64,000 nt of DNA from a virus, in IMG/VR virus record IMGVR_UViG_3300012012_001194, positions 1 to 64,000 of that record; one strand, given 5' to 3'. The notes below the pieces were generated by a model, which was not told the origin of the DNA, did not search any database, and saw nothing but the letters and a program-made list of their open reading frames with translations. The translations under genes were made by a program, and so were the position numbers. Shown one piece after another: positions 1 through 64,000 of the stretch (position 1 is its first letter; every line of letters starts with the position of its first letter).

Positions 1-34
1 TGGAGCTGGAGCTGGAGCTGGAGCTGGAGCTGCT
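1..34. repeat. Hexanucleotide tandem repeat coding poly-serine
   Basis: Plus strand shows about five copies of GGAGCT. On the minus strand in the frame of the partial gene they read as alternating AGC and TCC codons, all serine. The array is cut by the window edge so its full length is unknown. Such a repeat can change length by slippage and so alter linker length. Confidence 0.9.
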
Positions 35-1630
35 AATAGGGATAGGTATTAATGTTGACCAGTAATCCGCTGCGTAAAATATATTAAGCCTGTACTGGAC
101 GTTGGTTCCTGAGGTCTGGTTTATATCTTTTTGGAAATCAATGGTATACCAAGTCCCACCTGCAAGCCCAGATATAGGAGGGCTCTTAGCAGCTAGTATC
201 CAGCTTAGCCCTGCCCAGCGATATACCTCTAGGCGCTTTGATGATAAATTAAATACACCAATTATGTATGCTTTAATGTATTTATTACACGATTCTGAGT
301 ACACAGTGCAGTAGTCTAGTATTACTCCAGCAGTTCCAGTAGTTGTTGCGGAGGAGAACGCAAACGATACGGACACTCTATTACCCATTGTAGATACTAG
401 CGGATAATCTCTTTGGTAAACATGGCTGTCATTAGATGGGTCGTTCCATACTGCAGCAAACCTAGACCCGGTGTTGTATACCGCCAGACCATTAGAGTCC
501 GGCCCAGCAGGAAACCCTCTATGGAAGGTTGTATCTTTATAAAAGTATGTGCTGTTAATAAATTCAAAGTGGCTTGGGGCTTCTTCACTGCCTACTGGTT
601 TATCTAATTCGTCTAAGTATGGCAATAAAGTTGACTCAAGCACACTACTACTTAGCGATGGGTTGTCGGTAATTTCGTTAGAGGTTTCGGCTATGGCGTC
701 TTGATCTCCTGCGGCATCTGCTATCGCTTGGCACACGTCGGTGTATTCATTTGGAAGCTTTCCATTTTGATCTGGTAAGTAGTCATTCTGAGTGCACACC
801 TCCGCCATCCCAAGTGGTATCTCTACGGCCAGACCGGTAATCTGTGTAGATACTATTCGCTTAGCAGATATCTGGTTACTGATGAATGAAAGGCTTATAT
901 TGCCGGAGCAGTCGGGGTATATGTTGTTTAAATACTCTACGCTTATCTTTTTGCAGGACTCGCTTTCAGGCCTACCTTGACACTTGCCGATATACTTCTC
1001 AAATAAGTTAGCTGAGGAATTTTGATTATTTAGCCGAAAGACTATAGCGTTTACTTCTCCAATACCTTGCACATTTCTAGTATCATAACTGATATCTAAG
1101 TCTCCAACTGCTCTTAGTAATACGTCTTTAGTTAAAGCTAAGCTAGCGTCATTTATCGATATAGAACGAACGCTTTCAGACTTATAAGATAGCGCGGCCC
1201 TAGGTGCTAGCAGTGCTTGGCTGACCTTACTAAATCTAGCCGATATGCGGCGCTCCGTTCCTTCGCCAAATACAACCCAACCATAAACCCCGTTAGCAAC
1301 AGGCCTGACTTCATACGGCACTCCAGAGAGCACTGGCTTGGGTAATGACACTACAGCTAATGGAGTAAATTGTGATACTGGGTCCGCTTCGTCAGTAGAG
1401 AGGGTGTAGTTATTGCAGCCTGATATTGTTATCGTAACTATTTTGCTTGTGCAATTAATGCTGCTTACAGCTGCAAACTTAGCCGTTAACTCAGGAAACC
1501 TAAGCCTCATATCTACGATTATATCGTGGGGGAATTCAGTACCGTCGTCAGCCTCGCCAGTAGCTTTGTCATCTAGCGGATAGCGTCTTGTTGAGTTCGC
1601 ATTCAGCCAGTTATTGTTTGTTACAGCCAT
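1..1630 (-). CDS. Tail-fibre or receptor-binding-like virion protein, C-terminus beyond window
   Basis: The reading frame opens with ATG at 1630 and stays open to the left window edge (more than 540 codons), so the gene is partial. The N-terminus carries WLNANSTRRYPL, almost the same as WLNSNSQRSYPL near the start of the protein at 2982-3926, so the two share an N-terminal, probably attachment, module. The last visible 150 residues look like a lectin/LamG-type beta sandwich (pattern GGTWYTIDFQKD followed by VQYRLNIFYA). The final visible codons are a pure poly-serine run. The ATG lies next to the stop of the upstream gene at 1630, typical of this operon. Placement at the end of the tail cluster supports a peripheral fibre or adhesin; the exact role is inferred. 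Confidence 0.75.
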   Translation of the reverse strand, partial: MAVTNNNWLNANSTRRYPLDDKATGEADDGTEFPHDIIVDMRLRFPELTAKFAAVSSINCTSKIVTITISGCNNYTLSTDEADPVSQFTPLAVVSLPKPVLSGVPYEVRPVANGVYGWVVFGEGTERRISARFSKVSQALLAPRAALSYKSESVRSISINDASLALTKDVLLRAVGDLDISYDTRNVQGIGEVNAIVFRLNNQNSSANLFEKYIGKCQGRPESESCKKISVEYLNNIYPDCSGNISLSFISNQISAKRIVSTQITGLAVEIPLGMAEVCTQNDYLPDQNGKLPNEYTDVCQAIADAAGDQDAIAETSNEITDNPSLSSSVLESTLLPYLDELDKPVGSEEAPSHFEFINSTYFYKDTTFHRGFPAGPDSNGLAVYNTGSRFAAVWNDPSNDSHVYQRDYPLVSTMGNRVSVSFAFSSATTTGTAGVILDYCTVYSESCNKYIKAYIIGVFNLSSKRLEVYRWAGLSWILAAKSPPISGLAGGTWYTIDFQKDINQTSGTNVQYRLNIFYAADYWSTLIPIPISSSSSSSSSSS

Positions 1631-2970
1631 TATAGTTTAAGCCCCAGTGAGTAAGGCTCCCCTGTAGATACTATTTCGTCATTACCGTCCAATACGGCCT
1701 GCGCATTTATTAAGATTAAATCGCCGTCAGCGGGGTCTATTACCGTAGCGGTAAACCTAACCTTAGCTGACTTACCAGGTTTTAAACTATCCCACCTAAA
1801 TATATAGTTAGGCCATTCTCCTTCTGGGATAACCTCTGTAGGACTGGATGCATCTGTTGGGTACCATACGACAGATTCTATGTCGCCCAGGTTTTCTCCA
1901 GAGCTAAGATCTACCTCTAACCTGATAGGGCCTATGGTAACTTGAGACACATTACAAAAAGAAGCTAGTATAGAAGTTTTAGCCCCCTCAAGAGGTAACG
2001 CAAATATTCTAATAGCGTTATTTTCTCTACAGGTCCTAGCAGCTGACCATCTTTCTTGATTTGCATAATGCTGCCCCCTAACTGTCATAGACCTGTTGCC
2101 AATGGCTTTAAACTTTGTATGCAGCCTTCTTATGCCTTCATATGTCTTAACGAAGTCATTACACTCACAGCACGGGCTGCAGTTGTTGTTAAAATCAATT
2201 TGGCCAGTCGTTGTTGCTGTATAATCGGTAGCGTCCCCTGTTCCTTCTAGTCCAGTCCAGTAACACTCTTTTGTAGCGATTGATATATTACCATAAGAGT
2301 CGGGCTTTATCCCGTTAACGGTTTTAATGCCCCCTTGAATACAATCTTCTGGGCACTCAGGAAAGAGTCCGGTGCCAGTACCGGGCGTGGCTGCTATTTG
2401 AACTCTGTTTACCTTTCTTTTGCCCTCTACGCTAGTAGCCCCTAATAAGCTGAATACTAAGTTATTACCTCCGACTAAGTTAATGTCTCCTGCTATCTCT
2501 ACTGCTCCGAGTTTTATTTTATTTACCTTTATAACGTCTCTAAGATAAGTCCGCTCGTCTAGCACGGCGCTGATAGGAACAAACGAACTGCTCCCTTCTG
2601 ACGATGAACTTGATGAGCTTGTAGCTTCAATTACTGTATCCGAGTATTGCACGACAGTTAGTACAGCGCTGTTATTACGCCATACATAAACTAACCGATG
2701 GCTGCCCCAGGTTGAGATGTCGCTGTCGATTGCATTTAGCGTAGAGAATACTAGAACGTTTCCGTTGTCTCTTATCTCCACTAATGAGTTTGCTGGGTTA
2801 TTAGCGTTAAATCCGGAAACTAAAGAAACTCTTAATGGTAGAGCAAACTCACCTTCATAGCAAAGGTGCAAGTCTTCAAACAGCCCTTTTATGTCTGGGG
2901 ATGGTTTAACAAATGGAAAGTCTGTCCCATTTGGAAAGAAGCCAGAGCCGTAGTTTGATGCTACCGACAT
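1630..2970 (-). CDS. Tail-fibre-like virion protein with poly-Ser linker and CCxC module
   Basis: A 446-residue protein without a known enzyme motif. It has a beta-rich N-terminal part, a linker with seven consecutive serines plus a second short serine run (about residues 118-130), then a module with VNGIKPDSYGNISI, a pattern common in phage tail fibres, followed by a cysteine cluster CSPCCEC. The same NG..P...G(D/N)(L/I)S plus CS.PCC.C layout occurs in the next gene upstream (2982-3926), so the two are paralogous over this module. The C-terminal 130 residues are predicted beta-rich. It lies 11 bases after the upstream gene in the tail-fibre end of the operon. A structural, host-contacting role is inferred. 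Confidence 0.65.
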   Translation of the reverse strand: MSVASNYGSGFFPNGTDFPFVKPSPDIKGLFEDLHLCYEGEFALPLRVSLVSGFNANNPANSLVEIRDNGNVLVFSTLNAIDSDISTWGSHRLVYVWRNNSAVLTVVQYSDTVIEATSSSSSSSEGSSSFVPISAVLDERTYLRDVIKVNKIKLGAVEIAGDINLVGGNNLVFSLLGATSVEGKRKVNRVQIAATPGTGTGLFPECPEDCIQGGIKTVNGIKPDSYGNISIATKECYWTGLEGTGDATDYTATTTGQIDFNNNCSPCCECNDFVKTYEGIRRLHTKFKAIGNRSMTVRGQHYANQERWSAARTCRENNAIRIFALPLEGAKTSILASFCNVSQVTIGPIRLEVDLSSGENLGDIESVVWYPTDASSPTEVIPEGEWPNYIFRWDSLKPGKSAKVRFTATVIDPADGDLILINAQAVLDGNDEIVSTGEPYSLGLKL

Positions 2971-2981
2971 TACTTCTCCCT

Positions 2982-3926
2982 TTATAAGCAGCTTCCACTA
3001 TCGCCAATACGGCTGCCTAACACGGTTAAATTCATACGATTAACCGAGCCCTCTAATCTGTTTAAGAAGTTAGTAAGGCTAGTGGCTGACTCTCCAAACC
3101 TAACTAGATCAGTAGTCACTGCTTCGAGCTCAGTACACCCGCAACACGGCTTTGAGCAGGTATCGGTAAGTTGTAGCCCATTAGCGACCGCTGTGATGCT
3201 AAGGCAAGAGTCTCCAACAAAGGATAAGTCTCCCCCCTCGGTTGGTTCCGTTCCGTTGATGGTTCGAATACAACTTGGAATGTCGTCATCGTCTTCGCAG
3301 TTACAATCCACAGTCAGCCCTTCACCTTTTATTGCATTAAAAGTTATGCTGGTGACTCCGTCTACTGTAGAAGACTCTAGCAGCATGTTGCTTCCAGCTA
3401 CAAAAGCTATATCGCCTTGTAGCCGTTTTGTAGTTGTGGATCCATTGACTAAAGTGATACTACTAACTCCACGAAGCATAAGTCTTATAGCATCAGAGTC
3501 TACGTTGGCGGCGTTGTAGGTGAAGTCATATGCTCCGGCTGGCAGACTACTAAGCTCATCTAGTTTTCCTAGTACAACTTTTCCAGCGCAGTCTAGAAAA
3601 TCTCCTTCGCCTATTAGAGAGTAAGTCTTATATTCTGAGTGTGATGAGAAGGCTATAGTGGTTGATGCTACAGTTATTCCTGAAACGTTATCCCAATACC
3701 CCAGCACAATGTTCAGCCCAGTAGAGAACACGGAAAGCGACCTTATATAAAACCGCTCAGGGAAGGCTACTAAACCAGTATGTATTGGAAAGTACAGCCC
3801 TAGAATAAGACTGTCAGGCATGGTAAAGGTCCCAGTCGTATCAACCTTGGAAGCGGTTTCTACAAGGGGGTAGCTTCTCTGACTGTTAGAATTGAGCCAC
3901 TCTAGGTTCCAAATGCCTACGACCAT
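2982..3926 (-). CDS. Tail-fibre-like virion protein with shared N-terminal and Cys modules
   Basis: A 314-residue protein starting WNLEWLNSNSQRSYPL, the N-terminal motif also found in the partial gene at 1-1630. After a beta-rich central part come an acidic cysteine patch (DCNCEDDDD), INGTEPTEGGDLSF and CSKPCCGC, which align by eye with the module in the 1630-2970 protein. It therefore shares one module with each neighbour, as if the fibre genes were assembled by module exchange. The C-terminal 50 residues look helical (LTNFLNRLEGSVNRMNL) and could be a trimerisation segment. Enzymatic residues were not seen. Function as a peripheral tail or baseplate protein is inferred from position. Confidence 0.62.
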   Translation of the reverse strand: MVVGIWNLEWLNSNSQRSYPLVETASKVDTTGTFTMPDSLILGLYFPIHTGLVAFPERFYIRSLSVFSTGLNIVLGYWDNVSGITVASTTIAFSSHSEYKTYSLIGEGDFLDCAGKVVLGKLDELSSLPAGAYDFTYNAANVDSDAIRLMLRGVSSITLVNGSTTTKRLQGDIAFVAGSNMLLESSTVDGVTSITFNAIKGEGLTVDCNCEDDDDIPSCIRTINGTEPTEGGDLSFVGDSCLSITAVANGLQLTDTCSKPCCGCTELEAVTTDLVRFGESATSLTNFLNRLEGSVNRMNLTVLGSRIGDSGSCL

Positions 3927-3953
3927 TAGCTTCGACCTCCATGTCGTAAGTTC

Positions 3954-5765
3954 TTAGTACAGTACAGCAACGGCTTCAATCAAGCCAACCTCGCCAGCGT
4001 AGCCATCAGAGGCTAACCTGTTAATCGAGAAGAAAACTATGTCTTGGCCGCTTATGCCTGTAATTGCAGAGCTGTCGATATCGATGTACTCGTCAGCAGC
4101 CAGCGTCGTGCTGGTGCTTATAGCAAGCCCTGTGTCTGTTGTTGGTAAGCTTTCTGGGGACCCAGAAGTTTTAGAAAGTACTCTGTAGCTAGCTGTGAGC
4201 GACGGAATAGTTCCAGCCGATCTTCCTAAAACTCTAAGCCTTAACTTTAGGCTTGGAGTATCTGGAAACGCGTCTTCATGAGGAAGCAAAACCTTAAGTC
4301 TAATAGAACTAGCTTGTACTGGCGGAAGGGCTAGGTACATTATTTCGTTGTAGTATCTCTCTTTAGCGTCGCTAAGCCTTACTATTTGCGGTTGTATAAT
4401 CCTCTCAGATGGCTCTATATTAGCTCTTATGGTAACGATGCCTTGATGGAGAGTGTCCCCATCATCAAGTCTGCTAAATGTTGAGGTGATGGTTACGCTA
4501 TTATCTGCCGCCTTAAGGCCCTCGATAACTCTGCCCCTTTTAAACTTACCACCTACTACGTTCTTGAAGGCTAAGGAGCCTAACTCTGTGTTGCTGTCAA
4601 TCGCTAGGCCTAGGTCTACCCCTATCTTAAGTGCTCCGGTGTTGGCCGGTTTATTATCATAGCACCCGATAATGCTGATGCCGCTTCCTGGGATTGGGTC
4701 CAAGCTTGTCACTACGGTCTTGTCCACCCCGTAAGACGACTTAACAAACCGAAGTAGTAGCTTCCTAGTTATGTCCCTAGGGCACTCAGCTGGGGATAGT
4801 GATGATCCTGACATGGATGATACCGATAGTGAAGAGCTAGACCCTAAGCTTTGGTAAGCCCACGGTACATCGTTGTAGCAGTCAGACATCCACCATATAC
4901 CGTTTATGTCTATATATACTAGGCCGCTAAGGCCCATAGGTAGCTCAACTCCGTTTCCATCGCCTTCGCTTTTAAATAGAGTCACACTTGAAGACTCTGC
5001 TGGCATGGGAGGGAATACATTATATAGGGCGGTGTGGGTTTTTAAGTTATACCCAAATGTCGCTTTTGTTGGTGCAAGGCCTTGAAATGAACTATCGTCG
5101 GCAGGAAGCCAGCCTTGCATTGTGCTGTCAACATTGATGATGCTATGTCTCCCGTTAACTTCAGGAGTTGGGGAGTCACCGCACGGAGTTAAATAGAGAT
5201 CAAATTCGTAATGTACATGATTAGACGGCCCGTCTCTAAGCTGAGGTTGAACAAATACAATACCATCTCCGTCATAGTGAAGCACAGCTACGTCAGCTAT
5301 TGCAGGGCTTTTTGATAGCTTTCCCTTTACTTTACCTGAAAGAAAGTAACGACCTGGCTCGGCTGCCGAATTATCATCAATGACTGAGGATATATTGATA
5401 GCGCCCCTGCCTACTAATAAGATGTCTGCAATCTCAGCGCCGTGCTTGTACAACACAACCCCTAGCACATCCGATAGTGGAGACGTCTCCAATGTTCTTG
5501 TCTGCTGATTGAATTCAAATCCAGCCAGCGCTCGTTCAAATCTAGACCTAGGTCCGTTCCAGCATACTGCCATGCCTACGGTTAAGTCAGGCTCCACGGC
5601 AGAGTCATATGCAACAAGGGCCTCCTTGTTCTCAATACCGTCAACACGGTCTTTGAGATACTGGGCCTGCCCTTCCAATGCTCGAGTTGGTCGGCTATCA
5701 ACTTTAGCCTCAATAGGCTCGCCGTCACGAACATGCTCAACTTTATTTGTCCAAGATGAAGACAT
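3954..5765 (-). CDS. Large baseplate or tail-fibre virion protein
   Basis: A 603-residue beta-rich protein, not recognised at family level. The first 200 residues include a segment resembling capsid or fibre beta folds (GRYFLSGKVKGKLSKSPAIADVAVLHYDGDGIVF pattern, residues about 138-170). A serine-rich linker (SSSSLSVSSMSGSSLS) separates this from a C-terminal beta domain. The dispersed palindrome described separately is inside the gene and is read here as LETSPLS, a different frame from the other genic copies. It sits 14 bases after the upstream gene. A structural role is inferred from position and composition; what it binds is unknown. Confidence 0.6.
   Translation of the reverse strand: MSSSWTNKVEHVRDGEPIEAKVDSRPTRALEGQAQYLKDRVDGIENKEALVAYDSAVEPDLTVGMAVCWNGPRSRFERALAGFEFNQQTRTLETSPLSDVLGVVLYKHGAEIADILLVGRGAINISSVIDDNSAAEPGRYFLSGKVKGKLSKSPAIADVAVLHYDGDGIVFVQPQLRDGPSNHVHYEFDLYLTPCGDSPTPEVNGRHSIINVDSTMQGWLPADDSSFQGLAPTKATFGYNLKTHTALYNVFPPMPAESSSVTLFKSEGDGNGVELPMGLSGLVYIDINGIWWMSDCYNDVPWAYQSLGSSSSLSVSSMSGSSLSPAECPRDITRKLLLRFVKSSYGVDKTVVTSLDPIPGSGISIIGCYDNKPANTGALKIGVDLGLAIDSNTELGSLAFKNVVGGKFKRGRVIEGLKAADNSVTITSTFSRLDDGDTLHQGIVTIRANIEPSERIIQPQIVRLSDAKERYYNEIMYLALPPVQASSIRLKVLLPHEDAFPDTPSLKLRLRVLGRSAGTIPSLTASYRVLSKTSGSPESLPTTDTGLAISTSTTLAADEYIDIDSSAITGISGQDIVFFSINRLASDGYAGEVGLIEAVAVLY
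5476..5493. repeat. Dispersed palindrome, copy 1
   Basis: AGTGGAGACGTCTCCAAT: the 14-base core TGGAGACGTCTCCA is perfect, the outer positions differ at one base. In the 603-residue tail gene, read in another frame as LETSPLS. Confidence 0.95.
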
Positions 5766-5779
5766 CAGTCATACCTCTG

Positions 5780-6370
5780 TTATTTGAACTGCTCGGTCCA
5801 GCTTACTCCTATCTGGCTTGAAGCCTGCTTTAAAACCTGCTGACCTTCAGGGTAGTACTCCCTAGCAAATATAAGATCTCTAGTCCTATCTTCCAACCTT
5901 GGGGTAGCAACCAGAGCCAGCCCAAACACGGTACTATTAGCTCCAACAGAAAATGGCTTCCCATGTACGCCAGCGCTTCCCGTTGTTTGAGCAAAGAACG
6001 TAAGCTGATTTACCACTACGGACGCCCCTTCATAACCGCTTATAAGAGATGCCTTTGGGCTTGATATCAGCTGCAGTCTTAGGAAGTCTCTATCTGCACT
6101 GGCTGAGAGCGCAGAGTAGTACTCTATGCCATCAGCCCTATCAAATGCAGGGGCAGATACCACATCGCCAGGGGATGCTACGTTCTCAAATTCAATGTAC
6201 ATTGCGCTTATCTTGTACTCTTCCTTGCCTTCACCAAAGAGCTTGCAAGCTATCTCGCCCCAAGTCCACTGGATCTGGTTATGGAATGACGCCCCTGGAA
6301 TCCACAGCCCTGCGCTGTTGATTTCATATGACCTTATAAACCCATTTACTTCCGCTATTTTATTAGCCAT
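5780..6370 (-). CDS. Virion-associated protein, unknown
   Basis: A 196-residue protein that begins MANKIAEVNGFIRSYE. It is soluble, mixed alpha/beta, without signal peptide or membrane segment, and I do not recognise the family. It is preceded by its neighbour at 6378 with only a few bases between, and followed closely by the 603-residue gene, so it is co-transcribed with tail-fibre genes. It may be a small baseplate or fibre-attachment protein. The start ATG at 6370 has a purine-rich GAGGTTACG just upstream on the minus strand. Confidence 0.55.
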   Translation of the reverse strand: MANKIAEVNGFIRSYEINSAGLWIPGASFHNQIQWTWGEIACKLFGEGKEEYKISAMYIEFENVASPGDVVSAPAFDRADGIEYYSALSASADRDFLRLQLISSPKASLISGYEGASVVVNQLTFFAQTTGSAGVHGKPFSVGANSTVFGLALVATPRLEDRTRDLIFAREYYPEGQQVLKQASSQIGVSWTEQFK

Positions 6371-6377
6371 CGTAACC

Positions 6378-7856
6378 TCATGAACACTGGCTGCTTATCG
6401 ATTTAATCGTAACGGCTGAATTTAACAGAACTAAGGAGATATACTCCTCAACCGTCTCGGCTCCCGTGTACCCATCGGCACTCGATGATTGTACATTAAA
6501 AGCACTATCTATAGCGAGTGGAGCTTCAAAAATGAAGAACACCCCATTACCTAGTGCCACTAAGTCCGGCACTATGTCTAACCTAGGTATCTTCTTTGAC
6601 ACTTCCTCTGCCCTTACAGTTACTAAGGTTATTCCACCCGGTATAACCTCGTCAATTAAGAATTGTAAGGGATTGATGCTGGTAGGCAAGCTCTCAGCCT
6701 CGGGCTCCCCTACTTTAACAGGCCTTAAATCCAGCCCTTGGGCTATGGTCTTCCCCTGCGCTATTCCGTTTCTATGAACGACGTCCCAGAAGTGTTCCAC
6801 ATCAAAAGGGTGGCCCCCCACTTCAAAGCTCAGCTCGGTAATGTCGTCTCTAGTGGTTATATTAGTAGGGACTGTGCTATTTGTAAATGTAAGGTCATGC
6901 GCAAACTGATTGCTTATAAACCCGCTTCCAAGGGTAATAGCGTTGATGCCGGAAATATCTGATCCGCTTCTAAGCTCTTGAATCCTTAGCCCAGTGGATA
7001 AGCTTGTACCGGCTATTACTTCGTCGCCTACTGATACCGAAGCAGATGATTTTGGAGACAAGAAGTATACATTCTTATCTGTAATCAAGACCTTGCGGCC
7101 GACGTTATGGATCCGCTCAACAACCTCGCTAGTTTTGGCCACGGGAGCCTGCAAAGAGTGCCCTAATATATTGGCCAGCCGGCCGGAAGACATTCCAAGG
7201 ATTAAACAATCATAGATATTATTAATGAGCTGCTTATAGTCTTCGCCTGAGTTGCCATCAACGCCTATTGGAAGGCCGTAAATTTGCTGAATAGACTTTA
7301 AATCAAATTTAGCATTATGTAGCCATAACGCCAGCTCCGTATCGGAGTTACCATCAGCGTCTATAACATCTTTAATGGCAAATCGGCCGTCTGAGAAAGG
7401 GTTAGCCTTAAAGACAATTCTATTGGCCACCGAATCTATAGTGAAATCAAGCCCTTCATATAGGCTAGCCGATGGGCCGCTTGTTCTGTTGTATATTTGA
7501 CTGACACCGGACAAGTTGTCTGTAAGCGTCCATGAGGCTCCCGACGTCTGCCCATACACCAGTCCCTGCCCACCGTATGCGCCGCCGCCACCAAACACGC
7601 CCTCTACACTTATACCTTTGCTCTTCAAGATAGGAAAATAGCTCCAAGTCTTTACTTTAAAAGGGCTTATAGAGAATCTGCTTTTGCTCTTTTCTGCTTC
7701 TCGCCAAGTCGAAAATGAAGCCTGCCAAAGCGTATTTCTAGCGTCAACCAAGTCTTCAACTTGGTCTTTGCCTTCGTAAACTTCAATCCAGTAACTACCT
7801 GCTAGTGCCCTTACGTCTTCGGCCTTATCCAGGTAGGTCTTAGGGTACTTAAACAT
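6378..7856 (-). CDS. Baseplate-periphery or tail protein, unknown
   Basis: A 492-residue protein. The N-terminal 90 residues are aromatic and charged, followed by a glycine-rich stretch (GVFGGGGAYGGQG, about residues 87-99) and then alternating beta-rich segments. No catalytic motif was seen. The ATG at 7856 has a strong ribosome site (GAGGGAGG, six bases upstream). Upstream lies the 150-base space that follows the subtilase stop codon. Length and place suggest a structural component linking baseplate and fibres; this is inference only. Confidence 0.58.
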   Translation of the reverse strand: MFKYPKTYLDKAEDVRALAGSYWIEVYEGKDQVEDLVDARNTLWQASFSTWREAEKSKSRFSISPFKVKTWSYFPILKSKGISVEGVFGGGGAYGGQGLVYGQTSGASWTLTDNLSGVSQIYNRTSGPSASLYEGLDFTIDSVANRIVFKANPFSDGRFAIKDVIDADGNSDTELALWLHNAKFDLKSIQQIYGLPIGVDGNSGEDYKQLINNIYDCLILGMSSGRLANILGHSLQAPVAKTSEVVERIHNVGRKVLITDKNVYFLSPKSSASVSVGDEVIAGTSLSTGLRIQELRSGSDISGINAITLGSGFISNQFAHDLTFTNSTVPTNITTRDDITELSFEVGGHPFDVEHFWDVVHRNGIAQGKTIAQGLDLRPVKVGEPEAESLPTSINPLQFLIDEVIPGGITLVTVRAEEVSKKIPRLDIVPDLVALGNGVFFIFEAPLAIDSAFNVQSSSADGYTGAETVEEYISLVLLNSAVTIKSISSQCS

Positions 7857-7871
7857 GCGCCTCCCTCATGA

Positions 7872-8006
7872 TTAGGGATTTGCATTATCACATATTTTAC
7901 GAACGAATGAAACCAGCTTTTCCAAGCCATCTTTAGTAAAGTCCTTAGCTGATAGGGTAAAACTGTCAGGCGCCTCTATTTGTTTGCCGCTTGACCGGCT
8001 GCTCAG
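7872..8006 (-). other. Open in-frame extension after the subtilase TAG stop
   Basis: Immediately after the TAG stop of the subtilase gene, the same frame stays open for 44 codons up to TAA at 7872-7874. The encoded residues look protein-like (KDFTKDGLEKLVSFVRKICD) and contain no in-frame start codon except one late TTG. This is either a C-terminal domain reached by stop-codon readthrough or the remains of a longer gene cut by a nonsense mutation. Other genes here also end in TAG (for example at 9693, 28808, 33743), so a general recoding of TAG is not supported. Confidence 0.4.
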
Positions 8007-8927
8007 CTACTTGGCTTCTCTAACTGCGCTTTTTGGTTCAATTAGGCCCCACCCGTAAGTTGAGTCATATCCTGGGGAGCCTGCATCTAGAGCTGTTTTA
8101 AAGAAAGTTGTGGAGATTTCTTTAAGCAACTGCTTGTATTTAACGTTTTCTGCTTTAAGCGCTGACAGTACTAGTGCAAGCACGCCAGCTACGAAGGGGG
8201 TAGCCATTGAAGTTCCAGACAACTTAGCGTAACCAGTAGGCGGCCAGCACGAAGACACATCAACGCCAGGCGCTGCGATGTCTACCTTTCCTCGGCTAGA
8301 GAACATGGCGGCTAGGTTCTTTTTATTTACAGCGGCTACTGAGATACACTCTTTCATATTAGCCGGGTAGCCTGTAGTTCCTTGGCTTGGGCCTTCGTTG
8401 CCTGCGGCTGCCACTATAAAGCAGCCCTTAGAGTAGGCAAACTTTATTGCTTCTTTTATGCGCTTATCTAAAGATGAGGAGCCTAGGCTCATAGATATGA
8501 TGTCAGCACCTTCTGACACAGCCCACCGGATACCCTTTGCTATCCAATCAGCTGACCCTGATCCCGAGTCGTCTAATACTTTACCAATAAGTAGCTTAGC
8601 GTCAGGAGCTACGCCTATGATTCCGCTTTTATTCTTGTTTGCGGCTATGACTCCGGCACAGTGAGTTCCGTGGCCGTTAGTGTCGTAAGGCCCTGAGTTA
8701 GACTTACTGAAGTCTTGCGTAGCTATAATCTGACCAGCTAAGTCAGGGTGCTTGTCTGCTACGCCTGTATCGAGCACTGCGACCTTGATGCCCTTTCCTG
8801 AGGAGTCTGTCCAGATGTCGGGAATACTGTTAGCCCTTAGGCCCCAATCTATTGTCTCGGAGCAGGTCATAGACAGGCTTTCCACCGTGAATGGCGGAAT
8901 CTTGAATGGAAGCTTCTTAGTAGCCAT
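8007..8927 (-). CDS. Subtilisin-like serine protease (peptidase S8 family)
   Basis: A 306-residue protein with the complete subtilase catalytic set: Asp53 in VAVLDTGV, His86 in NGHGTHCAG, the oxyanion Asn177 in AAAGNEGP and Ser240 in SGTSMATP. It has no signal peptide and only about 45 residues before the catalytic domain, so a normal secreted pro-protease layout is absent. In a phage tail operon it could process virion proteins during assembly or cleave a host surface target during infection. The gene ends with TAG but the frame continues open for 44 codons (see the entry at 7872-8006). It follows a cluster of small membrane proteins with one base between. Fold assignment is secure; biological target unknown. 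Confidence 0.93.
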   Translation of the reverse strand: MATKKLPFKIPPFTVESLSMTCSETIDWGLRANSIPDIWTDSSGKGIKVAVLDTGVADKHPDLAGQIIATQDFSKSNSGPYDTNGHGTHCAGVIAANKNKSGIIGVAPDAKLLIGKVLDDSGSGSADWIAKGIRWAVSEGADIISMSLGSSSLDKRIKEAIKFAYSKGCFIVAAAGNEGPSQGTTGYPANMKECISVAAVNKKNLAAMFSSRGKVDIAAPGVDVSSCWPPTGYAKLSGTSMATPFVAGVLALVLSALKAENVKYKQLLKEISTTFFKTALDAGSPGYDSTYGWGLIEPKSAVREAK

Positions 8928-8928
8928 A

Positions 8929-9282
8929 TTACTTATCCTCGGTCTTTGGATAGTTGTTCTCGATCCATTTTACGACTAACTTAATAAGAACGGGCAGCAG
9001 CCACACAGGTATATCAAAAGCTGCTGTAGATGGTTTTCGCTTACCCTCAACCAGCTTCTCAAGAGTCTGCCCTACCACCTTCTTAGAGACTTTCGAACCT
9101 CTGATGGCCTTGGTTGAATAGGAGTCTGCAGCGTACTTCATGAGGTAGGCGGACACTTCCATGGCCGCATAGATAGCTTTCCACTTATCAAAGGCGGTCT
9201 TCCCCGTTAGCATGTCAGCCAAAGTCTTAGCAGCTGCGAATGGAAAGTCAGAGAACTTTACTGAGAATGGTTTTGCTGCCAT
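8929..9282 (-). CDS. Small protein with C-terminal hydrophobic segment
   Basis: A 117-residue basic protein. The first 80 residues are helical and rich in Ala/Lys; near the C-terminus lies IPVWLLPVLIKLVVKWIE, long enough for a membrane or amphipathic helix. I do not recognise the family. It sits between another membrane protein gene (9286-9660) and the subtilase, one base from the latter. The group could be a lysis or host-membrane module, but there is no direct evidence for a holin. Confidence 0.6.
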   Translation of the reverse strand: MAAKPFSVKFSDFPFAAAKTLADMLTGKTAFDKWKAIYAAMEVSAYLMKYAADSYSTKAIRGSKVSKKVVGQTLEKLVEGKRKPSTAAFDIPVWLLPVLIKLVVKWIENNYPKTEDK

Positions 9283-9285
9283 GGC

Positions 9286-9660
9286 TTATCCCTCTATAGC
9301 GTCTAGTATGGTTTGAACGTCGTTTTCATCTATCATGCTGGCTGCTTCAGATATAGCCTGCTCAATCAAAGTAATAGCTGGGTCACCAGCTACGCCTTTT
9401 GGTATCTTCACACCCTTGTCTTTAACTCCTGCCCTGATGATCTTCCTTATCTTAATCTTATCTAGAAGGCCTGGTTTTCTGATTCGGTTAAGCGCTTCTT
9501 TGGGGGTATTCTTGCATATCTGGTTTAGCCTTATGAGGTTTACAAGGATCGATACAAGCGCCGAGATAACCACAACTGTACTTATCACAAACCCTTTGGC
9601 ATCTAGCTTGTCTTTAAGGCTTGGGGCTATCTTGTCAGCTAGTTGGTTTACATTATTCAT
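9286..9660 (-). CDS. Small membrane protein
   Basis: A 124-residue protein starting at MNNVNQ. I prefer ATG 9660 over the in-frame GTG at 9690 because AAGGAAGG lies just upstream of 9660, and because the longer version would put the dispersed palindrome in the coding region. A single hydrophobic segment (VISTVVVISALVSILVNLI, about residues 25-43) is followed by a strongly basic stretch and a helical acidic C-terminus. One membrane pass near the N-terminus is therefore likely. Function unknown; possibly part of a membrane or lysis group with its neighbours. Confidence 0.62.
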   Translation of the reverse strand: MNNVNQLADKIAPSLKDKLDAKGFVISTVVVISALVSILVNLIRLNQICKNTPKEALNRIRKPGLLDKIKIRKIIRAGVKDKGVKIPKGVAGDPAITLIEQAISEAASMIDENDVQTILDAIEG

Positions 9661-9673
9661 TAGGACCTTCCTT

Positions 9674-9691
9674 AGTGGAGACGTCTCCACT
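9674..9691. repeat. Dispersed palindrome, intergenic copy
   Basis: AGTGGAGACGTCTCCACT, a perfect 18-base palindrome (20 bases with the flanking T and A), between the stop of the 9693-9890 gene and the preferred start of the 9286-9660 gene. This is the only copy in the window that can be non-coding. Confidence 0.95.
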
Positions 9692-9692
9692 A

Positions 9693-9890
9693 CTATTTGA
9701 AGTTACATAACTTACATTTACACTGAGCGCACGAGCAGGCCCCGTGGCAACTTACTGGCGGCTTGTCGCCGTCGCAGCAGCGGTCGTAGGTCTTAGTAGC
9801 CAGAACAGCGCCTATTACAGCTCCGACGCCCAGAATGGTCAATACCTCTAGGAACTGTATGAAGCTTTTAATTGTCTTTTTAAAGTTCAT
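9693..9890 (-). CDS. Small membrane-anchored cysteine-rich peptide
   Basis: A 65-residue peptide. Residues about 12-32 are a hydrophobic segment (FLEVLTILGVGAVIGAVLA); the 30-residue tail holds eight cysteines, with CC, CHGACSC and CKCKLC. The layout is one membrane helix with a short disulfide or metal-binding tail. I know no phage family it matches; it is shorter than usual spanins and lacks a lipobox in the expected place. It ends in TAG. No strong ribosome site was seen; a short inverted repeat (CTGGC...GCCAG, 9898-9912) precedes the ATG. Confidence 0.62.
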   Translation of the reverse strand: MNFKKTIKSFIQFLEVLTILGVGAVIGAVLATKTYDRCCDGDKPPVSCHGACSCAQCKCKLCNFK

Positions 9891-9926
9891 TGTTTAACTG
9901 GCATACCGCCAGTACCTTTACTACCG

Positions 9927-10109
9927 TCAGCAGCTTGTAGGTTTCTTAGCCCGCCTAGGAATGTAGCTTTGATTTGTGTATTTATCTTCTACTACTGGCT
10001 CTTTGTCTTTTATTATTAAAGCCTTTGAAGGAGCAAGTAAATCAAACGATGCCTTATCCAACTTAATAGTTTGATAAGGCATCAGGGTAGCTAAAATGAT
10101 GTATAGCAT
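9927..10109 (-). CDS. Small hypothetical protein
   Basis: About 60 residues from ATG 10109, which has AAGG six bases upstream; a TTG eight codons earlier is possible but has no ribosome site. The sequence is mixed hydrophobic/charged (MLYIILATLMPYQTIK at the start) with a basic C-terminus. No family recognised. A perfect 11-base inverted repeat (10048-10083) lies inside the frame, so the coding status is less certain than for neighbours and the region could also act as an RNA hairpin. Confidence 0.45.
   Translation of the reverse strand: MLYIILATLMPYQTIKLDKASFDLLAPSKALIIKDKEPVVEDKYTNQSYIPRRAKKPTSC
10048..10083. repeat. 11-bp perfect inverted repeat
   Basis: GATGCCTTATC and GATAAGGCATC are separated by 14 bases. 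In RNA of either strand this makes an 11-pair hairpin. No U-tract follows it on the minus strand, so it is not a standard terminator; it could be an RNA-processing or protein-binding site inside or before the small gene at 9927-10109. Confidence 0.85.
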
Positions 10110-10143
10110 GTCCGGCCTTGCCTTGTATATCAAGGCTTTAAAG

Positions 10144-11079
10144 TTACACCAACATAAACAGGGCTTTGTCTATCAGCTGCTCAGGGAACCCTTCAAAGTT
10201 ACTAAAAGCAAAGGTCTCTTTGGCCCTGATATGCTTTTCAGCGTCTTTGCGCCTGATCCTTAGCACGCCCACAGGCAGGTCAACTCCAGTATCAAAGTCT
10301 TTAAGCTGGCCATGAGAATCGGCCCAGCTATTAAGAATGATAGCGTAAGGGTCTCTATCATTATCATCTACGCCAATAAAGCACATCTGATGACCCCAGT
10401 TATCTGTTTGTCTATGGAATCCGTCGTTAGCTGGTGTCATGCTGTAACCAATATCGCTAGCAGTAGTACAAGGGTAGCCATTAGATATGGCAGCTACTAA
10501 GTCGTCCCAGCTCTTAATCAGGGCTGCCGATTTTACCGGGTGCATTTTACCTTCCTCTACGAACTTATTATCAGGGCCTGGGCTGTCTCCCCACTTCTTA
10601 GCTACTTTTCCAGAATATGCTGGCACACCACCAAAATTACTGCGAAGAACACCGTATTTAATAATAGCGTCTGCCATCCAGCTTCCCAAGGAGCCATCGT
10701 CACCATCTAACTGCCCTCCTCCGATAAGTACTCGGCCTGTGCCATAGAGATAAGGCGGGAACACTGGGTTAAAAGCTTCCCTGTCGCCTTTCATAAGCTT
10801 CTCGGTAGCCATTAAGTATTCACAAGCATTCTTAGCTCCAAAAGACACGCAGTCACCGATCTCTTGTGCGTAGTTCTCTGTGTCTTTACCTAGAAGCTTT
10901 CTTACAACTTCATACAGCATAGTCTTTCCACCCTTAGTGCTTCTTGTAGAGCTAAGGATGTTAAACTCTTTAAACGAGCTGCTAAGCAAATCAAATTGAG
11001 CTTTGACTAATTCTGGGTTGTCTTTACCTGCCCAGCCGCCCTTAGCGCCGTTCTTGTATAGCTTTAGGATATCGCTCAT
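10144..11079 (-). CDS. Papain-like cysteine protease (C1 family fold)
   Basis: A 311-residue protein with the papain-type catalytic residues in order: Gln72 and Cys77 in QEIGDCVSFGA, His230 in NWGHQMCFIGVDD and Asn250 in ILNSW. There is no signal peptide. Papain-like enzymes are uncommon in phage tail operons. It follows the gene for a secreted-type protein (11090-11863) with ten bases between, and precedes small membrane proteins and a subtilase, so two unrelated proteases lie within 4 kb. It might cleave host envelope proteins or process tail proteins. Family assignment is good; target is unknown. Confidence 0.85.
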   Translation of the reverse strand: MSDILKLYKNGAKGGWAGKDNPELVKAQFDLLSSSFKEFNILSSTRSTKGGKTMLYEVVRKLLGKDTENYAQEIGDCVSFGAKNACEYLMATEKLMKGDREAFNPVFPPYLYGTGRVLIGGGQLDGDDGSLGSWMADAIIKYGVLRSNFGGVPAYSGKVAKKWGDSPGPDNKFVEEGKMHPVKSAALIKSWDDLVAAISNGYPCTTASDIGYSMTPANDGFHRQTDNWGHQMCFIGVDDNDRDPYAIILNSWADSHGQLKDFDTGVDLPVGVLRIRRKDAEKHIRAKETFAFSNFEGFPEQLIDKALFMLV

Positions 11080-11089
11080 TTTATTTTCC

Positions 11090-11863
11090 TTATTTTACAG
11101 ACTTAAGACCTGCTGCTACTTCTCTCCAAGCCTCAGCAAAATCTGTGGCTGTTAGCATTTGCTTACTCTCGTAAAGGGAGTAAAGCGCTTCCTGCATTTC
11201 TTTAAAGAAAGGCTCCCATGCAGCTTTGTTGGCGCCTACTGCTGCTCTGTTAGACTCAGCAGTCTTCTTTAAAAGTTCATCGACTTCCTTGATAGCCCCT
11301 GCGGCTACGGCTGACGCCATAGATTCAAAGGACTTTGCAACGGCTGTTGCAGATCCTTTACGGATAGCTGCAGGCACCTTATTAATAGCTAAGGAATAGG
11401 CTTTCTTTTGAAGGTTGTATCTAGCTTCTGGAAACGTAGGCTCAGGAGCTAATGGTTCTGGATTTGGGTCTAAGTCTTCACCAATGATAACTGGGGAAGA
11501 TATAATAACAGTCTTGGTGACTATCTCTGACGTTTTGTCGCCTTCTTTGACTACGTAGAGATAAGTGATAGCTGCTAGTGCTGTCATACGTTTAGGTACG
11601 ACTCCGGCTCCAAAGAAGATACCGTCTTGGTATTCTCTTACTCTTTTTTCTTTGTCTCCATCAAATACCTTCCAAGCAATACTGCAAGATACAAAGTGCT
11701 TTGGTGGATCTTTAATAGATGACACAGTGAGGTCCACCAGCTCCCCGAGGGGAACTGGGGCCTCGGCTCCAACAATCTTCTGCTGTGGGACCACAAAATC
11801 GGTCGCCAAGGAGCTGCTGGAAATGAGGATCGTAGCTAGTAGGCTAAACAATATCTTATTCAT
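11090..11863 (-). CDS. Signal-peptide protein, unknown
   Basis: A 257-residue protein starting MNKILFSLLATILISSSSLA, a clear Sec-type signal peptide with cleavage probable near residue 20. The mature part starts with a beta domain (QQKIVGAEAPVPLGELVDLTVSS) and, after a Pro-rich hinge (PNPEPLAPEPTFPE), ends in a long alpha-helical domain. Export by the host Sec system during infection is inferred, to the periplasm or cell surface. ATG 11863 has AAAGGAAT upstream. Adjacent to the papain-like protease, it could be a partner or inhibitor-like domain for that enzyme, but no motif shows this. Confidence 0.68.
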   Translation of the reverse strand: MNKILFSLLATILISSSSLATDFVVPQQKIVGAEAPVPLGELVDLTVSSIKDPPKHFVSCSIAWKVFDGDKEKRVREYQDGIFFGAGVVPKRMTALAAITYLYVVKEGDKTSEIVTKTVIISSPVIIGEDLDPNPEPLAPEPTFPEARYNLQKKAYSLAINKVPAAIRKGSATAVAKSFESMASAVAAGAIKEVDELLKKTAESNRAAVGANKAAWEPFFKEMQEALYSLYESKQMLTATDFAEAWREVAAGLKSVK

Positions 11864-11873
11864 AGATATTCCT

Positions 11874-12149
11874 TTACTTAGAGTGTGCCGCTAAGGCAGC
11901 AGCTACCAATTGTGTAGCTCTTTCCTTGCTTACTGGAGTACTAGGACCAAAAGCCTCTATCAGGGTTACAACTAAGTCAGCAAACCAAGGTTGATCTGCA
12001 AACTGTTTAAATACTTCTACGACCCTGTCATCAACATCGCCAGGAATCATTTTGGTCATAGAGTCGGCGATCTTCACAATAAGATCAATCGCCTTCTTTA
12101 CTTTCTCTGCGTCTAAGGCTACTTTAGCTACAACGTTATCTTCTGACAT
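11874..12149 (-). CDS. Small helical protein
   Basis: A 91-residue, predominantly helical, acidic protein (MSEDNVVAKVALDAEKVKKAID at the start). It has no signal peptide or membrane segment. It lies between the J-like baseplate gene and the signal-peptide protein gene. Family not recognised. Confidence 0.55.
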   Translation of the reverse strand: MSEDNVVAKVALDAEKVKKAIDLIVKIADSMTKMIPGDVDDRVVEVFKQFADQPWFADLVVTLIEAFGPSTPVSKERATQLVAAALAAHSK

Positions 12150-12186
12150 AGTGCTCTCCTATCTTAAATGAGTAAAACCAACACTC

Positions 12187-13821
12187 TTATACACTCTTAA
12201 CTGTGATTTGGATATCCGACTTATCTAGAAAATAAGCCGTTGATCTAGGGGTTACCATGTTTAAAGGTGAGTTAGGCACCGTAAGGGTGACTGCTCCATT
12301 AATGTATCTTACAGTACCGTTAGGGTACAGCAGCCGGCCTCTTAGATCTACGGAGTCTATTGACTGGTCGTTGGTTAGTATGTTTTGAATAATAGCTATC
12401 AGGTTTGATTCATAAAGCTTTGAAGAGAATCCCAGCTCATTTACATAATCAAACAGTTCGCCTTTAATATTGTCTAGTGGCACTGCGTAGTCCTTATTTC
12501 TATTATGAATAACTACGGAAACCCTTACGTCAAAAGGAATTGCAGCTCTAACTAGTATGTCGGATCCTGAAGGCCTTACGTCTGCTCCATTTAAGAAGCG
12601 CTGGATCTCAGCTATATTGCGCTGCCTTCTTAATACAAAACTATAGTTACCCTTTACTCCGAGCTCTAGGCCTGCGTCAGTATCTGTATCTAGGAACTGA
12701 AGGGTGCAAGTTTGGTAGCGAGTAAAGGCGGCCTCAGCTCCAGTTTTTATGTCTGGCTTAAACCCGGTACCGTCGTCGCTGACGTCGAAGCCTCTCTCGG
12801 TTATAATAGTTTCATAGCCATTAACTATCGACAGGTTAGCCTTGTCGGCCAGTCGAACAATCCTAGAAGCCTCGTAGAAGCCTGGGGCTACGTTTCTTCC
12901 AAATGAGACCTGCCACAGCCCTCCGTTTATTCGCTGCTCTACTAAGGTGGCTTGGGTATCTACCGCTGTCTTAGTCGGGAGCCCATCACCCTTAATATAA
13001 GTATCTACCCTTCCGCCATGGGCTACTGGAAATAATCCGTGATACCTGATCTGTTCTGGGTCACCATACCCAAAAGATCCTACGTCATTGATGCCAGAGA
13101 AGTTGCTCTTTATTAAAGCCGACAATGAGTATTTATTAGAGAAGTTCTTAGATGACACCCCCTCCTTTAACCTTTCAATAAGCTGCAAGTTAGACTCGAT
13201 TGCTGAGCCAGGAATGAAGTCGCTAGCTACTACGGCAGCAGTTATACCCCCAGCAGGAGCAAGCATCGCCAGCCTATCTCCCTGCTTTAAAGCGGTATCC
13301 GCGCCAACAGACTCCGCTTCTACGTCAACATTGAAGCCGTAAGTGCCGTCACCAATAGAAAATATCAACTTATCAAACGGGGTCAGTACCGAGTTAACCG
13401 ACGTCCTAGCTGCAAAGGTACCAGTAACTAAAAACCGTTTACCAAAAGCTACGAACACAGAACCTGAGGCTATTGCCGTAGCTTTTACGGCTGGAATGAT
13501 AAGAGTTATTTCCCCAAATGACCTAGTCCCGCCTTTTCTTGTAATTAAAAAGTTGCTTAAGACTTCGTCTACTAAGGCCGGGTCAGCCAAGGCGGGGTCT
13601 GACTCGATAGCTAAGATCGAGCCAGCCTTCCTAAACTTATCTGCGTAGCTCTCTTGGGCTGCGTGAACGATGCTTTCTAAGTTTATTAGAAGGTCATGGA
13701 TAACACCTCTTCTAAACTCCACCGTTGGCGCCTTCTCTTGTATTCTCTGTACAAGTAGAGTCCTAGCAGCTGCTACGTCTGCAGGTGATAGTTCAGTTAG
13801 GTTGGGAAACGTTATGGGCAT
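12187..13821 (-). CDS. Baseplate wedge protein, J-like (gp6-type)
   Basis: A 544-residue protein resembling the baseplate J / T4 gp6 family. It starts with a helical N-terminus, then an early beta domain with GGTRSFGEITLIIPAVKA and ASGSVFVAFGKRF (the typical 'tolerates property, made non-zero by loops' region, residues about 96-130), and a C-terminal domain containing RAAIPFDVRVSVVI and YVNELGFSSKLYESNLIAIIQNIL, which matches the usual C-terminal layout of J proteins. It is two bases after the gp25-like gene; gp25 and gp6/J genes are normally adjacent. It would form the ring of wedges around the hub that triggers sheath contraction. Confidence 0.78.
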   Translation of the reverse strand: MPITFPNLTELSPADVAAARTLLVQRIQEKAPTVEFRRGVIHDLLINLESIVHAAQESYADKFRKAGSILAIESDPALADPALVDEVLSNFLITRKGGTRSFGEITLIIPAVKATAIASGSVFVAFGKRFLVTGTFAARTSVNSVLTPFDKLIFSIGDGTYGFNVDVEAESVGADTALKQGDRLAMLAPAGGITAAVVASDFIPGSAIESNLQLIERLKEGVSSKNFSNKYSLSALIKSNFSGINDVGSFGYGDPEQIRYHGLFPVAHGGRVDTYIKGDGLPTKTAVDTQATLVEQRINGGLWQVSFGRNVAPGFYEASRIVRLADKANLSIVNGYETIITERGFDVSDDGTGFKPDIKTGAEAAFTRYQTCTLQFLDTDTDAGLELGVKGNYSFVLRRQRNIAEIQRFLNGADVRPSGSDILVRAAIPFDVRVSVVIHNRNKDYAVPLDNIKGELFDYVNELGFSSKLYESNLIAIIQNILTNDQSIDSVDLRGRLLYPNGTVRYINGAVTLTVPNSPLNMVTPRSTAYFLDKSDIQITVKSV

Positions 13822-13823
13822 TA

Positions 13824-14318
13824 TTACCTCGCAGGTACTACCGTTAGCGGAACAACAAACACTCTAGAGACGCCGGCTAGGCTATCAATTCTGACAGACA
13901 AGCTTAATTTTGATCCTATTTCTAACTTTAATGCAAGCAGTTCAACGCCGCTGTACTTCTCATCGTCAGGATAGGTGCCGGCGTTGTCTTCAAGTCTTAA
14001 GTTAAACGCAACCTTATCTCGAGCAAAGGTGAACGCCGTAAAGGCGTCAGCCTCAGTTCTAAGTCTACCCGATCTTGATTGATTTATAAAGTTGCATCCT
14101 CTAGCTGGCAGATAAGGCACTGATCCTAGGGGGGTAAGAAACTCTATAAGCCAGCGCTGTGCTAGCTTTTGTATACCGGCGCATACTTTTCCTGATGACT
14201 GAGACTCACCGTACAACCTTTGAGACATCTCAAATGTGCCGTCAGTATAGGCGCCATCAAACGCAAGTATATCTACCTTGCGACCTGTATAATCATTTGT
14301 TCTCTTAGTTGCCGCCAT
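13824..14318 (-). CDS. Baseplate wedge protein, gp25-like
   Basis: A 164-residue protein. Residues 45-80 have the gp25/W-like pattern: a helix with IQKLAQRWLIEFLTPLGSVPYLPARGCNF, in which the LTPLGS and downstream Arg/Gly match conserved positions of the family. The C-terminal part is beta-rich. Its place directly before the J-like gene supports the assignment, because gp25 and gp6 bind each other in the wedge. It is slightly longer than T4 gp25. Confidence 0.65.
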   Translation of the reverse strand: MAATKRTNDYTGRKVDILAFDGAYTDGTFEMSQRLYGESQSSGKVCAGIQKLAQRWLIEFLTPLGSVPYLPARGCNFINQSRSGRLRTEADAFTAFTFARDKVAFNLRLEDNAGTYPDDEKYSGVELLALKLEIGSKLSLSVRIDSLAGVSRVFVVPLTVVPAR

Positions 14319-14328
14319 CGCCTACTCC

Positions 14329-14790
14329 TTAGCCGCCGTTGGCACTTAGTTCAATTAACTTTTCTATATATCCCAGCACCCCGTATGGAGATTGAAGCGG
14401 ACCATCTCCGCTGCCCTGCCCTCTTCTTCTTCCGGCTGAGAAAGCTTCTGATCTGGCTAAAGAGCAGTGCCTTAAACGAAAGGCTCGCTCCATCGCTTGA
14501 AGATAAGCAGACTGCAGCCTGACGACCTTGGCATCGCCATCAGTTCCTGGCGAGGCTTGGTTGTAAACATCTTGGCAGTTGCTGTCTAGCTCCCCTCTGC
14601 TAAAGGTGTCTCTTACAGCAGCATAATTACCAGGATCTTTGCCCTTGTGGTCTGCAAGCTCCCAAACGCGGGCTCCACCATTAAACATGGCGTCAGCCAT
14701 TTCATTTGACTGCGCAGCCATCTTCGTAATGTTGTCTTTAAACCTAGTATCTGGGCTACTGACCTTTGATATTCCGTAATAGTCACTCAT
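14329..14790 (-). CDS. Hypothetical protein between sigma factor and gp25-like gene
   Basis: A 153-residue protein, helical with a Gly-rich C-terminal stretch (RRRGQGSGDGPLQSPYG). Its ATG overlaps the stop of the sigma-like gene by four bases (ATGA), so translation is probably coupled to it. Family not recognised. It may be a small baseplate part or an accessory of the sigma-like protein. Confidence 0.58.
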   Translation of the reverse strand: MSDYYGISKVSSPDTRFKDNITKMAAQSNEMADAMFNGGARVWELADHKGKDPGNYAAVRDTFSRGELDSNCQDVYNQASPGTDGDAKVVRLQSAYLQAMERAFRLRHCSLARSEAFSAGRRRGQGSGDGPLQSPYGVLGYIEKLIELSANGG

Positions 14791-15617
14791 AGCAGACCCA
14801 TCCTTTCACGGCTGTCCATCTTCTTTTGAATGTCAGCCCTTATTTGGCTTACCCTAGCCGGGGTTATACGCAGCTTGTTAGCAATACTAATGTTATCTAA
14901 TATCTTCTTACCATTCATCCCAAATGTGTGCTCCATGATAAGCTTTGACCTATCGTCTAGGCCGTCATGGACAAAGCCTCTCCAAGCATCGCCTTGCTGC
15001 TGCCCCGGTATAACTGATGATGGATCTGAGGCGTCTTCACTTTCGGAACCTGCAAATGCCTGAGTAGCTGCCCCTTCTGAAAGGCCAGGCTTAAAGCTCC
15101 TAACTCGCTCTATGCGCCTGCCGCTTAGTCCTGTGTAGTCAGCTAGCTCAGAGTCATTAGGCTCTCTACCCAGCTGATCCGTAAGTTCGTTAAATGAGTT
15201 ATTGACGTAGTGGCTGTCAATCCTCACTCTTTCAGGGACATTTAAAATTTGGTTAGACTTAGCTGCAGCTCTTTTTAGGCCTTGGAGGTGCCACATCATA
15301 TGAGTTTTAAGCTTGGACTTTTCTGGGTCATAACTTCTTAGCCCATCCAGGGCCATGCGCTTGGCTTGCAGCTTAACGCTGGGAGAAGCCTCTGCGCCTA
15401 CGTAAGTTTTTATGGCGCTGTCTATGATAGGTTTTAGCTTTCCTACCATCATATCGTTTTGCTCTGGGGATTGGTTTTGCTTCCAAAGCCCGTAATGCTC
15501 ACCAAACTCAGGCTCAATGTTTGAGCTTGGTTTTGGCGGCGTGCCAGGTGCTTGTGGCTTTTGTTTATCTAGAGAGAACATGTTGGGCACTTGTTCAAAC
15601 GGTTTCTTTGGTTCCAT
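14787..15617 (-). CDS. RNA polymerase sigma factor (sigma70-like)
   Basis: A 276-residue protein with a Pro-rich N-terminus. Residues about 50-130 fit sigma region 2 (SYDPEKSKLKTHMMWHLQ followed by a basic helix and NVPERVR, as in FliA/SigB-type factors). Residues 144-172 (LGREPNDSELADYTGLSGRR) fit the region 3 helix-turn-helix. Residues about 215-270 (DDRSKLIMEHTFG, then SIANKLRITPARVSQIRADI) fit region 4, whose second helix recognises the -35 element. Most likely it programs either the host polymerase or the phage-encoded polymerase found at 49-60 kb. It is embedded in baseplate genes, with AAAGGAAT before its ATG. Confidence 0.82.
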   Translation of the reverse strand: MEPKKPFEQVPNMFSLDKQKPQAPGTPPKPSSNIEPEFGEHYGLWKQNQSPEQNDMMVGKLKPIIDSAIKTYVGAEASPSVKLQAKRMALDGLRSYDPEKSKLKTHMMWHLQGLKRAAAKSNQILNVPERVRIDSHYVNNSFNELTDQLGREPNDSELADYTGLSGRRIERVRSFKPGLSEGAATQAFAGSESEDASDPSSVIPGQQQGDAWRGFVHDGLDDRSKLIMEHTFGMNGKKILDNISIANKLRITPARVSQIRADIQKKMDSRERMGLL

Positions 15618-15627
15618 AATTATTCCT

Positions 15628-17283
15628 TTATTTATTGTCCAGCCTACCGCCTAGGTAGGTTGTCGTGTAAATAGGATGCTTTGTCATTGTTAAAATACCC
15701 TCTCCATCTTCAACTTGAGTTCTAACGTATCCTACGGTGAATGTAGTCACAGCCTGTGACGATTGAGCGTCCAGCGAGGTTGTAACCCTAAGTACCATGC
15801 CTCTAAAGTATTTAGGAAAAGACGCAGGACCGTGTAAGTCATTTGGAATTTCAAACTCAATGTAGCTTCCAATACCTATGTCTGTTCTAAAGGGCCCACT
15901 TATAGTTCCCTGTCTTCCTTTTAATATCTCAAACCCATAGAGGGATTTAGCGTAGTTATCTCTAAGCTCCATCGTGTTTTTAATAGTCCCCGTTTTTGAC
16001 TCTAAACCAGAGGGGGTGCCGCCAGTAGGACTAACCGCCGTCTTTACAGGGGCATTTGTTTTCTTATCTGCGCCCAGTGCGTAGTACGTCGCACTTGCAG
16101 TCGATAGCCACGACGGGGGCTGCTTGTAAAGTACAGTGCCCTTACAGTCAGCAGTGCCTATATAGGCCCCTCCAACCCTGAGTCTAGGGAGAGAAGTTTC
16201 ATTTGGAGCGCCACCCATCACTCCAGTCTCTGTCGAGAAAAGAAGCGCAACACCTCTTATAGTGCGAGGCATGTCACCAGAAAGTGAAACAGAGAATATT
16301 TGCTCAGACGGTATAGAGTAAAACGAGTCAGGCTGACCACTTAGGCTTGAAGAGAAGCAGGGCAGGAACGGAATAACGTTTGCTTCATTAATACCTGGAG
16401 CTATCGCAAACATGTAGTTAGCACTGGCCGATACTATAACGTCCCAAATGGTCTGTCCTGCAAAGTTCTCTAAAAATATAGATGTTAAATCTTTATATAT
16501 AGCACTTTTTACATTTTCTGCAGTACTACCATCTAATGGGAGCACGCCTTTCATTTTAGCAAGAGCGTCTAGTGCTGCTTTATTATTAGGGTTTCTAGTA
16601 GAGGGGTTGGCGCAGGTCGGGTCTGCGGAGCGATTCACATCGATTAACCCAGCCGCCTTAGCTCCTGCTTCTGCTATCTTTTTAATGCCACCTTCCCACA
16701 GATTACTTACAAGGTCTGTAGCGCCTCCTATGACTTTAGACGTCCAAGTTGCACCCATCAGCCCGGCGTTCCTTGTTTGAACTACTCCGTCTCCCGCTCT
16801 TGCATTCACCAATAAAGCGGACCTCTGTAGGTCGCCTGGGGTCATCGAATGTGTAGAGGCTCCCATCATGCTTGATGCCGCTAAATCAGACAGCCAGTGC
16901 TCCACAGATACAGAAAGTACGGATCCAGAGGCGTTACGCTGGTACCCAACCCCAGCTATATAACCTTCAAATATCATCTGAGGTTTCACTGCCTCTGAAG
17001 CTTTAAGCCCTGCTGCTAGAGATATAGACTCGTCTTCAGTGGGATTCTCCGCCCATATTCTTATGCTTTTTCTAAATGTAAATAGATTATCTAGGATCTC
17101 TGCTGCTTTAGCCGCTTCATTTGTTTTTGTATTCATACCAAGCGCTAGGGTTATCGTAGCTGTAGGTATTGCATTCAGGGCAAACTCTGTAGTCACCTGA
17201 ACAACGTCATATGGTGTGCCACTGTTGTCACCAATGGTGACGTAGCATACTAACTTTCTCTTTACGTAGGAAGATACAGCCAT
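15628..17283 (-). CDS. Baseplate hub-like protein
   Basis: A 551-residue protein. The N-terminal 140 residues form a beta domain with FEGYIAGVGYQRNASGSVLSV, reminiscent of hub proteins of the gp27/gpD type, in which a domain binds the spike. A middle helical part is followed by a second beta domain ending with a long beta hairpin (ASFPKYFRGMVLRVTTSLD). The start ATG at 17283 overlaps the upstream stop (TAATG). Position between tape measure and wedge genes fits the hub. Family assignment is by pattern and location only. Confidence 0.55.
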   Translation of the reverse strand: MAVSSYVKRKLVCYVTIGDNSGTPYDVVQVTTEFALNAIPTATITLALGMNTKTNEAAKAAEILDNLFTFRKSIRIWAENPTEDESISLAAGLKASEAVKPQMIFEGYIAGVGYQRNASGSVLSVSVEHWLSDLAASSMMGASTHSMTPGDLQRSALLVNARAGDGVVQTRNAGLMGATWTSKVIGGATDLVSNLWEGGIKKIAEAGAKAAGLIDVNRSADPTCANPSTRNPNNKAALDALAKMKGVLPLDGSTAENVKSAIYKDLTSIFLENFAGQTIWDVIVSASANYMFAIAPGINEANVIPFLPCFSSSLSGQPDSFYSIPSEQIFSVSLSGDMPRTIRGVALLFSTETGVMGGAPNETSLPRLRVGGAYIGTADCKGTVLYKQPPSWLSTASATYYALGADKKTNAPVKTAVSPTGGTPSGLESKTGTIKNTMELRDNYAKSLYGFEILKGRQGTISGPFRTDIGIGSYIEFEIPNDLHGPASFPKYFRGMVLRVTTSLDAQSSQAVTTFTVGYVRTQVEDGEGILTMTKHPIYTTTYLGGRLDNK

Positions 17284-18044
17284 TAGTTGCCCTGCACTAT
17301 CTTAATAAGTTCAATCTTGTCCATCTCTATAGCCAAAGCCAAGCTAAGCGCACCCATCTTATCAGCCAAGGCATCTGACCTACGCCACAGCTGCTTAAGG
17401 TCTTCTTTACCGGAGAAAATCTGCAATTCTACATCAGAGCCTATCAAAGCCTCACAATCTGCAAGGACTTGTCCGATGTCCTTAGCAGGTTTAAGGAAGG
17501 CCGTAGCTCGGTAGTGCCCATTACCTAGCGCTAATTTAATATCGTTTAATAAGTTAAAGTAGCTACCAGAGCTGGCTACCGTATACCTATCACCGGTGCG
17601 CTCGTCTACGACATTACAGGTGTCTCCTGACACCTCTAAGTCTAAAATGAATTGCGATCGGCCAAGCCTATCATCAGCAGTAGGTATGTTAAACACAGAA
17701 TAATCGATTGCAAAGATACTATTAACCCCTTCAACTTTAACAACTCCATAACCTGCCATGGTCGATGCAAACTGTATAGGCCAGTAGGTAAGTCTACTGT
17801 CTTTAGCGGTAACCGCCTCATACAAAGCCCCGTCATGCCACATGGTAGTAAGTTGCCTAAGCCTGTAGTTTAAGTAAGCCCTGTCTGGGCTTTCTCCAAA
17901 TATCAATCTATGAACCGTAGACACGTAGCCTGACATAGGCTTCTGGCGAAACATGGGGTCTACAAGCTCCTCGCCAGGGTATTCAAGCCCAGGCCAGTTG
18001 CTTCCGCTGATATTAAGTAGTGCAGTCCTATAATGGTTAATCAT
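17283..18044 (-). CDS. Baseplate or tail-hub protein, unknown
   Basis: A 253-residue protein starting MINHYRTALLNISG. It overlaps the previous gene by four bases (ATGA) and the next by one (TAATG), showing tight translational coupling with both hub-region genes. Mixed alpha/beta with a helical C-terminus. The family is not recognised; location after the tape measure supports a distal-tail or baseplate role. Confidence 0.58.
   Translation of the reverse strand: MINHYRTALLNISGSNWPGLEYPGEELVDPMFRQKPMSGYVSTVHRLIFGESPDRAYLNYRLRQLTTMWHDGALYEAVTAKDSRLTYWPIQFASTMAGYGVVKVEGVNSIFAIDYSVFNIPTADDRLGRSQFILDLEVSGDTCNVVDERTGDRYTVASSGSYFNLLNDIKLALGNGHYRATAFLKPAKDIGQVLADCEALIGSDVELQIFSGKEDLKQLWRRSDALADKMGALSLALAIEMDKIELIKIVQGN
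17618..17635. repeat. Inverted repeat AGGTGTC-TCCT-GACACCT
   Basis: A seven-base perfect inverted repeat inside the 17283-18044 gene. It contains one GTCTCC half-site of the dispersed palindrome and lies where an extra copy would be expected from the spacing of the others; see findings. It codes VSGDTC. Confidence 0.7.
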
Positions 18045-18553
18045 GTACCGTCACCAGGTAATAGGGCCATTTGCAACGTAAACTGCCCAAGCATAAATTG
18101 AGGGTCTGCCATTTGAATTTGAAATGATAACAGAAAACCCTTAAGTATACGGCTCCCTACGGCTATCGATAGCGGTTCTTTTTTCTTTACTACGTACTTG
18201 TTATAAAAGAATTCATAAAATGGCTCAAGAGGCAACTCATCAATCTTATCAGGCCCGCAAGTTATTGGATTATTTAGAAATAGGTACCCGCCTATTGATA
18301 GGCTTCCTATCTTATCCCCAAACACTGTAAGGTATATTACATCTTGCAGGGTGTGCATAAACTGAGTGTTAGTTTCCCCGGTAGCTACAAAGCTAGTAAT
18401 AATGCCGCCCAGCTGACCAACGCTGGATGCACCTACCCCTCCAGCTGTATCAGAGTCTAATAGTATTGTGATGGGTGTACCGGGCGCCCCCCCATTAGGC
18501 GTGCCGTCTATGGCCATCACTGTACCTGCGCTTGAAGTAAATATACTAGGCAT
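18041..18553 (-). CDS. Tail protein, tube-like fold, following the tape measure
   Basis: A 170-residue beta-rich protein. The C-terminal part (YVVKKKEPLSIAVGSRILKG, then LLSFQIQMADPQFMLGQFTL) resembles the strand pattern of tail-tube and tube-initiator proteins. It is encoded directly after the tape measure, where such an adaptor would be expected. Family assignment is tentative. Confidence 0.5.
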   Translation of the reverse strand: MPSIFTSSAGTVMAIDGTPNGGAPGTPITILLDSDTAGGVGASSVGQLGGIITSFVATGETNTQFMHTLQDVIYLTVFGDKIGSLSIGGYLFLNNPITCGPDKIDELPLEPFYEFFYNKYVVKKKEPLSIAVGSRILKGFLLSFQIQMADPQFMLGQFTLQMALLPGDGT

Positions 18554-18567
18554 TACTCGTGTCCTTA

Positions 18568-21500
18568 TTAGGCGCTAGAGGTATTACTTGGGCCAACCAT
18601 CCCTGCTAACACTTTTGATTCCAAGCCTAAGGTGCCTGTAATCTCAAACTTCTGCCCTTTCTCAAAGACAGCGGTGACTTGATTTTTGCCTTCCTTTCCA
18701 CCGTTAGGGTCGAGAGCGTTCTTCTCTGCGATAGTGGTCTCTGTCTTCTTGAATAGTTTAATTAGCTTAGCTTCATCAACGTTTCCTTGCTTATCTAGGA
18801 CATCCTTAAAGCCTTTATCAAGCAGCCCCTTTTTAAGGGTCTTTTGCTCGTCACTCAACCCCTTGTCATCGGTGCTTGATAGCAATTCGCTTAAAGCCTT
18901 CATCTGTTGACTTTTACTCTTAACCCCCTCTCCTGGCTTAGTCGCATACCGGCCAGCTGCTTCCATCCCCAAGGTTAAGTCTTTTCCAACTTCTCTTGCT
19001 GCTTTTTCGTGAACCTGCACCTCATCCGCTAGCTTTCCACCTTTCTTCATACCTGACAGCTGAAGATCTTTAGTAAAGAAGTCTATCGCCGTTTGAGCTG
19101 TGCCTGCTTGAAGCTCAGACGCCTTTCCAATAGCTGCCTCTTGGGAAGCTGTCATCTTTGTCTTACCGCCCAAGGTCGTAGCTATGCCTAAATCTTTAAG
19201 ACTACTCATCAGCCCTTTCTTTTCTTGAGTCAGTAAGGCATTAAAATAGGATTTCTTATCTTTATCTTTAGGATCACCCGCCCCCATAAGAGCCATTACC
19301 GCCTGTGGGCTGAAGTCTCCCAGCTTAGTCGCTGCTACTATCTGCTGGGCGCTTACTGCTTTTCCTTGCTTCATTAAATCCTTTGCCATTGATTTGTCTT
19401 TATCAGAAAGGCCTTTCATTGCCGCTTCACTGTCTTTCTTCCAATCTTCCAACCCTGTAAGGTCTTTAACGTTCATACCAGCCTTTATAGCGTACTCCTC
19501 TAACTTCTTTTGGTCCTCAGGGGTTCGTATATTATCTCTTTTAGCCAATAACCTTTCATACTCTACTCGGTCTGGCTCTTTTAACGTCTTATCATAGTTC
19601 TCTTTTTTGGCCTGAAGCTTACTGCGCTCCTCGCCTTGCTTGTTTGAAAGCTCCAAGCGCTCTTTCTCTTCTTCGGCTGTAAGAGGAATATTACTTCCGT
19701 TCTTAAAGCTGTCGTATTCGCCAGCGGCTGGCGCATTAGTCCCGTAATACTCGTTTCTTCCCTGAGTTACCGTATCGCCATCTTTATTAATATAACTAAA
19801 GTTACCGGAAGCTACCTGATCGTCAGTAGCCTTTACAGCTTTACCATCTCTAATTACAAACGACTCTCCGTATTTAATACCGGCTTCGGCTGCCTTATAC
19901 TTGTCGTGCAGCATTTCCAGTTGGTTGTTTTGTCTTACTATGTCATTAGTTTTTATGCCCGCAAGGCTAAGTATCTTTTCTCTTTCTTCTTTTTTAGCCT
20001 TATCTCCTTCAGAGCCTGGATCTAAATGTTGAGACGCAACATCAGAACCCGACTTGTATTTACTTAAGAGATAAGTAAGCGCAGTATCATCTTCGCCGCC
20101 CCTAGAAAGCTCCACAACCTTATCGGTATTCTCTGCCCTAGACTTTCTAGCTTGGAGTGCGTTTAACCTAAGCGCCTCTTTATCACCTTTTGAGCTGACA
20201 TCCCCAGTTTCAGATACCTCAAGCTTAGCTCTATCTTCTGCTGTAAGGGCATCTTGAGGGGTTATTAACTTAGCAAGCTTCTCAAGATCCTGTGTTTCTT
20301 TACCGGTAAGTTTACCATCATACTTCTTGAGTATAGCCGTAGCCTCATCGTAATCTTTACCAACAAGGCCTTTAAACTTGGACTCATCTATCCCGCTTTC
20401 GTCTATAATATCGTTAATCTTCTTGTCGATCTCTTTACGGGCAGCGTCGTCCTTTGGAGAAGTACCTGTTATTTTAGATTTCTGATCTCTAAGGGTACGT
20501 ACTGTCTCAAGCTCGCCAGTGTCTGGGGCTGCCATTTGCTCTAAGGTATGGCCTGTGCCTGTTTCTTTAATAAAAGTGTTTACCGCATTTTCATGGTCTT
20601 CTTGCGCTGTCTGGGCTTTCTTAAATACTTCAAAAGAAGCTTCAAGAGCTTTTAAAGGCTCTCCTTTCAGCTCTTCCTTGGCTTTCTTAGCCGACTCCAT
20701 TTTCGAGCCTATGTTTTCTTTAGTAGTATTAGAGAGATCATCAAGCCTGTTTATTTCTCTAGTCCGTGCGGCTTTTTGAGCTTGAGGCTCGTTAGGGTCA
20801 TCCTTCGTTGTCCTGAGAGCATCTGCTTGCTTTTTAAAGCCACTAGTTATATCTGCAAAAGCATTACCGTTATCTTTATTAGCATAAAGAGTATCCAGCC
20901 CCTCCGACCGTCTATCCGTTTCTTTTATTAGACTAGCAATGTCTATCTGAGGAGGAAGCCCGCCTGCATCAAAGTCTCCGTTGAGTAACTCTCCAGCGTC
21001 TACGCCCAGCGCTTTTGCATAGGCCTCAATTCTTAGTATGCTTCCTTGGGCTTTTTCCTTAGCAGCATTACCTTCAACACCAGCCTTTGAAACCGCTGAT
21101 TTGTCCATGCCGAAATCTGATATGTACTTCTTAGCTAGGTCTACCCCATAGCTAACATCGCCCTTCTCTAAATACTTAATCGCTTCATTAGCGGCGCGGT
21201 CTCCAGAGACGTCCCCTACCATAAGACCTGAGTTGTTCATCCTAATATTAAGTCGCTCAGCTTGTTCTTTGTATTGATTAAGCCTAAATTCTTTCTGCTT
21301 AACTTGGAGCTCTAGCGGACTAAGGTTCTTAGCTTGCTCGACTGTTATGCCGTACTTACTTTCAAAGCCTTGCTGCTCTTGCTTGGCCCTCTCAAGCCCG
21401 CTTGCTTTGACCTTCTGGTCAAGCTCTTTAATCTTTGTATCACTGTCTGTTTGGATATCTACGAGCTTAATTCGCTTAGCTGCATCTTCTTTAGATAATG

Positions 21501-24024
21501 GAGCCCCATCTTTAGCCTTCTGGTCAAGCTCTTTAATCTTTGCAGCACTGTCTGTCTGCTTAGCTACAAGCTTGTCACGGCTGTCCTGATCAGCTTTAGA
21601 TAATGGGGCGCCTTCATCCTTATCAATCATCTTATTGTAATAGTCGGTTGATCCCGCCCTGTCGGTGAAGCCGCTTCTAATTAGGTCTTCTTTAAGGTTA
21701 GTCTGCTCCTCTATTAGCTTTTTCTTCTTTTCTGGGTCTTTTTCTTTGGCGATTGCATCAGCATTAATGGTGATTGCACTTCTAAGGTAATCAGTTTTAA
21801 CCTGTTCACCGTTAGCGCCCTTAAATGCTTCAACTGACTTCTGTAAATCATCAAAGTCCTTAGCAAATATCTCTTTAATCTGATCCTTAGGTTGGAAGTT
21901 CAAAGCTGCAGCCATGAAGTCTTCTACCTTAGTTTCTTTTCCAGCACCTCTAAGGAAGTCAGTCGTCCTCTGTAGGAAGCTGCTCTTGCCCATTCCGCCA
22001 AACCCTTCTTCAAACTGGCTTGTGATATCTGCTTCTTGCTTTAATGCTTGGGCCTCTCTGATCTTCCCTTTGTTCATGCTGTAGGCCATGGTTGGAAGAC
22101 CGCCTTCAAACTTTTGATTCCTAGCGTAGGCGTCTGAGGACTCATAGATAGACCCAGCCATGACAGCAAGTGCCTTCTTATCAGCTGCGGTAGTCTTGAT
22201 ACCTTTTTCCTCAATAATCTTATTGAGGTTTCTCTGGGTTAAACCTTTAAGATCATTAAGGTCATCTTTGCCTAAGTTGTCAGCAAATAGGCCTTCAGAG
22301 GTGCGATCTGTTATTTCTTGCGAGCTTGAATTAAGCAACGTCCTTAACTCTGGGCTAACACCCTTCATAAGTTCTTCGTCATCCATTACACTGCGTACAG
22401 CCGTGCCGTTGTACGCCGATAGCTCGTCAGTTACCAGCCGAGTCTGTCCCTGCCTGCCTATATTAGTATTTATATCGTATTTATTTATAACAGCTTCGTT
22501 AGCATCTCTATTGGCGTTAAGACTTTGAATCACGGATATAGGAACTTTACTACCGGCTAAGAACTGGTTGATTCCGCCTTCTTGCTTGTTTAAATCATAT
22601 ACGTTCTTCTTCTCGCCGTTATATGTGTAGTTTCCGCCAGAGTCCTTATCCTTTATAGCTGCGTACACGGCGGCGAGCTCACTACCCTTCTCGGGTTCGA
22701 CTCCAAAGGTCTCAACGGCTCTTGCTATAGAAGCAACATCTTGAGTCCTATAGTCCCTGGTGGCTTGAACATTAAGCTGCTGGTCGATGTTAAGGAGCTT
22801 GTCTGCGTTTGGTAGCCCAAAGACCTGAGCTCCACCAAATATGTTCTTACCTGCTTGGTTCTCTGCTACGGCTTGGTTAGTGATGCCCGGAACAAATACA
22901 CGGTTAACCCCCGACCTGTCAGCCATGCCAGCTGTGGCGCCCATGAGCTTAAACATCTCTGGCATTTCAATACCGGCAGCCTTAGCCACATTAGAGGTGT
23001 TTCTTACCATACGTGCCAGCTTCTGGGGCTCTATGTTCTGCATATTAGCTTGAGTAAGCGTTTCGATCGCTCCTACGAGCTGAGCCATGGGCGCATTAGG
23101 CTCTCCTGCTTCGCCAAATATCTCAGACATGGCATTAACAGCCTTAGACATGCCCTTCAGCTTACTGGCTATCTTATTGGCGTCTAGTTCCCGCAGCTTA
23201 CGGTCTAAGTCCGGCATTTGGGACACTTCGGAGATGGTGGTCCCCATCTGATCTGCAATTTCCTTCATACCTTTGCCGCGCCCAGATGAGTTAGGCATCA
23301 TGCCTCGGCGCTGAGCTTCATCAAACAATGCACCAGCCCTGCCAGCGGTCATGCCGCCCATAGCAGACGCATCCCCTGAGTAGAGCCTATCGTATACGCC
23401 TTTGGTAATCTCGCCTGCTGATTCTGCGCTGTATCCACGGCGCCCAGTCACTGGGTCGATTGCATACCGACCACCACGGGCCATGTTTTGAGCCATAACG
23501 GTGGCTGAGCCTTTAACCCCCGCCATCTTATCTACGAGATCAGGATTTATTTGTGCCAAGAAGGGCATAGCACTTGCCGCATACGAGGCAACATCGTTAG
23601 CATTTTGGCGCTCTCTTCGACCCATGGGCTGGCCTAGTAGGTTTGCAGACCCCTCAATCATCTCGTAAATAGCCCTTTGATCTCGCTGAGAAGCGATCCC
23701 CATTGCTTTACTTTGATTGCTTAATACAGAACCGGCTTTCATCTGGGAATACATATTCATACCTGACGAAAACTGAGCCGGTACGTACTTACCATTAGGG
23801 CCCGCCCCAGCAAAGCTAGACAGGAGGGGCTGCAGAAGACTGTTTAACGCTACGCTCATGCCTGGATCGGTGACGCCTAGGAGGCCGGCAAGGGGAGGCC
23901 CTTCGCCAACGCTTCCCATACCCCTGCCTTGAGATATGATAGGAGAGGCTAAGCCCTGTGCAAATACGTTAGAGAACACAGACTGTAAATACTGATTAGG
24001 ATTGTAATTATACGGCGGTGCCAA
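18568..24024 (-). CDS. Tail tape measure protein
   Basis: At 1818 residues this is the longest gene of the tail cluster. It is Gly/Met-rich near the N-terminus, then largely alpha-helical and highly charged with many Lys/Glu repeats (around residues 650-1700), as expected for a protein that sets tail length. The middle contains a partial internal duplication around residues 800-870 (KELDQKAKDGAPLSKEDAAK and KELDQKVKASG types). I take TTG 24024 as start because GGGAGG lies nine bases upstream and no ATG is close. It follows the frameshifted chaperone pair, the classic order. The size implies a tail on the order of 250 nm by the usual rule of about 1.5 angstrom per residue. Confidence 0.9.
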   Translation of the reverse strand: MAPPYNYNPNQYLQSVFSNVFAQGLASPIISQGRGMGSVGEGPPLAGLLGVTDPGMSVALNSLLQPLLSSFAGAGPNGKYVPAQFSSGMNMYSQMKAGSVLSNQSKAMGIASQRDQRAIYEMIEGSANLLGQPMGRRERQNANDVASYAASAMPFLAQINPDLVDKMAGVKGSATVMAQNMARGGRYAIDPVTGRRGYSAESAGEITKGVYDRLYSGDASAMGGMTAGRAGALFDEAQRRGMMPNSSGRGKGMKEIADQMGTTISEVSQMPDLDRKLRELDANKIASKLKGMSKAVNAMSEIFGEAGEPNAPMAQLVGAIETLTQANMQNIEPQKLARMVRNTSNVAKAAGIEMPEMFKLMGATAGMADRSGVNRVFVPGITNQAVAENQAGKNIFGGAQVFGLPNADKLLNIDQQLNVQATRDYRTQDVASIARAVETFGVEPEKGSELAAVYAAIKDKDSGGNYTYNGEKKNVYDLNKQEGGINQFLAGSKVPISVIQSLNANRDANEAVINKYDINTNIGRQGQTRLVTDELSAYNGTAVRSVMDDEELMKGVSPELRTLLNSSSQEITDRTSEGLFADNLGKDDLNDLKGLTQRNLNKIIEEKGIKTTAADKKALAVMAGSIYESSDAYARNQKFEGGLPTMAYSMNKGKIREAQALKQEADITSQFEEGFGGMGKSSFLQRTTDFLRGAGKETKVEDFMAAALNFQPKDQIKEIFAKDFDDLQKSVEAFKGANGEQVKTDYLRSAITINADAIAKEKDPEKKKKLIEEQTNLKEDLIRSGFTDRAGSTDYYNKMIDKDEGAPLSKADQDSRDKLVAKQTDSAAKIKELDQKAKDGAPLSKEDAAKRIKLVDIQTDSDTKIKELDQKVKASGLERAKQEQQGFESKYGITVEQAKNLSPLELQVKQKEFRLNQYKEQAERLNIRMNNSGLMVGDVSGDRAANEAIKYLEKGDVSYGVDLAKKYISDFGMDKSAVSKAGVEGNAAKEKAQGSILRIEAYAKALGVDAGELLNGDFDAGGLPPQIDIASLIKETDRRSEGLDTLYANKDNGNAFADITSGFKKQADALRTTKDDPNEPQAQKAARTREINRLDDLSNTTKENIGSKMESAKKAKEELKGEPLKALEASFEVFKKAQTAQEDHENAVNTFIKETGTGHTLEQMAAPDTGELETVRTLRDQKSKITGTSPKDDAARKEIDKKINDIIDESGIDESKFKGLVGKDYDEATAILKKYDGKLTGKETQDLEKLAKLITPQDALTAEDRAKLEVSETGDVSSKGDKEALRLNALQARKSRAENTDKVVELSRGGEDDTALTYLLSKYKSGSDVASQHLDPGSEGDKAKKEEREKILSLAGIKTNDIVRQNNQLEMLHDKYKAAEAGIKYGESFVIRDGKAVKATDDQVASGNFSYINKDGDTVTQGRNEYYGTNAPAAGEYDSFKNGSNIPLTAEEEKERLELSNKQGEERSKLQAKKENYDKTLKEPDRVEYERLLAKRDNIRTPEDQKKLEEYAIKAGMNVKDLTGLEDWKKDSEAAMKGLSDKDKSMAKDLMKQGKAVSAQQIVAATKLGDFSPQAVMALMGAGDPKDKDKKSYFNALLTQEKKGLMSSLKDLGIATTLGGKTKMTASQEAAIGKASELQAGTAQTAIDFFTKDLQLSGMKKGGKLADEVQVHEKAAREVGKDLTLGMEAAGRYATKPGEGVKSKSQQMKALSELLSSTDDKGLSDEQKTLKKGLLDKGFKDVLDKQGNVDEAKLIKLFKKTETTIAEKNALDPNGGKEGKNQVTAVFEKGQKFEITGTLGLESKVLAGMVGPSNTSSA

Positions 24025-24045
24025 GCTTGAATACCTCCCGGCTTA

Positions 24046-24381
24046 TTACTCAGACTTTTCCTTATCTATCCAAGGCCTTGCGGCTTTGTCATAGGTATCG
24101 AATAGCTGATCCATACTTTCCCATGCTTGATTGAATAGATCAGCAGTACCGTAGCCCAAGGCACCAGTATACCTTAAAATAGCAAGTTTAACTACCTCTG
24201 CAGATTTATTTGAAGAGTAGGACTGTGCCAACCATTTTAGCCTTAAATTCCACTTGCGATCGAGTACATTGGCGTGTTTAAAGTCTACAACGCCATGAGA
24301 GGCTAGCTCAACAAGAAGGGCACTTACACGATCGCTCGCCAGAAATTTGAAGACTCCGCCATAACCTGAAGCTTGTCGCAC
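24046..24381 (-). CDS. Tail assembly chaperone, frameshift extension (gpT-like)
   Basis: A 111-codon frame overlapping the end of the 24324-25538 gene by 58 bases in the -1 frame. Its only local start is a GTG without a ribosome site, so it is probably not translated independently. The overlap holds the heptamer AAATTTC in the right phase for a -1 slip. The fused product would be about 497 residues: 399 from the upstream gene plus 98 from this frame. The domain is helical (HGVVDFKHANVLDRKWNLRL). It ends 21 bases before the tape measure start, the canonical place for a G/GT chaperone pair. Confidence 0.75.
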   Translation of the reverse strand: MRQASGYGGVFKFLASDRVSALLVELASHGVVDFKHANVLDRKWNLRLKWLAQSYSSNKSAEVVKLAILRYTGALGYGTADLFNQAWESMDQLFDTYDKAARPWIDKEKSE

Positions 24382-25538
24382 AAGGACTGGAACTCGAAAT
24401 AGGCATGACCTATTACAGCTCTAATCCCTTCTGTTGGTATGTGGTTGTCCAATATATAGTTTAAGAATGGGATTAGCTTTTCTTGTAGGTTCTTGAAAGA
24501 CTGGTCTTCTATATTAGCGTCAGCTAAGGAAGGTATCTCGACCTTTCCGTAGCTCACAGACTCAACACTCTCCAAAGACATAACCATTCGGTATGCTTGG
24601 AGGTTTCGCCAATAGAAGTCTGTGCCAGCCAAAATCCTACCATTATAGTCTATCTGGCCGTCAATTACGATCTGGCGATAAGCTATGTCAGACTCTTTAG
24701 TGGTTAAAGCTTTAAATGTTACTTTAAACTTGCCGCCAAATAACTCATAAGTCTTTCGGTGTCTTGTGCCGCCTAGGATCGATTGCACAAAGTCTTGCTT
24801 ATCAAGTTCGGTAACCTCTGTTAGGTCGACCTTCTTAAGGTCCCAACCACAATGTGGACATTCTGGCATTAGATCAAACATAGGGCGTGTAGGCTGTTCT
24901 ATGGTGTTGTCCTCTGGCATGATACTAGGCTTCTCCTTGGCTGCCTTAGGCGGACGACGAGTTTCTGCGGCATTAGTTTTAATATCATTGATAAAAGCAA
25001 TCTTCTCTTCTTTGGTCTTCTCTGCTTTTGGGGGCGGCGGAGTTGGCGCTTCTTCTTTAGTTGTGGAGACGTCTCCACTAGCGGGGGCTGCCTTAGCCTC
25101 TAGCTTAGGAGTAGGCTTGAGGTCATCTGGAATCACTGCGGCTTTAAGTGGATTAGACTTTTCTTTAGATTTATTAAAGGCATTATCATGAGCAGCTTTT
25201 AGCTCGTCATACCTAGGCTTGTCTTCTACTATCTCTTTAAGAAGCGCTAGCCCTTCTTCTATTTGTCTTCTTTGCTTAAGCGGCACCTTATCAAGCGATA
25301 CTGGGTTTCTAACTTTATTTAAAATAGTGTTATAAGCAGCCATGTCCGGCTCAGAGGCGGTTTCAGTTACAACCTCAGGGATTGGGGCTTCTCTTCCACT
25401 TGTTATAGCGTCTATCTCTTTTTGAAGCTCGTCTAACTTGCCTTCTTTCTGAAGTTTAAGGGCTTTAATCTCAAAGTCGGTCAGTGAAGAGGGCTTAGGT
25501 TTCCCAGCCAACGGCGGGTCCTTTTCATTCTCACTCAT
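24324..25538 (-). CDS. Tail assembly chaperone N-part (gpG-like) with zinc-ribbon motif
   Basis: A 404-residue protein. The first 215 residues are low-complexity, charged and Pro/Ala/Lys-rich. Around residues 217-235 CPHCGWDLKKVDL suggests one half of a zinc ribbon. The C-terminal 180 residues form the folded part (FKVTFKALTTKESDIAYRQI; YFEFQSLCDKLQVMAESS). The dispersed palindrome lies in the disordered part and is read ASGDVSTTK. The end of the gene overlaps a second frame by 58 bases with a slippery heptamer. Location before the tape measure supports the chaperone role; the long disordered N-terminus is unusual for one. Confidence 0.68.
   Translation of the reverse strand: MSENEKDPPLAGKPKPSSLTDFEIKALKLQKEGKLDELQKEIDAITSGREAPIPEVVTETASEPDMAAYNTILNKVRNPVSLDKVPLKQRRQIEEGLALLKEIVEDKPRYDELKAAHDNAFNKSKEKSNPLKAAVIPDDLKPTPKLEAKAAPASGDVSTTKEEAPTPPPPKAEKTKEEKIAFINDIKTNAAETRRPPKAAKEKPSIMPEDNTIEQPTRPMFDLMPECPHCGWDLKKVDLTEVTELDKQDFVQSILGGTRHRKTYELFGGKFKVTFKALTTKESDIAYRQIVIDGQIDYNGRILAGTDFYWRNLQAYRMVMSLESVESVSYGKVEIPSLADANIEDQSFKNLQEKLIPFLNYILDNHIPTEGIRAVIGHAYFEFQSLCDKLQVMAESSNFWRAIV
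24342..24348 (-). promoter_or_regulatory. Predicted -1 ribosomal slippery site AAATTTC
   Basis: On the minus strand the zero-frame codons are TCA AAT TTC; the heptamer A AAT TTC fits the X XXY YYZ rule. After a -1 slip the tRNAs sit on AAA and TTT and reading continues CTG GCG AGC in the frame of the downstream 111-codon segment. The zero frame ends at TAA only 15 bases later. Confidence 0.75.
25063..25078. repeat. Dispersed palindrome, copy 3
   Basis: GTGGAGACGTCTCCAC, perfect over 16 bases, inside the disordered part of the tail chaperone gene, where it encodes SGDVST on the minus strand. Confidence 0.95.
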
Positions 25539-25556
25539 GCATTCCCCAGTTCTGTT

Positions 25557-28220
25557 TTAACCTATGATCTTGTAGTAGCCATTAGGCGGAGTTCGAAGTT
25601 CGTTGCCTGGATTTTTAAGGTCCTCAATCTTGTATTCCGGTATTAGATCATAGAATTCAAGATCAACTTCTACAAAAGTGGGTGCATCAACCCATGCTGT
25701 TTTTCCTGGATAGGGATAGGTTTCCTCTTCTAAATAAACAACAGGGTTCTCAGTCCATGCTTCGCCGGCGCCTGCCCCGCCGCCGCCAAATAGCCTGCTT
25801 CTTTGCTGCCATCTAGTTTCATAAAGGGTAAACCCGTAAGCCTTGTACTGATCTGTAGACTTGAAGTAGAAGGCGTACTTACCCCAGCCACCAGCTGGGT
25901 CAGCGTCTCCGACTCGACTTGGGTCCCTAAACGGAGCCTGTATAAGCGCTGTGAAGCTGTTGTTTCCTTGTTCGTTAGCCTCCTCAACTGCTTTAGTTAT
26001 TTGATCTAACTGGGCGTCTGCTTTTTGGGCGAAAGTCTCCCCATCTCCGGCGTCGCCGCTGAGATCACCAACAAAACCGCTATAATCTTTTGCTAAAGCA
26101 GTGGCTATATGGCCTTCAGTAGATATGAAGTGGTCGTTGCAGACCATAAACCCTAAACACGCCATGGTCCCAGCTGAGTATAACGGAGTGCCGATTACTG
26201 CACTGTTATCTGTAAAGATATTCGATGGCTGGTAGCTTCCATTACTTCCAAAATGATCAAACTTGCCTCGACTAACAAACGAGCTTATAACGTCGGCAGA
26301 CATGGCTATAAATCCAGGAGAGTCACCTCCTGCGTCTAGTATTATATTTCTAGCATCGCCTCCGGCTCCTGATCTCACATACACCTCTTGTTCCGCCAGC
26401 AAGCTAACAGGGCCGGCAGATTTTAAAACAATACCTTGCTCATCAGCAAACTTGTTCTCGATAACTAGCTTGCCGCTCTCCTTACCGTTTCCTGCAAGTA
26501 TTAAAGTGTCTTTTTCCGCTTTAATTCGTACATCAGCTTCTGTCGAAGCTATATCTATATCTTCCTTAGACCTGAGGCACGTACTTCTCCCAGCTAGCGA
26601 TATGAGGTTACGGCCCGGCCTTAGCTGAATGTCCCCAGGGCAGCTTATCTCAATAGAGCCACCTACCATCCTAATCTCTTCACCGTTGGGGCCCGCAATA
26701 ACGATAGTCCCATCTGGAAGAATCTTAAAATAAGACATCAGTTGGTTGTACTTTGCCGCATACCTGTGATCGACGAATTTGGAGGTTACACCTGAAGGGC
26801 TGATGTACCATGCGTCTGCCAGCTGGCCATAGTCCGGAGGCGCCTCCTTATCTGGCTGCTCGATCGGATCAAAGTCATTGGTGTGGTACTTAAACGGATG
26901 ATCATTCCTCCAAGCAAAGGCATAGGCCACATCATCATCGGCGCACAGCGCCCTGCTTGGAAATGTAGGGGCGCCTATGGTGGTGTCGGTAACCCGGTGG
27001 GCCTCTCCACCACCTATCATGCCAGAGAACCTGTAGTTATCTCTAGTATCACCATCTTTATCATTCTCAATCCTAGCTTTGCGCACGGGAGGCCTATAAA
27101 GCGGGGTGTGCGCTATCGTGATACCTTGAGAAGATCTAAGATGGTAGTTTCCATCTAAGGCTAGATGCTGTTCCCATACCGCCTCACCTGTAGGCCCGCC
27201 TAGTTTATTTACACCAGATGCGCCTGTAGGGGGTAGCCTTAGGGTCTGTCTAAAACCCTGACCAAGATAACCTGTATAGGTTTGAAGTCGGTGATACGGC
27301 ATCTGCTTGTCTTCATCGTCAGACTCTACAGCGTCTCCGGACCCTAAGTAAGGTTTGTCTATCTGCTCTTCTTGAGGAGTGTGAGTCTTAGCGGTCGGGG
27401 ACCCATACGCTAAGGCACCTAGCCCTTCCCAGACATAAGGGCTGGAGCCTACGTAACCAACAGCTTCTCCGTTATCGTCAAAGAACTCTTGCTCGCACAT
27501 AGCCGACCGTATTTGCAAGTTGTGCCCTTGCATTCTGGCTAACTGATCAAAATGAAACGACCAAAATCCACAGTTTTCATCGGCTTTAATAAACGACATA
27601 AATGGGTCAATAAATATGGCTGTTCCTGTCTCACATACCCAGCCCCGCTCACCTACAGCAGTAGAGTCTAAAGGAGATCCGTTAGAAAAGTCTCCTAAGC
27701 ACTCAGGGTCTATGCCGTATAGGAGGGTGTTAGTAGCCTCGGACAGTGCCGAGTGCCCTGAGGCCATAGTTATGGTCTCAGCTAGAGTGTTTGCAATATC
27801 CGCCATTACCTCAGGCTCTACCCCTATAATAGTTCCAGTGCTCGAAGACTCGCTTCTAATAAAGTAGACCTTGGTATTAGGTTGCAGGCTGCCAATGCGG
27901 CGAGCACCCATTCTGGATTGCGAGGTATCAGACATGAGGTTGCACATTACAGACGTGCCGCTGTTGAATGAGTTAACCTTATACCACCCCCAGAAGGGGA
28001 CCGCCTCAGCAACAATTCCAACCTCGACCCTGCTCGTATTCGACATGTCAAGCTTGTTGACGCTGCCTGTAGAGTAAGGATCAGCGTTGTGCTTAGTGGG
28101 TCTGTTTAGCGGATTGTCTCGGCTAATGACCGCCGCTGTTGTCCGCACTGCGGACTCAACTCCAGTCGTAAAAGTGTTAATAAAGTTACTAAAACTATAG
28201 CTGCCGGGGGTATCTGCCAT
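25557..28220 (-). CDS. Baseplate central spike protein (gp5/VgrG-like beta helix)
   Basis: About 887 residues from ATG 28220 (an in-frame TTG at 28232 is possible). The N-terminal 110 residues include an OB-fold-like region (GIVAEAVPFWGWYKVNSF). Around residues 480-650 there is a repetitive beta-helix: DGTIVIAGPNGEEIRMVGG, SIEISCPGDIQLRPG, DIDIASTEADVRIKA, KVKE-like strands ending GDSPGFIAM, typical of the triple-stranded helix in spike proteins. The large insert between holds no lysozyme motif that I can see. It would form the cell-puncturing tip below the tube. It is preceded by a strong terminator, so it may be translated mainly from read-through or from its own promoter. Confidence 0.78.
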   Translation of the reverse strand: MADTPGSYSFSNFINTFTTGVESAVRTTAAVISRDNPLNRPTKHNADPYSTGSVNKLDMSNTSRVEVGIVAEAVPFWGWYKVNSFNSGTSVMCNLMSDTSQSRMGARRIGSLQPNTKVYFIRSESSSTGTIIGVEPEVMADIANTLAETITMASGHSALSEATNTLLYGIDPECLGDFSNGSPLDSTAVGERGWVCETGTAIFIDPFMSFIKADENCGFWSFHFDQLARMQGHNLQIRSAMCEQEFFDDNGEAVGYVGSSPYVWEGLGALAYGSPTAKTHTPQEEQIDKPYLGSGDAVESDDEDKQMPYHRLQTYTGYLGQGFRQTLRLPPTGASGVNKLGGPTGEAVWEQHLALDGNYHLRSSQGITIAHTPLYRPPVRKARIENDKDGDTRDNYRFSGMIGGGEAHRVTDTTIGAPTFPSRALCADDDVAYAFAWRNDHPFKYHTNDFDPIEQPDKEAPPDYGQLADAWYISPSGVTSKFVDHRYAAKYNQLMSYFKILPDGTIVIAGPNGEEIRMVGGSIEISCPGDIQLRPGRNLISLAGRSTCLRSKEDIDIASTEADVRIKAEKDTLILAGNGKESGKLVIENKFADEQGIVLKSAGPVSLLAEQEVYVRSGAGGDARNIILDAGGDSPGFIAMSADVISSFVSRGKFDHFGSNGSYQPSNIFTDNSAVIGTPLYSAGTMACLGFMVCNDHFISTEGHIATALAKDYSGFVGDLSGDAGDGETFAQKADAQLDQITKAVEEANEQGNNSFTALIQAPFRDPSRVGDADPAGGWGKYAFYFKSTDQYKAYGFTLYETRWQQRSRLFGGGGAGAGEAWTENPVVYLEEETYPYPGKTAWVDAPTFVEVDLEFYDLIPEYKIEDLKNPGNELRTPPNGYYKIIG

Positions 28221-28236
28221 GATAGTATCCAATCAT

Positions 28237-28282
28237 AAAAAAAGAACTGCCGCACGCCCCTATTGTGAGGTGTACGGCAGTT
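28237..28282 (-). terminator. Rho-independent terminator after tail-tube genes
   Basis: The minus-strand RNA forms a stem of 11 positions with one mismatch (AACTGCCGTAC-type arms, 28245-28255 with 28272-28282) followed by C and seven U. It lies between the second tube gene and the spike gene and would raise tube expression relative to downstream baseplate genes. Confidence 0.85.
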
Positions 28283-28303
28283 TTATTCAATAGCACTAAA
28301 CAA

Positions 28304-28780
28304 TTAGCTTACAGCGTTAGCTTCATACTCTAAGTCTGTGATAACCCCTTGGATCTGAGAGTTAATCAAGTTGTCTTGTGCTGCTATAGTAAACCCCACG
28401 CTTTGAAGAAGAACTCCCTTTAAGGTTAAAGTAAGTCCGCCTCCGGTTCCGCCATCTGCAGTACAAAAAGAACCAGGGATAGCCAACACCAATGTCCGGT
28501 TTCCCTCGCAAGGGTCAGCTAGGTCAGTTATAGAATTCAAGGCTGCGTCTCCAAAGCCTAGAATCTGACCTGCACTAAATGTTCCACTGGCCTTGCCGAC
28601 TACATAATACCTTTTGTTAGACCCTATTTCAAAAAGGGGCTGGACTGGCTGCTGGTGCGACACCTGCAAGCTTTGTAACAAGGTTATGTCATCTCCATTA
28701 AAGGAGATTGCAGTATTAGCCGTGGTTCGAAAAGCCCCTTGGTAGTCGCCTTGTGAGTTTTCCCCAAATATTGCTGCCAT
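28304..28780 (-). CDS. Tail tube protein, second copy
   Basis: A 158-residue protein from ATG 28780 (the frame extends five codons further upstream, but the match with its paralogue begins at this Met). It is closely similar along its full length to the next gene: both begin MA(A/S)IFGENS, share GAFRTTA, L..SLQVSHQQPVQPLFEIG, YYVVGKASGTF, and end with a beta-rich C-terminus with DNLINS. Such beta-barrel proteins directly after the sheath gene are tail-tube proteins. The last gene before the terminator. Confidence 0.82.
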   Translation of the reverse strand: MAAIFGENSQGDYQGAFRTTANTAISFNGDDITLLQSLQVSHQQPVQPLFEIGSNKRYYVVGKASGTFSAGQILGFGDAALNSITDLADPCEGNRTLVLAIPGSFCTADGGTGGGLTLTLKGVLLQSVGFTIAAQDNLINSQIQGVITDLEYEANAVS

Positions 28781-28807
28781 GGTTTCACCCTTCAAATAGA
28801 GATTAGA

Positions 28808-29284
28808 CTAGTTCATGTCGACTTCAGTATATTCAAGATCAAGCATAATACCGTTAATATTAGAATTGATCAAATTATCTTGGGCAGCCACAGAGAAGCC
28901 AACTTGTTGCAGCAATACGCTTTTCAAAGAAAGGCTAAGGCTGCCCCCGTTCTTACCGTCAATTTGACAGTAAGAGTTAGGAATAAGAAGGTTTAACTGC
29001 CTGTTTCCGACGCAAGGGTTAGCCAAGTCAGTGATGTTGCTGAGGGCCTCGCTGCCGAAACCAAGTACCTGGCCGATGGTGAAAGTACCACTTGCTTTGC
29101 CAACAACGTAGAAGCGCTTGTCAGAGCCTACTTCAAACAAAGGTTGGACAGGCTGCTGGTGAGTTACTTGCAAGTTCTGAACTAAGGTTAGGTCTTTGCC
29201 GGCGAACTTTAAAGCTGTGCCGGCAGTGGTCCTAAAAGCGCCTTGGTAGTTAGATGCAGAGTTTTCTCCGAAGATTGATGCCAT
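28808..29284 (-). CDS. Tail tube protein, first copy
   Basis: A 158-residue paralogue of the 28304-28780 product, with the same length and motif order (MASIFGENS, VTHQQPVQPLFEVG, FYVVGKASGTF, NPCVGNRQL, AAQDNLINS). It lies 36 bases after the tail-sheath gene, the normal tube position. Two tube paralogues in tandem suggest a hetero-oligomeric tube or one copy used at a tube end. Ends in TAG. Confidence 0.83.
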   Translation of the reverse strand: MASIFGENSASNYQGAFRTTAGTALKFAGKDLTLVQNLQVTHQQPVQPLFEVGSDKRFYVVGKASGTFTIGQVLGFGSEALSNITDLANPCVGNRQLNLLIPNSYCQIDGKNGGSLSLSLKSVLLQQVGFSVAAQDNLINSNINGIMLDLEYTEVDMN

Positions 29285-29320
29285 GTTATTGGCCTCCTAT
29301 AGTTAATTGCACTTATGAAC

Positions 29321-32086
29321 TTACACAACTAACTTAAGTTCAATGTTATTAAGAGGATAAGGAATGGTAAGGTTAACAATCGCCACAATGTGGTCCTTAA
29401 GAACAGCATGTTGGCGGAGCTCAGCAATGGTGTAATCCAGAAGCTGAGGTCCAATGCTGTTAGTTCCTACCGATGTCTTAAAGCCATCACCAATACCTTT
29501 AAGGGTAATGCTGATGTTAGTAAGGGTAAGGGGAGTGATGTTAGACCTTCCAATGTAAGGCACCAAACCGCTTCGGAATGCATAGCTCATATTATCGACA
29601 TTGGTTCGGACCTGTTCTTCACGGCGATTTAAGTCCGTGTTGTTGGTCGTTACCGCATGACGATTGATAAAGCTACCGTCTTCTGCTTTGATGATAATCC
29701 AACCGCCGTCTCCGGCGATAGTATTAAGCTGAGCACTGTTGAAGCCGTTGATGGCGTCTCCAACATAGTCGATACCTGATACTGATACGCTGGTAAGGCC
29801 TTGGTGAGGGTTTACACCAGAACGAAGACCGGCAATAGCCGCAGCTAAGAAGTAGCTAGGCTGATTGGTGTATCCGCTCAAGGTTAAGTTATCGTTAGCG
29901 ATAGCAACGACTCGAGTAGAGGAGTACTTGCCAGCAGCTTGACCGATAGCGTTAGAATACTCGGTGTTGTTCTGGGTTCTCCAAATCTCGACCTTCTGAG
30001 CTACGGCTACCGCTGCTGCGGGGCCGGCACTAAGTCGAAGCGTGTTTTCAGATACTACAGAGTCAACAGTGTACTCAGTGTAGCTGATACGGGAAAACCC
30101 GTCAGTAACAAAGAAGTATCTAACCTTATCTCCAGCTCTTACTTTATTAGTAATAAACTTGGCGTTGTTAGCAGGAACGCTTAAGCGAGTATACTGCGTT
30201 CCAGAGGTCAATGGATCGTCGCTGATGGTTGCTAAGACCGTGCCCAAGTCGGATGACTTAGTGGAGTTAACAACAGCGGCGGTCCGTTCAACCTTAGTGC
30301 CGACAACTACAGCTCTCCAACGACCTACCTCTGCTCCTGACTGGTCTTCAGCGTGAGCTTTGTAGGCGTCGACAACCACTTGGGTGGTGGTAAGCGGAAC
30401 AAGGTTATAAAGGTCTTCACGATCACCGAGAAGATCAAGCACCGCCAACCAGTCGTCTGTTACAGCGGGGTTAGATACGGCGGTGAAGCGGACTTCTTGA
30501 CCGTTTGAGTTCTGAAGCGCCATGAATACGCCCCAGCAAAGAGGGTTGTCAGGGTGCAGCGTACCAAGCAAAGCTGGTAAGTCGCCTACATCATTGAGGG
30601 TTCCAAACTCGCCAACATAACGTTGTAGCCAAGCTCGGTATTCAACATATATTTCGCCTGCTTCTACAGGAAGGGCCGCTTTAACGCCATCATCAGTCCA
30701 GCTGTCAAAGAAAGCAGTTGGGTGATCTTGAATGACTAGTTCAGTAGCGCTAGCGGTGTAGTTAACAAGGGGCGCTGTTTCTTCACGGTTCATAGGAACC
30801 AAGAGGTTAGTGACAATATAAAGCTTGATGTCTAAGTCAGCAGCGCTTTGAATTTCAACTGGAAGGTCGTCTTCAAGAACTAGCGTTCTGTAGAAACCTT
30901 CAACTGAAGCGGTAGCTATGATGTAGTACTTATCACCTTTGCAGAGGCCCGTGCCGCTGAAAGCAACAGTAACACCTTGGTTACCGACGCTGACTGCCGT
31001 AGCTGCCGCAGTAACTGCAACAGCAGCGCTAAAGTCTACGCCATTAGTAGTGGAGACAGAGATTTCAGGGGACGATGCAAATGCCCCACCTTTAGTTACT
31101 TCAACGATGTAAGTAGTGTCGCCATCGCCAGTGTAGGTTCCAGCTTTAGTTGCGACAGGAGGAGTGAAGTCTTGAACTACATGCACTCTCCACTTCTGCC
31201 CTACTACTAAGTCATCAGGGCTAACGCTGTCACCAACAGCCGCTGAGGAGGCTGAGGCCGTAGCATTAATGTCGAACTCTACTTTAAGCCCTCTTGTGCC
31301 GATAGTGGTAAACCCACCAGCTGCCGCAGGGGTAACAGAGGCTACGTTATCAAGGCCTGAGCTAGTAGTTACACGGAGTAGGCCAGTGGTCAGATCTCCA
31401 TCTCTGGAGCTCTGAGTAACTTCAATAGTGTAGTACTCGTCAAGTACGCCATCTTCTCGGCCATCATAGGCGGAGCCATCAGCAGTGACAGTAATACAGT
31501 TCTGGACTGTACCAAGGTCATCTACGCTGGTGCCCGCGCTTAAGGCAGCCTTGTTTGTAGTAGCTGATGTGGCAGCTGCGGTAGAACTAGCTACAGTGTC
31601 ACCAATGAATCCAGCGATCTTAGTATTTAATTCGTAAGTGGTGCCGCTAGCAACCCCGCGAACATAAACGGCGTCGCCAATTTTAGCGCCACGGTCTTTA
31701 AACACGGCAGATTTAGCATAGGATGCGCCGTTGCTAGCAAAGGCTACACCATTAGCTTTAATTCTATTAGGGTAACTAGCTACGGGAACAACAGTGTCGT
31801 AAACACCTGCGTTGTTTTCATAGTATTTTAACTTAGCGTTATCTAAATACAGCTTAACATAGGTAGTGTCTACTACTGAGCCAGTAGTAAGGCCTGGCCA
31901 GCTGTAAGAGGTATCAGATAAGGGGTCAAGCTCACCTAGGTAGGTTATCAGCTTTTCGTCAGCTACGCTGTATCTAAACAGCTCAGCATGACCGCCACTG
32001 ATATGACAGTTTAATACGCCAGCGGTAGCAACGGGTGCTAATCGGAATTCTTGGAATACTTTAACTTGCGGCAGAACATATGCCAT
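29321..32086 (-). CDS. Contractile tail sheath protein
   Basis: A 921-residue protein. The C-terminal 150 residues have the sheath signature layout: GGWIIIKAEDGSFINRHAVT, RREEQVRTNVDNMSYAFRSG, the final FKTSVGTNSIGPQLLDYTI and a closing beta strand IPYPLNNIELKLVV that swaps into the next subunit. The middle is enlarged by two tandem beta domains of about 110 residues with the pattern Y(T/I)(I/V)EVT ... VTT..G.D ... G..GV.V.F (roughly residues 195-310 and 315-400), which would protrude from the sheath surface. GGAGGC precedes the ATG. Followed directly by the tube genes. Confidence 0.9.
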   Translation of the reverse strand: MAYVLPQVKVFQEFRLAPVATAGVLNCHISGGHAELFRYSVADEKLITYLGELDPLSDTSYSWPGLTTGSVVDTTYVKLYLDNAKLKYYENNAGVYDTVVPVASYPNRIKANGVAFASNGASYAKSAVFKDRGAKIGDAVYVRGVASGTTYELNTKIAGFIGDTVASSTAAATSATTNKAALSAGTSVDDLGTVQNCITVTADGSAYDGREDGVLDEYYTIEVTQSSRDGDLTTGLLRVTTSSGLDNVASVTPAAAGGFTTIGTRGLKVEFDINATASASSAAVGDSVSPDDLVVGQKWRVHVVQDFTPPVATKAGTYTGDGDTTYIVEVTKGGAFASSPEISVSTTNGVDFSAAVAVTAAATAVSVGNQGVTVAFSGTGLCKGDKYYIIATASVEGFYRTLVLEDDLPVEIQSAADLDIKLYIVTNLLVPMNREETAPLVNYTASATELVIQDHPTAFFDSWTDDGVKAALPVEAGEIYVEYRAWLQRYVGEFGTLNDVGDLPALLGTLHPDNPLCWGVFMALQNSNGQEVRFTAVSNPAVTDDWLAVLDLLGDREDLYNLVPLTTTQVVVDAYKAHAEDQSGAEVGRWRAVVVGTKVERTAAVVNSTKSSDLGTVLATISDDPLTSGTQYTRLSVPANNAKFITNKVRAGDKVRYFFVTDGFSRISYTEYTVDSVVSENTLRLSAGPAAAVAVAQKVEIWRTQNNTEYSNAIGQAAGKYSSTRVVAIANDNLTLSGYTNQPSYFLAAAIAGLRSGVNPHQGLTSVSVSGIDYVGDAINGFNSAQLNTIAGDGGWIIIKAEDGSFINRHAVTTNNTDLNRREEQVRTNVDNMSYAFRSGLVPYIGRSNITPLTLTNISITLKGIGDGFKTSVGTNSIGPQLLDYTIAELRQHAVLKDHIVAIVNLTIPYPLNNIELKLVV

Positions 32087-32122
32087 GATGATTGGCCTCC
32101 GTGCCTGTTAGTGCGCCCCGTC

Positions 32123-32746
32123 TTAGGGCAGGTAAGAAGATAAATTAACCCTCTTTAAAATCGGCCCTTGCTGGGCCACTGTCCAAACCTCTTGTCCAGT
32201 GTACTGTATGACTATGGGAGCTGCATAGTTCTCTTTTGCTTCTTCTAACTGGAAAAGTTCTCCAAGCTCCACTGCTTCAAACTTAACTAAATTAAGGATA
32301 TTTGCAATAACTAATCCGTAGGTATTCAAATCTTTAAATACTTCTCCAGAAATTATCTCAGATTGTGCTCCACTATTTGATATGCAAAACAGAGTATGGG
32401 AGCCTGTCATAAGCCTTCCATATCGCTGTGATCCTAGGTGAACGTTGTCTATTCCAGCGCTGTCATTTAACACCAACCTACTTGAAGCCCAGCTTCCTCT
32501 TTTAATAATTATAGCAGGTCTTTTTTCTGTCGCCTCTGGTTTCCACCTAGTTATTGACTCAATAAGTATGCCAGTGGGCTGTGTAGCCTTCCACAGCATC
32601 CCTCTTAGTTGCTCGGTTTCAATGTTATCAGCGTCAGAAAACCTATTAGTGAGCCAATCCCGCAAAAACCCAGTAACAATATGGGGTGTCATGCCGAGAG
32701 CGCAGAGGTTGTTACCCGTATCAAAAGCGGGTTTAGGATCACTCAT
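32123..32746 (-). CDS. Neck or tail-terminator-like protein
   Basis: A 207-residue protein immediately upstream of the sheath gene. Its sequence (N-terminal helices, then beta strands RPAIIIKRGSW, SHTLFCISNSG, FKDLNTYGLVIANILNL) resembles the tail-completion/terminator fold found before sheath genes, but the family cannot be fixed by eye. Start ATG overlaps the stop of the 68-residue gene by one base. Confidence 0.5.
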   Translation of the reverse strand: MSDPKPAFDTGNNLCALGMTPHIVTGFLRDWLTNRFSDADNIETEQLRGMLWKATQPTGILIESITRWKPEATEKRPAIIIKRGSWASSRLVLNDSAGIDNVHLGSQRYGRLMTGSHTLFCISNSGAQSEIISGEVFKDLNTYGLVIANILNLVKFEAVELGELFQLEEAKENYAAPIVIQYTGQEVWTVAQQGPILKRVNLSSYLP

Positions 32747-32952
32747 TACTTCTTACCTTTTGGATTCATAAAACTAAAATCAGGCTTATAAGGTTTAGGC
32801 GGTTCTACTTTTGGAAGCTCTGGTTGTTTAGTGGAGACGTCTCCACTGCGCCCGCCTAATGACTTTACATGGGCAGCCATCTTGTCAAAAGTCGATTCAT
32901 GGCCAAACAGTGAGTGAGTGTCCATCATTCTAGGGGCTCGTTTCTCCATCAT
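32746..32952 (-). CDS. Small protein carrying the palindrome-coded SGDVST linker
   Basis: A 68-residue protein, basic and Pro-rich at the C-terminus (QPELPKVEPPKPYKPDFSFM). The dispersed palindrome codes SGDVST at residues about 36-41. Overlaps neighbours by one and four bases. Family not recognised. Confidence 0.6.
   Translation of the reverse strand: MMEKRAPRMMDTHSLFGHESTFDKMAAHVKSLGGRSGDVSTKQPELPKVEPPKPYKPDFSFMNPKGKK
32830..32847. repeat. Dispersed palindrome, copy 4
   Basis: AGTGGAGACGTCTCCACT, perfect 18-base palindrome inside the 68-residue gene, translated SGDVST. Confidence 0.95.
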
Positions 32953-33761
32953 ATTCCATTCTCCGGTATAGTGTAAACAACGTCAGAGAACGGGGCCATC
33001 CTAAGATTCACAGCCGCCACGATGTTGTATCCCCTTATAGTAATCAATTCCGTATATTCATGCACGATGTATCTTCTACCGCTACCCTTATCCCAGATTA
33101 CATCTTGGCTGCTTAATACTGCATCGCTTATTATTCTACAGTTTTGTGTAGTTCCCTGACTTGAAGTGCCCACCTTTTGTGTATCTTGCTGCTCCGTCTC
33201 ATTTGAGACCTGCATGTCCACTAATATAGGGACGGCGGAATAGTAGCCGTTTACAAACCCGGTTCCAAGACACACCTGGCAATTACCGTCAATTGGCTCA
33301 TCGGTAAGCGGGTCTGCGCATCGTGTGCACTTTGTACCAATACGCTTTCTTTTAAATAAAACCGTATCTGGAACTGAAACAAACCGCTGCATTCTAAGCG
33401 TTTCTTTTCTAAGTATCTCTCTGGCTATGCGCCAAGTTCTGTAATCAACCCCTGAGTCCGAAGATATAACAGGGGAGTAATAGGTACCAGAATAAGTTAT
33501 TAGCTTAACTCTATAGAACCAATCCAGCTCCTTACCAAACAATCTAGCCTCATCATCCACTAAGTACCAAGTATTAATAGCTGGAATGCCTATGGCAGTA
33601 AAGTCAGCAGTCTCTCCAGAGGAGCTGGCTCCCTCTAAGATAAAGTAATAAGGGCCGACGTCGGTAAATAGCCGGTTCAATTCCCATTCGACTACTGTGC
33701 CGCCAGAAGGGGAGAACCTTATAGAGGTTCGTTCAAACGGTTCTATTCCTTGGATAGGCAT
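32949..33761 (-). CDS. Neck/connector-like virion protein with zinc-finger motif
   Basis: A 270-residue protein. The N-terminal 110 residues look like a fibronectin type III-like beta domain (RTSIRFSPSGGTVVEWELNR, WFYRVKLITYSGTYYSPV). In the middle is a CTRC...CQVC cysteine pair with GTGF (about residues 147-172), a zinc-finger-like knuckle. The C-terminus is beta-rich. It overlaps the HNH gene by 19 bases. Head-to-tail connector function is suggested by its place between capsid and sheath genes. Confidence 0.5.
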   Translation of the reverse strand: MPIQGIEPFERTSIRFSPSGGTVVEWELNRLFTDVGPYYFILEGASSSGETADFTAIGIPAINTWYLVDDEARLFGKELDWFYRVKLITYSGTYYSPVISSDSGVDYRTWRIAREILRKETLRMQRFVSVPDTVLFKRKRIGTKCTRCADPLTDEPIDGNCQVCLGTGFVNGYYSAVPILVDMQVSNETEQQDTQKVGTSSQGTTQNCRIISDAVLSSQDVIWDKGSGRRYIVHEYTELITIRGYNIVAAVNLRMAPFSDVVYTIPENGI

Positions 33762-34093
33762 GGTCGATTCCTCACCTTCTTAAGGTGGGCCTCACAGTCC
33801 CTGACGACATCTGGGTTCCAAGACACGTATGAGTGAAGGTGGCCAAAAACAAAGTGGCAATTGCTAGGCTTAGAGCATAGAACAATAAAGTTATCATCGT
33901 CTAGCTCCTTAGTTGGATCAACCTGTACTGGGATCTTATGGTGCACAACGAGGTTCTTCGATGCTCCACAGGCTGCGCAGTTCTTACCTTTTACAAAGTT
34001 ATTACGTACGGTGGGCCACTTGCCTGACCTCGAGCTCAATATCCAGCTTATTGCACTTACAGCCGCATTCCCTAACGACTTTAATGTTATCAC
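33743..34093 (-). CDS. HNH endonuclease
   Basis: A 116-residue protein with a full HNH core: CAACGASKNLVVHHKIPV (first zinc pair and the catalytic His-His) followed by DDDNFIVLCSKPSNCHFVFGH (Asn and second Cys pair and His). The GTG start overlaps the upstream stop (GTGA). Small HNH proteins in phage structural clusters can be homing-type nucleases or assist terminase cutting. It is intact and coupled to its neighbours, so it is likely an ordinary operon member. Confidence 0.85.
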   Translation of the reverse strand: MITLKSLGNAAVSAISWILSSRSGKWPTVRNNFVKGKNCAACGASKNLVVHHKIPVQVDPTKELDDDNFIVLCSKPSNCHFVFGHLHSYVSWNPDVVRDCEAHLKKVRNRPCLSKE

Positions 34094-35016
34094 CTGTACC
34101 TTCCAAGCCCGTTATAGGCAGAGCTAAAAGAGCCATCCCAGGCTTCTTTGTTGATTTGAACTTTAACCATCCGGACCCACTTCAGGTAATCCTGAAGCAT
34201 GCGCTCCCCTATGGCCTCATACTCCTGTGACTTATTCTTGTCATCTATAGATAGGCCACCAGCGTTGTAATTAAGCTGATTTCTTCGATAGTGCTTGGCA
34301 GCTGCTAAGTACAGCTCTCCCATAATCCCGTTGATAATAGCAGAGGTATCTGGGAAATTTAAGGTGGTGAATTTTAGCCGTATTGGAGGTTGCATCGTGT
34401 TCCAGTATTGGACACAGACAATCATCGCTTCACAAATCTCCGAAAGGTCGAACTCAAGGGTATTAAGTAGCGGGTTATCAGCAGGTCCGTTGTCCCGAAG
34501 GTAAACCCTGATTGTTTCGACAGCCGGTATACCTGAATTTGGAAGAGCTGACGACGTAGCAAACTGACTATTCTCGACTACAAGAAAAAACTTGTTAGAG
34601 GTGAGCAGCTCTCCCTCGGCTGATAGTACGCCCCAGTTACCTTCAAATATGCCCTTGTTACGAGTTGCACTTGCTGGGATCCTAGCCCTTACTACTCCGG
34701 CGGCTGCGTTTACAAATAGCCCCTCTACGTCAACAAGAGGGGCGGCCGTACTAGGGGCAAACACCTCTTTAGCTTTTAGGACGACTCGGCCTTGAGGGCC
34801 TGCCGAGCTTGATGAGCTTGAGTAGTCAGTAAAGCCGCAACTGGTAAAGTTTATGGGCCTGCCTTCAGAGTCTCTGAGGACCATCTCGATAACAGGGGCC
34901 ATGCCTTGAGACGTGCTCACTGCCGCTGTCTTAGTTAAGACAGGTCTCCCGTCCACTCTTGTGATGCTAGGTCTGAGCACTAGCTGGTCCGAACACTCGA
35001 TGATAGACGGGTCCAT
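34090..35016 (-). CDS. Virion structural protein with poly-Ser linker
   Basis: A 308-residue protein. A beta-rich N-terminal region has a linker with six serines (about residues 68-73). The C-terminal 120 residues are helical (EICEAMIVCVQYWNTMQPPI; IINGIMGELYLAAAKHYRR) and end in a conserved-looking NKEAWDGSFSSAYNGLGRYR. The C-terminal helical part may be a head-tail connector domain. It follows the glycosyltransferase gene by 15 bases. Confidence 0.52.
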   Translation of the reverse strand: MDPSIIECSDQLVLRPSITRVDGRPVLTKTAAVSTSQGMAPVIEMVLRDSEGRPINFTSCGFTDYSSSSSSAGPQGRVVLKAKEVFAPSTAAPLVDVEGLFVNAAAGVVRARIPASATRNKGIFEGNWGVLSAEGELLTSNKFFLVVENSQFATSSALPNSGIPAVETIRVYLRDNGPADNPLLNTLEFDLSEICEAMIVCVQYWNTMQPPIRLKFTTLNFPDTSAIINGIMGELYLAAAKHYRRNQLNYNAGGLSIDDKNKSQEYEAIGERMLQDYLKWVRMVKVQINKEAWDGSFSSAYNGLGRYR

Positions 35017-35031
35017 GATTACTCCAGATGC

Positions 35032-36291
35032 TTATATTTTACAAGGCCCTGGTTGGTGTTGCCCTTTCAATGCACACAGGTCAGCGTAAACATAAAGGAT
35101 ATTGTTATTCTTATGAAAGTCCGAAGGGGCCGCAGTCCAAAGCCTCGCTGCTTGGAATCTGCAATCTACTTCCGGTACATACTTAGAGTAGTTCCTATCA
35201 GTATAATACCAAAAAGAGTTTTGATTAATATAGTTAATGTGAGTCGGATCCTGCGTAGCGCCCCTACCATCGGAGCTAGGTGTGCCGGATAGGATGAAGC
35301 CACCGGGGGCTAGAACCCTATAAAAGTCGTTCATACACGCTACAAACTTGTCCCTGGGGATATGCGTTAACACATCGAAGGCCCTAATAATACCAACCGA
35401 GTTGTTATCAAAGGGGAGCGGGGACTCTCCTATCTTATGGATAATGTCTGCTTCCCTCACGTCTAGGCTCTTATAGCCTTTTGGAGAAGGGGACCCTCCT
35501 CCTAAATTAATCATAGGAAGGTTACCTCTCTTGCACCACTCTTCACATAGTTTGTGCAGGTATCGGTTGTAGTTGTTGTTTTGGCCCTTAGCTATCTTAT
35601 CAGCCTTAGCCACAAACGAGTTGCTCTTCTTAGGGTCAAGAATTCTGCGGTATAAATACAGGCACTCTTCGTGATAGTAGAATTTAGCCCCTGTTAAATA
35701 GGTTTTGCATACCAAATCATGGTCGTCACAAACCTCCATGGCGACGTCATGGCCTCCAGCCTGATAATAAACATCTCTATGCCAAGCTCTGACATGGTTA
35801 GGGGCGTAATAGATTTGCCCTAGCGAACTTGGGCTGTCAGGAAAGCACTTATGGGCTACATACTGCTTGCCTTCATAAGTGTAGTCGTAGGTCTTCCATC
35901 CATAAAGGTTGTTATAGACCTCAGGAGAGCCGTTGGGGTAGTAGCTGGCGAAGTCTGAGTAATGAAAGCCAGGACCCTCAGCCATATGGCGGTCAAACAT
36001 CCTTTGTAGCGCTGTGTCTACTAAGATGTCATCATGGTCTAACTCTACATAGATGTCCCCAGTAGCGTGGCTGCATGCGTAGCTCTTCAAAGCCCCGATC
36101 TTAGCCGACTTTACTGGTTTTAATAAAACTCTAGGGTCTGTGGCTATGTCTTGAGGTATGGATAATGGGGTATCGCCGTTTGGCACAATGATCCATTCCC
36201 AGTTTGTGTAAGTCTGCTTCTTTAAGCTAATATAGCAATCGTTTATCCAAGTTGTATCGTTGGTCGGAGTGAATACGCTAAACTTAATCAC
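35032..36291 (-). CDS. Glycosyltransferase family 2 fused to SAM methyltransferase domain
   Basis: A 419-residue protein, GTG start. Residues 1-235 form a GT-A glycosyltransferase: FSVFTPTNDTTWINDCYISL at the N-terminus, GDIYVELDHDDIL with the DxD-type metal-binding acids (85-88). Residues about 260-400 look like a class I methyltransferase: INLGGGSPSPKGYKSLDVRE (motif I and the acidic residue), SPLPFDNNSVGIIRAFDVL, and FYRVLAPGGFILSGTP. The enzyme could add a sugar and a methyl group in the same pathway. A terminator lies just upstream, so its transcription is separate from the capsid genes. Targets could be virion proteins or host surface glycans; neither is shown. Confidence 0.85.
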   Translation of the reverse strand: MIKFSVFTPTNDTTWINDCYISLKKQTYTNWEWIIVPNGDTPLSIPQDIATDPRVLLKPVKSAKIGALKSYACSHATGDIYVELDHDDILVDTALQRMFDRHMAEGPGFHYSDFASYYPNGSPEVYNNLYGWKTYDYTYEGKQYVAHKCFPDSPSSLGQIYYAPNHVRAWHRDVYYQAGGHDVAMEVCDDHDLVCKTYLTGAKFYYHEECLYLYRRILDPKKSNSFVAKADKIAKGQNNNYNRYLHKLCEEWCKRGNLPMINLGGGSPSPKGYKSLDVREADIIHKIGESPLPFDNNSVGIIRAFDVLTHIPRDKFVACMNDFYRVLAPGGFILSGTPSSDGRGATQDPTHINYINQNSFWYYTDRNYSKYVPEVDCRFQAARLWTAAPSDFHKNNNILYVYADLCALKGQHQPGPCKI

Positions 36292-36430
36292 TGTGCCACG
36301 TCTTTCTGTAAAGGATTAGATGCCACAACTATAGGAGCATAGAATAGCTAATGTTGTGTTTAATTTCTAGCCGTATTAAATAAAAAAACCCCGGCCTAGG
36401 CCGGGGTTTAGTTTTATGAATAAAATCAAA
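36292..36430. other. Intergenic region with terminator and possible promoter
   Basis: A 139-base space, among the longest in the window. It contains the strong terminator at 36382-36409 and AT-rich sequence toward the glycosyltransferase start. No sigma70-type -35/-10 pair is convincing. The word TAATACGG occurs here on the minus strand and again in the 40451-40596 space. Confidence 0.6.
36382..36409 (-). terminator. Strong rho-independent terminator after capsid genes
   Basis: A perfect 24-base palindrome (AAACCCCGGCCT and its complement, 36386-36409) gives a GC-rich hairpin followed by seven U in minus-strand RNA. On the plus strand a weaker U-run (GTTTAGTTTT) follows, so it may work in both directions. 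Confidence 0.95.
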
Positions 36431-36763
36431 CTAGATAGAGCTTGAGTAATTTACGCCACAAGGATCAGCGGTGCTGATGGAGTTATTGTCTACCTTAATC
36501 GTCTTGGTTACGTCAAGGGTTTCATCGTAGAAAAATGGCGAAGGCGAACTAACAATAGCGATGTCTCCTGCCTTAACTGAGGTGATAAAGGCTTCTCTCT
36601 TCCTTTTGGAAGTGATGGCCTGAAGAAGTCCGGGCATGGAGCCAAAGAAGGTATACTCGTCGCCAGCTGCGAGTCTCTTCCCATGAGGAGGAAGAAAGCC
36701 GAAGACAGCAGTCTTTCCAGACATATTCCTGACTTTAGTTTCCAAACAAGTTGAATCAGCCAT
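36431..36763 (-). CDS. Small capsid-associated protein
   Basis: A 110-residue beta-rich protein (TAVFGFLPPHGKRLAAGDEYTF) encoded second after the major capsid gene. GGAGG precedes the ATG. Ends shortly before the strong terminator. A head decoration or stabilising role is inferred. Confidence 0.55.
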   Translation of the reverse strand: MADSTCLETKVRNMSGKTAVFGFLPPHGKRLAAGDEYTFFGSMPGLLQAITSKRKREAFITSVKAGDIAIVSSPSPFFYDETLDVTKTIKVDNNSISTADPCGVNYSSSI

Positions 36764-36777
36764 GATAACCTCCTTGG

Positions 36778-37173
36778 TTAGTTTGCGTCAGCAGACATCT
36801 GCTTAGCTATGGCGCCGTGGTATGTTAGCACTGCGTCAAAAAGGTCAGGCCTAGAGGCAAGCTCATAAGATGCCGTTTTGACAACAGAGTTAAGTTGATT
36901 GTCAGCTGAGGAGCCAACAAGGCCACCGAGCTGTCGATTAGCTATGTTTAAAAAGCTGGTTTGTGCGGACGCACTCTTAACACTCTCTTGAGCGCTGGCT
37001 TCACCAAGTCTGGCAGCCATCTCAAGGAGGCTTGAGACTTCTTCATCGTTCTGTGGAACGATGTTGTAGTCACTTGCTAGCTTCTCAAGAAAAACAGGAA
37101 CAAAGACTTCACGCACAAGAGTAGCGTGTGCAGCTTGAGCTTGATTAAGCTCTTCATGCGTTAAATTAGACAT
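36778..37173 (-). CDS. Small head-region helical protein
   Basis: A 131-residue helical acidic protein (LNQAQAAHATLVREVFVPVF, LLEMAARLGEASAQESV). It lies immediately after the capsid gene and its hairpin. Family not recognised; perhaps an internal head protein. Confidence 0.55.
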   Translation of the reverse strand: MSNLTHEELNQAQAAHATLVREVFVPVFLEKLASDYNIVPQNDEEVSSLLEMAARLGEASAQESVKSASAQTSFLNIANRQLGGLVGSSADNQLNSVVKTASYELASRPDLFDAVLTYHGAIAKQMSADAN

Positions 37174-37199
37174 TATTAGCCTCCAGACCTAAGATTAAA

Positions 37200-37221
37200 G
37201 GGGCCGTTGTTAGACGGCCCC
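37200..37221 (-). terminator. Hairpin after the major capsid gene, weak or partial terminator
   Basis: GGGGCCGT and ACGGCCCC with a six-base loop, immediately after the capsid stop. In minus-strand RNA it is followed by UUUAAUCUU, a poor U-tract. It may cause partial termination or protect the 3' end of the capsid mRNA. Confidence 0.65.
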
Positions 37222-37227
37222 AGCCCA

Positions 37228-38157
37228 TTACGCAAAGTCAACTCGAGCAACTGCATTGGTGTTGCCGATAGCACCACCAAGAGTTTCATAAGCGAAGAAT
37301 TCCAACATGTAGGCTTTTCGGTCTACATAGAGGGTTGTATCTTCAAGAATGAAGCTTTTGCCCAGGAATTTAGGATCAGCGAACATAAAGATGCTGTCAG
37401 TAGGAACCAAGTCCTGTTTAATGGAGATGATCCAACGAGCATTCATAAAGCTCTGCTCTGACCAGCCGTTCTTGAATACGTCCTGACTGAAGTCCCCACC
37501 CATTTCTTCACGACCGAATTTCATCAGTTCACGAATAGTGAGGTTGTTGACTAAGCAGGTGCCTACTTCAAGGCGACTGATTGTTCTTGGAAGAATCTTG
37601 AATGCATCTTGCAAGGTGTCACGGGTAATACCACCATAGATGGTTTCCCATTGGACCAAGCCAGACTGGGTAACGGTAGCATCAGCTGCGCTTCCCATAG
37701 CTGCATTACAAGCGGAAATAAATTTCCTATCTTCTTCCGCTAACATATCTTTAATGGCATTATCCGAGAGGATTTGCCTGATGTCCATGCGGTAAGTACG
37801 AAGTTCATCTACGTCCTTTGTGAATCGTGGGGTCACGATACGGTCAAAGGTTACACGATACTTCTGACCACGAACATAAAGGTTCATAGGAAGAGTATTG
37901 AATGGGATCGAGATTGCTGCTGGAGAATCAGGTTCACGTTCAATAATCTTTACAGGCTTATCAGTGTCGACTTGTTGATCAAGATCGTCATTGCTAACCT
38001 GAACTGGTGGAAGAATTCTTCGGTAGAAGCCTTCTTCACGCATTCTGTACCTGGTGTAATCGACCACTGCATCAAGTGCTCGTTTTTCCATTCCAGGAGT
38101 TTCAAGATAGCTGAGGAATGTTTCATTCGTCAGCTTAGTTTCATTATCGTAAGCCAT
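37228..38157 (-). CDS. Major capsid protein (HK97 fold expected)
   Basis: A 309-residue protein. It has features of HK97-type capsid proteins: an N-terminal helical arm (residues 1-40), a long extended stretch, central helix DVDELRTYRMDIRQILSD with DNAIKDMLAEEDRKFISACN, and a C-terminal beta part (SIKQDLVPTDSIFMFADPKF, LEFFAYETLGGAIGNTNAVA) that resembles the P-domain strand and IGN.. ending of many phage capsids. The surrounding genes (protease, scaffold-like, decoration-like upstream; neck and sheath downstream) agree. A hairpin follows directly. GGAGGA is upstream of the ATG. Confidence 0.82.
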   Translation of the reverse strand: MAYDNETKLTNETFLSYLETPGMEKRALDAVVDYTRYRMREEGFYRRILPPVQVSNDDLDQQVDTDKPVKIIEREPDSPAAISIPFNTLPMNLYVRGQKYRVTFDRIVTPRFTKDVDELRTYRMDIRQILSDNAIKDMLAEEDRKFISACNAAMGSAADATVTQSGLVQWETIYGGITRDTLQDAFKILPRTISRLEVGTCLVNNLTIRELMKFGREEMGGDFSQDVFKNGWSEQSFMNARWIISIKQDLVPTDSIFMFADPKFLGKSFILEDTTLYVDRKAYMLEFFAYETLGGAIGNTNAVARVDFA

Positions 38158-38174
38158 GGTAGCTCTCCTCCTGT

Positions 38175-38747
38175 TTAGTAGGCTGTTTTGCCGGGTTTGT
38201 AGGTAGGCCAGAACGCCAATACGTTATTGCGGTCTGACTGGCGTTTACGGACGCCACGGGAAACAACACCTACTACAGCGGTAGGATTAGTACTGCCGCT
38301 AAGCGCTGTAGAATCTTCTAAGGTAACAACACTTTGGTTGGTCAAAAGACCACCGTCAGCGCTGCTGTTAGAGCTGCTCTTGCAGCGAAGGAACTCATTA
38401 GGAGCATAAGTAAAACCAGAGTCAAACTCAGTGGTTTCTAATTCATAAGCACCTAAGGCTACAAGGCCAGTAACGGTACCTGTAGGCCCGATGGGGTACC
38501 AAGTGGTTCCACCAGAGTTAGAGACGTCGTTATCGTCGCTGTTTTGAAGCAAGAAGATAGGAACCTGTGAACCAGTTGCGCCGAGTTCAAACTCGCCGCT
38601 TGCATTCAAATGGACACATCGTCCAGCGTACACAGTCGTTACAGTTACATTACTTGACAGCTTGGCTGTGTAGTCCAATGCTGCCATGTGAAACCAACCC
38701 TTGATCGCATCAAGAGTATGGTCAAACATCTGGCGTGGTGTTGCCAT
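38175..38747 (-). CDS. Capsid decoration-like protein
   Basis: A 190-residue beta-rich protein encoded directly before the major capsid gene. It has a pattern typical of small decoration or stabilisation proteins: VYAGRCVHLNASGEFELG near residue 45 and IGPTGTVTGLVALGAYELET. Position before the capsid gene supports the call; the family is not fixed. Confidence 0.62.
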   Translation of the reverse strand: MATPRQMFDHTLDAIKGWFHMAALDYTAKLSSNVTVTTVYAGRCVHLNASGEFELGATGSQVPIFLLQNSDDNDVSNSGGTTWYPIGPTGTVTGLVALGAYELETTEFDSGFTYAPNEFLRCKSSSNSSADGGLLTNQSVVTLEDSTALSGSTNPTAVVGVVSRGVRKRQSDRNNVLAFWPTYKPGKTAY

Positions 38748-38804
38748 TATTGAAGACCTCCGTGTCTGTTGGCTACAAATCTAGCGCGGGTTAAACCAAG
38801 ACAC

Positions 38805-39191
38805 TTATAAACCTAAGTGCTGGCGGAAACGACGATCGGACTCGCGCTCGGAAGTAGTCCGTCGTCCCACGTATGGATCGTTCATTGAGTCGTAATTGTT
38901 AGCCTGCTTTTCTGGTTTACCCAGTGACTTTGGCTTAACAGTGCGGTTAACATCGGCAGCCTTGATGAGGATTTCTAAAGCCTTGGCATGGTTAGTCAAA
39001 GCTGAAGCGGCCTTTTCACGGTCGGCTGGATCGATTCGTTCAAACTGGATGAGCGCTTCAACCGCTTTTGGAAGCAGGTCGTTGATGCGGGCATCAGCAG
39101 CTTGTTTTTGATTCAACTCTTTTTGAGCAACATCAAGTGCTGCTTCTACACATTGAATGTAATCAATGGTTTTTTCTGCAATGTTAGACAT
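38805..39191 (-). CDS. Small helical head protein
   Basis: A 128-residue protein. I choose ATG 39191 because TTGGAGGC lies just before it; a TTG five codons earlier would consume the ribosome site. It is helical (DYIQCVEAALDVAQKELNQK) with a basic C-terminus ending RRTTSERESDRRFRQHL. Family not recognised. Confidence 0.6.
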   Translation of the reverse strand: MSNIAEKTIDYIQCVEAALDVAQKELNQKQAADARINDLLPKAVEALIQFERIDPADREKAASALTNHAKALEILIKAADVNRTVKPKSLGKPEKQANNYDSMNDPYVGRRTTSERESDRRFRQHLGL

Positions 39192-39208
39192 AAAAATAGC
39201 CTCCAAGT

Positions 39209-40450
39209 TTATCCAACGATGTCACGAACACACAGTTTAATCTGATTGCGCAAGTTTCTCTGTTGAGCGGTCTTAGCTTCGGTGAAGCTAAACTTACCAG
39301 CCCTACGATAAGCCTGAGCATATTTAATCAAGTTCACCAAATCGTTGGTTACTTGTCGTTTAGCGGAAGCCTGTTTGCCACCCATCATGGCAGGATCCAT
39401 CATAGCAGGATCCATCATGGCAGGATCCATAGGAGGAGCGCCGGCGTCTCCGCCACCACCGCCTTGTTGAATCATAGCAAGCAATTCTTCAGGGTTAATG
39501 CCTTGCTCTTGAAGGGCCATAAGCAACTCATGAGCAGCGTCGTCAGGGCTAGCACCAGCTTCTGGAGCGCCCTCGCCTTCGCCAGCCATCTGAGCCATCA
39601 TTGAAGGATCTACATCCATTCCGCCTTGATCGCCTTCAGTTTCTTCTTCAGCAGCTGGGTCACCAGCTTCGTCAGAAGGGGCAGCAGCTTCGCCTTCAGC
39701 AGCCTTATAAAAAGCGGCTAAATAGCTTCCTACCATGGCGGCTTTTTCTAGGCCATCAGCGATAGTGGCTTCAATTGATCCAGCTACAGCGTCTTGAGCT
39801 AGCTTAGTCAATTGATATTCTTCTTCAGTCAAAGTAGCGGCAGCGGATCCCGCAGCAGCCATCTTTTTGGCCTTGGATTTTTCTTCTTCTTTTTCTTTAT
39901 CCATAGGCTTAGATGCGTCGCCCTTTGCTTGCATCTTTTTTTGGATAAAAGGGGGCATCGTCTCAGCCGCCTCTTTAATTGAGTAAGCTATGTCTGAAAG
40001 AAGGTCATTAGCTTTCTTCTCAGTAAGGCCCCTAAGTGTCCCGAAAGAAAGGGAGCTGTACTTTTCGCCTTCGCTAGTCTTAGCGGGGTGTGTAGTACCG
40101 GGATCTTCTTTATCGCTCTTGTAGTTGTCTTCGTTAGCGGGGTCTTCGCCAGTTGAGGTGCTGGTGATGCCTACATTGAGCTGTTGATCTTCTTGTGAAG
40201 GAGAATCATCACTGGCGGAGTCTACTCCACCATTAAAGATGGTCTTCTTAACGTCAGATGTGTTTTCTTGTGAGCGTTGCCCTTCGCTAGCGGGTTGAGT
40301 GCCGTCATCAACGCTTTTGCTGGGGTGACTTGTGGCGCCGCCTTGGCTGCCGGGCTCAGTATTAGCTTCTGCGCGCTTCTTTACAGAAGCTTGTTTCTCG
40401 TTTTCAACTTCTGAGAGAAACTCTCGCAGCTGGTCAAATAGCTGTGGCAT
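39209..40450 (-). CDS. Acidic scaffold-like protein with MDPAM repeats
   Basis: A 413-residue protein, strongly acidic and Ser/Gly/Glu-rich, expected disordered over its first 130 residues. Residues about 340-360 are a 5-residue repeat (MDPAM three times) after PP. The last 50 residues are helical and basic (VTNDLVNLIKYAQAYRRAG), as in scaffolding proteins that bind capsid through a basic C-terminal helix. It lies between the protease-like gene and the capsid genes, the classic scaffold position. Confidence 0.55.
   Translation of the reverse strand: MPQLFDQLREFLSEVENEKQASVKKRAEANTEPGSQGGATSHPSKSVDDGTQPASEGQRSQENTSDVKKTIFNGGVDSASDDSPSQEDQQLNVGITSTSTGEDPANEDNYKSDKEDPGTTHPAKTSEGEKYSSLSFGTLRGLTEKKANDLLSDIAYSIKEAAETMPPFIQKKMQAKGDASKPMDKEKEEEKSKAKKMAAAGSAAATLTEEEYQLTKLAQDAVAGSIEATIADGLEKAAMVGSYLAAFYKAAEGEAAAPSDEAGDPAAEEETEGDQGGMDVDPSMMAQMAGEGEGAPEAGASPDDAAHELLMALQEQGINPEELLAMIQQGGGGGDAGAPPMDPAMMDPAMMDPAMMGGKQASAKRQVTNDLVNLIKYAQAYRRAGKFSFTEAKTAQQRNLRNQIKLCVRDIVG
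39383..39430. repeat. 15-bp tandem repeat (MDPAM units)
   Basis: Three near-identical 15-base units containing GGATCCAT on the plus strand, encoding MDPAM in the scaffold-like protein. The same word in a longer unit is repeated in the gene at 51149-51832. Confidence 0.85.
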
Positions 40451-40596
40451 TGTAACTTTACTCCTTTATACGTTCAGCGTGTCGGTTGCAGCTATCCTTA
40501 GCTGACCTTGAGAGTAACTCTCACGCCTTTACTAATTCTGTACAGTACTTCAAAATCACGCAATACCGTATTATGCTTTTTTGTATATTTAATTAC
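40451..40596. other. AT-rich intergenic region before the scaffold/capsid genes
   Basis: A 146-base gap on the minus strand between the protease-like gene and the scaffold-like gene. It contains a short hairpin (TGAGAG-TAA-CTCTCA, 40509-40523) and the word TAATACGG in the minus strand (40566-40573). It is a plausible place for a promoter that raises capsid expression, but I see no strong sigma70 consensus. Confidence 0.55.
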
Positions 40597-42024
40597 TTAA
40601 GCCAATACGTTATAAGCAGCCACCGCTCTACAATAACTAGACACCTGAACTTCATCCTTAGCAGCAGCTTTAATCCATTGAAGCTGGTGCACGGCATAAG
40701 CCTTAGCCAGTTCTTCATACTTTCCGTTATCATTTGCGGTCTTTTCTAGCACCGCAGGGGCTTGTACATTAGCGATAACCAGCCTTCGAACGCCAGCTTC
40801 TAAGTTATTAGGGCTAAGCGAATGAGCCGCTGCCATCTTACAAGATTCTAGGTTTTGCTTTTCGGTAGATGTTGTCTTTTCTGGATCAGAACTCTTGTCC
40901 GTCGCCTTTTCAATAGTGGAGACGTCTCCAATGAGCTTAGTGAATACGCCCGGAAGTTGTTTCTTAACTTCTTTGGCAACTTTATCGTGTCCCTTAGCCG
41001 TTAGCCAGTCTTCAACGGACACTAAAATGCCTTGCTTAGCGCAGGCGGACCATGGGTAGCTGCCATTTGCAGAGCCTTGCTTCCAAAAAGACAAGGGTTT
41101 AACCCTGTCGTGAATTGCGGCTAGTAGTATCGGGCTGAATTCTTTGGCGGTCTTTTCTAGTTCAGCCATCTTAACGGCGACTTCGACCATTTTGCCGATG
41201 TCAGCAGAGAGGTCACCGCTTAGAACGCCAATCGAAGCACCTACTCCGGCAAGTTCAGCTAATTCTGCGCCACCAGCAACATAAACGCCAGAAGCTGCTT
41301 TGTAATGACCGACTACCCAAGCTATGCGGTCCGCTGGGCGATAAACATCGCTGATATCAAACCAAGTTGGATTAGGGTTGTCTACATGGAGAACATGGCC
41401 GTCTTCGGCTACCTTGGTCAGGTTAGCCTTGCAACCACCATACTTGCACATATCTTCGGTGCAGTACTCATCTCTGTTTCTTGCCTTATTACCACAGCCT
41501 GAGCAGACGTCATGGGCAACCTTGCAAGCCATGCTTACGCCCCAGTTATCATCCCCAGAAGCTATCTTCTGCATTTCTTTATCAGCAACTAGCCCCTTGT
41601 TACGGGCAGCGGCTTCTTTAGTGGCGTTAAGGGCTACGATAAGTTCAACCCTCTTCATCTTCTCGTTGAACATTGAGGCTTTGACTAAGCCGTAGCTCTG
41701 TTGCGGGTCTTTGTTCTTGTGATTGCGGTACCAGCGGGCATGCTTAATAAATGTATCGTGGTATTTGCGGCAAGTGGCTTCTTTAAAACCATCACCATTA
41801 CGGTTAGGGCCGTAAGCTTCCGTAGCTCCGATAGCGATCATATGAATAGGCTGTTCGCCTGGCTTAAATTCGATTCCTTTAAGGAGGTGGGCGGCTTCGT
41901 CACCCGCCCGCTTTACGAACGAAGATAAGTCAGACCCGACTAAGCCTTTAGAAGATAATTTTATAAGGGAGCTAACTGAGTCCCCAAAGTTCTGAGAGTT
42001 TGGAGCGATAATCTTGATCATCAT
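40597..42024 (-). CDS. Probable prohead maturation protease with cysteine knuckle
   Basis: A 475-residue protein. The first 180 residues have a prohead protease-like layout: IGATEAYGPNRNGDGF (67-80), YRNHKNKDPQQSYGLVKASM (about 99-117; His102 and Ser110 are catalytic candidates) and MKRVELIVALN. Around residues 170-200 is a cluster CSGCGN...CTEDMCKYGGC, a zinc-binding insert. The long helical C-terminus may be a self-removed pro-part. The gene is directly upstream of the scaffold-like gene, the usual order. The palindrome is inside the gene, encoding IGDVST. A protease is likely from context and pattern, but not proven. Confidence 0.6.
   Translation of the reverse strand: MMIKIIAPNSQNFGDSVSSLIKLSSKGLVGSDLSSFVKRAGDEAAHLLKGIEFKPGEQPIHMIAIGATEAYGPNRNGDGFKEATCRKYHDTFIKHARWYRNHKNKDPQQSYGLVKASMFNEKMKRVELIVALNATKEAAARNKGLVADKEMQKIASGDDNWGVSMACKVAHDVCSGCGNKARNRDEYCTEDMCKYGGCKANLTKVAEDGHVLHVDNPNPTWFDISDVYRPADRIAWVVGHYKAASGVYVAGGAELAELAGVGASIGVLSGDLSADIGKMVEVAVKMAELEKTAKEFSPILLAAIHDRVKPLSFWKQGSANGSYPWSACAKQGILVSVEDWLTAKGHDKVAKEVKKQLPGVFTKLIGDVSTIEKATDKSSDPEKTTSTEKQNLESCKMAAAHSLSPNNLEAGVRRLVIANVQAPAVLEKTANDNGKYEELAKAYAVHQLQWIKAAAKDEVQVSSYCRAVAAYNVLA
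40917..40930. repeat. Dispersed palindrome, copy 5
   Basis: TGGAGACGTCTCCA with AG before and AT after, so the outermost base pair differs from the 18-base form. Inside the probable protease gene. Confidence 0.95.
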
Positions 42025-42067
42025 GGCTTATGTACCTTATGAGGTAGTTTGTTGTTTAGCTAATCGG

Positions 42068-43057
42068 TTAAGGTTTAGGCGGAGGTTGCTTTTTAACCCA
42101 ATCTGCAATCAGACTATTAGCGTCGCCCACCGTGTTGCTGATAGCCCCGCCAGCGTTTGCGCCGCCAAGGAATCCAAGTATGCCTCCTGAGATGCCCCCA
42201 ATAGTTTTAAGACCGCCCCTAGTGAAGCCTAATCCGTAATCTCCAAACAGCCTATCGTTATTATGAGGTACCTTGTTTATAAGGCCGGTATCCTTAGACG
42301 CTATGTTAGTCCATGCGTTCATGCGCATCAACTCGGACTGAGATTTCTTAGCCGTAGATCTAAAGAGACGCTCTATGTCAGCAGGGACGCCGGGCCCTGT
42401 TACTCTTGGACCTTTGAAAGCCCCAACCAAATCAAAAGCACCGGGAAGTGCTTTAGAACCAAGGTATCCGCCGCCGACGGCTCCAGTAAAGCCGCCGATG
42501 CCGATACCTAGCTTGTTATCTTCAAATTCAGGGGAAAAAATAGGGGTTTCTTTAGCATTAGACCCCCCGTATGCCCCGCCTGGGCCTCTTCTAAGCATGT
42601 TAATAGGATTAATTGACCAAGGCCGAGCCGGGTCGTCAGGGACGGGCTGAGTGCCGTAAGATGTTGGAGGTATTATGTGCTGGCCCTGATCATCGGTCTG
42701 TACTGCGGCTGCAGCGTCAGGCGTTGAAAGAGCACCGATAGCGGCGCCAGGAACAGCGCCGGCAAGTGCGCCGTATAGGGCGTCACTTAGTTTTAGTTTC
42801 CTATTCTTTAAGTACCCAACCCCTAAAGAGCCAAGTCCGCCAATACCAGCTCCGGCTGCCCCGCCAATAATCGCTCTTCTTGATTCCTCTGGCAAGTCGG
42901 CAAATGATTTACGCACGCTATCGTACATCTCGCCAATGCCGGCGGCCTTTACATTATTAGACCTCTTAGCTGCTTGAACCTCGGCGTACTTAGTAGCCAA
43001 GATCTCGACGGCTTCAGAAGCTGACTTGGTCATTAGAGTATCAATAAACTTAGACAT
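42068..43057 (-). CDS. Virion protein with Gly/Ala-rich hydrophobic segments
   Basis: A 329-residue protein with Gly-rich hydrophobic stretches: IIGGAAGAGIGGLGSLGVGY and ALYGALAGAVPGAAIGAL near residues 64-110, GIGGFTGAVGGGYLG around 192, and GGISGGILGFLGGANAGGAI near the C-terminus. They resemble glycine-zipper membrane segments and recur in several other genes of the right half of the window. An internal virion or membrane-inserting protein is inferred. Confidence 0.55.
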   Translation of the reverse strand: MSKFIDTLMTKSASEAVEILATKYAEVQAAKRSNNVKAAGIGEMYDSVRKSFADLPEESRRAIIGGAAGAGIGGLGSLGVGYLKNRKLKLSDALYGALAGAVPGAAIGALSTPDAAAAVQTDDQGQHIIPPTSYGTQPVPDDPARPWSINPINMLRRGPGGAYGGSNAKETPIFSPEFEDNKLGIGIGGFTGAVGGGYLGSKALPGAFDLVGAFKGPRVTGPGVPADIERLFRSTAKKSQSELMRMNAWTNIASKDTGLINKVPHNNDRLFGDYGLGFTRGGLKTIGGISGGILGFLGGANAGGAISNTVGDANSLIADWVKKQPPPKP

Positions 43058-43084
43058 CGTGCGTCTCCGTAATCTAGTTATCTA

Positions 43085-44443
43085 TTATTTCTTATCGTCT
43101 TCTTTTTTCTTGGATCGTGACGACGAGCCTCTAGCCATCACATCTTTTCTTAGGCTAGAGGTGTCTGACCTAGTGTTTTCAATGTCCAGCATCTGCTGCA
43201 CATCTGTAGGATCGATAGCGGCGTTACCACCTTCAAGCCTTTTTCTCAATAACGGCCTCATAATAGAGGTGTTAGTGGAAGAGTCGGGAGCAATGTTACT
43301 GATCTCATTAAAGTGCATAGCTACGTCTTCTGGATGGTGCGCTCCAATGATGTCGTCATTGGCCATTAAGTCGGAAATGGCGGCGCTAGACCTGATGTTT
43401 TTAAGCATCATGTCTTGAGTAAGCTGGTCATTACGAAAACCGTAATCCTTAATTTCGTTACCAATATCCGACCCGCCAGACCTAGCTGCGTCCCAAGTGG
43501 ACTTAGCTCGGCTCGCCAACGTAGCTGCCTGTGGAACAGATACCCCTGCGGCTTTCTTGTCCATACCGTCTAAGACTGAGCCGGTATACTCTACAGGCAA
43601 TGAGTCAGAGAAGGCTGAAGAGATGGCTGAGCTAATCACCTTCTTAAGGTAGCCCACAGAAGCCGTTTTATTTAAATGAACTTCGGCTGCTTTAATGCAC
43701 CCGTGGATCAAGTTGTAGGGAGCCGCTTTAAGTTCAACAGGGGCTGCAATGTCGGCCACGGTGCCAGCTTGTTTCTTAAAGGATTTGTTTGAGCTTGAGA
43801 GGATGTTCAGCAAGGCTTCGGCCTTCTTACCGAAGAGCCTAACGCTGTTGTTCTGAACTACGGTAAAGGGCTTACCTCCAAAGGTTCTAAAGTAGCTGGC
43901 CAGCTTATTAATGCCGTCCATCATGCGATCCCTGCTTTGGGAGGAATCCGCACGTAGCTTCTCAGAGTTTCTACCTATCTTTTCGATCAAAGAGCTGATT
44001 GCCCTAGTGTGACCTAAGCCGTCACGCTCTAAGGGACGGTATCCACCCTTATCATCGGCTAACTTAGTAAGTGGCTTTAGTCCGACCTTCTCAGGTTCTG
44101 GGGCCCGGCGATAAGCGTCAGATATCAAAGTGTCACGCAGCAGGCTAGAGGCGGTCTTGACCCTGTCTGGGTAGACCGTGTCAATAACCGTCTTAAGGTC
44201 TGCCAGCTCAAATTCAGCAAGCTTCTCTAGCGGGTCTGCCCCCGATTGCCGCTGGGTCTCACTCCTACCGGTATTGTAGGCTCGAACCATGAGCTCTAGA
44301 TGGCCGACGGGTACTCCATTTGAGGACGCTGTTTTTGCCAGCGCCTCATTCGGTGAGCAACCAGAGTTTACAAGCTCGGCTACCTCACTCAAAGAGTCCG
44401 TGATTTTTGTTTCAGCTTCTTTGCTAAGCCTTGGTGTCGCCAT
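43085..44443 (-). CDS. Large helical virion protein, unknown
   Basis: A 452-residue, mostly helical protein with several KTA/KKA-type sites and a C-terminal basic tail (GSSSRSKKKEDDKK). Its ATG lies within the end of the upstream gene (20-base overlap). No enzyme motif seen. It could be an internal head or portal-region protein, but there is no clear portal signature. Confidence 0.5.
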   Translation of the reverse strand: MATPRLSKEAETKITDSLSEVAELVNSGCSPNEALAKTASSNGVPVGHLELMVRAYNTGRSETQRQSGADPLEKLAEFELADLKTVIDTVYPDRVKTASSLLRDTLISDAYRRAPEPEKVGLKPLTKLADDKGGYRPLERDGLGHTRAISSLIEKIGRNSEKLRADSSQSRDRMMDGINKLASYFRTFGGKPFTVVQNNSVRLFGKKAEALLNILSSSNKSFKKQAGTVADIAAPVELKAAPYNLIHGCIKAAEVHLNKTASVGYLKKVISSAISSAFSDSLPVEYTGSVLDGMDKKAAGVSVPQAATLASRAKSTWDAARSGGSDIGNEIKDYGFRNDQLTQDMMLKNIRSSAAISDLMANDDIIGAHHPEDVAMHFNEISNIAPDSSTNTSIMRPLLRKRLEGGNAAIDPTDVQQMLDIENTRSDTSSLRKDVMARGSSSRSKKKEDDKK

Positions 44444-45365
44444 CGGCTCTGGCCTCCGGTAATTTAGTTCCTACTAATCTTTCCAATATGGACGTATCGC
44501 CGCCAGCTATCAACATAGCCTCATCAGCCCTAGGCTCCGCTGCATTAATGTCGTCATCAATCCAGCTTAGCTTATTCTTGTTATTAGCGTTTGACCCCGT
44601 GGTAACCACAGTAGACATAGCCCGCATAAAGTAATCAAGCACATTGCCGTCACCAGTGCCAGCAGCGCCTGCGGTACCGGCAGCGAGTTCTTGCTCTTTC
44701 TGGTGCATCTGCAGTAACTGTAGCTGATTCCAGCTGTTTGGAGCAACGATCTTAGAAGAATGAAGATTCTTTCTTAATAAGTTTGAGGTTATCTCGTTGT
44801 AAGCCCACTTATTAACTTCTGGATCTGCTTTATTATAAATTAGCCATTCAAGCTTCTCAGAGCCATAAAGGTAACCGTATAGCTTCCACATAACATCGAG
44901 GTCTCGCTCCGAGGCCCCAAAGAAAGCAGACTTACCAATAGCGAAGTGCATTATCCAAGAGTTGTTCTTAATACGGTCTATAACATTAAAGAATAGGCTC
45001 TCGTACCACTTTATGCATTTTGGAGACAAGTTAGACATCTCAGAGATAGATCCGATATCGCCTTGAGCTAGTATTCTAGCCTCCAGCTCCCAGCGCATGA
45101 TCTTAGCTTCTGGCTGTGTATAGATTTCATAGGCATCAGCTAAAGGCTGATTTGAAAGACACTTGGCGTAGTACTCCCAAGGATCTTCAATCTTATTAAG
45201 AAGGCTAGAGAACTTCCAAGCGGCTTGAACATACTTATCGTCCTCAAACCTGTCGGGGTTGCGCTTGCTGTTAAACAAGGCGACAGCCCTTCTCCAGCGC
45301 CAGTCAACGGGTCTAACCGGACTGGCCTTTCTAAAGTTAACATATTCGGAAAGGCTAGCTTCCAT
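44424..45365 (-). CDS. Helix-turn-helix-like protein
   Basis: About 313 residues from ATG 45365, which shares its A with the upstream stop (TAATG); I choose it over a start 13 codons earlier. The segment from residue about 95 (ELEARILAQGDIGSISEMSN then LSPKCIKWYESLFFNVIDRI) looks like a helix-turn-helix in which LSP...V..YE.LFFNV is the recognition part. A small-terminase-like or transcription-linked DNA-binding role is possible. Not recognised further. Confidence 0.5.
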   Translation of the reverse strand: MEASLSEYVNFRKASPVRPVDWRWRRAVALFNSKRNPDRFEDDKYVQAAWKFSSLLNKIEDPWEYYAKCLSNQPLADAYEIYTQPEAKIMRWELEARILAQGDIGSISEMSNLSPKCIKWYESLFFNVIDRIKNNSWIMHFAIGKSAFFGASERDLDVMWKLYGYLYGSEKLEWLIYNKADPEVNKWAYNEITSNLLRKNLHSSKIVAPNSWNQLQLLQMHQKEQELAAGTAGAAGTGDGNVLDYFMRAMSTVVTTGSNANNKNKLSWIDDDINAAEPRADEAMLIAGGDTSILERLVGTKLPEARADGDTKA

Positions 45366-45796
45366 TAACCAACGTCGCTCCAACCAGTGATAGCAATGTC
45401 CCAAGTAGCGGCACCTGTGCCGGAAGGGTGAATTTGCAAATAGATTCTTCGTTGTCGATCGGAAAGAGGGCCGTCGCCGTTCTTGAAAGCCCGGCCGTAA
45501 TCGTCACTCATAGTAAGGTACTCACCAGAGGTTCCAGATGCGCTGGGGAATACTCGGTAAAGTTCTTGATCGTCTACATAATCGCCTTCTGGATCCGCTC
45601 CCCCAGAGGAAGAGCCGGCTGCAAACGCCTTTTTAGAATTAAAGACATCAACACTAAAGTTAACAAGAGCGTCGCCGCCAACTTGTTTAATGATGATCTT
45701 CTTAATAAACCCTTCGGAGAAGAACCCAAGCGCAAGCTGGGTAGTTTCGCCGTTGGGGGCGCTGACGCTTCGGTAGTGCTTTTCGTATATACGCAT
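45365..45796 (-). CDS. Beta-sandwich virion protein
   Basis: A 143-residue beta-rich protein, ending YLQIHPSGTGAATWDIAITG, a common closing motif in small head- or fibre-decorating beta sandwiches. Translation is coupled to the next gene by TAATG. Family not recognised. Confidence 0.55.
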   Translation of the reverse strand: MRIYEKHYRSVSAPNGETTQLALGFFSEGFIKKIIIKQVGGDALVNFSVDVFNSKKAFAAGSSSGGADPEGDYVDDQELYRVFPSASGTSGEYLTMSDDYGRAFKNGDGPLSDRQRRIYLQIHPSGTGAATWDIAITGWSDVG

Positions 45797-45807
45797 TTCT
45801 AGCTCCG

Positions 45808-48561
45808 TTACACGTTGTTGTCGTCTAGGCTGATGCCTTCGTCAGGGTACGAATCAATAGTCTTCTGCTTGAGGAACAGTAAGAGGTCGCCGAGCTGCTC
45901 AAAGGAGTTCCTAAGGTTGTCTTCAAGCTCAGGGATGTCCTTCTTGCCGTAGCGGTCTTCAAACTTATCTTTGTGCCAATAAAAGCTAAAGAGGATACGC
46001 CCAATCTTGTCCAGCCCGCCCATAAGGTCGCCCAAGTGACGGTCTACCATCGTGTCATCACGGACAGACTTGATTAAAGTACCAATCATAGAAGTATCAA
46101 ATACGTCCTTTTGGCCGGACTGCGCCGCTTGGTAGCCAACAGCCATGGTATTAGGGTCAGGGAGCCTAGGGTCGTATATCGCTGAGTTTGACTGCAGCGA
46201 TTGGCTGCTCATAGCAGGAAGTGCTTGCTGTTGAGGATAAGTAGATTGTACGCTGCCTAGCAACGTAGACTCCATACCCGAAGGTGGAGTTGGGAATGCA
46301 GGTGCAGAGGTGGAGCCCTGCATGGATGAATCAATAGGGTCGCCGGGAGCGGCTGACTTAATTAAATCCCCTGCGTCTTCTTTGGTAGGCAAGTGAACCC
46401 TGTAGTTTACTACCTTATTTTGTTTAGCCTCTTCAAGGATGGTTCTAGCTTGCTTCTCACGGAGAGAAGCGTCACGAACCAAGTGAATAAGAGCATCTTG
46501 AGGAGCCATTATCCTGCCGTTTACAGCAACCTCAGAACCAGTGTGCCGTACATTCAAAGAGGCCGTCTTTTGATAGATAGCGTGTTGAAGGTCGGTAAGG
46601 TTGCCTGGGGTTATAGAGCCGTCGCCGCTGCAGCAGTCTCCTGACAGCTTGATTACTTTAAAGCTACCAGGGATATAAAGGTCACCTTTAATAGCTTTGA
46701 TGCGTACGCCTGGCTTTTCAGTAACGTAAAGTCTACGCCCGCCACCGATCAGACGTGGGCCGTAACTGCTCATATCGCAGTCGTCGTAAGAGCGCTTGGT
46801 TATTACCTTGGGCAAGTAATCGGGTTTAGGCTGCGAGGCACTATCGTGATACATAACTCTGTAGTTTTTTGTGCCATCTGAAGAGCCTTCTACTTTGAGA
46901 ACTTCAAAAGGTACGCTAGCGTCGCCGCTTTCGCTGACAGCCATATAAACGCTGCCCTTAGCTAGCGATGAGATCTCAGGGAGCTTCTCAAAGAACTTAG
47001 CGTAGCTGTCGCCGCTGTCTTTACTTTCTGGTGCGTCTTGCCCGCCGTCACGTGGTGGGCGGGTGAATAAGTTGCCTGGATGACTATTGATCCAGTTCTT
47101 CTCGCCTGCGTAGCTAACTACGGTAGCAAAGTCCTGACGACCGGAGGGGCCGTGAGGCATTAGGAAGATAACAGTCTTGAGCATGGAGAACGGGGATATA
47201 AGAAGGTCGTAGATCCCTGTCGTAGGCGGGTTCTCTATAGAGGTCGGCTCTTGAACTCTGTAAGCGATAGCGGCATCGTCCTTAGTTCTGGCATCTCTAA
47301 AGATGACGCCGTCAGTAAGGAGCTTCTGCTTATCTGCTTCCGAAGAGTCCATGATACCGTCTGAGCCGTTATCAGAGGAGTTGAAGCTTCTTACAATAAT
47401 AGTAAGGCCTTGCTTCTCTTGCGGCCTAAGGTACACAGACTCTTCAGATAACACGCCTGGCTCAGTAAGTGTACTTAGCTTAGCTACGGCGTCCTTAATA
47501 AAGGTGCCGCCACAAGCTTTATCAATAGCCTCTGCCATCTTAGGAAACTGCTGGCAGATATCGATGAGGCCCTTGACTAGTTCTCGGTAGCTGCTTTTAT
47601 TATGGGCCGCTTCTTTATTTAAGAATGACTTCAAAGTAAGCTTATTATCGTACTTAGGATCAAGCTCCGGATTAGTGCAAGCATGTTTAGCTAGCTGCCC
47701 AATGCCGTCGAGCATTTCTTCTCTATCATCTGACCCAGCTTTGTAGCCGGCGGGTACTCCCATGCTTGCTCCACTGTTTCCAGGGTACTGCTGTCTCATG
47801 GGCTGTTGCATAGGGCTAGGGGCTGGACGTCTAGGGCCTTGCGTTCCTGTGCCGCCTTGTCCGCCGTTATATCCTGGAGTGCTCTTTGAAGGGTCCTTTG
47901 GATCCTTGCGGTACTCTAGACCAGTGCCTCCGTGACCGCCATTCCATCCCGCTACGGTAGCGGCGGGGTCTGGCTTAGAGCGTGTAGGTTGGGTCATCCC
48001 ATAGGCTTTATTAGAGGAGAAATTATTAGGGGCTGCACTGGGGTTTGCGTTGTCTTTGATGTTGATAGGAGGGAAGGCTTGCTTAGTATGGGAGGCAAAC
48101 TTAGATGGCGGACGGCTGAACGCTTGAAGGTCAGGAGTAAGGAAGCCTAAACGGCTCATGTTTTGATCAGTCTTCTTACCAAGGCTGGCAGGCTTACGGC
48201 GTAAGATGTAGTTAAGCCAGTTTTCTTTAAGCGGTACGAATTGGTCTTGGTCTTTAAGATAGAGGAGCTCATGCCCTTTAAGGTCGCCATTAATAAAGAA
48301 CACAGGAGCGTAGAGCCACTGGGTTCCTACTTTAAAACCAAACAAGCCTACTGCTTTGGTGTTATCTTCATTGCGCTCCATTAGCTCAAACCCAACTTCA
48401 TAGTCGAGAAGGCCTGGCGCTTTATCTTTTAAATAAGCATGGGCAAGGTTGCTAAATGCTTGCTCAAACTGAGTGTCGTTGCCTTCGCCACCAAGCTCAG
48501 CTTGCTTGACGAAGCCATTGATAGGGGGCAGTTCGATAAGAAACTTGTTATTATTGCTCAT
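45808..48561 (-). CDS. Very large virion-associated protein, unknown
   Basis: About 917 residues from ATG 48561, chosen because GAAGG precedes it; a TTG 20 codons earlier is the alternative. The N-terminal 140 residues are a folded domain (AHAYLKDKAPGLLDYEVGFE, KVGTQWLYAPVFFINGDLKG). A Gly/Pro-rich linker with GYNGGQGGTGTQGP follows (residues 190-260). The central part is beta-rich, including LTIIVRSF, TVIFLMPHGPSGRQDF and VYMAVSESG. The C-terminal 90 residues are helical (RILFSFYWHKDKFEDRYGKK; LRNSFEQLGDLLLFLKQKT). No enzymatic motif recognised. Located between the beta' C-terminal gene and head genes, it may be an internal protein co-injected with the polymerase. Confidence 0.55.
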   Translation of the reverse strand: MSNNNKFLIELPPINGFVKQAELGGEGNDTQFEQAFSNLAHAYLKDKAPGLLDYEVGFELMERNEDNTKAVGLFGFKVGTQWLYAPVFFINGDLKGHELLYLKDQDQFVPLKENWLNYILRRKPASLGKKTDQNMSRLGFLTPDLQAFSRPPSKFASHTKQAFPPINIKDNANPSAAPNNFSSNKAYGMTQPTRSKPDPAATVAGWNGGHGGTGLEYRKDPKDPSKSTPGYNGGQGGTGTQGPRRPAPSPMQQPMRQQYPGNSGASMGVPAGYKAGSDDREEMLDGIGQLAKHACTNPELDPKYDNKLTLKSFLNKEAAHNKSSYRELVKGLIDICQQFPKMAEAIDKACGGTFIKDAVAKLSTLTEPGVLSEESVYLRPQEKQGLTIIVRSFNSSDNGSDGIMDSSEADKQKLLTDGVIFRDARTKDDAAIAYRVQEPTSIENPPTTGIYDLLISPFSMLKTVIFLMPHGPSGRQDFATVVSYAGEKNWINSHPGNLFTRPPRDGGQDAPESKDSGDSYAKFFEKLPEISSLAKGSVYMAVSESGDASVPFEVLKVEGSSDGTKNYRVMYHDSASQPKPDYLPKVITKRSYDDCDMSSYGPRLIGGGRRLYVTEKPGVRIKAIKGDLYIPGSFKVIKLSGDCCSGDGSITPGNLTDLQHAIYQKTASLNVRHTGSEVAVNGRIMAPQDALIHLVRDASLREKQARTILEEAKQNKVVNYRVHLPTKEDAGDLIKSAAPGDPIDSSMQGSTSAPAFPTPPSGMESTLLGSVQSTYPQQQALPAMSSQSLQSNSAIYDPRLPDPNTMAVGYQAAQSGQKDVFDTSMIGTLIKSVRDDTMVDRHLGDLMGGLDKIGRILFSFYWHKDKFEDRYGKKDIPELEDNLRNSFEQLGDLLLFLKQKTIDSYPDEGISLDDNNV

Positions 48562-48647
48562 ATTCTTAACCTTCCCTGGCTTAGAAATTAACATAGAGCC
48601 ATTATGCTCTTTATTTTCCAACTCTGCAACAATTACAGTGGCGATTA

Positions 48648-49019
48648 TTATCTAGGTCGCATATTTAATAGGTTTCGAGTCATGCTACCGCTATTCATTA
48701 GGTCGAGCATAATTCCAAACCTTGTCGCCTGGGCCATCTTAGCATAATTACCATTCGAGGTGTTAGTGGAGACGTCTCCACTATTTACCTGAGATACGGC
48801 AGCGGCCTGATTAGATACAGAAGGCAGTAGCGTAGACGGGGCCATGGCCTGCGGAAGTGTGTTTACTTGGGCTGCGGCTTGCGGAGATGGCTTACCAGCT
48901 TTAGCAGCAGAAAGGGGAGGCGTAGCGGATGAGCCGCTGCTGGCGGCAGGCTTAGGAATCGATAAGTCTTTTGGAGAAGCGGCGCCAGCAGCTGCCCATT
49001 TATTAAGAAAATAGCTCAT
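48648..49019 (-). CDS. Small Ala/Ser/Pro-rich protein
   Basis: A 123-residue low-complexity protein (AAAGAASPKDLSIPKPAASS) with a hydrophobic C-terminus (FGIMLDLMNSGSMTRNLLNM). Its ATG overlaps the stop of the RNA polymerase beta' C-part gene (TAATG), so it is translationally coupled to it and might be a polymerase partner. The palindrome falls in the disordered part and codes SGDVST. Confidence 0.55.
   Translation of the reverse strand: MSYFLNKWAAAGAASPKDLSIPKPAASSGSSATPPLSAAKAGKPSPQAAAQVNTLPQAMAPSTLLPSVSNQAAAVSQVNSGDVSTNTSNGNYAKMAQATRFGIMLDLMNSGSMTRNLLNMRPR
48764..48783. repeat. Dispersed palindrome, copy 6
   Basis: TAGTGGAGACGTCTCCACTA, perfect over 20 bases, in the 123-residue gene, translated SGDVST. 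Confidence 0.95.
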
Positions 49020-50938
49020 TAAAGTACCCCTTTGTCTTCTTTCATGTCTAAGACACCGTTGTCCATTTGCTTAGTGTTATACCCTTTTACTGGGCCTTTG
49101 CGTCCAAAGTCAACAGCCTTAGCTAGAGAAGGAACATAGGAAGTACTTTGCTCATCACTTATAGCCCCACGATGCACAGCTTGCAGAGTCGACTTTTTAA
49201 GGTTACTACCAAGCATGCGAGTCATCCAGTCGGGGTCATGCTGAAGGTTTTCTAGCCCACGGACAAAGTGAGGCTCAAAAGGAGCGGGCTTATTATGGAC
49301 GGTAACCTTACCGACGCCGAAGTCATTAAAGTCATTAATCATCGAAGGCTTAATCTTAGTACCTATGGTGTAGTGCAGAACTGGCTGCTCTAAATAATTA
49401 CCTACTGATTCACTAGGGGTTACTATTCTATGTCCCTCTCTAGGTTCCCAGTCGTGCTCCACTGAGTCATAGGGGACAACATCATCTGGGGCAAATTGTT
49501 TGTACTCATCCGTAAGCTTAATGTGATTAATAAGCCCTTTCGACATAACCTCAATATTACGACGATTACCGCCCATGCCGGCGTTTCTCATAGCACCTTT
49601 GAAAGCTTGAACAAACTGCCTGCGCCCTTCGCCTATGCCTTTGAACTTAGTCAACTGAGCAGGGTTTGCTATGCCGTCAGAAAGGGTGTCGCCAGCCTCT
49701 ACTGTATCGTTGAGCTTTACAGATACTGCGGCTTCAGGGTTAACATAGTGGTCTACCCCGTTGATAGCTACAAAATACCCGCCGGTTGCTGCTGGCTTAA
49801 TGCCTGTAACCTTTCCATCTGTCTGTGCGTGGGCGGCCCAGTAAGGAGACTGCTTAGGCGCCTGCACCAATTGATTTAAATGTTTAAACCCTGATACGGC
49901 TCCTGCGGCTCCGGCTACGCCACCAGTATGCTTTGAGCTCAGCTGCCCTTGGGAGATTGGCTCCGAAAGCGCTTGCATCGCAGCAATACCTACAGAGTCT
50001 CCAATAGGAGCAAAGCCTCCCCGCTCTCTTATTCCTAAGTCTCTAGAGTAAAGTCCGCCATCGGGAGCGCCCATGGCTATTGGACTACGAACTAGAAGCC
50101 GTTTAAGGTTCTTAGACTTTAAATCTTTAAGTATTCTTGGAGTTAAGACGGTGTTTCTGCCATACCCTCCAGCCGGCATAGCTAGAAGAGCGCCCTCGTT
50201 ATCATCATCCTCGATGTCTACAGGAAGCCCGCGGTTTTCAGACCTCGTAGGATCCTCAGCGTCGTCGCCTACCACGATCATCCTATGGCCGATTTGATTA
50301 AGCTGCTTTGAGAAGAACCCAGCGTCCATGGTGGCGAACTTGGTATCCGCAACCCCTTTACGAGCTCCGAAAGCTCCAGCAAAGTATTCTGCAGGGTTAA
50401 GACCTTTAGAATAGGAGCTGAATACCGGAATAGGTATTGGGTTGTCGTGGTGGTCTGTGTAAAGTAAGTCACCGCCCCTTAAGCTTTTAAGGTTCATCGG
50501 CTTACCACGGGACCCAGACTGAATCTGTCTAGCTAGCTGATTATTCTCCCTGACGGAGTCATCGAATATACCCTTCTCCATGTCCTTCTGAGAGTTGTTC
50601 AGCAAGTCGATCATTTGGTTGTTTTTACCGGTCTCGTCGTTCTGAGGGTCAGCCATAATGCTGGCTATGGCGGTTCTAAGCTTAGCCTTTGCATCCATAG
50701 AGTACTTAGACTCTCTGAGATCTTTAAGGCCGAACGAGAACCCACCGCTGCCATAAGCCACATCTCTACCAATGTCGTAGAGCTTCTTTGACACTTCTTT
50801 GTACTTATCAGGGTGCTGCTCCGCTATGGTCTGCATGAGCGCTGCAGAGGACTTAGAATCTAAAGTTCTAGAGTAGTCCTTAAGTTCATTAGGGAGGGCG
50901 TCGTTAACCATGATCTGACCGATGGTGGTCCTAAGCAT
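49019..50938 (-). CDS. RNA polymerase beta' subunit, C-terminal half (split)
   Basis: A 639-residue protein beginning LRTTIGQIMVNDALP, the point in beta' known as TT(V/I)G(R/Q)..., downstream of the active-site part. It then has the F-bridge and trigger-loop region: QIQSGSRGKPMNLKSLRGGD (138-157), SKGLNPAEYFAGAFGARKGV (177-195) and DTKFATMDAGFFSKQL (198-213). Residues 315-340 (VGIAAMQALSEPISQGQLSS then KHTGG) match the motif of beta' GEAVGIIAAQSIGEPGTQ. In the region of the second zinc cluster (RSPIAMGAPDGGLYSRDLG) the cysteines are absent. With the 55729-60204 protein it would complete the catalytic core. Alpha and omega homologues were not seen here. Confidence 0.93.
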   Translation of the reverse strand: MLRTTIGQIMVNDALPNELKDYSRTLDSKSSAALMQTIAEQHPDKYKEVSKKLYDIGRDVAYGSGGFSFGLKDLRESKYSMDAKAKLRTAIASIMADPQNDETGKNNQMIDLLNNSQKDMEKGIFDDSVRENNQLARQIQSGSRGKPMNLKSLRGGDLLYTDHHDNPIPIPVFSSYSKGLNPAEYFAGAFGARKGVADTKFATMDAGFFSKQLNQIGHRMIVVGDDAEDPTRSENRGLPVDIEDDDNEGALLAMPAGGYGRNTVLTPRILKDLKSKNLKRLLVRSPIAMGAPDGGLYSRDLGIRERGGFAPIGDSVGIAAMQALSEPISQGQLSSKHTGGVAGAAGAVSGFKHLNQLVQAPKQSPYWAAHAQTDGKVTGIKPAATGGYFVAINGVDHYVNPEAAVSVKLNDTVEAGDTLSDGIANPAQLTKFKGIGEGRRQFVQAFKGAMRNAGMGGNRRNIEVMSKGLINHIKLTDEYKQFAPDDVVPYDSVEHDWEPREGHRIVTPSESVGNYLEQPVLHYTIGTKIKPSMINDFNDFGVGKVTVHNKPAPFEPHFVRGLENLQHDPDWMTRMLGSNLKKSTLQAVHRGAISDEQSTSYVPSLAKAVDFGRKGPVKGYNTKQMDNGVLDMKEDKGVL

Positions 50939-50940
50939 GA

Positions 50941-51159
50941 TTAGCCTCCAATAGTGAGCTTCTTAATGATAGGTGGTGTAATTCCATATTGTTTAAGGAC
51001 ACTTGCAAAATCAGCATCACCTGCTGTATAGCAGGTGATTGTGTTATCAAGGTTATCAAAGAACAAAGCGATCGGGTTATTAAAGCTGTCATAAATGACT
51101 AACCTTGTCGCCTTCGTTATAGGGCCCGCATTAAACGAGTCATGATAATCAAGAAGCAT
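50941..51159 (-). CDS. Small beta-rich protein next to beta' C-part
   Basis: A 72-residue protein (ATKLVIYDSFNNPIALFFDN pattern) ending two bases before the beta' C-terminal gene and overlapping the upstream gene by 11 bases. Unrecognised. The tight linkage suggests it belongs to the transcription module, perhaps as a small subunit; not shown. Confidence 0.55.
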   Translation of the reverse strand: MLLDYHDSFNAGPITKATRLVIYDSFNNPIALFFDNLDNTITCYTAGDADFASVLKQYGITPPIIKKLTIGG

Positions 51160-51832
51160 TTCTTCTGTTCTTTCTTAATAAGTGAAGGATGCCTGCAGCC
51201 TTCTCACTAACGCTAAAGTTATCAGCAGCTGTCTTGATTGGTGCAGCACCTTGGTCAGGTGAAGGAGCGCCGCCTTGGTCCTGTTTCTGGCCGTCTGCAC
51301 CTTGCTGGCCTTTAGGGTCATCAAGGATATCATGAGGCAAGTTAAGCCCGAGGGATGAGTAAAGATGGGTCATGAGCTTTTGAATACGGTGCATGTACAC
51401 CTCAGTCTGAGCTCCGTCATTCTTCTTTACAGCACCTTTACCGCCGCCTTTTGCTTCAGCCATAGCTCGTTGCATTTCGTCTTTTACAACTGACCTAATT
51501 TGCTCTGTAGGGTCAGGAGGAGGAGGAGGGGCACCGCCCATCATGGAAGGATCCATAGGGGGAGCACCACCGGCCATAGCAGGGTCCATAGGAGGAGCAC
51601 CGCCAGCCATAGCAGGATCCATAGGAGGAGCACCACCGGCCATAGCAGGATCCATAGGAGGAGCACCACCGGCCATGGCGGGATCCATTGGAGGAGCGCC
51701 TTGTGGAGGGGCGCCGCCCATAGAAGGGTCCATTGGAGGAGCTCCTGGAGGAGCGCCTGCACCCTCTGGAGGCATGAAGGCTCGCTTAACATTGAGTTGT
51801 GCCTGCTTCAAAAGATACTTGTTGATAGCCAT
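51149..51832 (-). CDS. Repeat protein (GAPPMDPAMAG units)
   Basis: A 227-residue protein. Residues about 24-100 consist of roughly five 11-residue repeats GGAPPMDPAMA, plus shorter variants, giving a Pro/Gly/Met-rich flexible segment. The C-terminal half is charged with a helical part (RIQKLMTHLYSSLGLNLPHD) and ends with basic residues. PPMDPAM is also present in the scaffold-like protein at 39209-40450, suggesting a shared structural linker. Function unknown. Confidence 0.6.
   Translation of the reverse strand: MAINKYLLKQAQLNVKRAFMPPEGAGAPPGAPPMDPSMGGAPPQGAPPMDPAMAGGAPPMDPAMAGGAPPMDPAMAGGAPPMDPAMAGGAPPMDPSMMGGAPPPPPDPTEQIRSVVKDEMQRAMAEAKGGGKGAVKKNDGAQTEVYMHRIQKLMTHLYSSLGLNLPHDILDDPKGQQGADGQKQDQGGAPSPDQGAAPIKTAADNFSVSEKAAGILHLLRKNRRNAS
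51541..51705. repeat. 33-bp tandem repeat in coding sequence
   Basis: About five 33-base units, e.g. GGATCCATAGGAGGAGCACC with small changes, each encoding an 11-residue GAPPMDPAMAG-type repeat. The high DNA identity between units suggests recent duplication. Confidence 0.9.
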
Positions 51833-51881
51833 GTTAATTACCCTTCTTATATGTTTAAAACGTTAATTGCCGTTATCGTCA

Positions 51882-53378
51882 TCAATCCTTGGAATAATCT
51901 GGATACTCGTCAACAATCTGCATGTTTGGCTTTGATACAGTACTTGACTCCATTAAGCCGCCTAGTAAATCATTAGCCATGCTCGCTGGCAATCGTTTTC
52001 CTTCGCCCGCAGAGGTGCTAGGGGACAAGTACGTACTCCTGTCAACGCCTGTATTACCCATCCCCTTTCTAATCGCCATCTCATTAACCCCAGCGCCACC
52101 TAAGCCGCCGATAGCGCCACCAGCAAGAGCACCACGGCCAAGTCGACCAAGAATACCTACGCCTTTCTTTCGTTTACCAAACATAGCGTTACCTACGCCG
52201 CCTATTGCAGCGCCTGCGCCGCCACCTAGGATAGCCGCCTGAGCTGTAGGGTCAAGACCTTTATAAGCATCTAAAGCCTGAGCTCCCATGCCCTTAAGGC
52301 TTTCTAAAAAAGCTCGCTTGTGCATGGTTCCGTTTTGATGACCAAGGCGAGCGGCAAAGGCTGCCGACTTGTTCACCTTTTTACCCTTTTTTTTGTTATT
52401 ATCACTTATGAACTTTCTCATCTCCCCGTGGGCTCCCTTGAACTCATTAGGAACATCATCAGTCAAGTCGTCATAGTCTTTTAAGTCGTCTGATGCGCCC
52501 TTTTCAAGTTGCGATCTTAAGCGCTGGTTACGAACGGCTGCGTCGTATCCTTCAAATCCGCCGCCTAGTAAAGATATAAGAGCCCCCGCTCCGGATCCAG
52601 CTCCTAAACCGCCTGCTAAGGATGCAGCAGCCATAGGTTCTGCGACCCCGGCAGCGCCTAGCATACCTACGCCCTGCCCCATTCGTCCAAATAACTCGCC
52701 CACAGCGCCTGTAGTCCTGCCGACGTTACCCTCTTGGTAACGAGGCGAGCGGCCAGCTAATTGCTCTAAAGCGTCAACAGATCCGGCTCGATGAAATCCC
52801 CCCGCAGGCAGCAGGGCTCCCCACCTACTTAAATGCGGGTCTGCCGCAGCTAGATCCATAGTTTGGCCTTCAGCTTTAGCTTTATTATATTCGTCCCTAA
52901 TTGTAGCGATCTGGCTAGCTCTGGCTGCATTATTTCCTAGGGCTCCGAGTGTTGCACCAATGCCAGTCCCAAGCATGGCACCTCTAGGGCCATTAGCGAA
53001 TCCACCTATGGTGGCGCCTCCAGCGGCGCCTAAAAGCGAAGTCAATACCCTTGCAGTATTTGGATTGGTTATGTTAAAAGCCGGGCTGTTACCCATGGCT
53101 TTAGATAATGTCGTGGCTTTACCTGCCCTAGCATCTGAGTACGGTAATCCCAGAACGTCACCAGCGGTGGCCCAGCGGCTGCCACTTAAAAGTTCATCAT
53201 CAGGGCCGCCATACCCCTTGGGCGCTGCTTTAGGAGGGCCTCCAGCAGGCTTAGGCTTATTAGGTTCATAGGAGTATTTAGGCTTTTTCTTATCAGGAGC
53301 ATCAGCCTCTTCCGCTTGCTTGTATAATTGCTCTAATGCTAACTTAAGTTCGGCGGCTTGGGCTGTAACACTATTCAT
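51882..53378 (-). CDS. Virion protein with glycine-zipper-like membrane segments
   Basis: A 498-residue protein. It begins with a Lys/Pro-rich disordered part (DAPDKKKPKYSYEPNKPKPA). Gly/Ala-rich hydrophobic segments appear at about residues 112-160, 220-265 and 380-425 (LGGGAGAAIGGVGNAMFGKR; RGALAGGAIGGLGGAGV). These could insert into membranes or pack as glycine zippers. Located within the transcription module; proposed as an internal ejection protein by analogy with phages that carry virion polymerases, not by homology. Confidence 0.55.
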   Translation of the reverse strand: MNSVTAQAAELKLALEQLYKQAEEADAPDKKKPKYSYEPNKPKPAGGPPKAAPKGYGGPDDELLSGSRWATAGDVLGLPYSDARAGKATTLSKAMGNSPAFNITNPNTARVLTSLLGAAGGATIGGFANGPRGAMLGTGIGATLGALGNNAARASQIATIRDEYNKAKAEGQTMDLAAADPHLSRWGALLPAGGFHRAGSVDALEQLAGRSPRYQEGNVGRTTGAVGELFGRMGQGVGMLGAAGVAEPMAAASLAGGLGAGSGAGALISLLGGGFEGYDAAVRNQRLRSQLEKGASDDLKDYDDLTDDVPNEFKGAHGEMRKFISDNNKKKGKKVNKSAAFAARLGHQNGTMHKRAFLESLKGMGAQALDAYKGLDPTAQAAILGGGAGAAIGGVGNAMFGKRKKGVGILGRLGRGALAGGAIGGLGGAGVNEMAIRKGMGNTGVDRSTYLSPSTSAGEGKRLPASMANDLLGGLMESSTVSKPNMQIVDEYPDYSKD

Positions 53379-53463
53379 ATCAACACTCCATGTTAAAAAT
53401 GAGCAACTTAAACTCTATTGGAACAGTTTAAACTACATAATACAACGGCGCTACTGCAAACGA

Positions 53464-54102
53464 TTAGTCAAGAAGTAGTGGAGAAGCCTTCCTAAGCAGC
53501 TCGGGACGAAGCAACCCGTAGTCCCTTAGAAGCTTTGAAGTTCCTAAGAGGTTTTCATTGTGCCTGCCTGCACTGTAGTATCCGGCAGCTCCGCCAGCAG
53601 CAGCTGGCGCCAAGGTCGCCATGATTGAAGTAGATAGGGGCTGGCCCGTCAGCTTGCTAGCGGCTAAGCCACCAAGACCGCCGATCCCTGCATACCCTAG
53701 CGCTCTAAGCGTTGGGTTAGCCTTATGACTCTTAAAGTCATACTTCTCACTAGGATCGTTCTTTAATTTGTTGATGATGTTCTCAAAGCCAGGCCGGCCT
53801 AAGCCATAACCACTAAGATCGTCATCAGTAGGTTGAACCATGCTCTTGGCTTGGTCCAGCATAGATATAGCCATAGGCATACGGTCAGGACCGGGCTGCA
53901 TGAAGTCCTTAAGGTTCATATTGCGAGCGGACTTCTCAGACGTTAGCTTGCTCCAGTTCTTCTTATCTGGGTAGGCTTCGCTTCCTGGCTTGGCGGGAGT
54001 TCCGCCTCTTTTCTTTTTTGCTTGAATGTTAGCCCACAACCCAGGGTTGCTCTCAGATGCTGATGATTTAAAGAACAAGCTATGTAATCCCTGTAAGCTC
54101 AT
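53464..54102 (-). CDS. Virion protein with Gly/Ala-rich segment
   Basis: About 212 residues from ATG 54102, chosen because AAGGAGCC lies upstream; an earlier in-frame start lacks a ribosome site. Around residue 136 a hydrophobic Gly-rich stretch (RALGYAGIGGLGGLAASKLT, then LAPAAAGGAAGYYSAG) resembles membrane segments of the neighbours. The 130-base space upstream of it holds no clear promoter. Function unknown. Confidence 0.55.
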   Translation of the reverse strand: MSLQGLHSLFFKSSASESNPGLWANIQAKKKRGGTPAKPGSEAYPDKKNWSKLTSEKSARNMNLKDFMQPGPDRMPMAISMLDQAKSMVQPTDDDLSGYGLGRPGFENIINKLKNDPSEKYDFKSHKANPTLRALGYAGIGGLGGLAASKLTGQPLSTSIMATLAPAAAGGAAGYYSAGRHNENLLGTSKLLRDYGLLRPELLRKASPLLLD

Positions 54103-54232
54103 GATCGGCTCCTTAGATAATAACCCAGCTGAAAAAGCCTCGTCGCTCTGACACACTTCCGCTTCGAGCAACGATTAGTCCCAGGAAAGTGCTAAAACAG
54201 GCCCTAGCCTTTCCAGCCAAGTACACATAATA
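54103..54232. other. Intergenic space after the helicase gene
   Basis: About 130 bases without an obvious gene. The minus strand shows an AT-rich block TAATATTATGTG just after the helicase stop and nothing like a terminator. Nothing else seen. Confidence 0.5.
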
Positions 54233-55726
54233 TTACTCTTTACTTCCAATTTGTTTAAGCAAATTAAGGAATTGCTCATTTAATTCCTGCTTTCTATTAG
54301 CGGCAGAAATCAAATAGTCATCCGTAGCTGGTACTGGATCTGCTCCAACACCCACATATCTCAACATAGATCTTAGCCTACCGGGGGCTGTCCTAGCTAT
54401 GTATCTTTCTATTTGAACCTTCCTATCTTCTATAGGGAGGTGCTCATGGCTATCAAAGCGCAAAGCCCTTCCTTCACTCTGACTACTCCTAGCAGTGTTC
54501 CAATGCGGGTCTAATAGCTGAACTAGCTTAGTTCCCTTAAAGGAAAGACCCTCAGTTCCAGACGGGCCTAAGAGCGCAACCTTAAGCTTGTCGGTATTGT
54601 AGTCGTCTACTAAGCGCTTACGCTCTTTATCAGATAGGGCGCCCGTGAAAGAGGCAGCTGGAATGCCAGCTCGGTCTAGCGCCGCTTGATAAGGGGAAAG
54701 CCCAGCATCAATGAAGTTGGAGAAGATCAGGGCTTTGCCCTTGGGGTCTTTATCCAAGAGCCCTTTAAGATTACTAAAGGCAGTGGTCAGCTTGGGCGAG
54801 TCATCAAATGCCTTTTGGACATCTTTGTTACCCTTCATAAATGGAAGAGTAGAAAGACCTACCTGTCTCAGCCCCGTCATGAAGCTGGTCATTCGGCTGA
54901 CCTCTTCCTGCGTCAGCGGGTAATTCATCTTGAGCTTCCATCGAAGCGCAGCAGGAAGCTGCCCCATCATGTAGCTGTTAAGGTCGGTCTGGTTTTGGCT
55001 CATCTCTACGACGACGTCTTTGCGGTTAATCTCAGCTTTGGGAGCCAGAGGTGCAAAGTAATCCACCTTCCCTTGAAGCTTGTTTTTAAGCTGATCTTGG
55101 TTGATGATCGATGGCTCGCCGGGAGCCCCGTTGAAGATGCGCTTGTACCACGGCTGCTTGGGAGCCTCATCCATGTACATGTTACCGAACTCTTCAGGGC
55201 TCATGTCCTCGCCAGTGAGGATGTTATAAGGCACTGTGAAGTCGCTTGGGTCGTTAACTACTGGTGTGCCCGTGAGAAGCACCACCTGCCTAGCCTTTCT
55301 AGCAGCTTCTACTAGGTTCTTGGCTTGAGCCGAGTTTGGATTACGGAAGCGATGAGCCTCATCTACTAAGAGGGAGCCTGGGTTCTCAATCGTACGGCCA
55401 AGCGCTACTCCGGTGTGGCTCATGATGCTACTTGGCGTAGCAGTTGGTTGATCAATAAACTTTTCCTGCTCCTTACGTAAGTTGTTACGTAGAGAAGCTG
55501 GAACTACAGCGGTGTAAGGTATTTTTGACTCGTCTGCTGCAGCTAAGCCGCTTAGTGTTTTTCCAGACCCAAGGCTGTGATAAAGCAACATACGAGCTTT
55601 GCCAGCTGTGTCTAACTGTTTCTGTACCTTATCTACTACTCCCTGCTGGTGCGGCTGCAGCGAGATATTAGGATTAAGGTCAGCCTGTTTTGTGGAGACG
55701 TCTCCACTAATGTAGTCTTGGGTCAC
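54233..55726 (-). CDS. SNF2-type superfamily 2 helicase/translocase
   Basis: A 497-residue protein, GTG start, two bases after the RNA polymerase gene. Motif I SLGSGKT (51-57), motif II DEAH (122-125), motif III TGTP (152-155), and the second domain with FSNFIDAGLS, IPAASFTGALSDKERKRLVD, GTEGLSFKGTKLVQLLDPHW and SEGRALRFDSH (arginine-finger region) are all present. This is typical of SNF2/RapA-like ATPases, which move on double-stranded DNA and in bacteria assist RNA polymerase recycling. Position beside the polymerase suggests a role in phage transcription or DNA ejection. The N-terminus carries the palindrome-coded SGDVSTKQ as an extra tail. Confidence 0.9.
   Translation of the reverse strand: MTQDYISGDVSTKQADLNPNISLQPHQQGVVDKVQKQLDTAGKARMLLYHSLGSGKTLSGLAAADESKIPYTAVVPASLRNNLRKEQEKFIDQPTATPSSIMSHTGVALGRTIENPGSLLVDEAHRFRNPNSAQAKNLVEAARKARQVVLLTGTPVVNDPSDFTVPYNILTGEDMSPEEFGNMYMDEAPKQPWYKRIFNGAPGEPSIINQDQLKNKLQGKVDYFAPLAPKAEINRKDVVVEMSQNQTDLNSYMMGQLPAALRWKLKMNYPLTQEEVSRMTSFMTGLRQVGLSTLPFMKGNKDVQKAFDDSPKLTTAFSNLKGLLDKDPKGKALIFSNFIDAGLSPYQAALDRAGIPAASFTGALSDKERKRLVDDYNTDKLKVALLGPSGTEGLSFKGTKLVQLLDPHWNTARSSQSEGRALRFDSHEHLPIEDRKVQIERYIARTAPGRLRSMLRYVGVGADPVPATDDYLISAANRKQELNEQFLNLLKQIGSKE
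55692..55707. repeat. Dispersed palindrome, copy 7
   Basis: GTGGAGACGTCTCCAC, perfect 16 bases, in codons 6-12 of the helicase gene; encodes SGDVST. Confidence 0.95.
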
Positions 55727-55728
55727 GG

Positions 55729-58700
55729 CTACTCCACTATGACAACTTTGTCGTTGGCATCAATCTCGCCGGAACGGTACGCACGCATGGCATCAGCCTT
55801 AGTCTTGAAGTACCTCTCTGGCCTCTTAGATGCTTCAGAAGTGGCGGTGTAGAGCCCGCCTTGGTATTCATTCATTGGCAACTGATGAACCTTGAAGTTC
55901 TTTACAGCGAACAGGTTTCTGCTGGGTAGCATCTTCTCCATAGCGTCTTTAACCGCTTCGTCAGTAGTAGGCACATGGTAGTTCATAGCATCGCCATCGA
56001 AGTCGGCGCCAAACCCTTTTACAATAATAGGAGGAACTTGAAGAGTACTTCCCTTAACAAGGGTAGGCCTAAACGCCATAACCCCATATCTATGTAACAC
56101 TGGAGCACGAGTAATGATAACAGGTCTTGCTTCCATCTCAGAAGTCATGGCATCCATAGCCATCTTATCTTTATTCTCTATCATTTCTGCGGCTTTAAAC
56201 CTATCAACTCCACGCCTGACTAATCTTCTCATAATAAATGGCTTATACACTGCCCAAGCCCTGTCTTCAGGGATACCGACTTGATCCATGTCCAGTTCTG
56301 GATTAGGAGTAATAGCAGCCCTACCTACCATGTCAACATTAGATGCTAATAGCTTTCTTTGAAGGACACTGAACTTAGGGTTATCACCAAAGACTTGCTT
56401 TAGTATTCCCTTTACGTTCTTCTGCTCTAACTTTGGATTGGTAGCATCGCCAAGCCCAGTTACGGCTTTGAGGGAGTCATAAACGCTTGTTCTATGCTCA
56501 GAAAGATCAGAGAAGCTCTTGGACGACTCCCTCATCTCGTTGTTAGAGTCGATCAACTCTTTATAAAGATAGTTAGCGTCTCCAACCATAGGCAGCCCGC
56601 TTGACTGCATCACGCTAACTGGCCTAAATAAAGGAGGAAGCACAGGAGCTTTAGACATCATCCAGTCAGATGGATGCATATTCAGTTCTTTAGTGCTCTT
56701 AAGATACCCAAGTTTACGAACTGCTTCATCTCTGTAAGACTTCTTACCAGAAGCTATCTGAGCTCTGGCTTTCATGATCTCTTGGTCGACATTGATCTTC
56801 TTTAGTGCTATCCCAATAGCGTTAGGTCCCTTAACGCCGTTAAGAGCTTCTTTACCAGCTAATACGTCTCTAAATTTGTTCTCTGTTAATCCCAGTACTT
56901 TGCGTATGGGCTCTTCCATAACAGGGTTAGGCATCGGCTCGTGCAGCTTTATGTGGCTCCACATCGTACCGCCATGGCCGCCCGTAAGCTTAGGGTCAAA
57001 TAACCCATCACCGACTGGCTTCATGCCGCCTTCCCAATCTACGGTGTCGGATCGCTTAATCTCACGATCGCCTGAGAGGGAGTCTATATCTCTATCAGTC
57101 AATGCCATGAGCTGTGTCTTGGAGCCGCTGCGCACGGGGTTAATTCCAGCTGCTTGGAGCTGTGCCATAAACTTGCGATAGGTCAAAGGCACTCTAGGGA
57201 TTGGCATAGCCTTGCCCCCCATGAAGGCCGCCCAGTAATCATCGTTCTTCTGGCCTCGAATAGCTCCTGCGTCTCTTAGAACCTCATGGGCCCCGTGAGA
57301 GAGTAGAGCGTTAACGTCCATGAGGGCCATTCTTTTAGATCCGGTCTCTCCGCCTTTAGCCGGGGTCTCTTCAGCGGTGTACCCGCTAGAAATTCCTCGA
57401 CCTTGGCCTTTAGACTCAGAGGTGTGATGCAACTTCATAAAGAAGCGATTGCCTGTGAAGATGTTCTTAATCTTCTTACCTGACTCAGGATCTTCGAGGT
57501 CTTCCATATCACTAAGGTTGTTTTTTCTAAGCTCATCGATAGCGAACTCAGTAAGGTCTTCGATGTTGTCGAAGTCTTTAACTGCGTAGCGTTTACCTGT
57601 CTTCTCAGATATCTTTCCAAGAGCAGCTTCTACCATCTGGCTTGGATTAGTTCGAGTAATAACCCCAAGCGGGTTTAGTAGTACTTCAAAGGGCCGTCCG
57701 TCTGCGCCTTTTGGCATCTTGTCATCAGGAACAACAGTGGAGATAACTCCTTTATCACCATAACGCCCGGAGAGCTTATCTCCTTCTTTCATGGGGTTAA
57801 GGCTCTTTACCGTTACTGCAAATCCTTTTTTAGTTTGAGCCACGTCGGTAACCACACCTTCGTTCTCGTGATCCCACGTGGTGCTGGCGTTATTAAACCC
57901 AGTCCTAGACCTTCCAACTTGCTGGTTATGGGCTCTTGAGAGTACGTTAGCTTGTAAGATAAGTGGGTCACCTTTTCTTACAACTGTACCCGGCTTAATC
58001 ACACCGTTGTCGTCAAGGTTGTCTACGAGGGCCCTAGAATAATCAGAAGGAAACAGTGTAAGAAACGCCCGCTTTCCAGGCTTGGTGTCTTTGTCAAATT
58101 CAGCCTCATGCTGATACATGTGCTCAGAGGTTAGACGTTTAGCTGCGCCTTCTGAAATAACAATAGCGTCTTCAAAGTTGTAACCCTTGTAAGGTATGTA
58201 GGCGGTTCTAAGATTAGTGCCTAGCGCAGATGTGCCTTTGTCATTAGTGTAGTTAGATCTAGCTAACAAGTCACCTTGGTTGACAACATCACCAACTTTT
58301 ACGGTAGCCGTGTTATGTAGAAAAGTCTTACGGTTGAATGGAAGATTATTATAGATCTCTTTCTTGTGAAGCTGGCCGTCTTCTCCCCGTACATGAATCT
58401 CATCACCATCTACTTTGATTACTTGGCCCGCTACATCAGAGTGTATAGCGCCCATATGTTTACCGTAATCTTCCTCATAAGACTTGTCGTCTTCATCGGG
58501 CATACCTGATTGCACATAAGGGGCTTCAGGGTTTTGTAGGGGTAGCGCCTGCGTAAGCATGCGGGCGCCCATCATTACTCGCTGCCCTTTGGTAGCGCTC
58601 TTAAGAGGAATCATATTGGCTAGCTGATTAAAGGCGTGCTCCATGCGAGGAAGCTCATGGCTAACCTCTGCTCTGTTCACGTACTTGATCTTACCGTTAA

Positions 58701-60204
58701 CTAAAGCAGCTATCTTTTGATTATTAGGATCTCGAAGCTGATTAGGGAACGCCACAACAGAGTCGGCCATCTCTTGAGGAGTTCGCCACACTTGCTCGTT
58801 AGTGTTCACGTCTCTAAATCCGCCATACACCTTTCCATCAATACCTTTTCTGGAGTTGATAGCAATACGACTGTCTACGCCTACTTTGAGAGACTCTGGA
58901 GTTAGCAAGGGGTCTACAAAGCCAAAGTGAGACGGCTGTACGTTACGAGCCTCTTCAGGTACAGATTGCAGCGAAGGGATACCGCCTTCACCGAGGCGGC
59001 TAATCCTAGTTACTTGGTTAAGCAGGTCGGCAGGGTTAACTTCTTCAAGGGGTTGGCCTAACCCGCTAGTCATAATGGCGCCATTAATCTGAGAGTTTAA
59101 AAACCCAGCGCTGAAAGGGCTTAGGTTCTTCCTGAAGCTAGCCTTCCATAGCAGAGGGCGCATTACTCGGTGTGCAGCGTTGACCCTTTCTGCAAATAAG
59201 TCTTCAGGCCCAACCATAGACTGATACGCCATAGCGTCACGGTCGTCTGGGTCTACCTCTTTACGGTGGACAGCTAATATCTTCTTAGTAGCAGCTAAAA
59301 TAGAATCTGCTGATACGTTCTTAAACGGCTGACCTAAAGTGCGAGACGTAACCTCGGGATCCATCTCCATCTTGGCGATAGCTTCTAATATAGATTGCTT
59401 TTTACTCTCTGCGGTATGAATCTCGCCTGCCTTAGTCTTGCCTATCTTGGCAAACAGCTTTTCCATATGGTTTGGATCGTCGGTAGCAGAGTTAGCACTG
59501 TAGATCTCATTACCCCAGGCTTCTCTAAGCTGCTTGTCAGTAGCGCCAAGGGCTTTTAGTAAAGGAGTAACAGGTACAGAGGATTGGCCGAAGCCTATAG
59601 AAAATACACCCTTCTCAGGATCTAGCGAGTAGCGATGGGACGAGCCTTTTCCTGGCATAACGTTGACATGGCTTTCGACTTCACCATTCTTAGCGATACG
59701 AGTGAACACGCCTGGCTTTAGCCGCATTTGATTAGCTAACGTGTATTCAGTGCCGGTGACGATGAAAGTGCCACGGTCGGTCATATAGGGAACTTTAGCC
59801 AGCGTAGTTCTACGGGTGTCTAGCGTATCGCCAGTAACATTATCTGTTAATGTTAGCGTACCTTTAAGTGCCCGATTTAAGGTATCGCCCTTAAGAATTG
59901 CATTCTTCTGTGACTTGATAGACTTCTGCTCATCGGGGTCGTCCCAGCCAATATCCGAAACACTTAAGGTGTGCCTCTGGTTTACTAATGGTTGGATGTT
60001 AGATGCGGCAGCTTGAATACCAGAAAAGATAGCAGTCCTAGTAGCTTTGATATCATCAAACTTGCGCATTGGCGGCGGTACGGGGGGTTGCATAACGGGC
60101 GGCGGCAGGGTAGGAGCTGCCGTAGAAGCAACCAAGCCGACTGGCTTAGGCTTAGTCGGCTCGGAGCTCAGAACACTGTTATCGTCATCAAGTATTCCAG
60201 CCAT
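55729..60204 (-). CDS. RNA polymerase beta / beta' N-terminal fusion
   Basis: A 1491-residue protein. Residues 1-60 are Pro-rich. Beta features follow: VPYMTDRGTFIVTGTEYTLA with KPGVF (138-166), PYKGYNFEDAIVISEGAAKR (671-690), KEGDKLSGRYGDKGVI (806-821, with the conserved lysines near the active site), LGVITRTNPSQ (846-856), and GYTAEETPAKGGETGSKRMA (941-960) in place of the beta C-terminal clamp motif. Beta' begins at about residue 1050: GDGLFDPKLTGGHGGTMWSH with no zinc-binding cysteines, PPLFRPVSV, GRAAITPNPEL, ITRAPVLHRYGVMAFRPTL and ADFDGDAMNYHVP, the catalytic Mg-binding loop at 1401-1405. It ends about 90 residues after DFDGD, where the separate 49019-50938 protein continues. Ends in TAG. 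Confidence 0.95.
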   Translation of the reverse strand: MAGILDDDNSVLSSEPTKPKPVGLVASTAAPTLPPPVMQPPVPPPMRKFDDIKATRTAIFSGIQAAASNIQPLVNQRHTLSVSDIGWDDPDEQKSIKSQKNAILKGDTLNRALKGTLTLTDNVTGDTLDTRRTTLAKVPYMTDRGTFIVTGTEYTLANQMRLKPGVFTRIAKNGEVESHVNVMPGKGSSHRYSLDPEKGVFSIGFGQSSVPVTPLLKALGATDKQLREAWGNEIYSANSATDDPNHMEKLFAKIGKTKAGEIHTAESKKQSILEAIAKMEMDPEVTSRTLGQPFKNVSADSILAATKKILAVHRKEVDPDDRDAMAYQSMVGPEDLFAERVNAAHRVMRPLLWKASFRKNLSPFSAGFLNSQINGAIMTSGLGQPLEEVNPADLLNQVTRISRLGEGGIPSLQSVPEEARNVQPSHFGFVDPLLTPESLKVGVDSRIAINSRKGIDGKVYGGFRDVNTNEQVWRTPQEMADSVVAFPNQLRDPNNQKIAALVNGKIKYVNRAEVSHELPRMEHAFNQLANMIPLKSATKGQRVMMGARMLTQALPLQNPEAPYVQSGMPDEDDKSYEEDYGKHMGAIHSDVAGQVIKVDGDEIHVRGEDGQLHKKEIYNNLPFNRKTFLHNTATVKVGDVVNQGDLLARSNYTNDKGTSALGTNLRTAYIPYKGYNFEDAIVISEGAAKRLTSEHMYQHEAEFDKDTKPGKRAFLTLFPSDYSRALVDNLDDNGVIKPGTVVRKGDPLILQANVLSRAHNQQVGRSRTGFNNASTTWDHENEGVVTDVAQTKKGFAVTVKSLNPMKEGDKLSGRYGDKGVISTVVPDDKMPKGADGRPFEVLLNPLGVITRTNPSQMVEAALGKISEKTGKRYAVKDFDNIEDLTEFAIDELRKNNLSDMEDLEDPESGKKIKNIFTGNRFFMKLHHTSESKGQGRGISSGYTAEETPAKGGETGSKRMALMDVNALLSHGAHEVLRDAGAIRGQKNDDYWAAFMGGKAMPIPRVPLTYRKFMAQLQAAGINPVRSGSKTQLMALTDRDIDSLSGDREIKRSDTVDWEGGMKPVGDGLFDPKLTGGHGGTMWSHIKLHEPMPNPVMEEPIRKVLGLTENKFRDVLAGKEALNGVKGPNAIGIALKKINVDQEIMKARAQIASGKKSYRDEAVRKLGYLKSTKELNMHPSDWMMSKAPVLPPLFRPVSVMQSSGLPMVGDANYLYKELIDSNNEMRESSKSFSDLSEHRTSVYDSLKAVTGLGDATNPKLEQKNVKGILKQVFGDNPKFSVLQRKLLASNVDMVGRAAITPNPELDMDQVGIPEDRAWAVYKPFIMRRLVRRGVDRFKAAEMIENKDKMAMDAMTSEMEARPVIITRAPVLHRYGVMAFRPTLVKGSTLQVPPIIVKGFGADFDGDAMNYHVPTTDEAVKDAMEKMLPSRNLFAVKNFKVHQLPMNEYQGGLYTATSEASKRPERYFKTKADAMRAYRSGEIDANDKVVIVE

Positions 60205-60205
60205 T

Positions 60206-61153
60206 TTAGGCCTCGTATTCTAGAGTTTTACCTATGTCACCGGAAGGTCTAAGAGTTTTCTTGTTTTTAGCGACATCTACGGGAACAGGAATTGAATAGA
60301 TGGGCTGCCCCTCTATTGCTCTGCGGTTAAGGAACTCGTTGAGGTAACGTTGGGATTCTAGCTTCTCAGCGTCGTTCTTCTTGGCATCTTGATACCCTGT
60401 GTATATACCTGCAGTACCGAGGCCCAGACCTAGCGCTCCGAGTACACCGGCGTATCCTTTTAAGGCGTCCTTAGGATTTGGAGTATTATCTTTAATCTTC
60501 CTACCTAACGCTCCAATACCCGCAACCACGTTTCCACCAAAATCCAATAAGTTGTCCTTAGCTTGCTTCTCGCCTTCAGAATGAAACTCAGCTAACTTCT
60601 CTAAGTCCTCAGCCAAACTAGCGGACTTAACCGCTTTAATAGGCGAGCTCAATCTATTAGAGTGAGCCTCTACTAGAGCCTTACCAAATTCAGCTTTAGC
60701 GTCGGTAAGCTCTTGATCTTTCTCTGCTTTAACTTTCTTAGTTAGCAAATGGTTTATAAGAGAGTAGCTTCCAACCGCTGGAACAGCGGCGGCAGTAAGC
60801 GCCGCTGAAAGATAGTAAGGGTTAGCCAGATCACCAGGCTGAAACTTTGACTCCTTTTCCATGGAGATATTCTTGCCGGGTTTATAAGTACCTAGATTCT
60901 TTGCTTTACCTTTAAGCTTGCGCTTACGTCTACTCTCAAAGAACTCAGAAGTGCCTGGAATGGCACTCTGACCAGGAACAGGGACTTCCACCATGGATCC
61001 GCTAGGAGCACCAAGGGTTGACTCCCTGTCTGTGAGAAGCGAGCCGCTATTTAGATGCTTAAGCAGAGCTAAGCCAGAGCCCCCTAGTAAGCTATAAAGA
61101 CCAGTCCTCTTTAAATCTTCCATCTGCCTAGAGTCGAAATAATCGTTTGGCAT
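60206..61153 (-). CDS. Putative membrane-associated virion protein
   Basis: A 315-residue protein with several hydrophobic Gly/Ala segments (YYLSAALTAAAVPAVGSYSL around residue 113; YAGVLGALGLGLGTAGIYTG around 240) and a basic KRKLKGK stretch. AGGAGAT precedes the ATG; the stop adjoins the polymerase gene. Likely inserts into a membrane or packs inside the virion. Unrecognised. Confidence 0.55.
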   Translation of the reverse strand: MPNDYFDSRQMEDLKRTGLYSLLGGSGLALLKHLNSGSLLTDRESTLGAPSGSMVEVPVPGQSAIPGTSEFFESRRKRKLKGKAKNLGTYKPGKNISMEKESKFQPGDLANPYYLSAALTAAAVPAVGSYSLINHLLTKKVKAEKDQELTDAKAEFGKALVEAHSNRLSSPIKAVKSASLAEDLEKLAEFHSEGEKQAKDNLLDFGGNVVAGIGALGRKIKDNTPNPKDALKGYAGVLGALGLGLGTAGIYTGYQDAKKNDAEKLESQRYLNEFLNRRAIEGQPIYSIPVPVDVAKNKKTLRPSGDIGKTLEYEA

Positions 61154-61155
61154 TG

Positions 61156-61506
61156 TTATCTCCTAGTTGGAACTATCTTTCCTTGAATGTCCGCCCACTC
61201 CATGTGGATGCTTATCTTCTGTTTGTCTTCAGAGATGAGCTTTGTCCTATCTATCTGAACGCAAGCCCTGTTAGCTATGAGATCTCTTACTTTTGCGTAT
61301 TCCTTAAGGTCTTCAGGATTGCTTAGATCAAATATCTTGACCTTTACATCCAGTTGCAGAGGGATATTCTCATACTCCTCCTGCGTTGTATTAGGGGCCA
61401 TTGGCCCGCCAGCAATTGGAAAGCCCTGCGCCGTAGTGCCGGAAGCCTGTCGGTACTTTACGCCAACGCCGCCAAGCCCAAATTGACTTAGTATTTTATC
61501 GTTCAT
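61156..61506 (-). CDS. Small hypothetical protein
   Basis: A 116-residue mixed alpha/beta protein ending in ISIHMEWADIQGKIVPTRR. Two bases separate it from the downstream gene. Family not recognised. Confidence 0.55.
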   Translation of the reverse strand: MNDKILSQFGLGGVGVKYRQASGTTAQGFPIAGGPMAPNTTQEEYENIPLQLDVKVKIFDLSNPEDLKEYAKVRDLIANRACVQIDRTKLISEDKQKISIHMEWADIQGKIVPTRR

Positions 61507-61515
61507 AATGCCTTT

Positions 61516-61932
61516 CTAGTAGCGTGTTACGCCGGAGATGCCACGATCTCGTTCTCGCTTACGCCTTGTCATCTCAGTCTGTCGCTTAATAATCTCTGTC
61601 AGCCTATCATACTCATTGGTGATCTCCTCTTGAAGGAGGTCGTCCTTAGATGGGATAGGGGGCTTGGTAGCTTGATACAACCCCGGACCTAGCAGCTTAT
61701 TACCAAGATAGTAACTGCCTGCGCCGCCAAGAGCAGCAAGGCCTCCCCCGGTATAACCAAGATCTCTAATAAGGGGCAGCGGGTTAAGGGCGTCAAACCA
61801 AGATTTGCCCTCGGCGCTCTTCTCAGCTAAAGCAAGAGCTTGCTTAACTCTCACATGAATTTGATCAAGGGTAAGCCCGTCCTCAACACACTTGGCCAAA
61901 AAGGCTACCTTAAACATTTGCTTGTCGTTCAT
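61516..61932 (-). CDS. Small protein with Gly-rich membrane-like segment
   Basis: A 138-residue protein. Residues about 55-80 (YTGGGLAALGGAGSYYLGNK) match the Gly-rich hydrophobic pattern of neighbours; the C-terminus is charged and helical (YDRLTEIIKRQTEMTRRKRE). Unrecognised. Confidence 0.55.
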   Translation of the reverse strand: MNDKQMFKVAFLAKCVEDGLTLDQIHVRVKQALALAEKSAEGKSWFDALNPLPLIRDLGYTGGGLAALGGAGSYYLGNKLLGPGLYQATKPPIPSKDDLLQEEITNEYDRLTEIIKRQTEMTRRKRERDRGISGVTRY

Positions 61933-61936
61933 AATG

Positions 61937-62293
61937 TTATCCTAGTATGATACCTGAGTTAGTTACGCTAGCGCCTGTAGACCAGATCCTACGATTATCG
62001 TGTGCTAAGTCTTTTATGACCTTAGCGTCTGTAGGGTCGCCCTGTTCCTTGGCTTCTTGAATGCACAGCATGATGTCTCTAGCCGCTGCAATAATCTGAG
62101 ACTTCTCATCTTGGTGCTGGACTCGGCTGGACTCCTCAAACAAGGCCTTGGCCCTCTTTCTCATGACGCTAATAGGCTCGGACTTGTCAGAGCCGTCTCT
62201 GCCGTCGTGAATACGGATAAGCCCGCCTTCAGCCCAGAATTCTATCTGGTTGTATTTATAAGTCTTCTTAATGCTAATCGAAGGAACATCCAT
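61937..62293 (-). CDS. Small hypothetical protein, first gene after promoter
   Basis: A 118-residue protein starting MDVPSISIKKTYKYNQIEF. N-terminal beta (IEFWAEGGLIRIHDG) then helices. First gene downstream of the candidate promoter at 62319-62347. Unrecognised. Confidence 0.55.
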   Translation of the reverse strand: MDVPSISIKKTYKYNQIEFWAEGGLIRIHDGRDGSDKSEPISVMRKRAKALFEESSRVQHQDEKSQIIAAARDIMLCIQEAKEQGDPTDAKVIKDLAHDNRRIWSTGASVTNSGIILG

Positions 62294-62318
62294 AACCAGC
62301 CCTTTCAGTTAAAACCCA

Positions 62319-62347
62319 ATAATACACTAATTTAAGCAGGCTGTCAC
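62319..62347 (-). promoter_or_regulatory. Sigma70-like promoter upstream of the polymerase gene group
   Basis: Minus strand: -35 GTGACA (62347-62342), 17-base spacer, -10 TATTAT (62324-62319). Each box matches the consensus at five of six positions. It lies in the 59-base space between the 62353 stop and the 62293 start and would transcribe the genes leading to the RNA polymerase. If used by host sigma70, the phage polymerase group can be expressed without the phage polymerase. Confidence 0.6.
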
Positions 62348-62352
62348 TCAGC

Positions 62353-63648
62353 TTATTGGCCAAAGAATCCAGGCACCACTGCCTTAATAGCCCCCGCTAC
62401 AACGCCTGCGCCCTGCAGCGTTCTTTGAGCCTGCGGAGTCAAGCCTACCAAAGCGCCTAAGACTTTGCCACCTAAAGTAGCTTGCACATACCCAGCGCCC
62501 ATACCTAGGCCGACCCTAGCAATGTCCATCGGAGTTATGAAGCCAGTGTTACCCCGCATGTTATTAGCGGCCCCTACTACGCCCATCGTAGCTGCCTGCA
62601 AATACGATGGAGTGAACGGGTCATTTAAAACTAAGCGGTTAAAGGCGTCAACTGGTACCGGCTCTAAACCAAAGATTGATTGATTGTTATTAAAGAAGTC
62701 AGCAGCTTTGCTCATCTCGCTAGAGATACTAGGCTGCAGCTCTGCTAAAGCTTGAGAAGCCTTAATGATTGGAGGCGTAGTATGCGGGTTGCCATAGAGC
62801 ACGTTAGGAGTAGTAAAGGCGTTCCACGCACTAGACTTGCGATCTGGGTTTAGCTTATTATCCCAAGTAGAAGCTCCAAGTACTCCAAGCGCCGCGCCGG
62901 GAGCAGCTCCAAGAGCGCCGCCAAGCATAGCTAAGCGCTTACGCAACTTACCTTTCTCAAATACATTAGGGGCAACGTTCTCAGCTATAGTTCCAGCACC
63001 GTAGCCAAGGCCTGCTGCAAGAGTGCCGCCGGCTACCATCGATGCAAGAGGTGTTGGACCCCCAAAGCGGCTAGCAAAGCTGGAGGGCGTAATCATAGCC
63101 ATTTGAGAGATGGGCCTAAGGATGCTAGATATAGTAGCGCTGGCAGACTTTACTAAAATCCAAGGGTGCTCAAGGTTGGGCCGGCTGACTTTATTAGCCA
63201 CGCCTTGCTTAGTCAAGAAAGTGGAGACGTCTCCACTGGGGACTAACACCTTACCTGAAACTGGGCTGAGCCAAGCGTGCATATTAGGTGAGAGGGCCCT
63301 AGCTATCTTTTCGTAAAGCTTTTTTGATGATGAGATGTAGGTGCTTATAAGCTCGGGCACATGCTGCCACGCTAAATCTTCAGCAATTTTGTTCAGACCT
63401 TCTTGCCTAGAAACAGTGTAAGGGATAATATCCCTAGGTGCGTGGACTTTAAATGCCGTTGGGACGTGCGTTACCCCTACAAACTTCTTATTAAGATCAG
63501 AATCAATGACGAAATCCTCTGGCCTTTCCATGAAGAGCTTCCTCAATATTTTGTTCTTTTCGTGATAGTTACGGTCGTCCGACATCTGCTTCGCTAGAAG
63601 AAGCTGGTGCAGGTCGGCCTTTGGGTTGCGTTCTGTCTCTAGCTGCAT
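62353..63648 (-). CDS. Virion protein with Gly/Ala-rich segments, first gene of the minus block
   Basis: About 431 residues from ATG 63648, which has GGAGG nine bases upstream; an earlier in-frame start at 63750 lacks one. The N-terminal 230 residues are soluble and basic. From residue about 200 on, hydrophobic Gly/Ala-rich stretches occur (MVAGGTLAAGLGYGAGTIAE; LAMLGGALGAAPGAALGVLG; GVVAGAIKAVVPGFFG at the end). The palindrome codes PSGDVST near residue 140. Unrecognised; similar in style to other proteins around the polymerase genes. Confidence 0.58.
   Translation of the reverse strand: MQLETERNPKADLHQLLLAKQMSDDRNYHEKNKILRKLFMERPEDFVIDSDLNKKFVGVTHVPTAFKVHAPRDIIPYTVSRQEGLNKIAEDLAWQHVPELISTYISSSKKLYEKIARALSPNMHAWLSPVSGKVLVPSGDVSTFLTKQGVANKVSRPNLEHPWILVKSASATISSILRPISQMAMITPSSFASRFGGPTPLASMVAGGTLAAGLGYGAGTIAENVAPNVFEKGKLRKRLAMLGGALGAAPGAALGVLGASTWDNKLNPDRKSSAWNAFTTPNVLYGNPHTTPPIIKASQALAELQPSISSEMSKAADFFNNNQSIFGLEPVPVDAFNRLVLNDPFTPSYLQAATMGVVGAANNMRGNTGFITPMDIARVGLGMGAGYVQATLGGKVLGALVGLTPQAQRTLQGAGVVAGAIKAVVPGFFGQ
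63220..63237. repeat. Dispersed palindrome, copy 8
   Basis: AGTGGAGACGTCTCCACT, perfect 18-base palindrome, in the first gene of the minus-strand block, encoding SGDVST. Confidence 0.95.
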
Positions 63649-63720
63649 TACAAAGATCCTCCACCCCGATGGTACCAATTCTTGGCTAATCAAGCCATAG
63701 TTGGATGTCGTTTGGAAGGA

Positions 63721-63747
63721 ATTATGTTTAAGTCTGGAATGTATCAA
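63721..63747 (-). promoter_or_regulatory. Candidate promoter for the minus-strand block
   Basis: Minus strand: TTGATA (63747-63742), 15-base spacer, CATAAT (63726-63721). Both boxes are close to sigma70 consensus but the spacer is short, so support is moderate. It is about 75 bases upstream of the first minus-strand start and partly overlaps the leader of the divergent plus-strand gene. Confidence 0.35.
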
Positions 63748-63768
63748 CACATACGGAGGTCATCACCA

Positions 63769-64000
63769 ATGGTATCGGTTGGATCTAAAAAAGGCGTTGA
63801 GATTAAGAAAGTCAAGAAGCGTAATGGGAGCGTCGATCTATTTGATCCGCATAAGATAGCCTCGGCAGTAGAACGCTGCTTTAAAAACGGACTGCAAAGC
63901 ACAGACGAGGAAGCTCAGGTCGCCGGCGTTAAAGTTTCCAAGGCAGTTGTCAACATTCTCAACAAAAAAACTGAAGAGGAAATAATAGAAGTCGAAGCCC
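63769..64000 (+). CDS. Ribonucleotide reductase large subunit, N-terminal ATP-cone (partial)
   Basis: A plus-strand frame open to the right edge. The visible 77 residues form an ATP-cone domain: IKKVKKRNGSVDLFDPHKIA followed by SAVERCFKNGL and NILNKKTEEEI, the allosteric nucleotide-binding domain at the start of class I and many class II reductase large subunits. I choose ATG 63769 because GGAGGT lies eight bases upstream; an in-frame ATG at 63724 is possible. It would begin a nucleotide-metabolism block. NrdR also has an ATP-cone, but there it follows a zinc ribbon, so it is a poorer fit. Confidence 0.8.
   Translation, partial: MVSVGSKKGVEIKKVKKRNGSVDLFDPHKIASAVERCFKNGLQSTDEEAQVAGVKVSKAVVNILNKKTEEEIIEVEA

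Follow-up and report, generated by a model that had tools for sequence, protein, structure and literature searches.

A mobile phage module of a papain-like protease gene and a Sec-exported partner gene, a candidate for proteolytic lysis

Protease genes in the tail operon

The window analysed here, a 64,000-base stretch of DNA, is part of a 101,503-base IMG/VR virus record (IMGVR_UViG_3300012012_001194). As listed in Table 1, its baseplate/tail operon contained genes for a papain-like cysteine protease (C1), a subtilase (S8) and a Sec-exported protein (Sec257), and no thioredoxin gene was nearby. Three small ORFs lay between S8 and C1 (8929–9890), each with a hydrophobic segment. Scans for promoters and terminators gave no signal above chance. 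The C1-Sec module is carried by large freshwater phages.

Table 1. Features of the window discussed in the text
Feature	Position	Strand	Remarks
S8 subtilase, 306 aa	8007..8927	-	Asp53/His86/Asn177/Ser240; ISP-like; KIPPF in a short N-terminal extension; restricted to the window clade; outside the C1 module
117-aa small protein	8929..9282	-	hydrophobic segment near C-terminus; window clade only
134-aa one-TM protein	9286..9690	-	weak homology to the TM protein encoded downstream of C1 in ThyX/NrdJ-type phages; putative holin
65-aa one-TM protein	9693..9890	-	Cys-rich tail; poor conservation
C1 papain-like cysteine protease, 311 aa	10144..11079	-	Gln72/Cys77/His230/Asn250; no signal peptide; module core
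Sec257, 257-aa Sec-exported partner	11090..11863	-	same family 5′ of C1 in other phages; layout judged from sequence: signal MNKILFSLLATILISSSSLA, N-terminal part, Pro-rich linker, helical C-terminal part
91-aa small protein	11874..12149	-	counterparts with 26-37% identity precede Sec257 in the other phage groups
Recombination block with Sec257 and C1	~10100..11950	-	about 86-97% identical to the L002 contig, flanks ~65%
Candidate capsid-maturation protease	40597..42024		judged from sequence only

A first-pass annotation had described two proteases here, papain-like and subtilisin-like, neither with a signal peptide, separated by small membrane proteins and preceded by a Sec-exported protein. 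ORFs, Pfam profiles, fold comparison and alignments showed that both enzymes were real, at the positions described and with intact catalytic residues; the ORFs between them, the Sec-signal protein ahead of C1 and the lack of signal peptides on both window proteases were likewise borne out. Loss of catalytic residues in relatives was looked for and not met with in either enzyme.

Against PF00112 (Peptidase_C1), the window C1 alone scored 15.8 bits (E = 0.015), below the curated cut-off of 20.7, and for this reason C1 is classed here as a divergent branch of papain-like enzymes rather than a typical member of that family. A C1 profile compared with the PDB matched papain-family chains solely. 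Folding from 18 near-identical sequences gave an unusable model (pLDDT 37), and 40 diverse sequences were used instead, giving an AlphaFold (AF2) model with pLDDT 87 and pTM 0.89. Among the best 50 PDB matches listed for this model all were papain-family structures, with xylellain, cathepsins and Lpg2622 at the top. The papain-family order of Gln oxyanion residue, Cys nucleophile, His and Asn was present; Gln72, Cys77 and His230 were invariant in 40/40 diverse C1 relatives and Asn250 was kept in 38/40. The papain-like assignment, made from sequence profiles and a predicted model, is sound.

S8 matched Peptidase_S8 (PF00082) at E = 8e-64 (216 bits), and its four catalytic residues were kept in the four S8 genes aligned. 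The proteins of the closest solved structures were intracellular subtilisins (ISPs) and thermitase. In an alignment with an ISP of solved structure, the KIPPF of the S8 extension fell in the region of LIPY, a motif that blocks the active site in these enzymes (PMC6220982); the clade motif was [IL]P[PD][FY] (KIPPF, KLPPY or KLPDF), not literally LIPY/F. By this sequence comparison S8 is likely to be a latent cytoplasmic protease. Where measurable, dN/dS was ~0.05–0.07 for both C1 and S8, a sign of strong purifying selection, indicating that both are functional genes.

Recurrence and exchange of the Sec257-C1 pair

An iterated HMM built from close relatives of Sec257 detected 13 family members among the 1762 ORFs of 30 distant loci. 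All 13 genes lay on the same strand as C1 and 5′ to it, 0–0.7 kb away and mostly immediately adjacent. Because the HMM missed the lipoproteins adjoining C1 in L141, L142 and L163–L167 and the proteins of the deepest group (L118–L140), pairing in these loci was one of position only. A one-TM protein resembling that of 9286–9690 came 3′ of C1 in other phages; this match was weak (E ~1e-3), yet the best among all ORFs.

The surroundings of the module varied. Both the 186-kb phage L107 and the window clade had it inside the tail operon, with baseplate J on one side and other tail genes on the other. In a second phage type it lay between ThyX-like and class II ribonucleotide-reductase-like (NrdJ-like) genes, and in a third (L049) close to T4-like head genes, the neighbours in both cases being named from their sequences.

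Comparison of the window with the L002 contig, from a sister phage, revealed mostly 90–97% identity from ~11.95 to 10.1 kb, covering Sec257 and C1, and ~65% on both sides, indicating that the module was exchanged as a unit. S8 lay outside this block and showed the divergence of the backbone. In agreement, dS was 0.3–0.4 for Sec257 and C1, but at or close to saturation for S8 and baseplate J. The C1 tree was discordant with the phage backbone: L039, a member of the window clade, was nearest to phages of another type, and L107 stood beside a T4-like phage, some of the forks being weak. C1 and Sec257 are thus a two-gene mobile module that recurs in unrelated phages at varied positions.

The first-pass annotation had treated the two proteases as one set, and this did not hold up. 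With an S8 profile, S8 was detected in 5/20 C1-bearing phage contigs, all of the window clade, and was absent from the others, including contigs of 141–221 kb, and from nine further distant phage records. Matches at the similarity of these genes came from four loci, on contigs that all shared the whole tail operon of the window. L107 shared the gene order, with a 172-aa protein in place of S8 in the gap that separates C1 from the following tail gene. S8 was accordingly rejected as a module member, being absent from the contigs searched outside the clade and lying beyond the recombination block. From the block, the dS values, the tree and the S8 distribution it follows that Sec257 and C1 are the unit of exchange and S8 a separate, clade-specific gene, which by its sequence history is inherited along with the tail backbone. 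That C1 and S8 act jointly as one set is accordingly very improbable: they are adjacent in five contigs of one clade, but S8 was missing from every other C1 phage tested and the histories of the two genes differ. As a general rule the joint set is largely refuted; inside the window clade it may yet apply.

Hosts and possible function of the module

Searches of IMG/VR yielded 34 close relatives of C1, a number that rose to about 159 when the profile was widened; among 50,697 deposited phage records C1 had no match. A first genome scan with a tight C1 profile gave zero matches. Cellular relatives were detected in two Planctomycetota genomes (the Alienimonas taxonomy was checked) and in one MAG labelled Proteobacteria. 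C1 was present in 13/392 sampled Planctomycetota genomes and in 1/299 Pseudomonadota control genomes, the lone control positive being the seed MAG itself, and the enrichment in Planctomycetota was significant with the seeds left out (Fisher p = 0.001). The distribution of C1 relatives suggests that the window phage may infect Planctomycetota.

In three planctomycete chromosomes (L165, L166 and L167), the gene order was an exported or anchored small protein, C1 with an N-terminal TM segment, a secreted thioredoxin-like protein, a short gene or spacer, and the terminase large subunit, called from its ATPase motif. The lysis genes of phage lambda are likewise located upstream of terminase. Membrane proteins resembling holins accompanied the module: two proteins ahead of it in L109, one coiled-coil+TM and one 2-TM, a coiled-coil+TM protein beside it in L103 and L106, a 3-TM protein in L110, and, in L113 and L116, a Sec domain with TM regions attached. 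None of these holin-like proteins matched a named holin family. An N-terminal membrane anchor, absent from the window C1, was found on many C1 relatives, including distant ones with a signal-anchor TM segment (e.g. L110, L113 and L124), and in L115 and L116 C1 and a thioredoxin-like domain formed one protein, linked by a TM segment.

Profile searches of 18 phage records (up to 206 kb) for Amidase_2, Phage_lysozyme, SLT, CHAP and Peptidase_M15_3 detected none of these families; most of the records were incomplete, and Pfam models may miss unfamiliar peptidoglycan hydrolases. The six endolysin profiles, these five and M23, gave positives in control genomes. Two M23 matches, in long ORFs of G023 and G017 (1397 and 639 residues), were rejected as lysins, being below the cut-off and in frames that are probably RNA polymerase subunits. 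In two prophage-like contigs (38 and 46 kb), Pfam applied to nearly all ORFs found no endolysin family; portal, capsid, head-tail, integrase, thioredoxin and other proteins were recognised. For the pooled ORF sets A5, A6 and A7 the best 25 Pfam families were listed, and weak matches may be unseen among them.

Judged from sequences and predicted structures, there is about an even chance that Sec257 and C1 constitute a mobile proteolytic lysis (envelope-degrading) cassette of Planctomycetota-type phages. Of the roles proposed in the first-pass annotation, lysis or envelope attack gained for C1 from the lysis slot, the holin-like neighbours, the anchored relatives and the failure to find a canonical endolysin, and virion trimming and a tail-borne surface protease lost ground because the module sits away from tail genes in other phages. 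Against lysis stand the lack of a holin family match and the place of the window cassette in a tail operon without thioredoxin.

If the cassette serves lysis, C1 of the window phage would pass to the periplasm late in infection through a hole made by a small membrane protein, and in relatives it would arrive by means of its own N-terminal membrane anchor. In the periplasm it would meet Sec257 exported beforehand, a partner that may target C1, activate it or link membranes. C1 would then cut envelope proteins, its presumed substrates, and the cell would burst; in the planctomycete relatives, the disulfide bonds of such proteins would be opened by a secreted thioredoxin. The planctomycete wall is described as having a protein layer resisting boiling SDS (PMC3422733), and Planctomycetes also possess a lysozyme-sensitive peptidoglycan sacculus (PMC4432640). 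A protease alone may therefore not suffice, and C1 may act beside an unseen peptidoglycan hydrolase.

The tail operon of the window clade raises another explanation, in which C1, S8 or both are carried in the virion and degrade a proteinaceous host layer (S-layer or protein wall) at entry. The position between baseplate J and other tail genes in this clade and L107, and the travelling of S8 with the tail backbone, agree with it. In other phages and in prophages, however, the Sec-C1 module lies outside the tail operon; a Sec-exported partner and anchored C1 relatives fit an envelope reached from inside, not cytoplasmic virion assembly, and no tail-binding domain was seen on either enzyme. We consider such virion-borne proteases distinctly unlikely. 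That C1 or S8 trims virion proteins is more doubtful still, and very improbable: several phage proteins share N-terminal leaders resembling cleavable peptides, but a candidate protease for capsid maturation is encoded elsewhere in the window (Table 1), C1 relatives are membrane-anchored, and elsewhere the module is untied to structural genes.

The module could also act in the periplasm for host control or superinfection exclusion, altering the envelope during infection or lysogeny to block other phages or to feed the phage, with no lysis. Like accessory modules, it is patchy, mobile and swapped among unrelated phages, and two planctomycete genomes (L141 and L163) keep a chromosomal C1 copy without phage genes at a shared location. 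Such a role is unlikely, although slightly less so than entry from the tail, in view of the module upstream of terminase, the adjacent holin-like genes and the canonical lysins that were not found.

In four loci (L028, L030, L031 and L033), an intein, recognised by Hint and LAGLIDADG matches, sat exactly in front of the catalytic Cys and brought the C1 ORF to 666 aa (GD/CYVAGTKVCMADG ... IAQHN/CVSFGA, with slashes at the junctions). Splicing would use the catalytic Cys as its +1 residue, so that until it took place there would be no active protease. Inteins favour sites of essential residues, and the presence of one here supports Cys77 as essential. A broader proposal is that Planctomycetota phages lyse mainly by proteolysis, with C1 and the exported partner (plus thioredoxin in prophages) replacing the endolysin, and with C1 held back by the intein in some; we regard this as possible but doubtful.

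Comparison with known systems

Lysis by Planctomycetota phages is poorly known, and the host envelope combines peptidoglycan with a tough protein layer. A search of the literature for planctomycete phages, their lysis of the host or papain-type phage lysins returned nothing relevant. If the lysis reading is true, proteases would join the known classes of phage lysins and the module would count as a novel form of phage lysis cassette, with the intein next to the active-site Cys as a natural switch on the enzyme. With a widespread protease family in the place expected of a lysin, the question can be tested with one cloned cassette.

C1 resembles the papain family (xylellain, cathepsins and Lpg2622) in its fold and its Gln-Cys-His-Asn active site. 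It differs in an identity of only ~15%, in the lack of a secretion signal in the window and in its place in a phage cassette, and some of its relatives have a membrane anchor or a thioredoxin domain. Uncultured Caudovirales C1 peptidases in BFVD matched its fold (E 2e-9, TM ~0.6–0.7) with 17% identity.

S8 is related to the ISP-like proteases of Bacillus and Moorella phages (phrog_3677), with 44% identity to that of Moorella phage MTATph1 over 96%. Those homologues sit among replication or small genes, whereas S8 lies between tail genes, and the ISP motif LIPY/F is replaced in its clade by the variant given above.

With lambda-type cassettes (holin, endolysin and spanin) and SAR endolysins the module shares the position before terminase in L165–L167, the TM neighbours, the exported partner and, in many relatives, a signal-anchor. 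Unlike the lambda-type cassette, it encodes a papain-type protease, no known peptidoglycan hydrolase, and Sec257 is no recognised spanin; unlike SAR endolysins, the window C1 begins without a signal-anchor TM segment.

Variants and copies of the C1 protease

The ORF of the papain-like cysteine protease C1 was interrupted in four loci by an intein (Hint plus LAGLIDADG), seated exactly before the catalytic Cys, which was itself the +1 extein residue. In two other loci, C1 was joined to a thioredoxin-like domain via a TM segment. The phage under study also encoded a stand-alone Peptidase_C39_2-like protein (194 aa), its third papain-fold enzyme.

In two records of 206 and 221 kb (L006/L044 and L027/L041), the C1 region was present twice. 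The copies were divergent, syntenic and, within one record, 145.6 kb apart; either two related phage genomes may have been joined or a large duplication may have occurred.

A chromosomal C1 cassette

Two Planctomyces-like genomes (L141 and L163) carried the C1 cassette at a common chromosomal site, flanked, as judged from sequence, by a sugar-nucleotide dehydratase and, on the other side, a U32-type peptidase. Phage structural genes were absent near both cassettes, which were perhaps domesticated.

Leaders and transcription genes

Otherwise different proteins of L174 (part of the phage record) and L175 shared the N-terminal leader M[ND]RLE[KR]A[AV]AFGxMMGKxA, and two others shared MRSFNKLANLHxVFFKR. 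Both leaders are possibly packaging or propeptide signals cleaved by prohead protease.

The window encoded a multi-subunit-type RNA polymerase: a single ORF united a beta-like part and the beta-prime part as far as DFDGD, and neighbouring ORFs held additional pieces. A sigma-factor-like gene within the tail operon was kept in the window's own clade and in the 186-kb phage L107.

Locations of the features described
Feature	Location	Strand	E
Intein-interrupted C1	L028:6711-8711	+	
Intein-interrupted C1	L030, L031:6711-8711		
Intein-interrupted C1	L033:281-2281		
C1-thioredoxin fusions	L115:1138-2883; L116:9749-11458		
Chromosomal C1 cassette	L141:7524-8420; L163:9554-10450		
Peptidase_C39_2-like protein	L174:10015-10599 (record 72515-73099)	minus	2e-14
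First leader	L174:18230-18649; L175:2993-3628, 3628-4281, 4316-5737		
Second leader	L174:18689-19792; L175:9547-10035		
RNA polymerase	window 55729-60204, 49019-50938		
Sigma-factor-like gene	window 14787-15617
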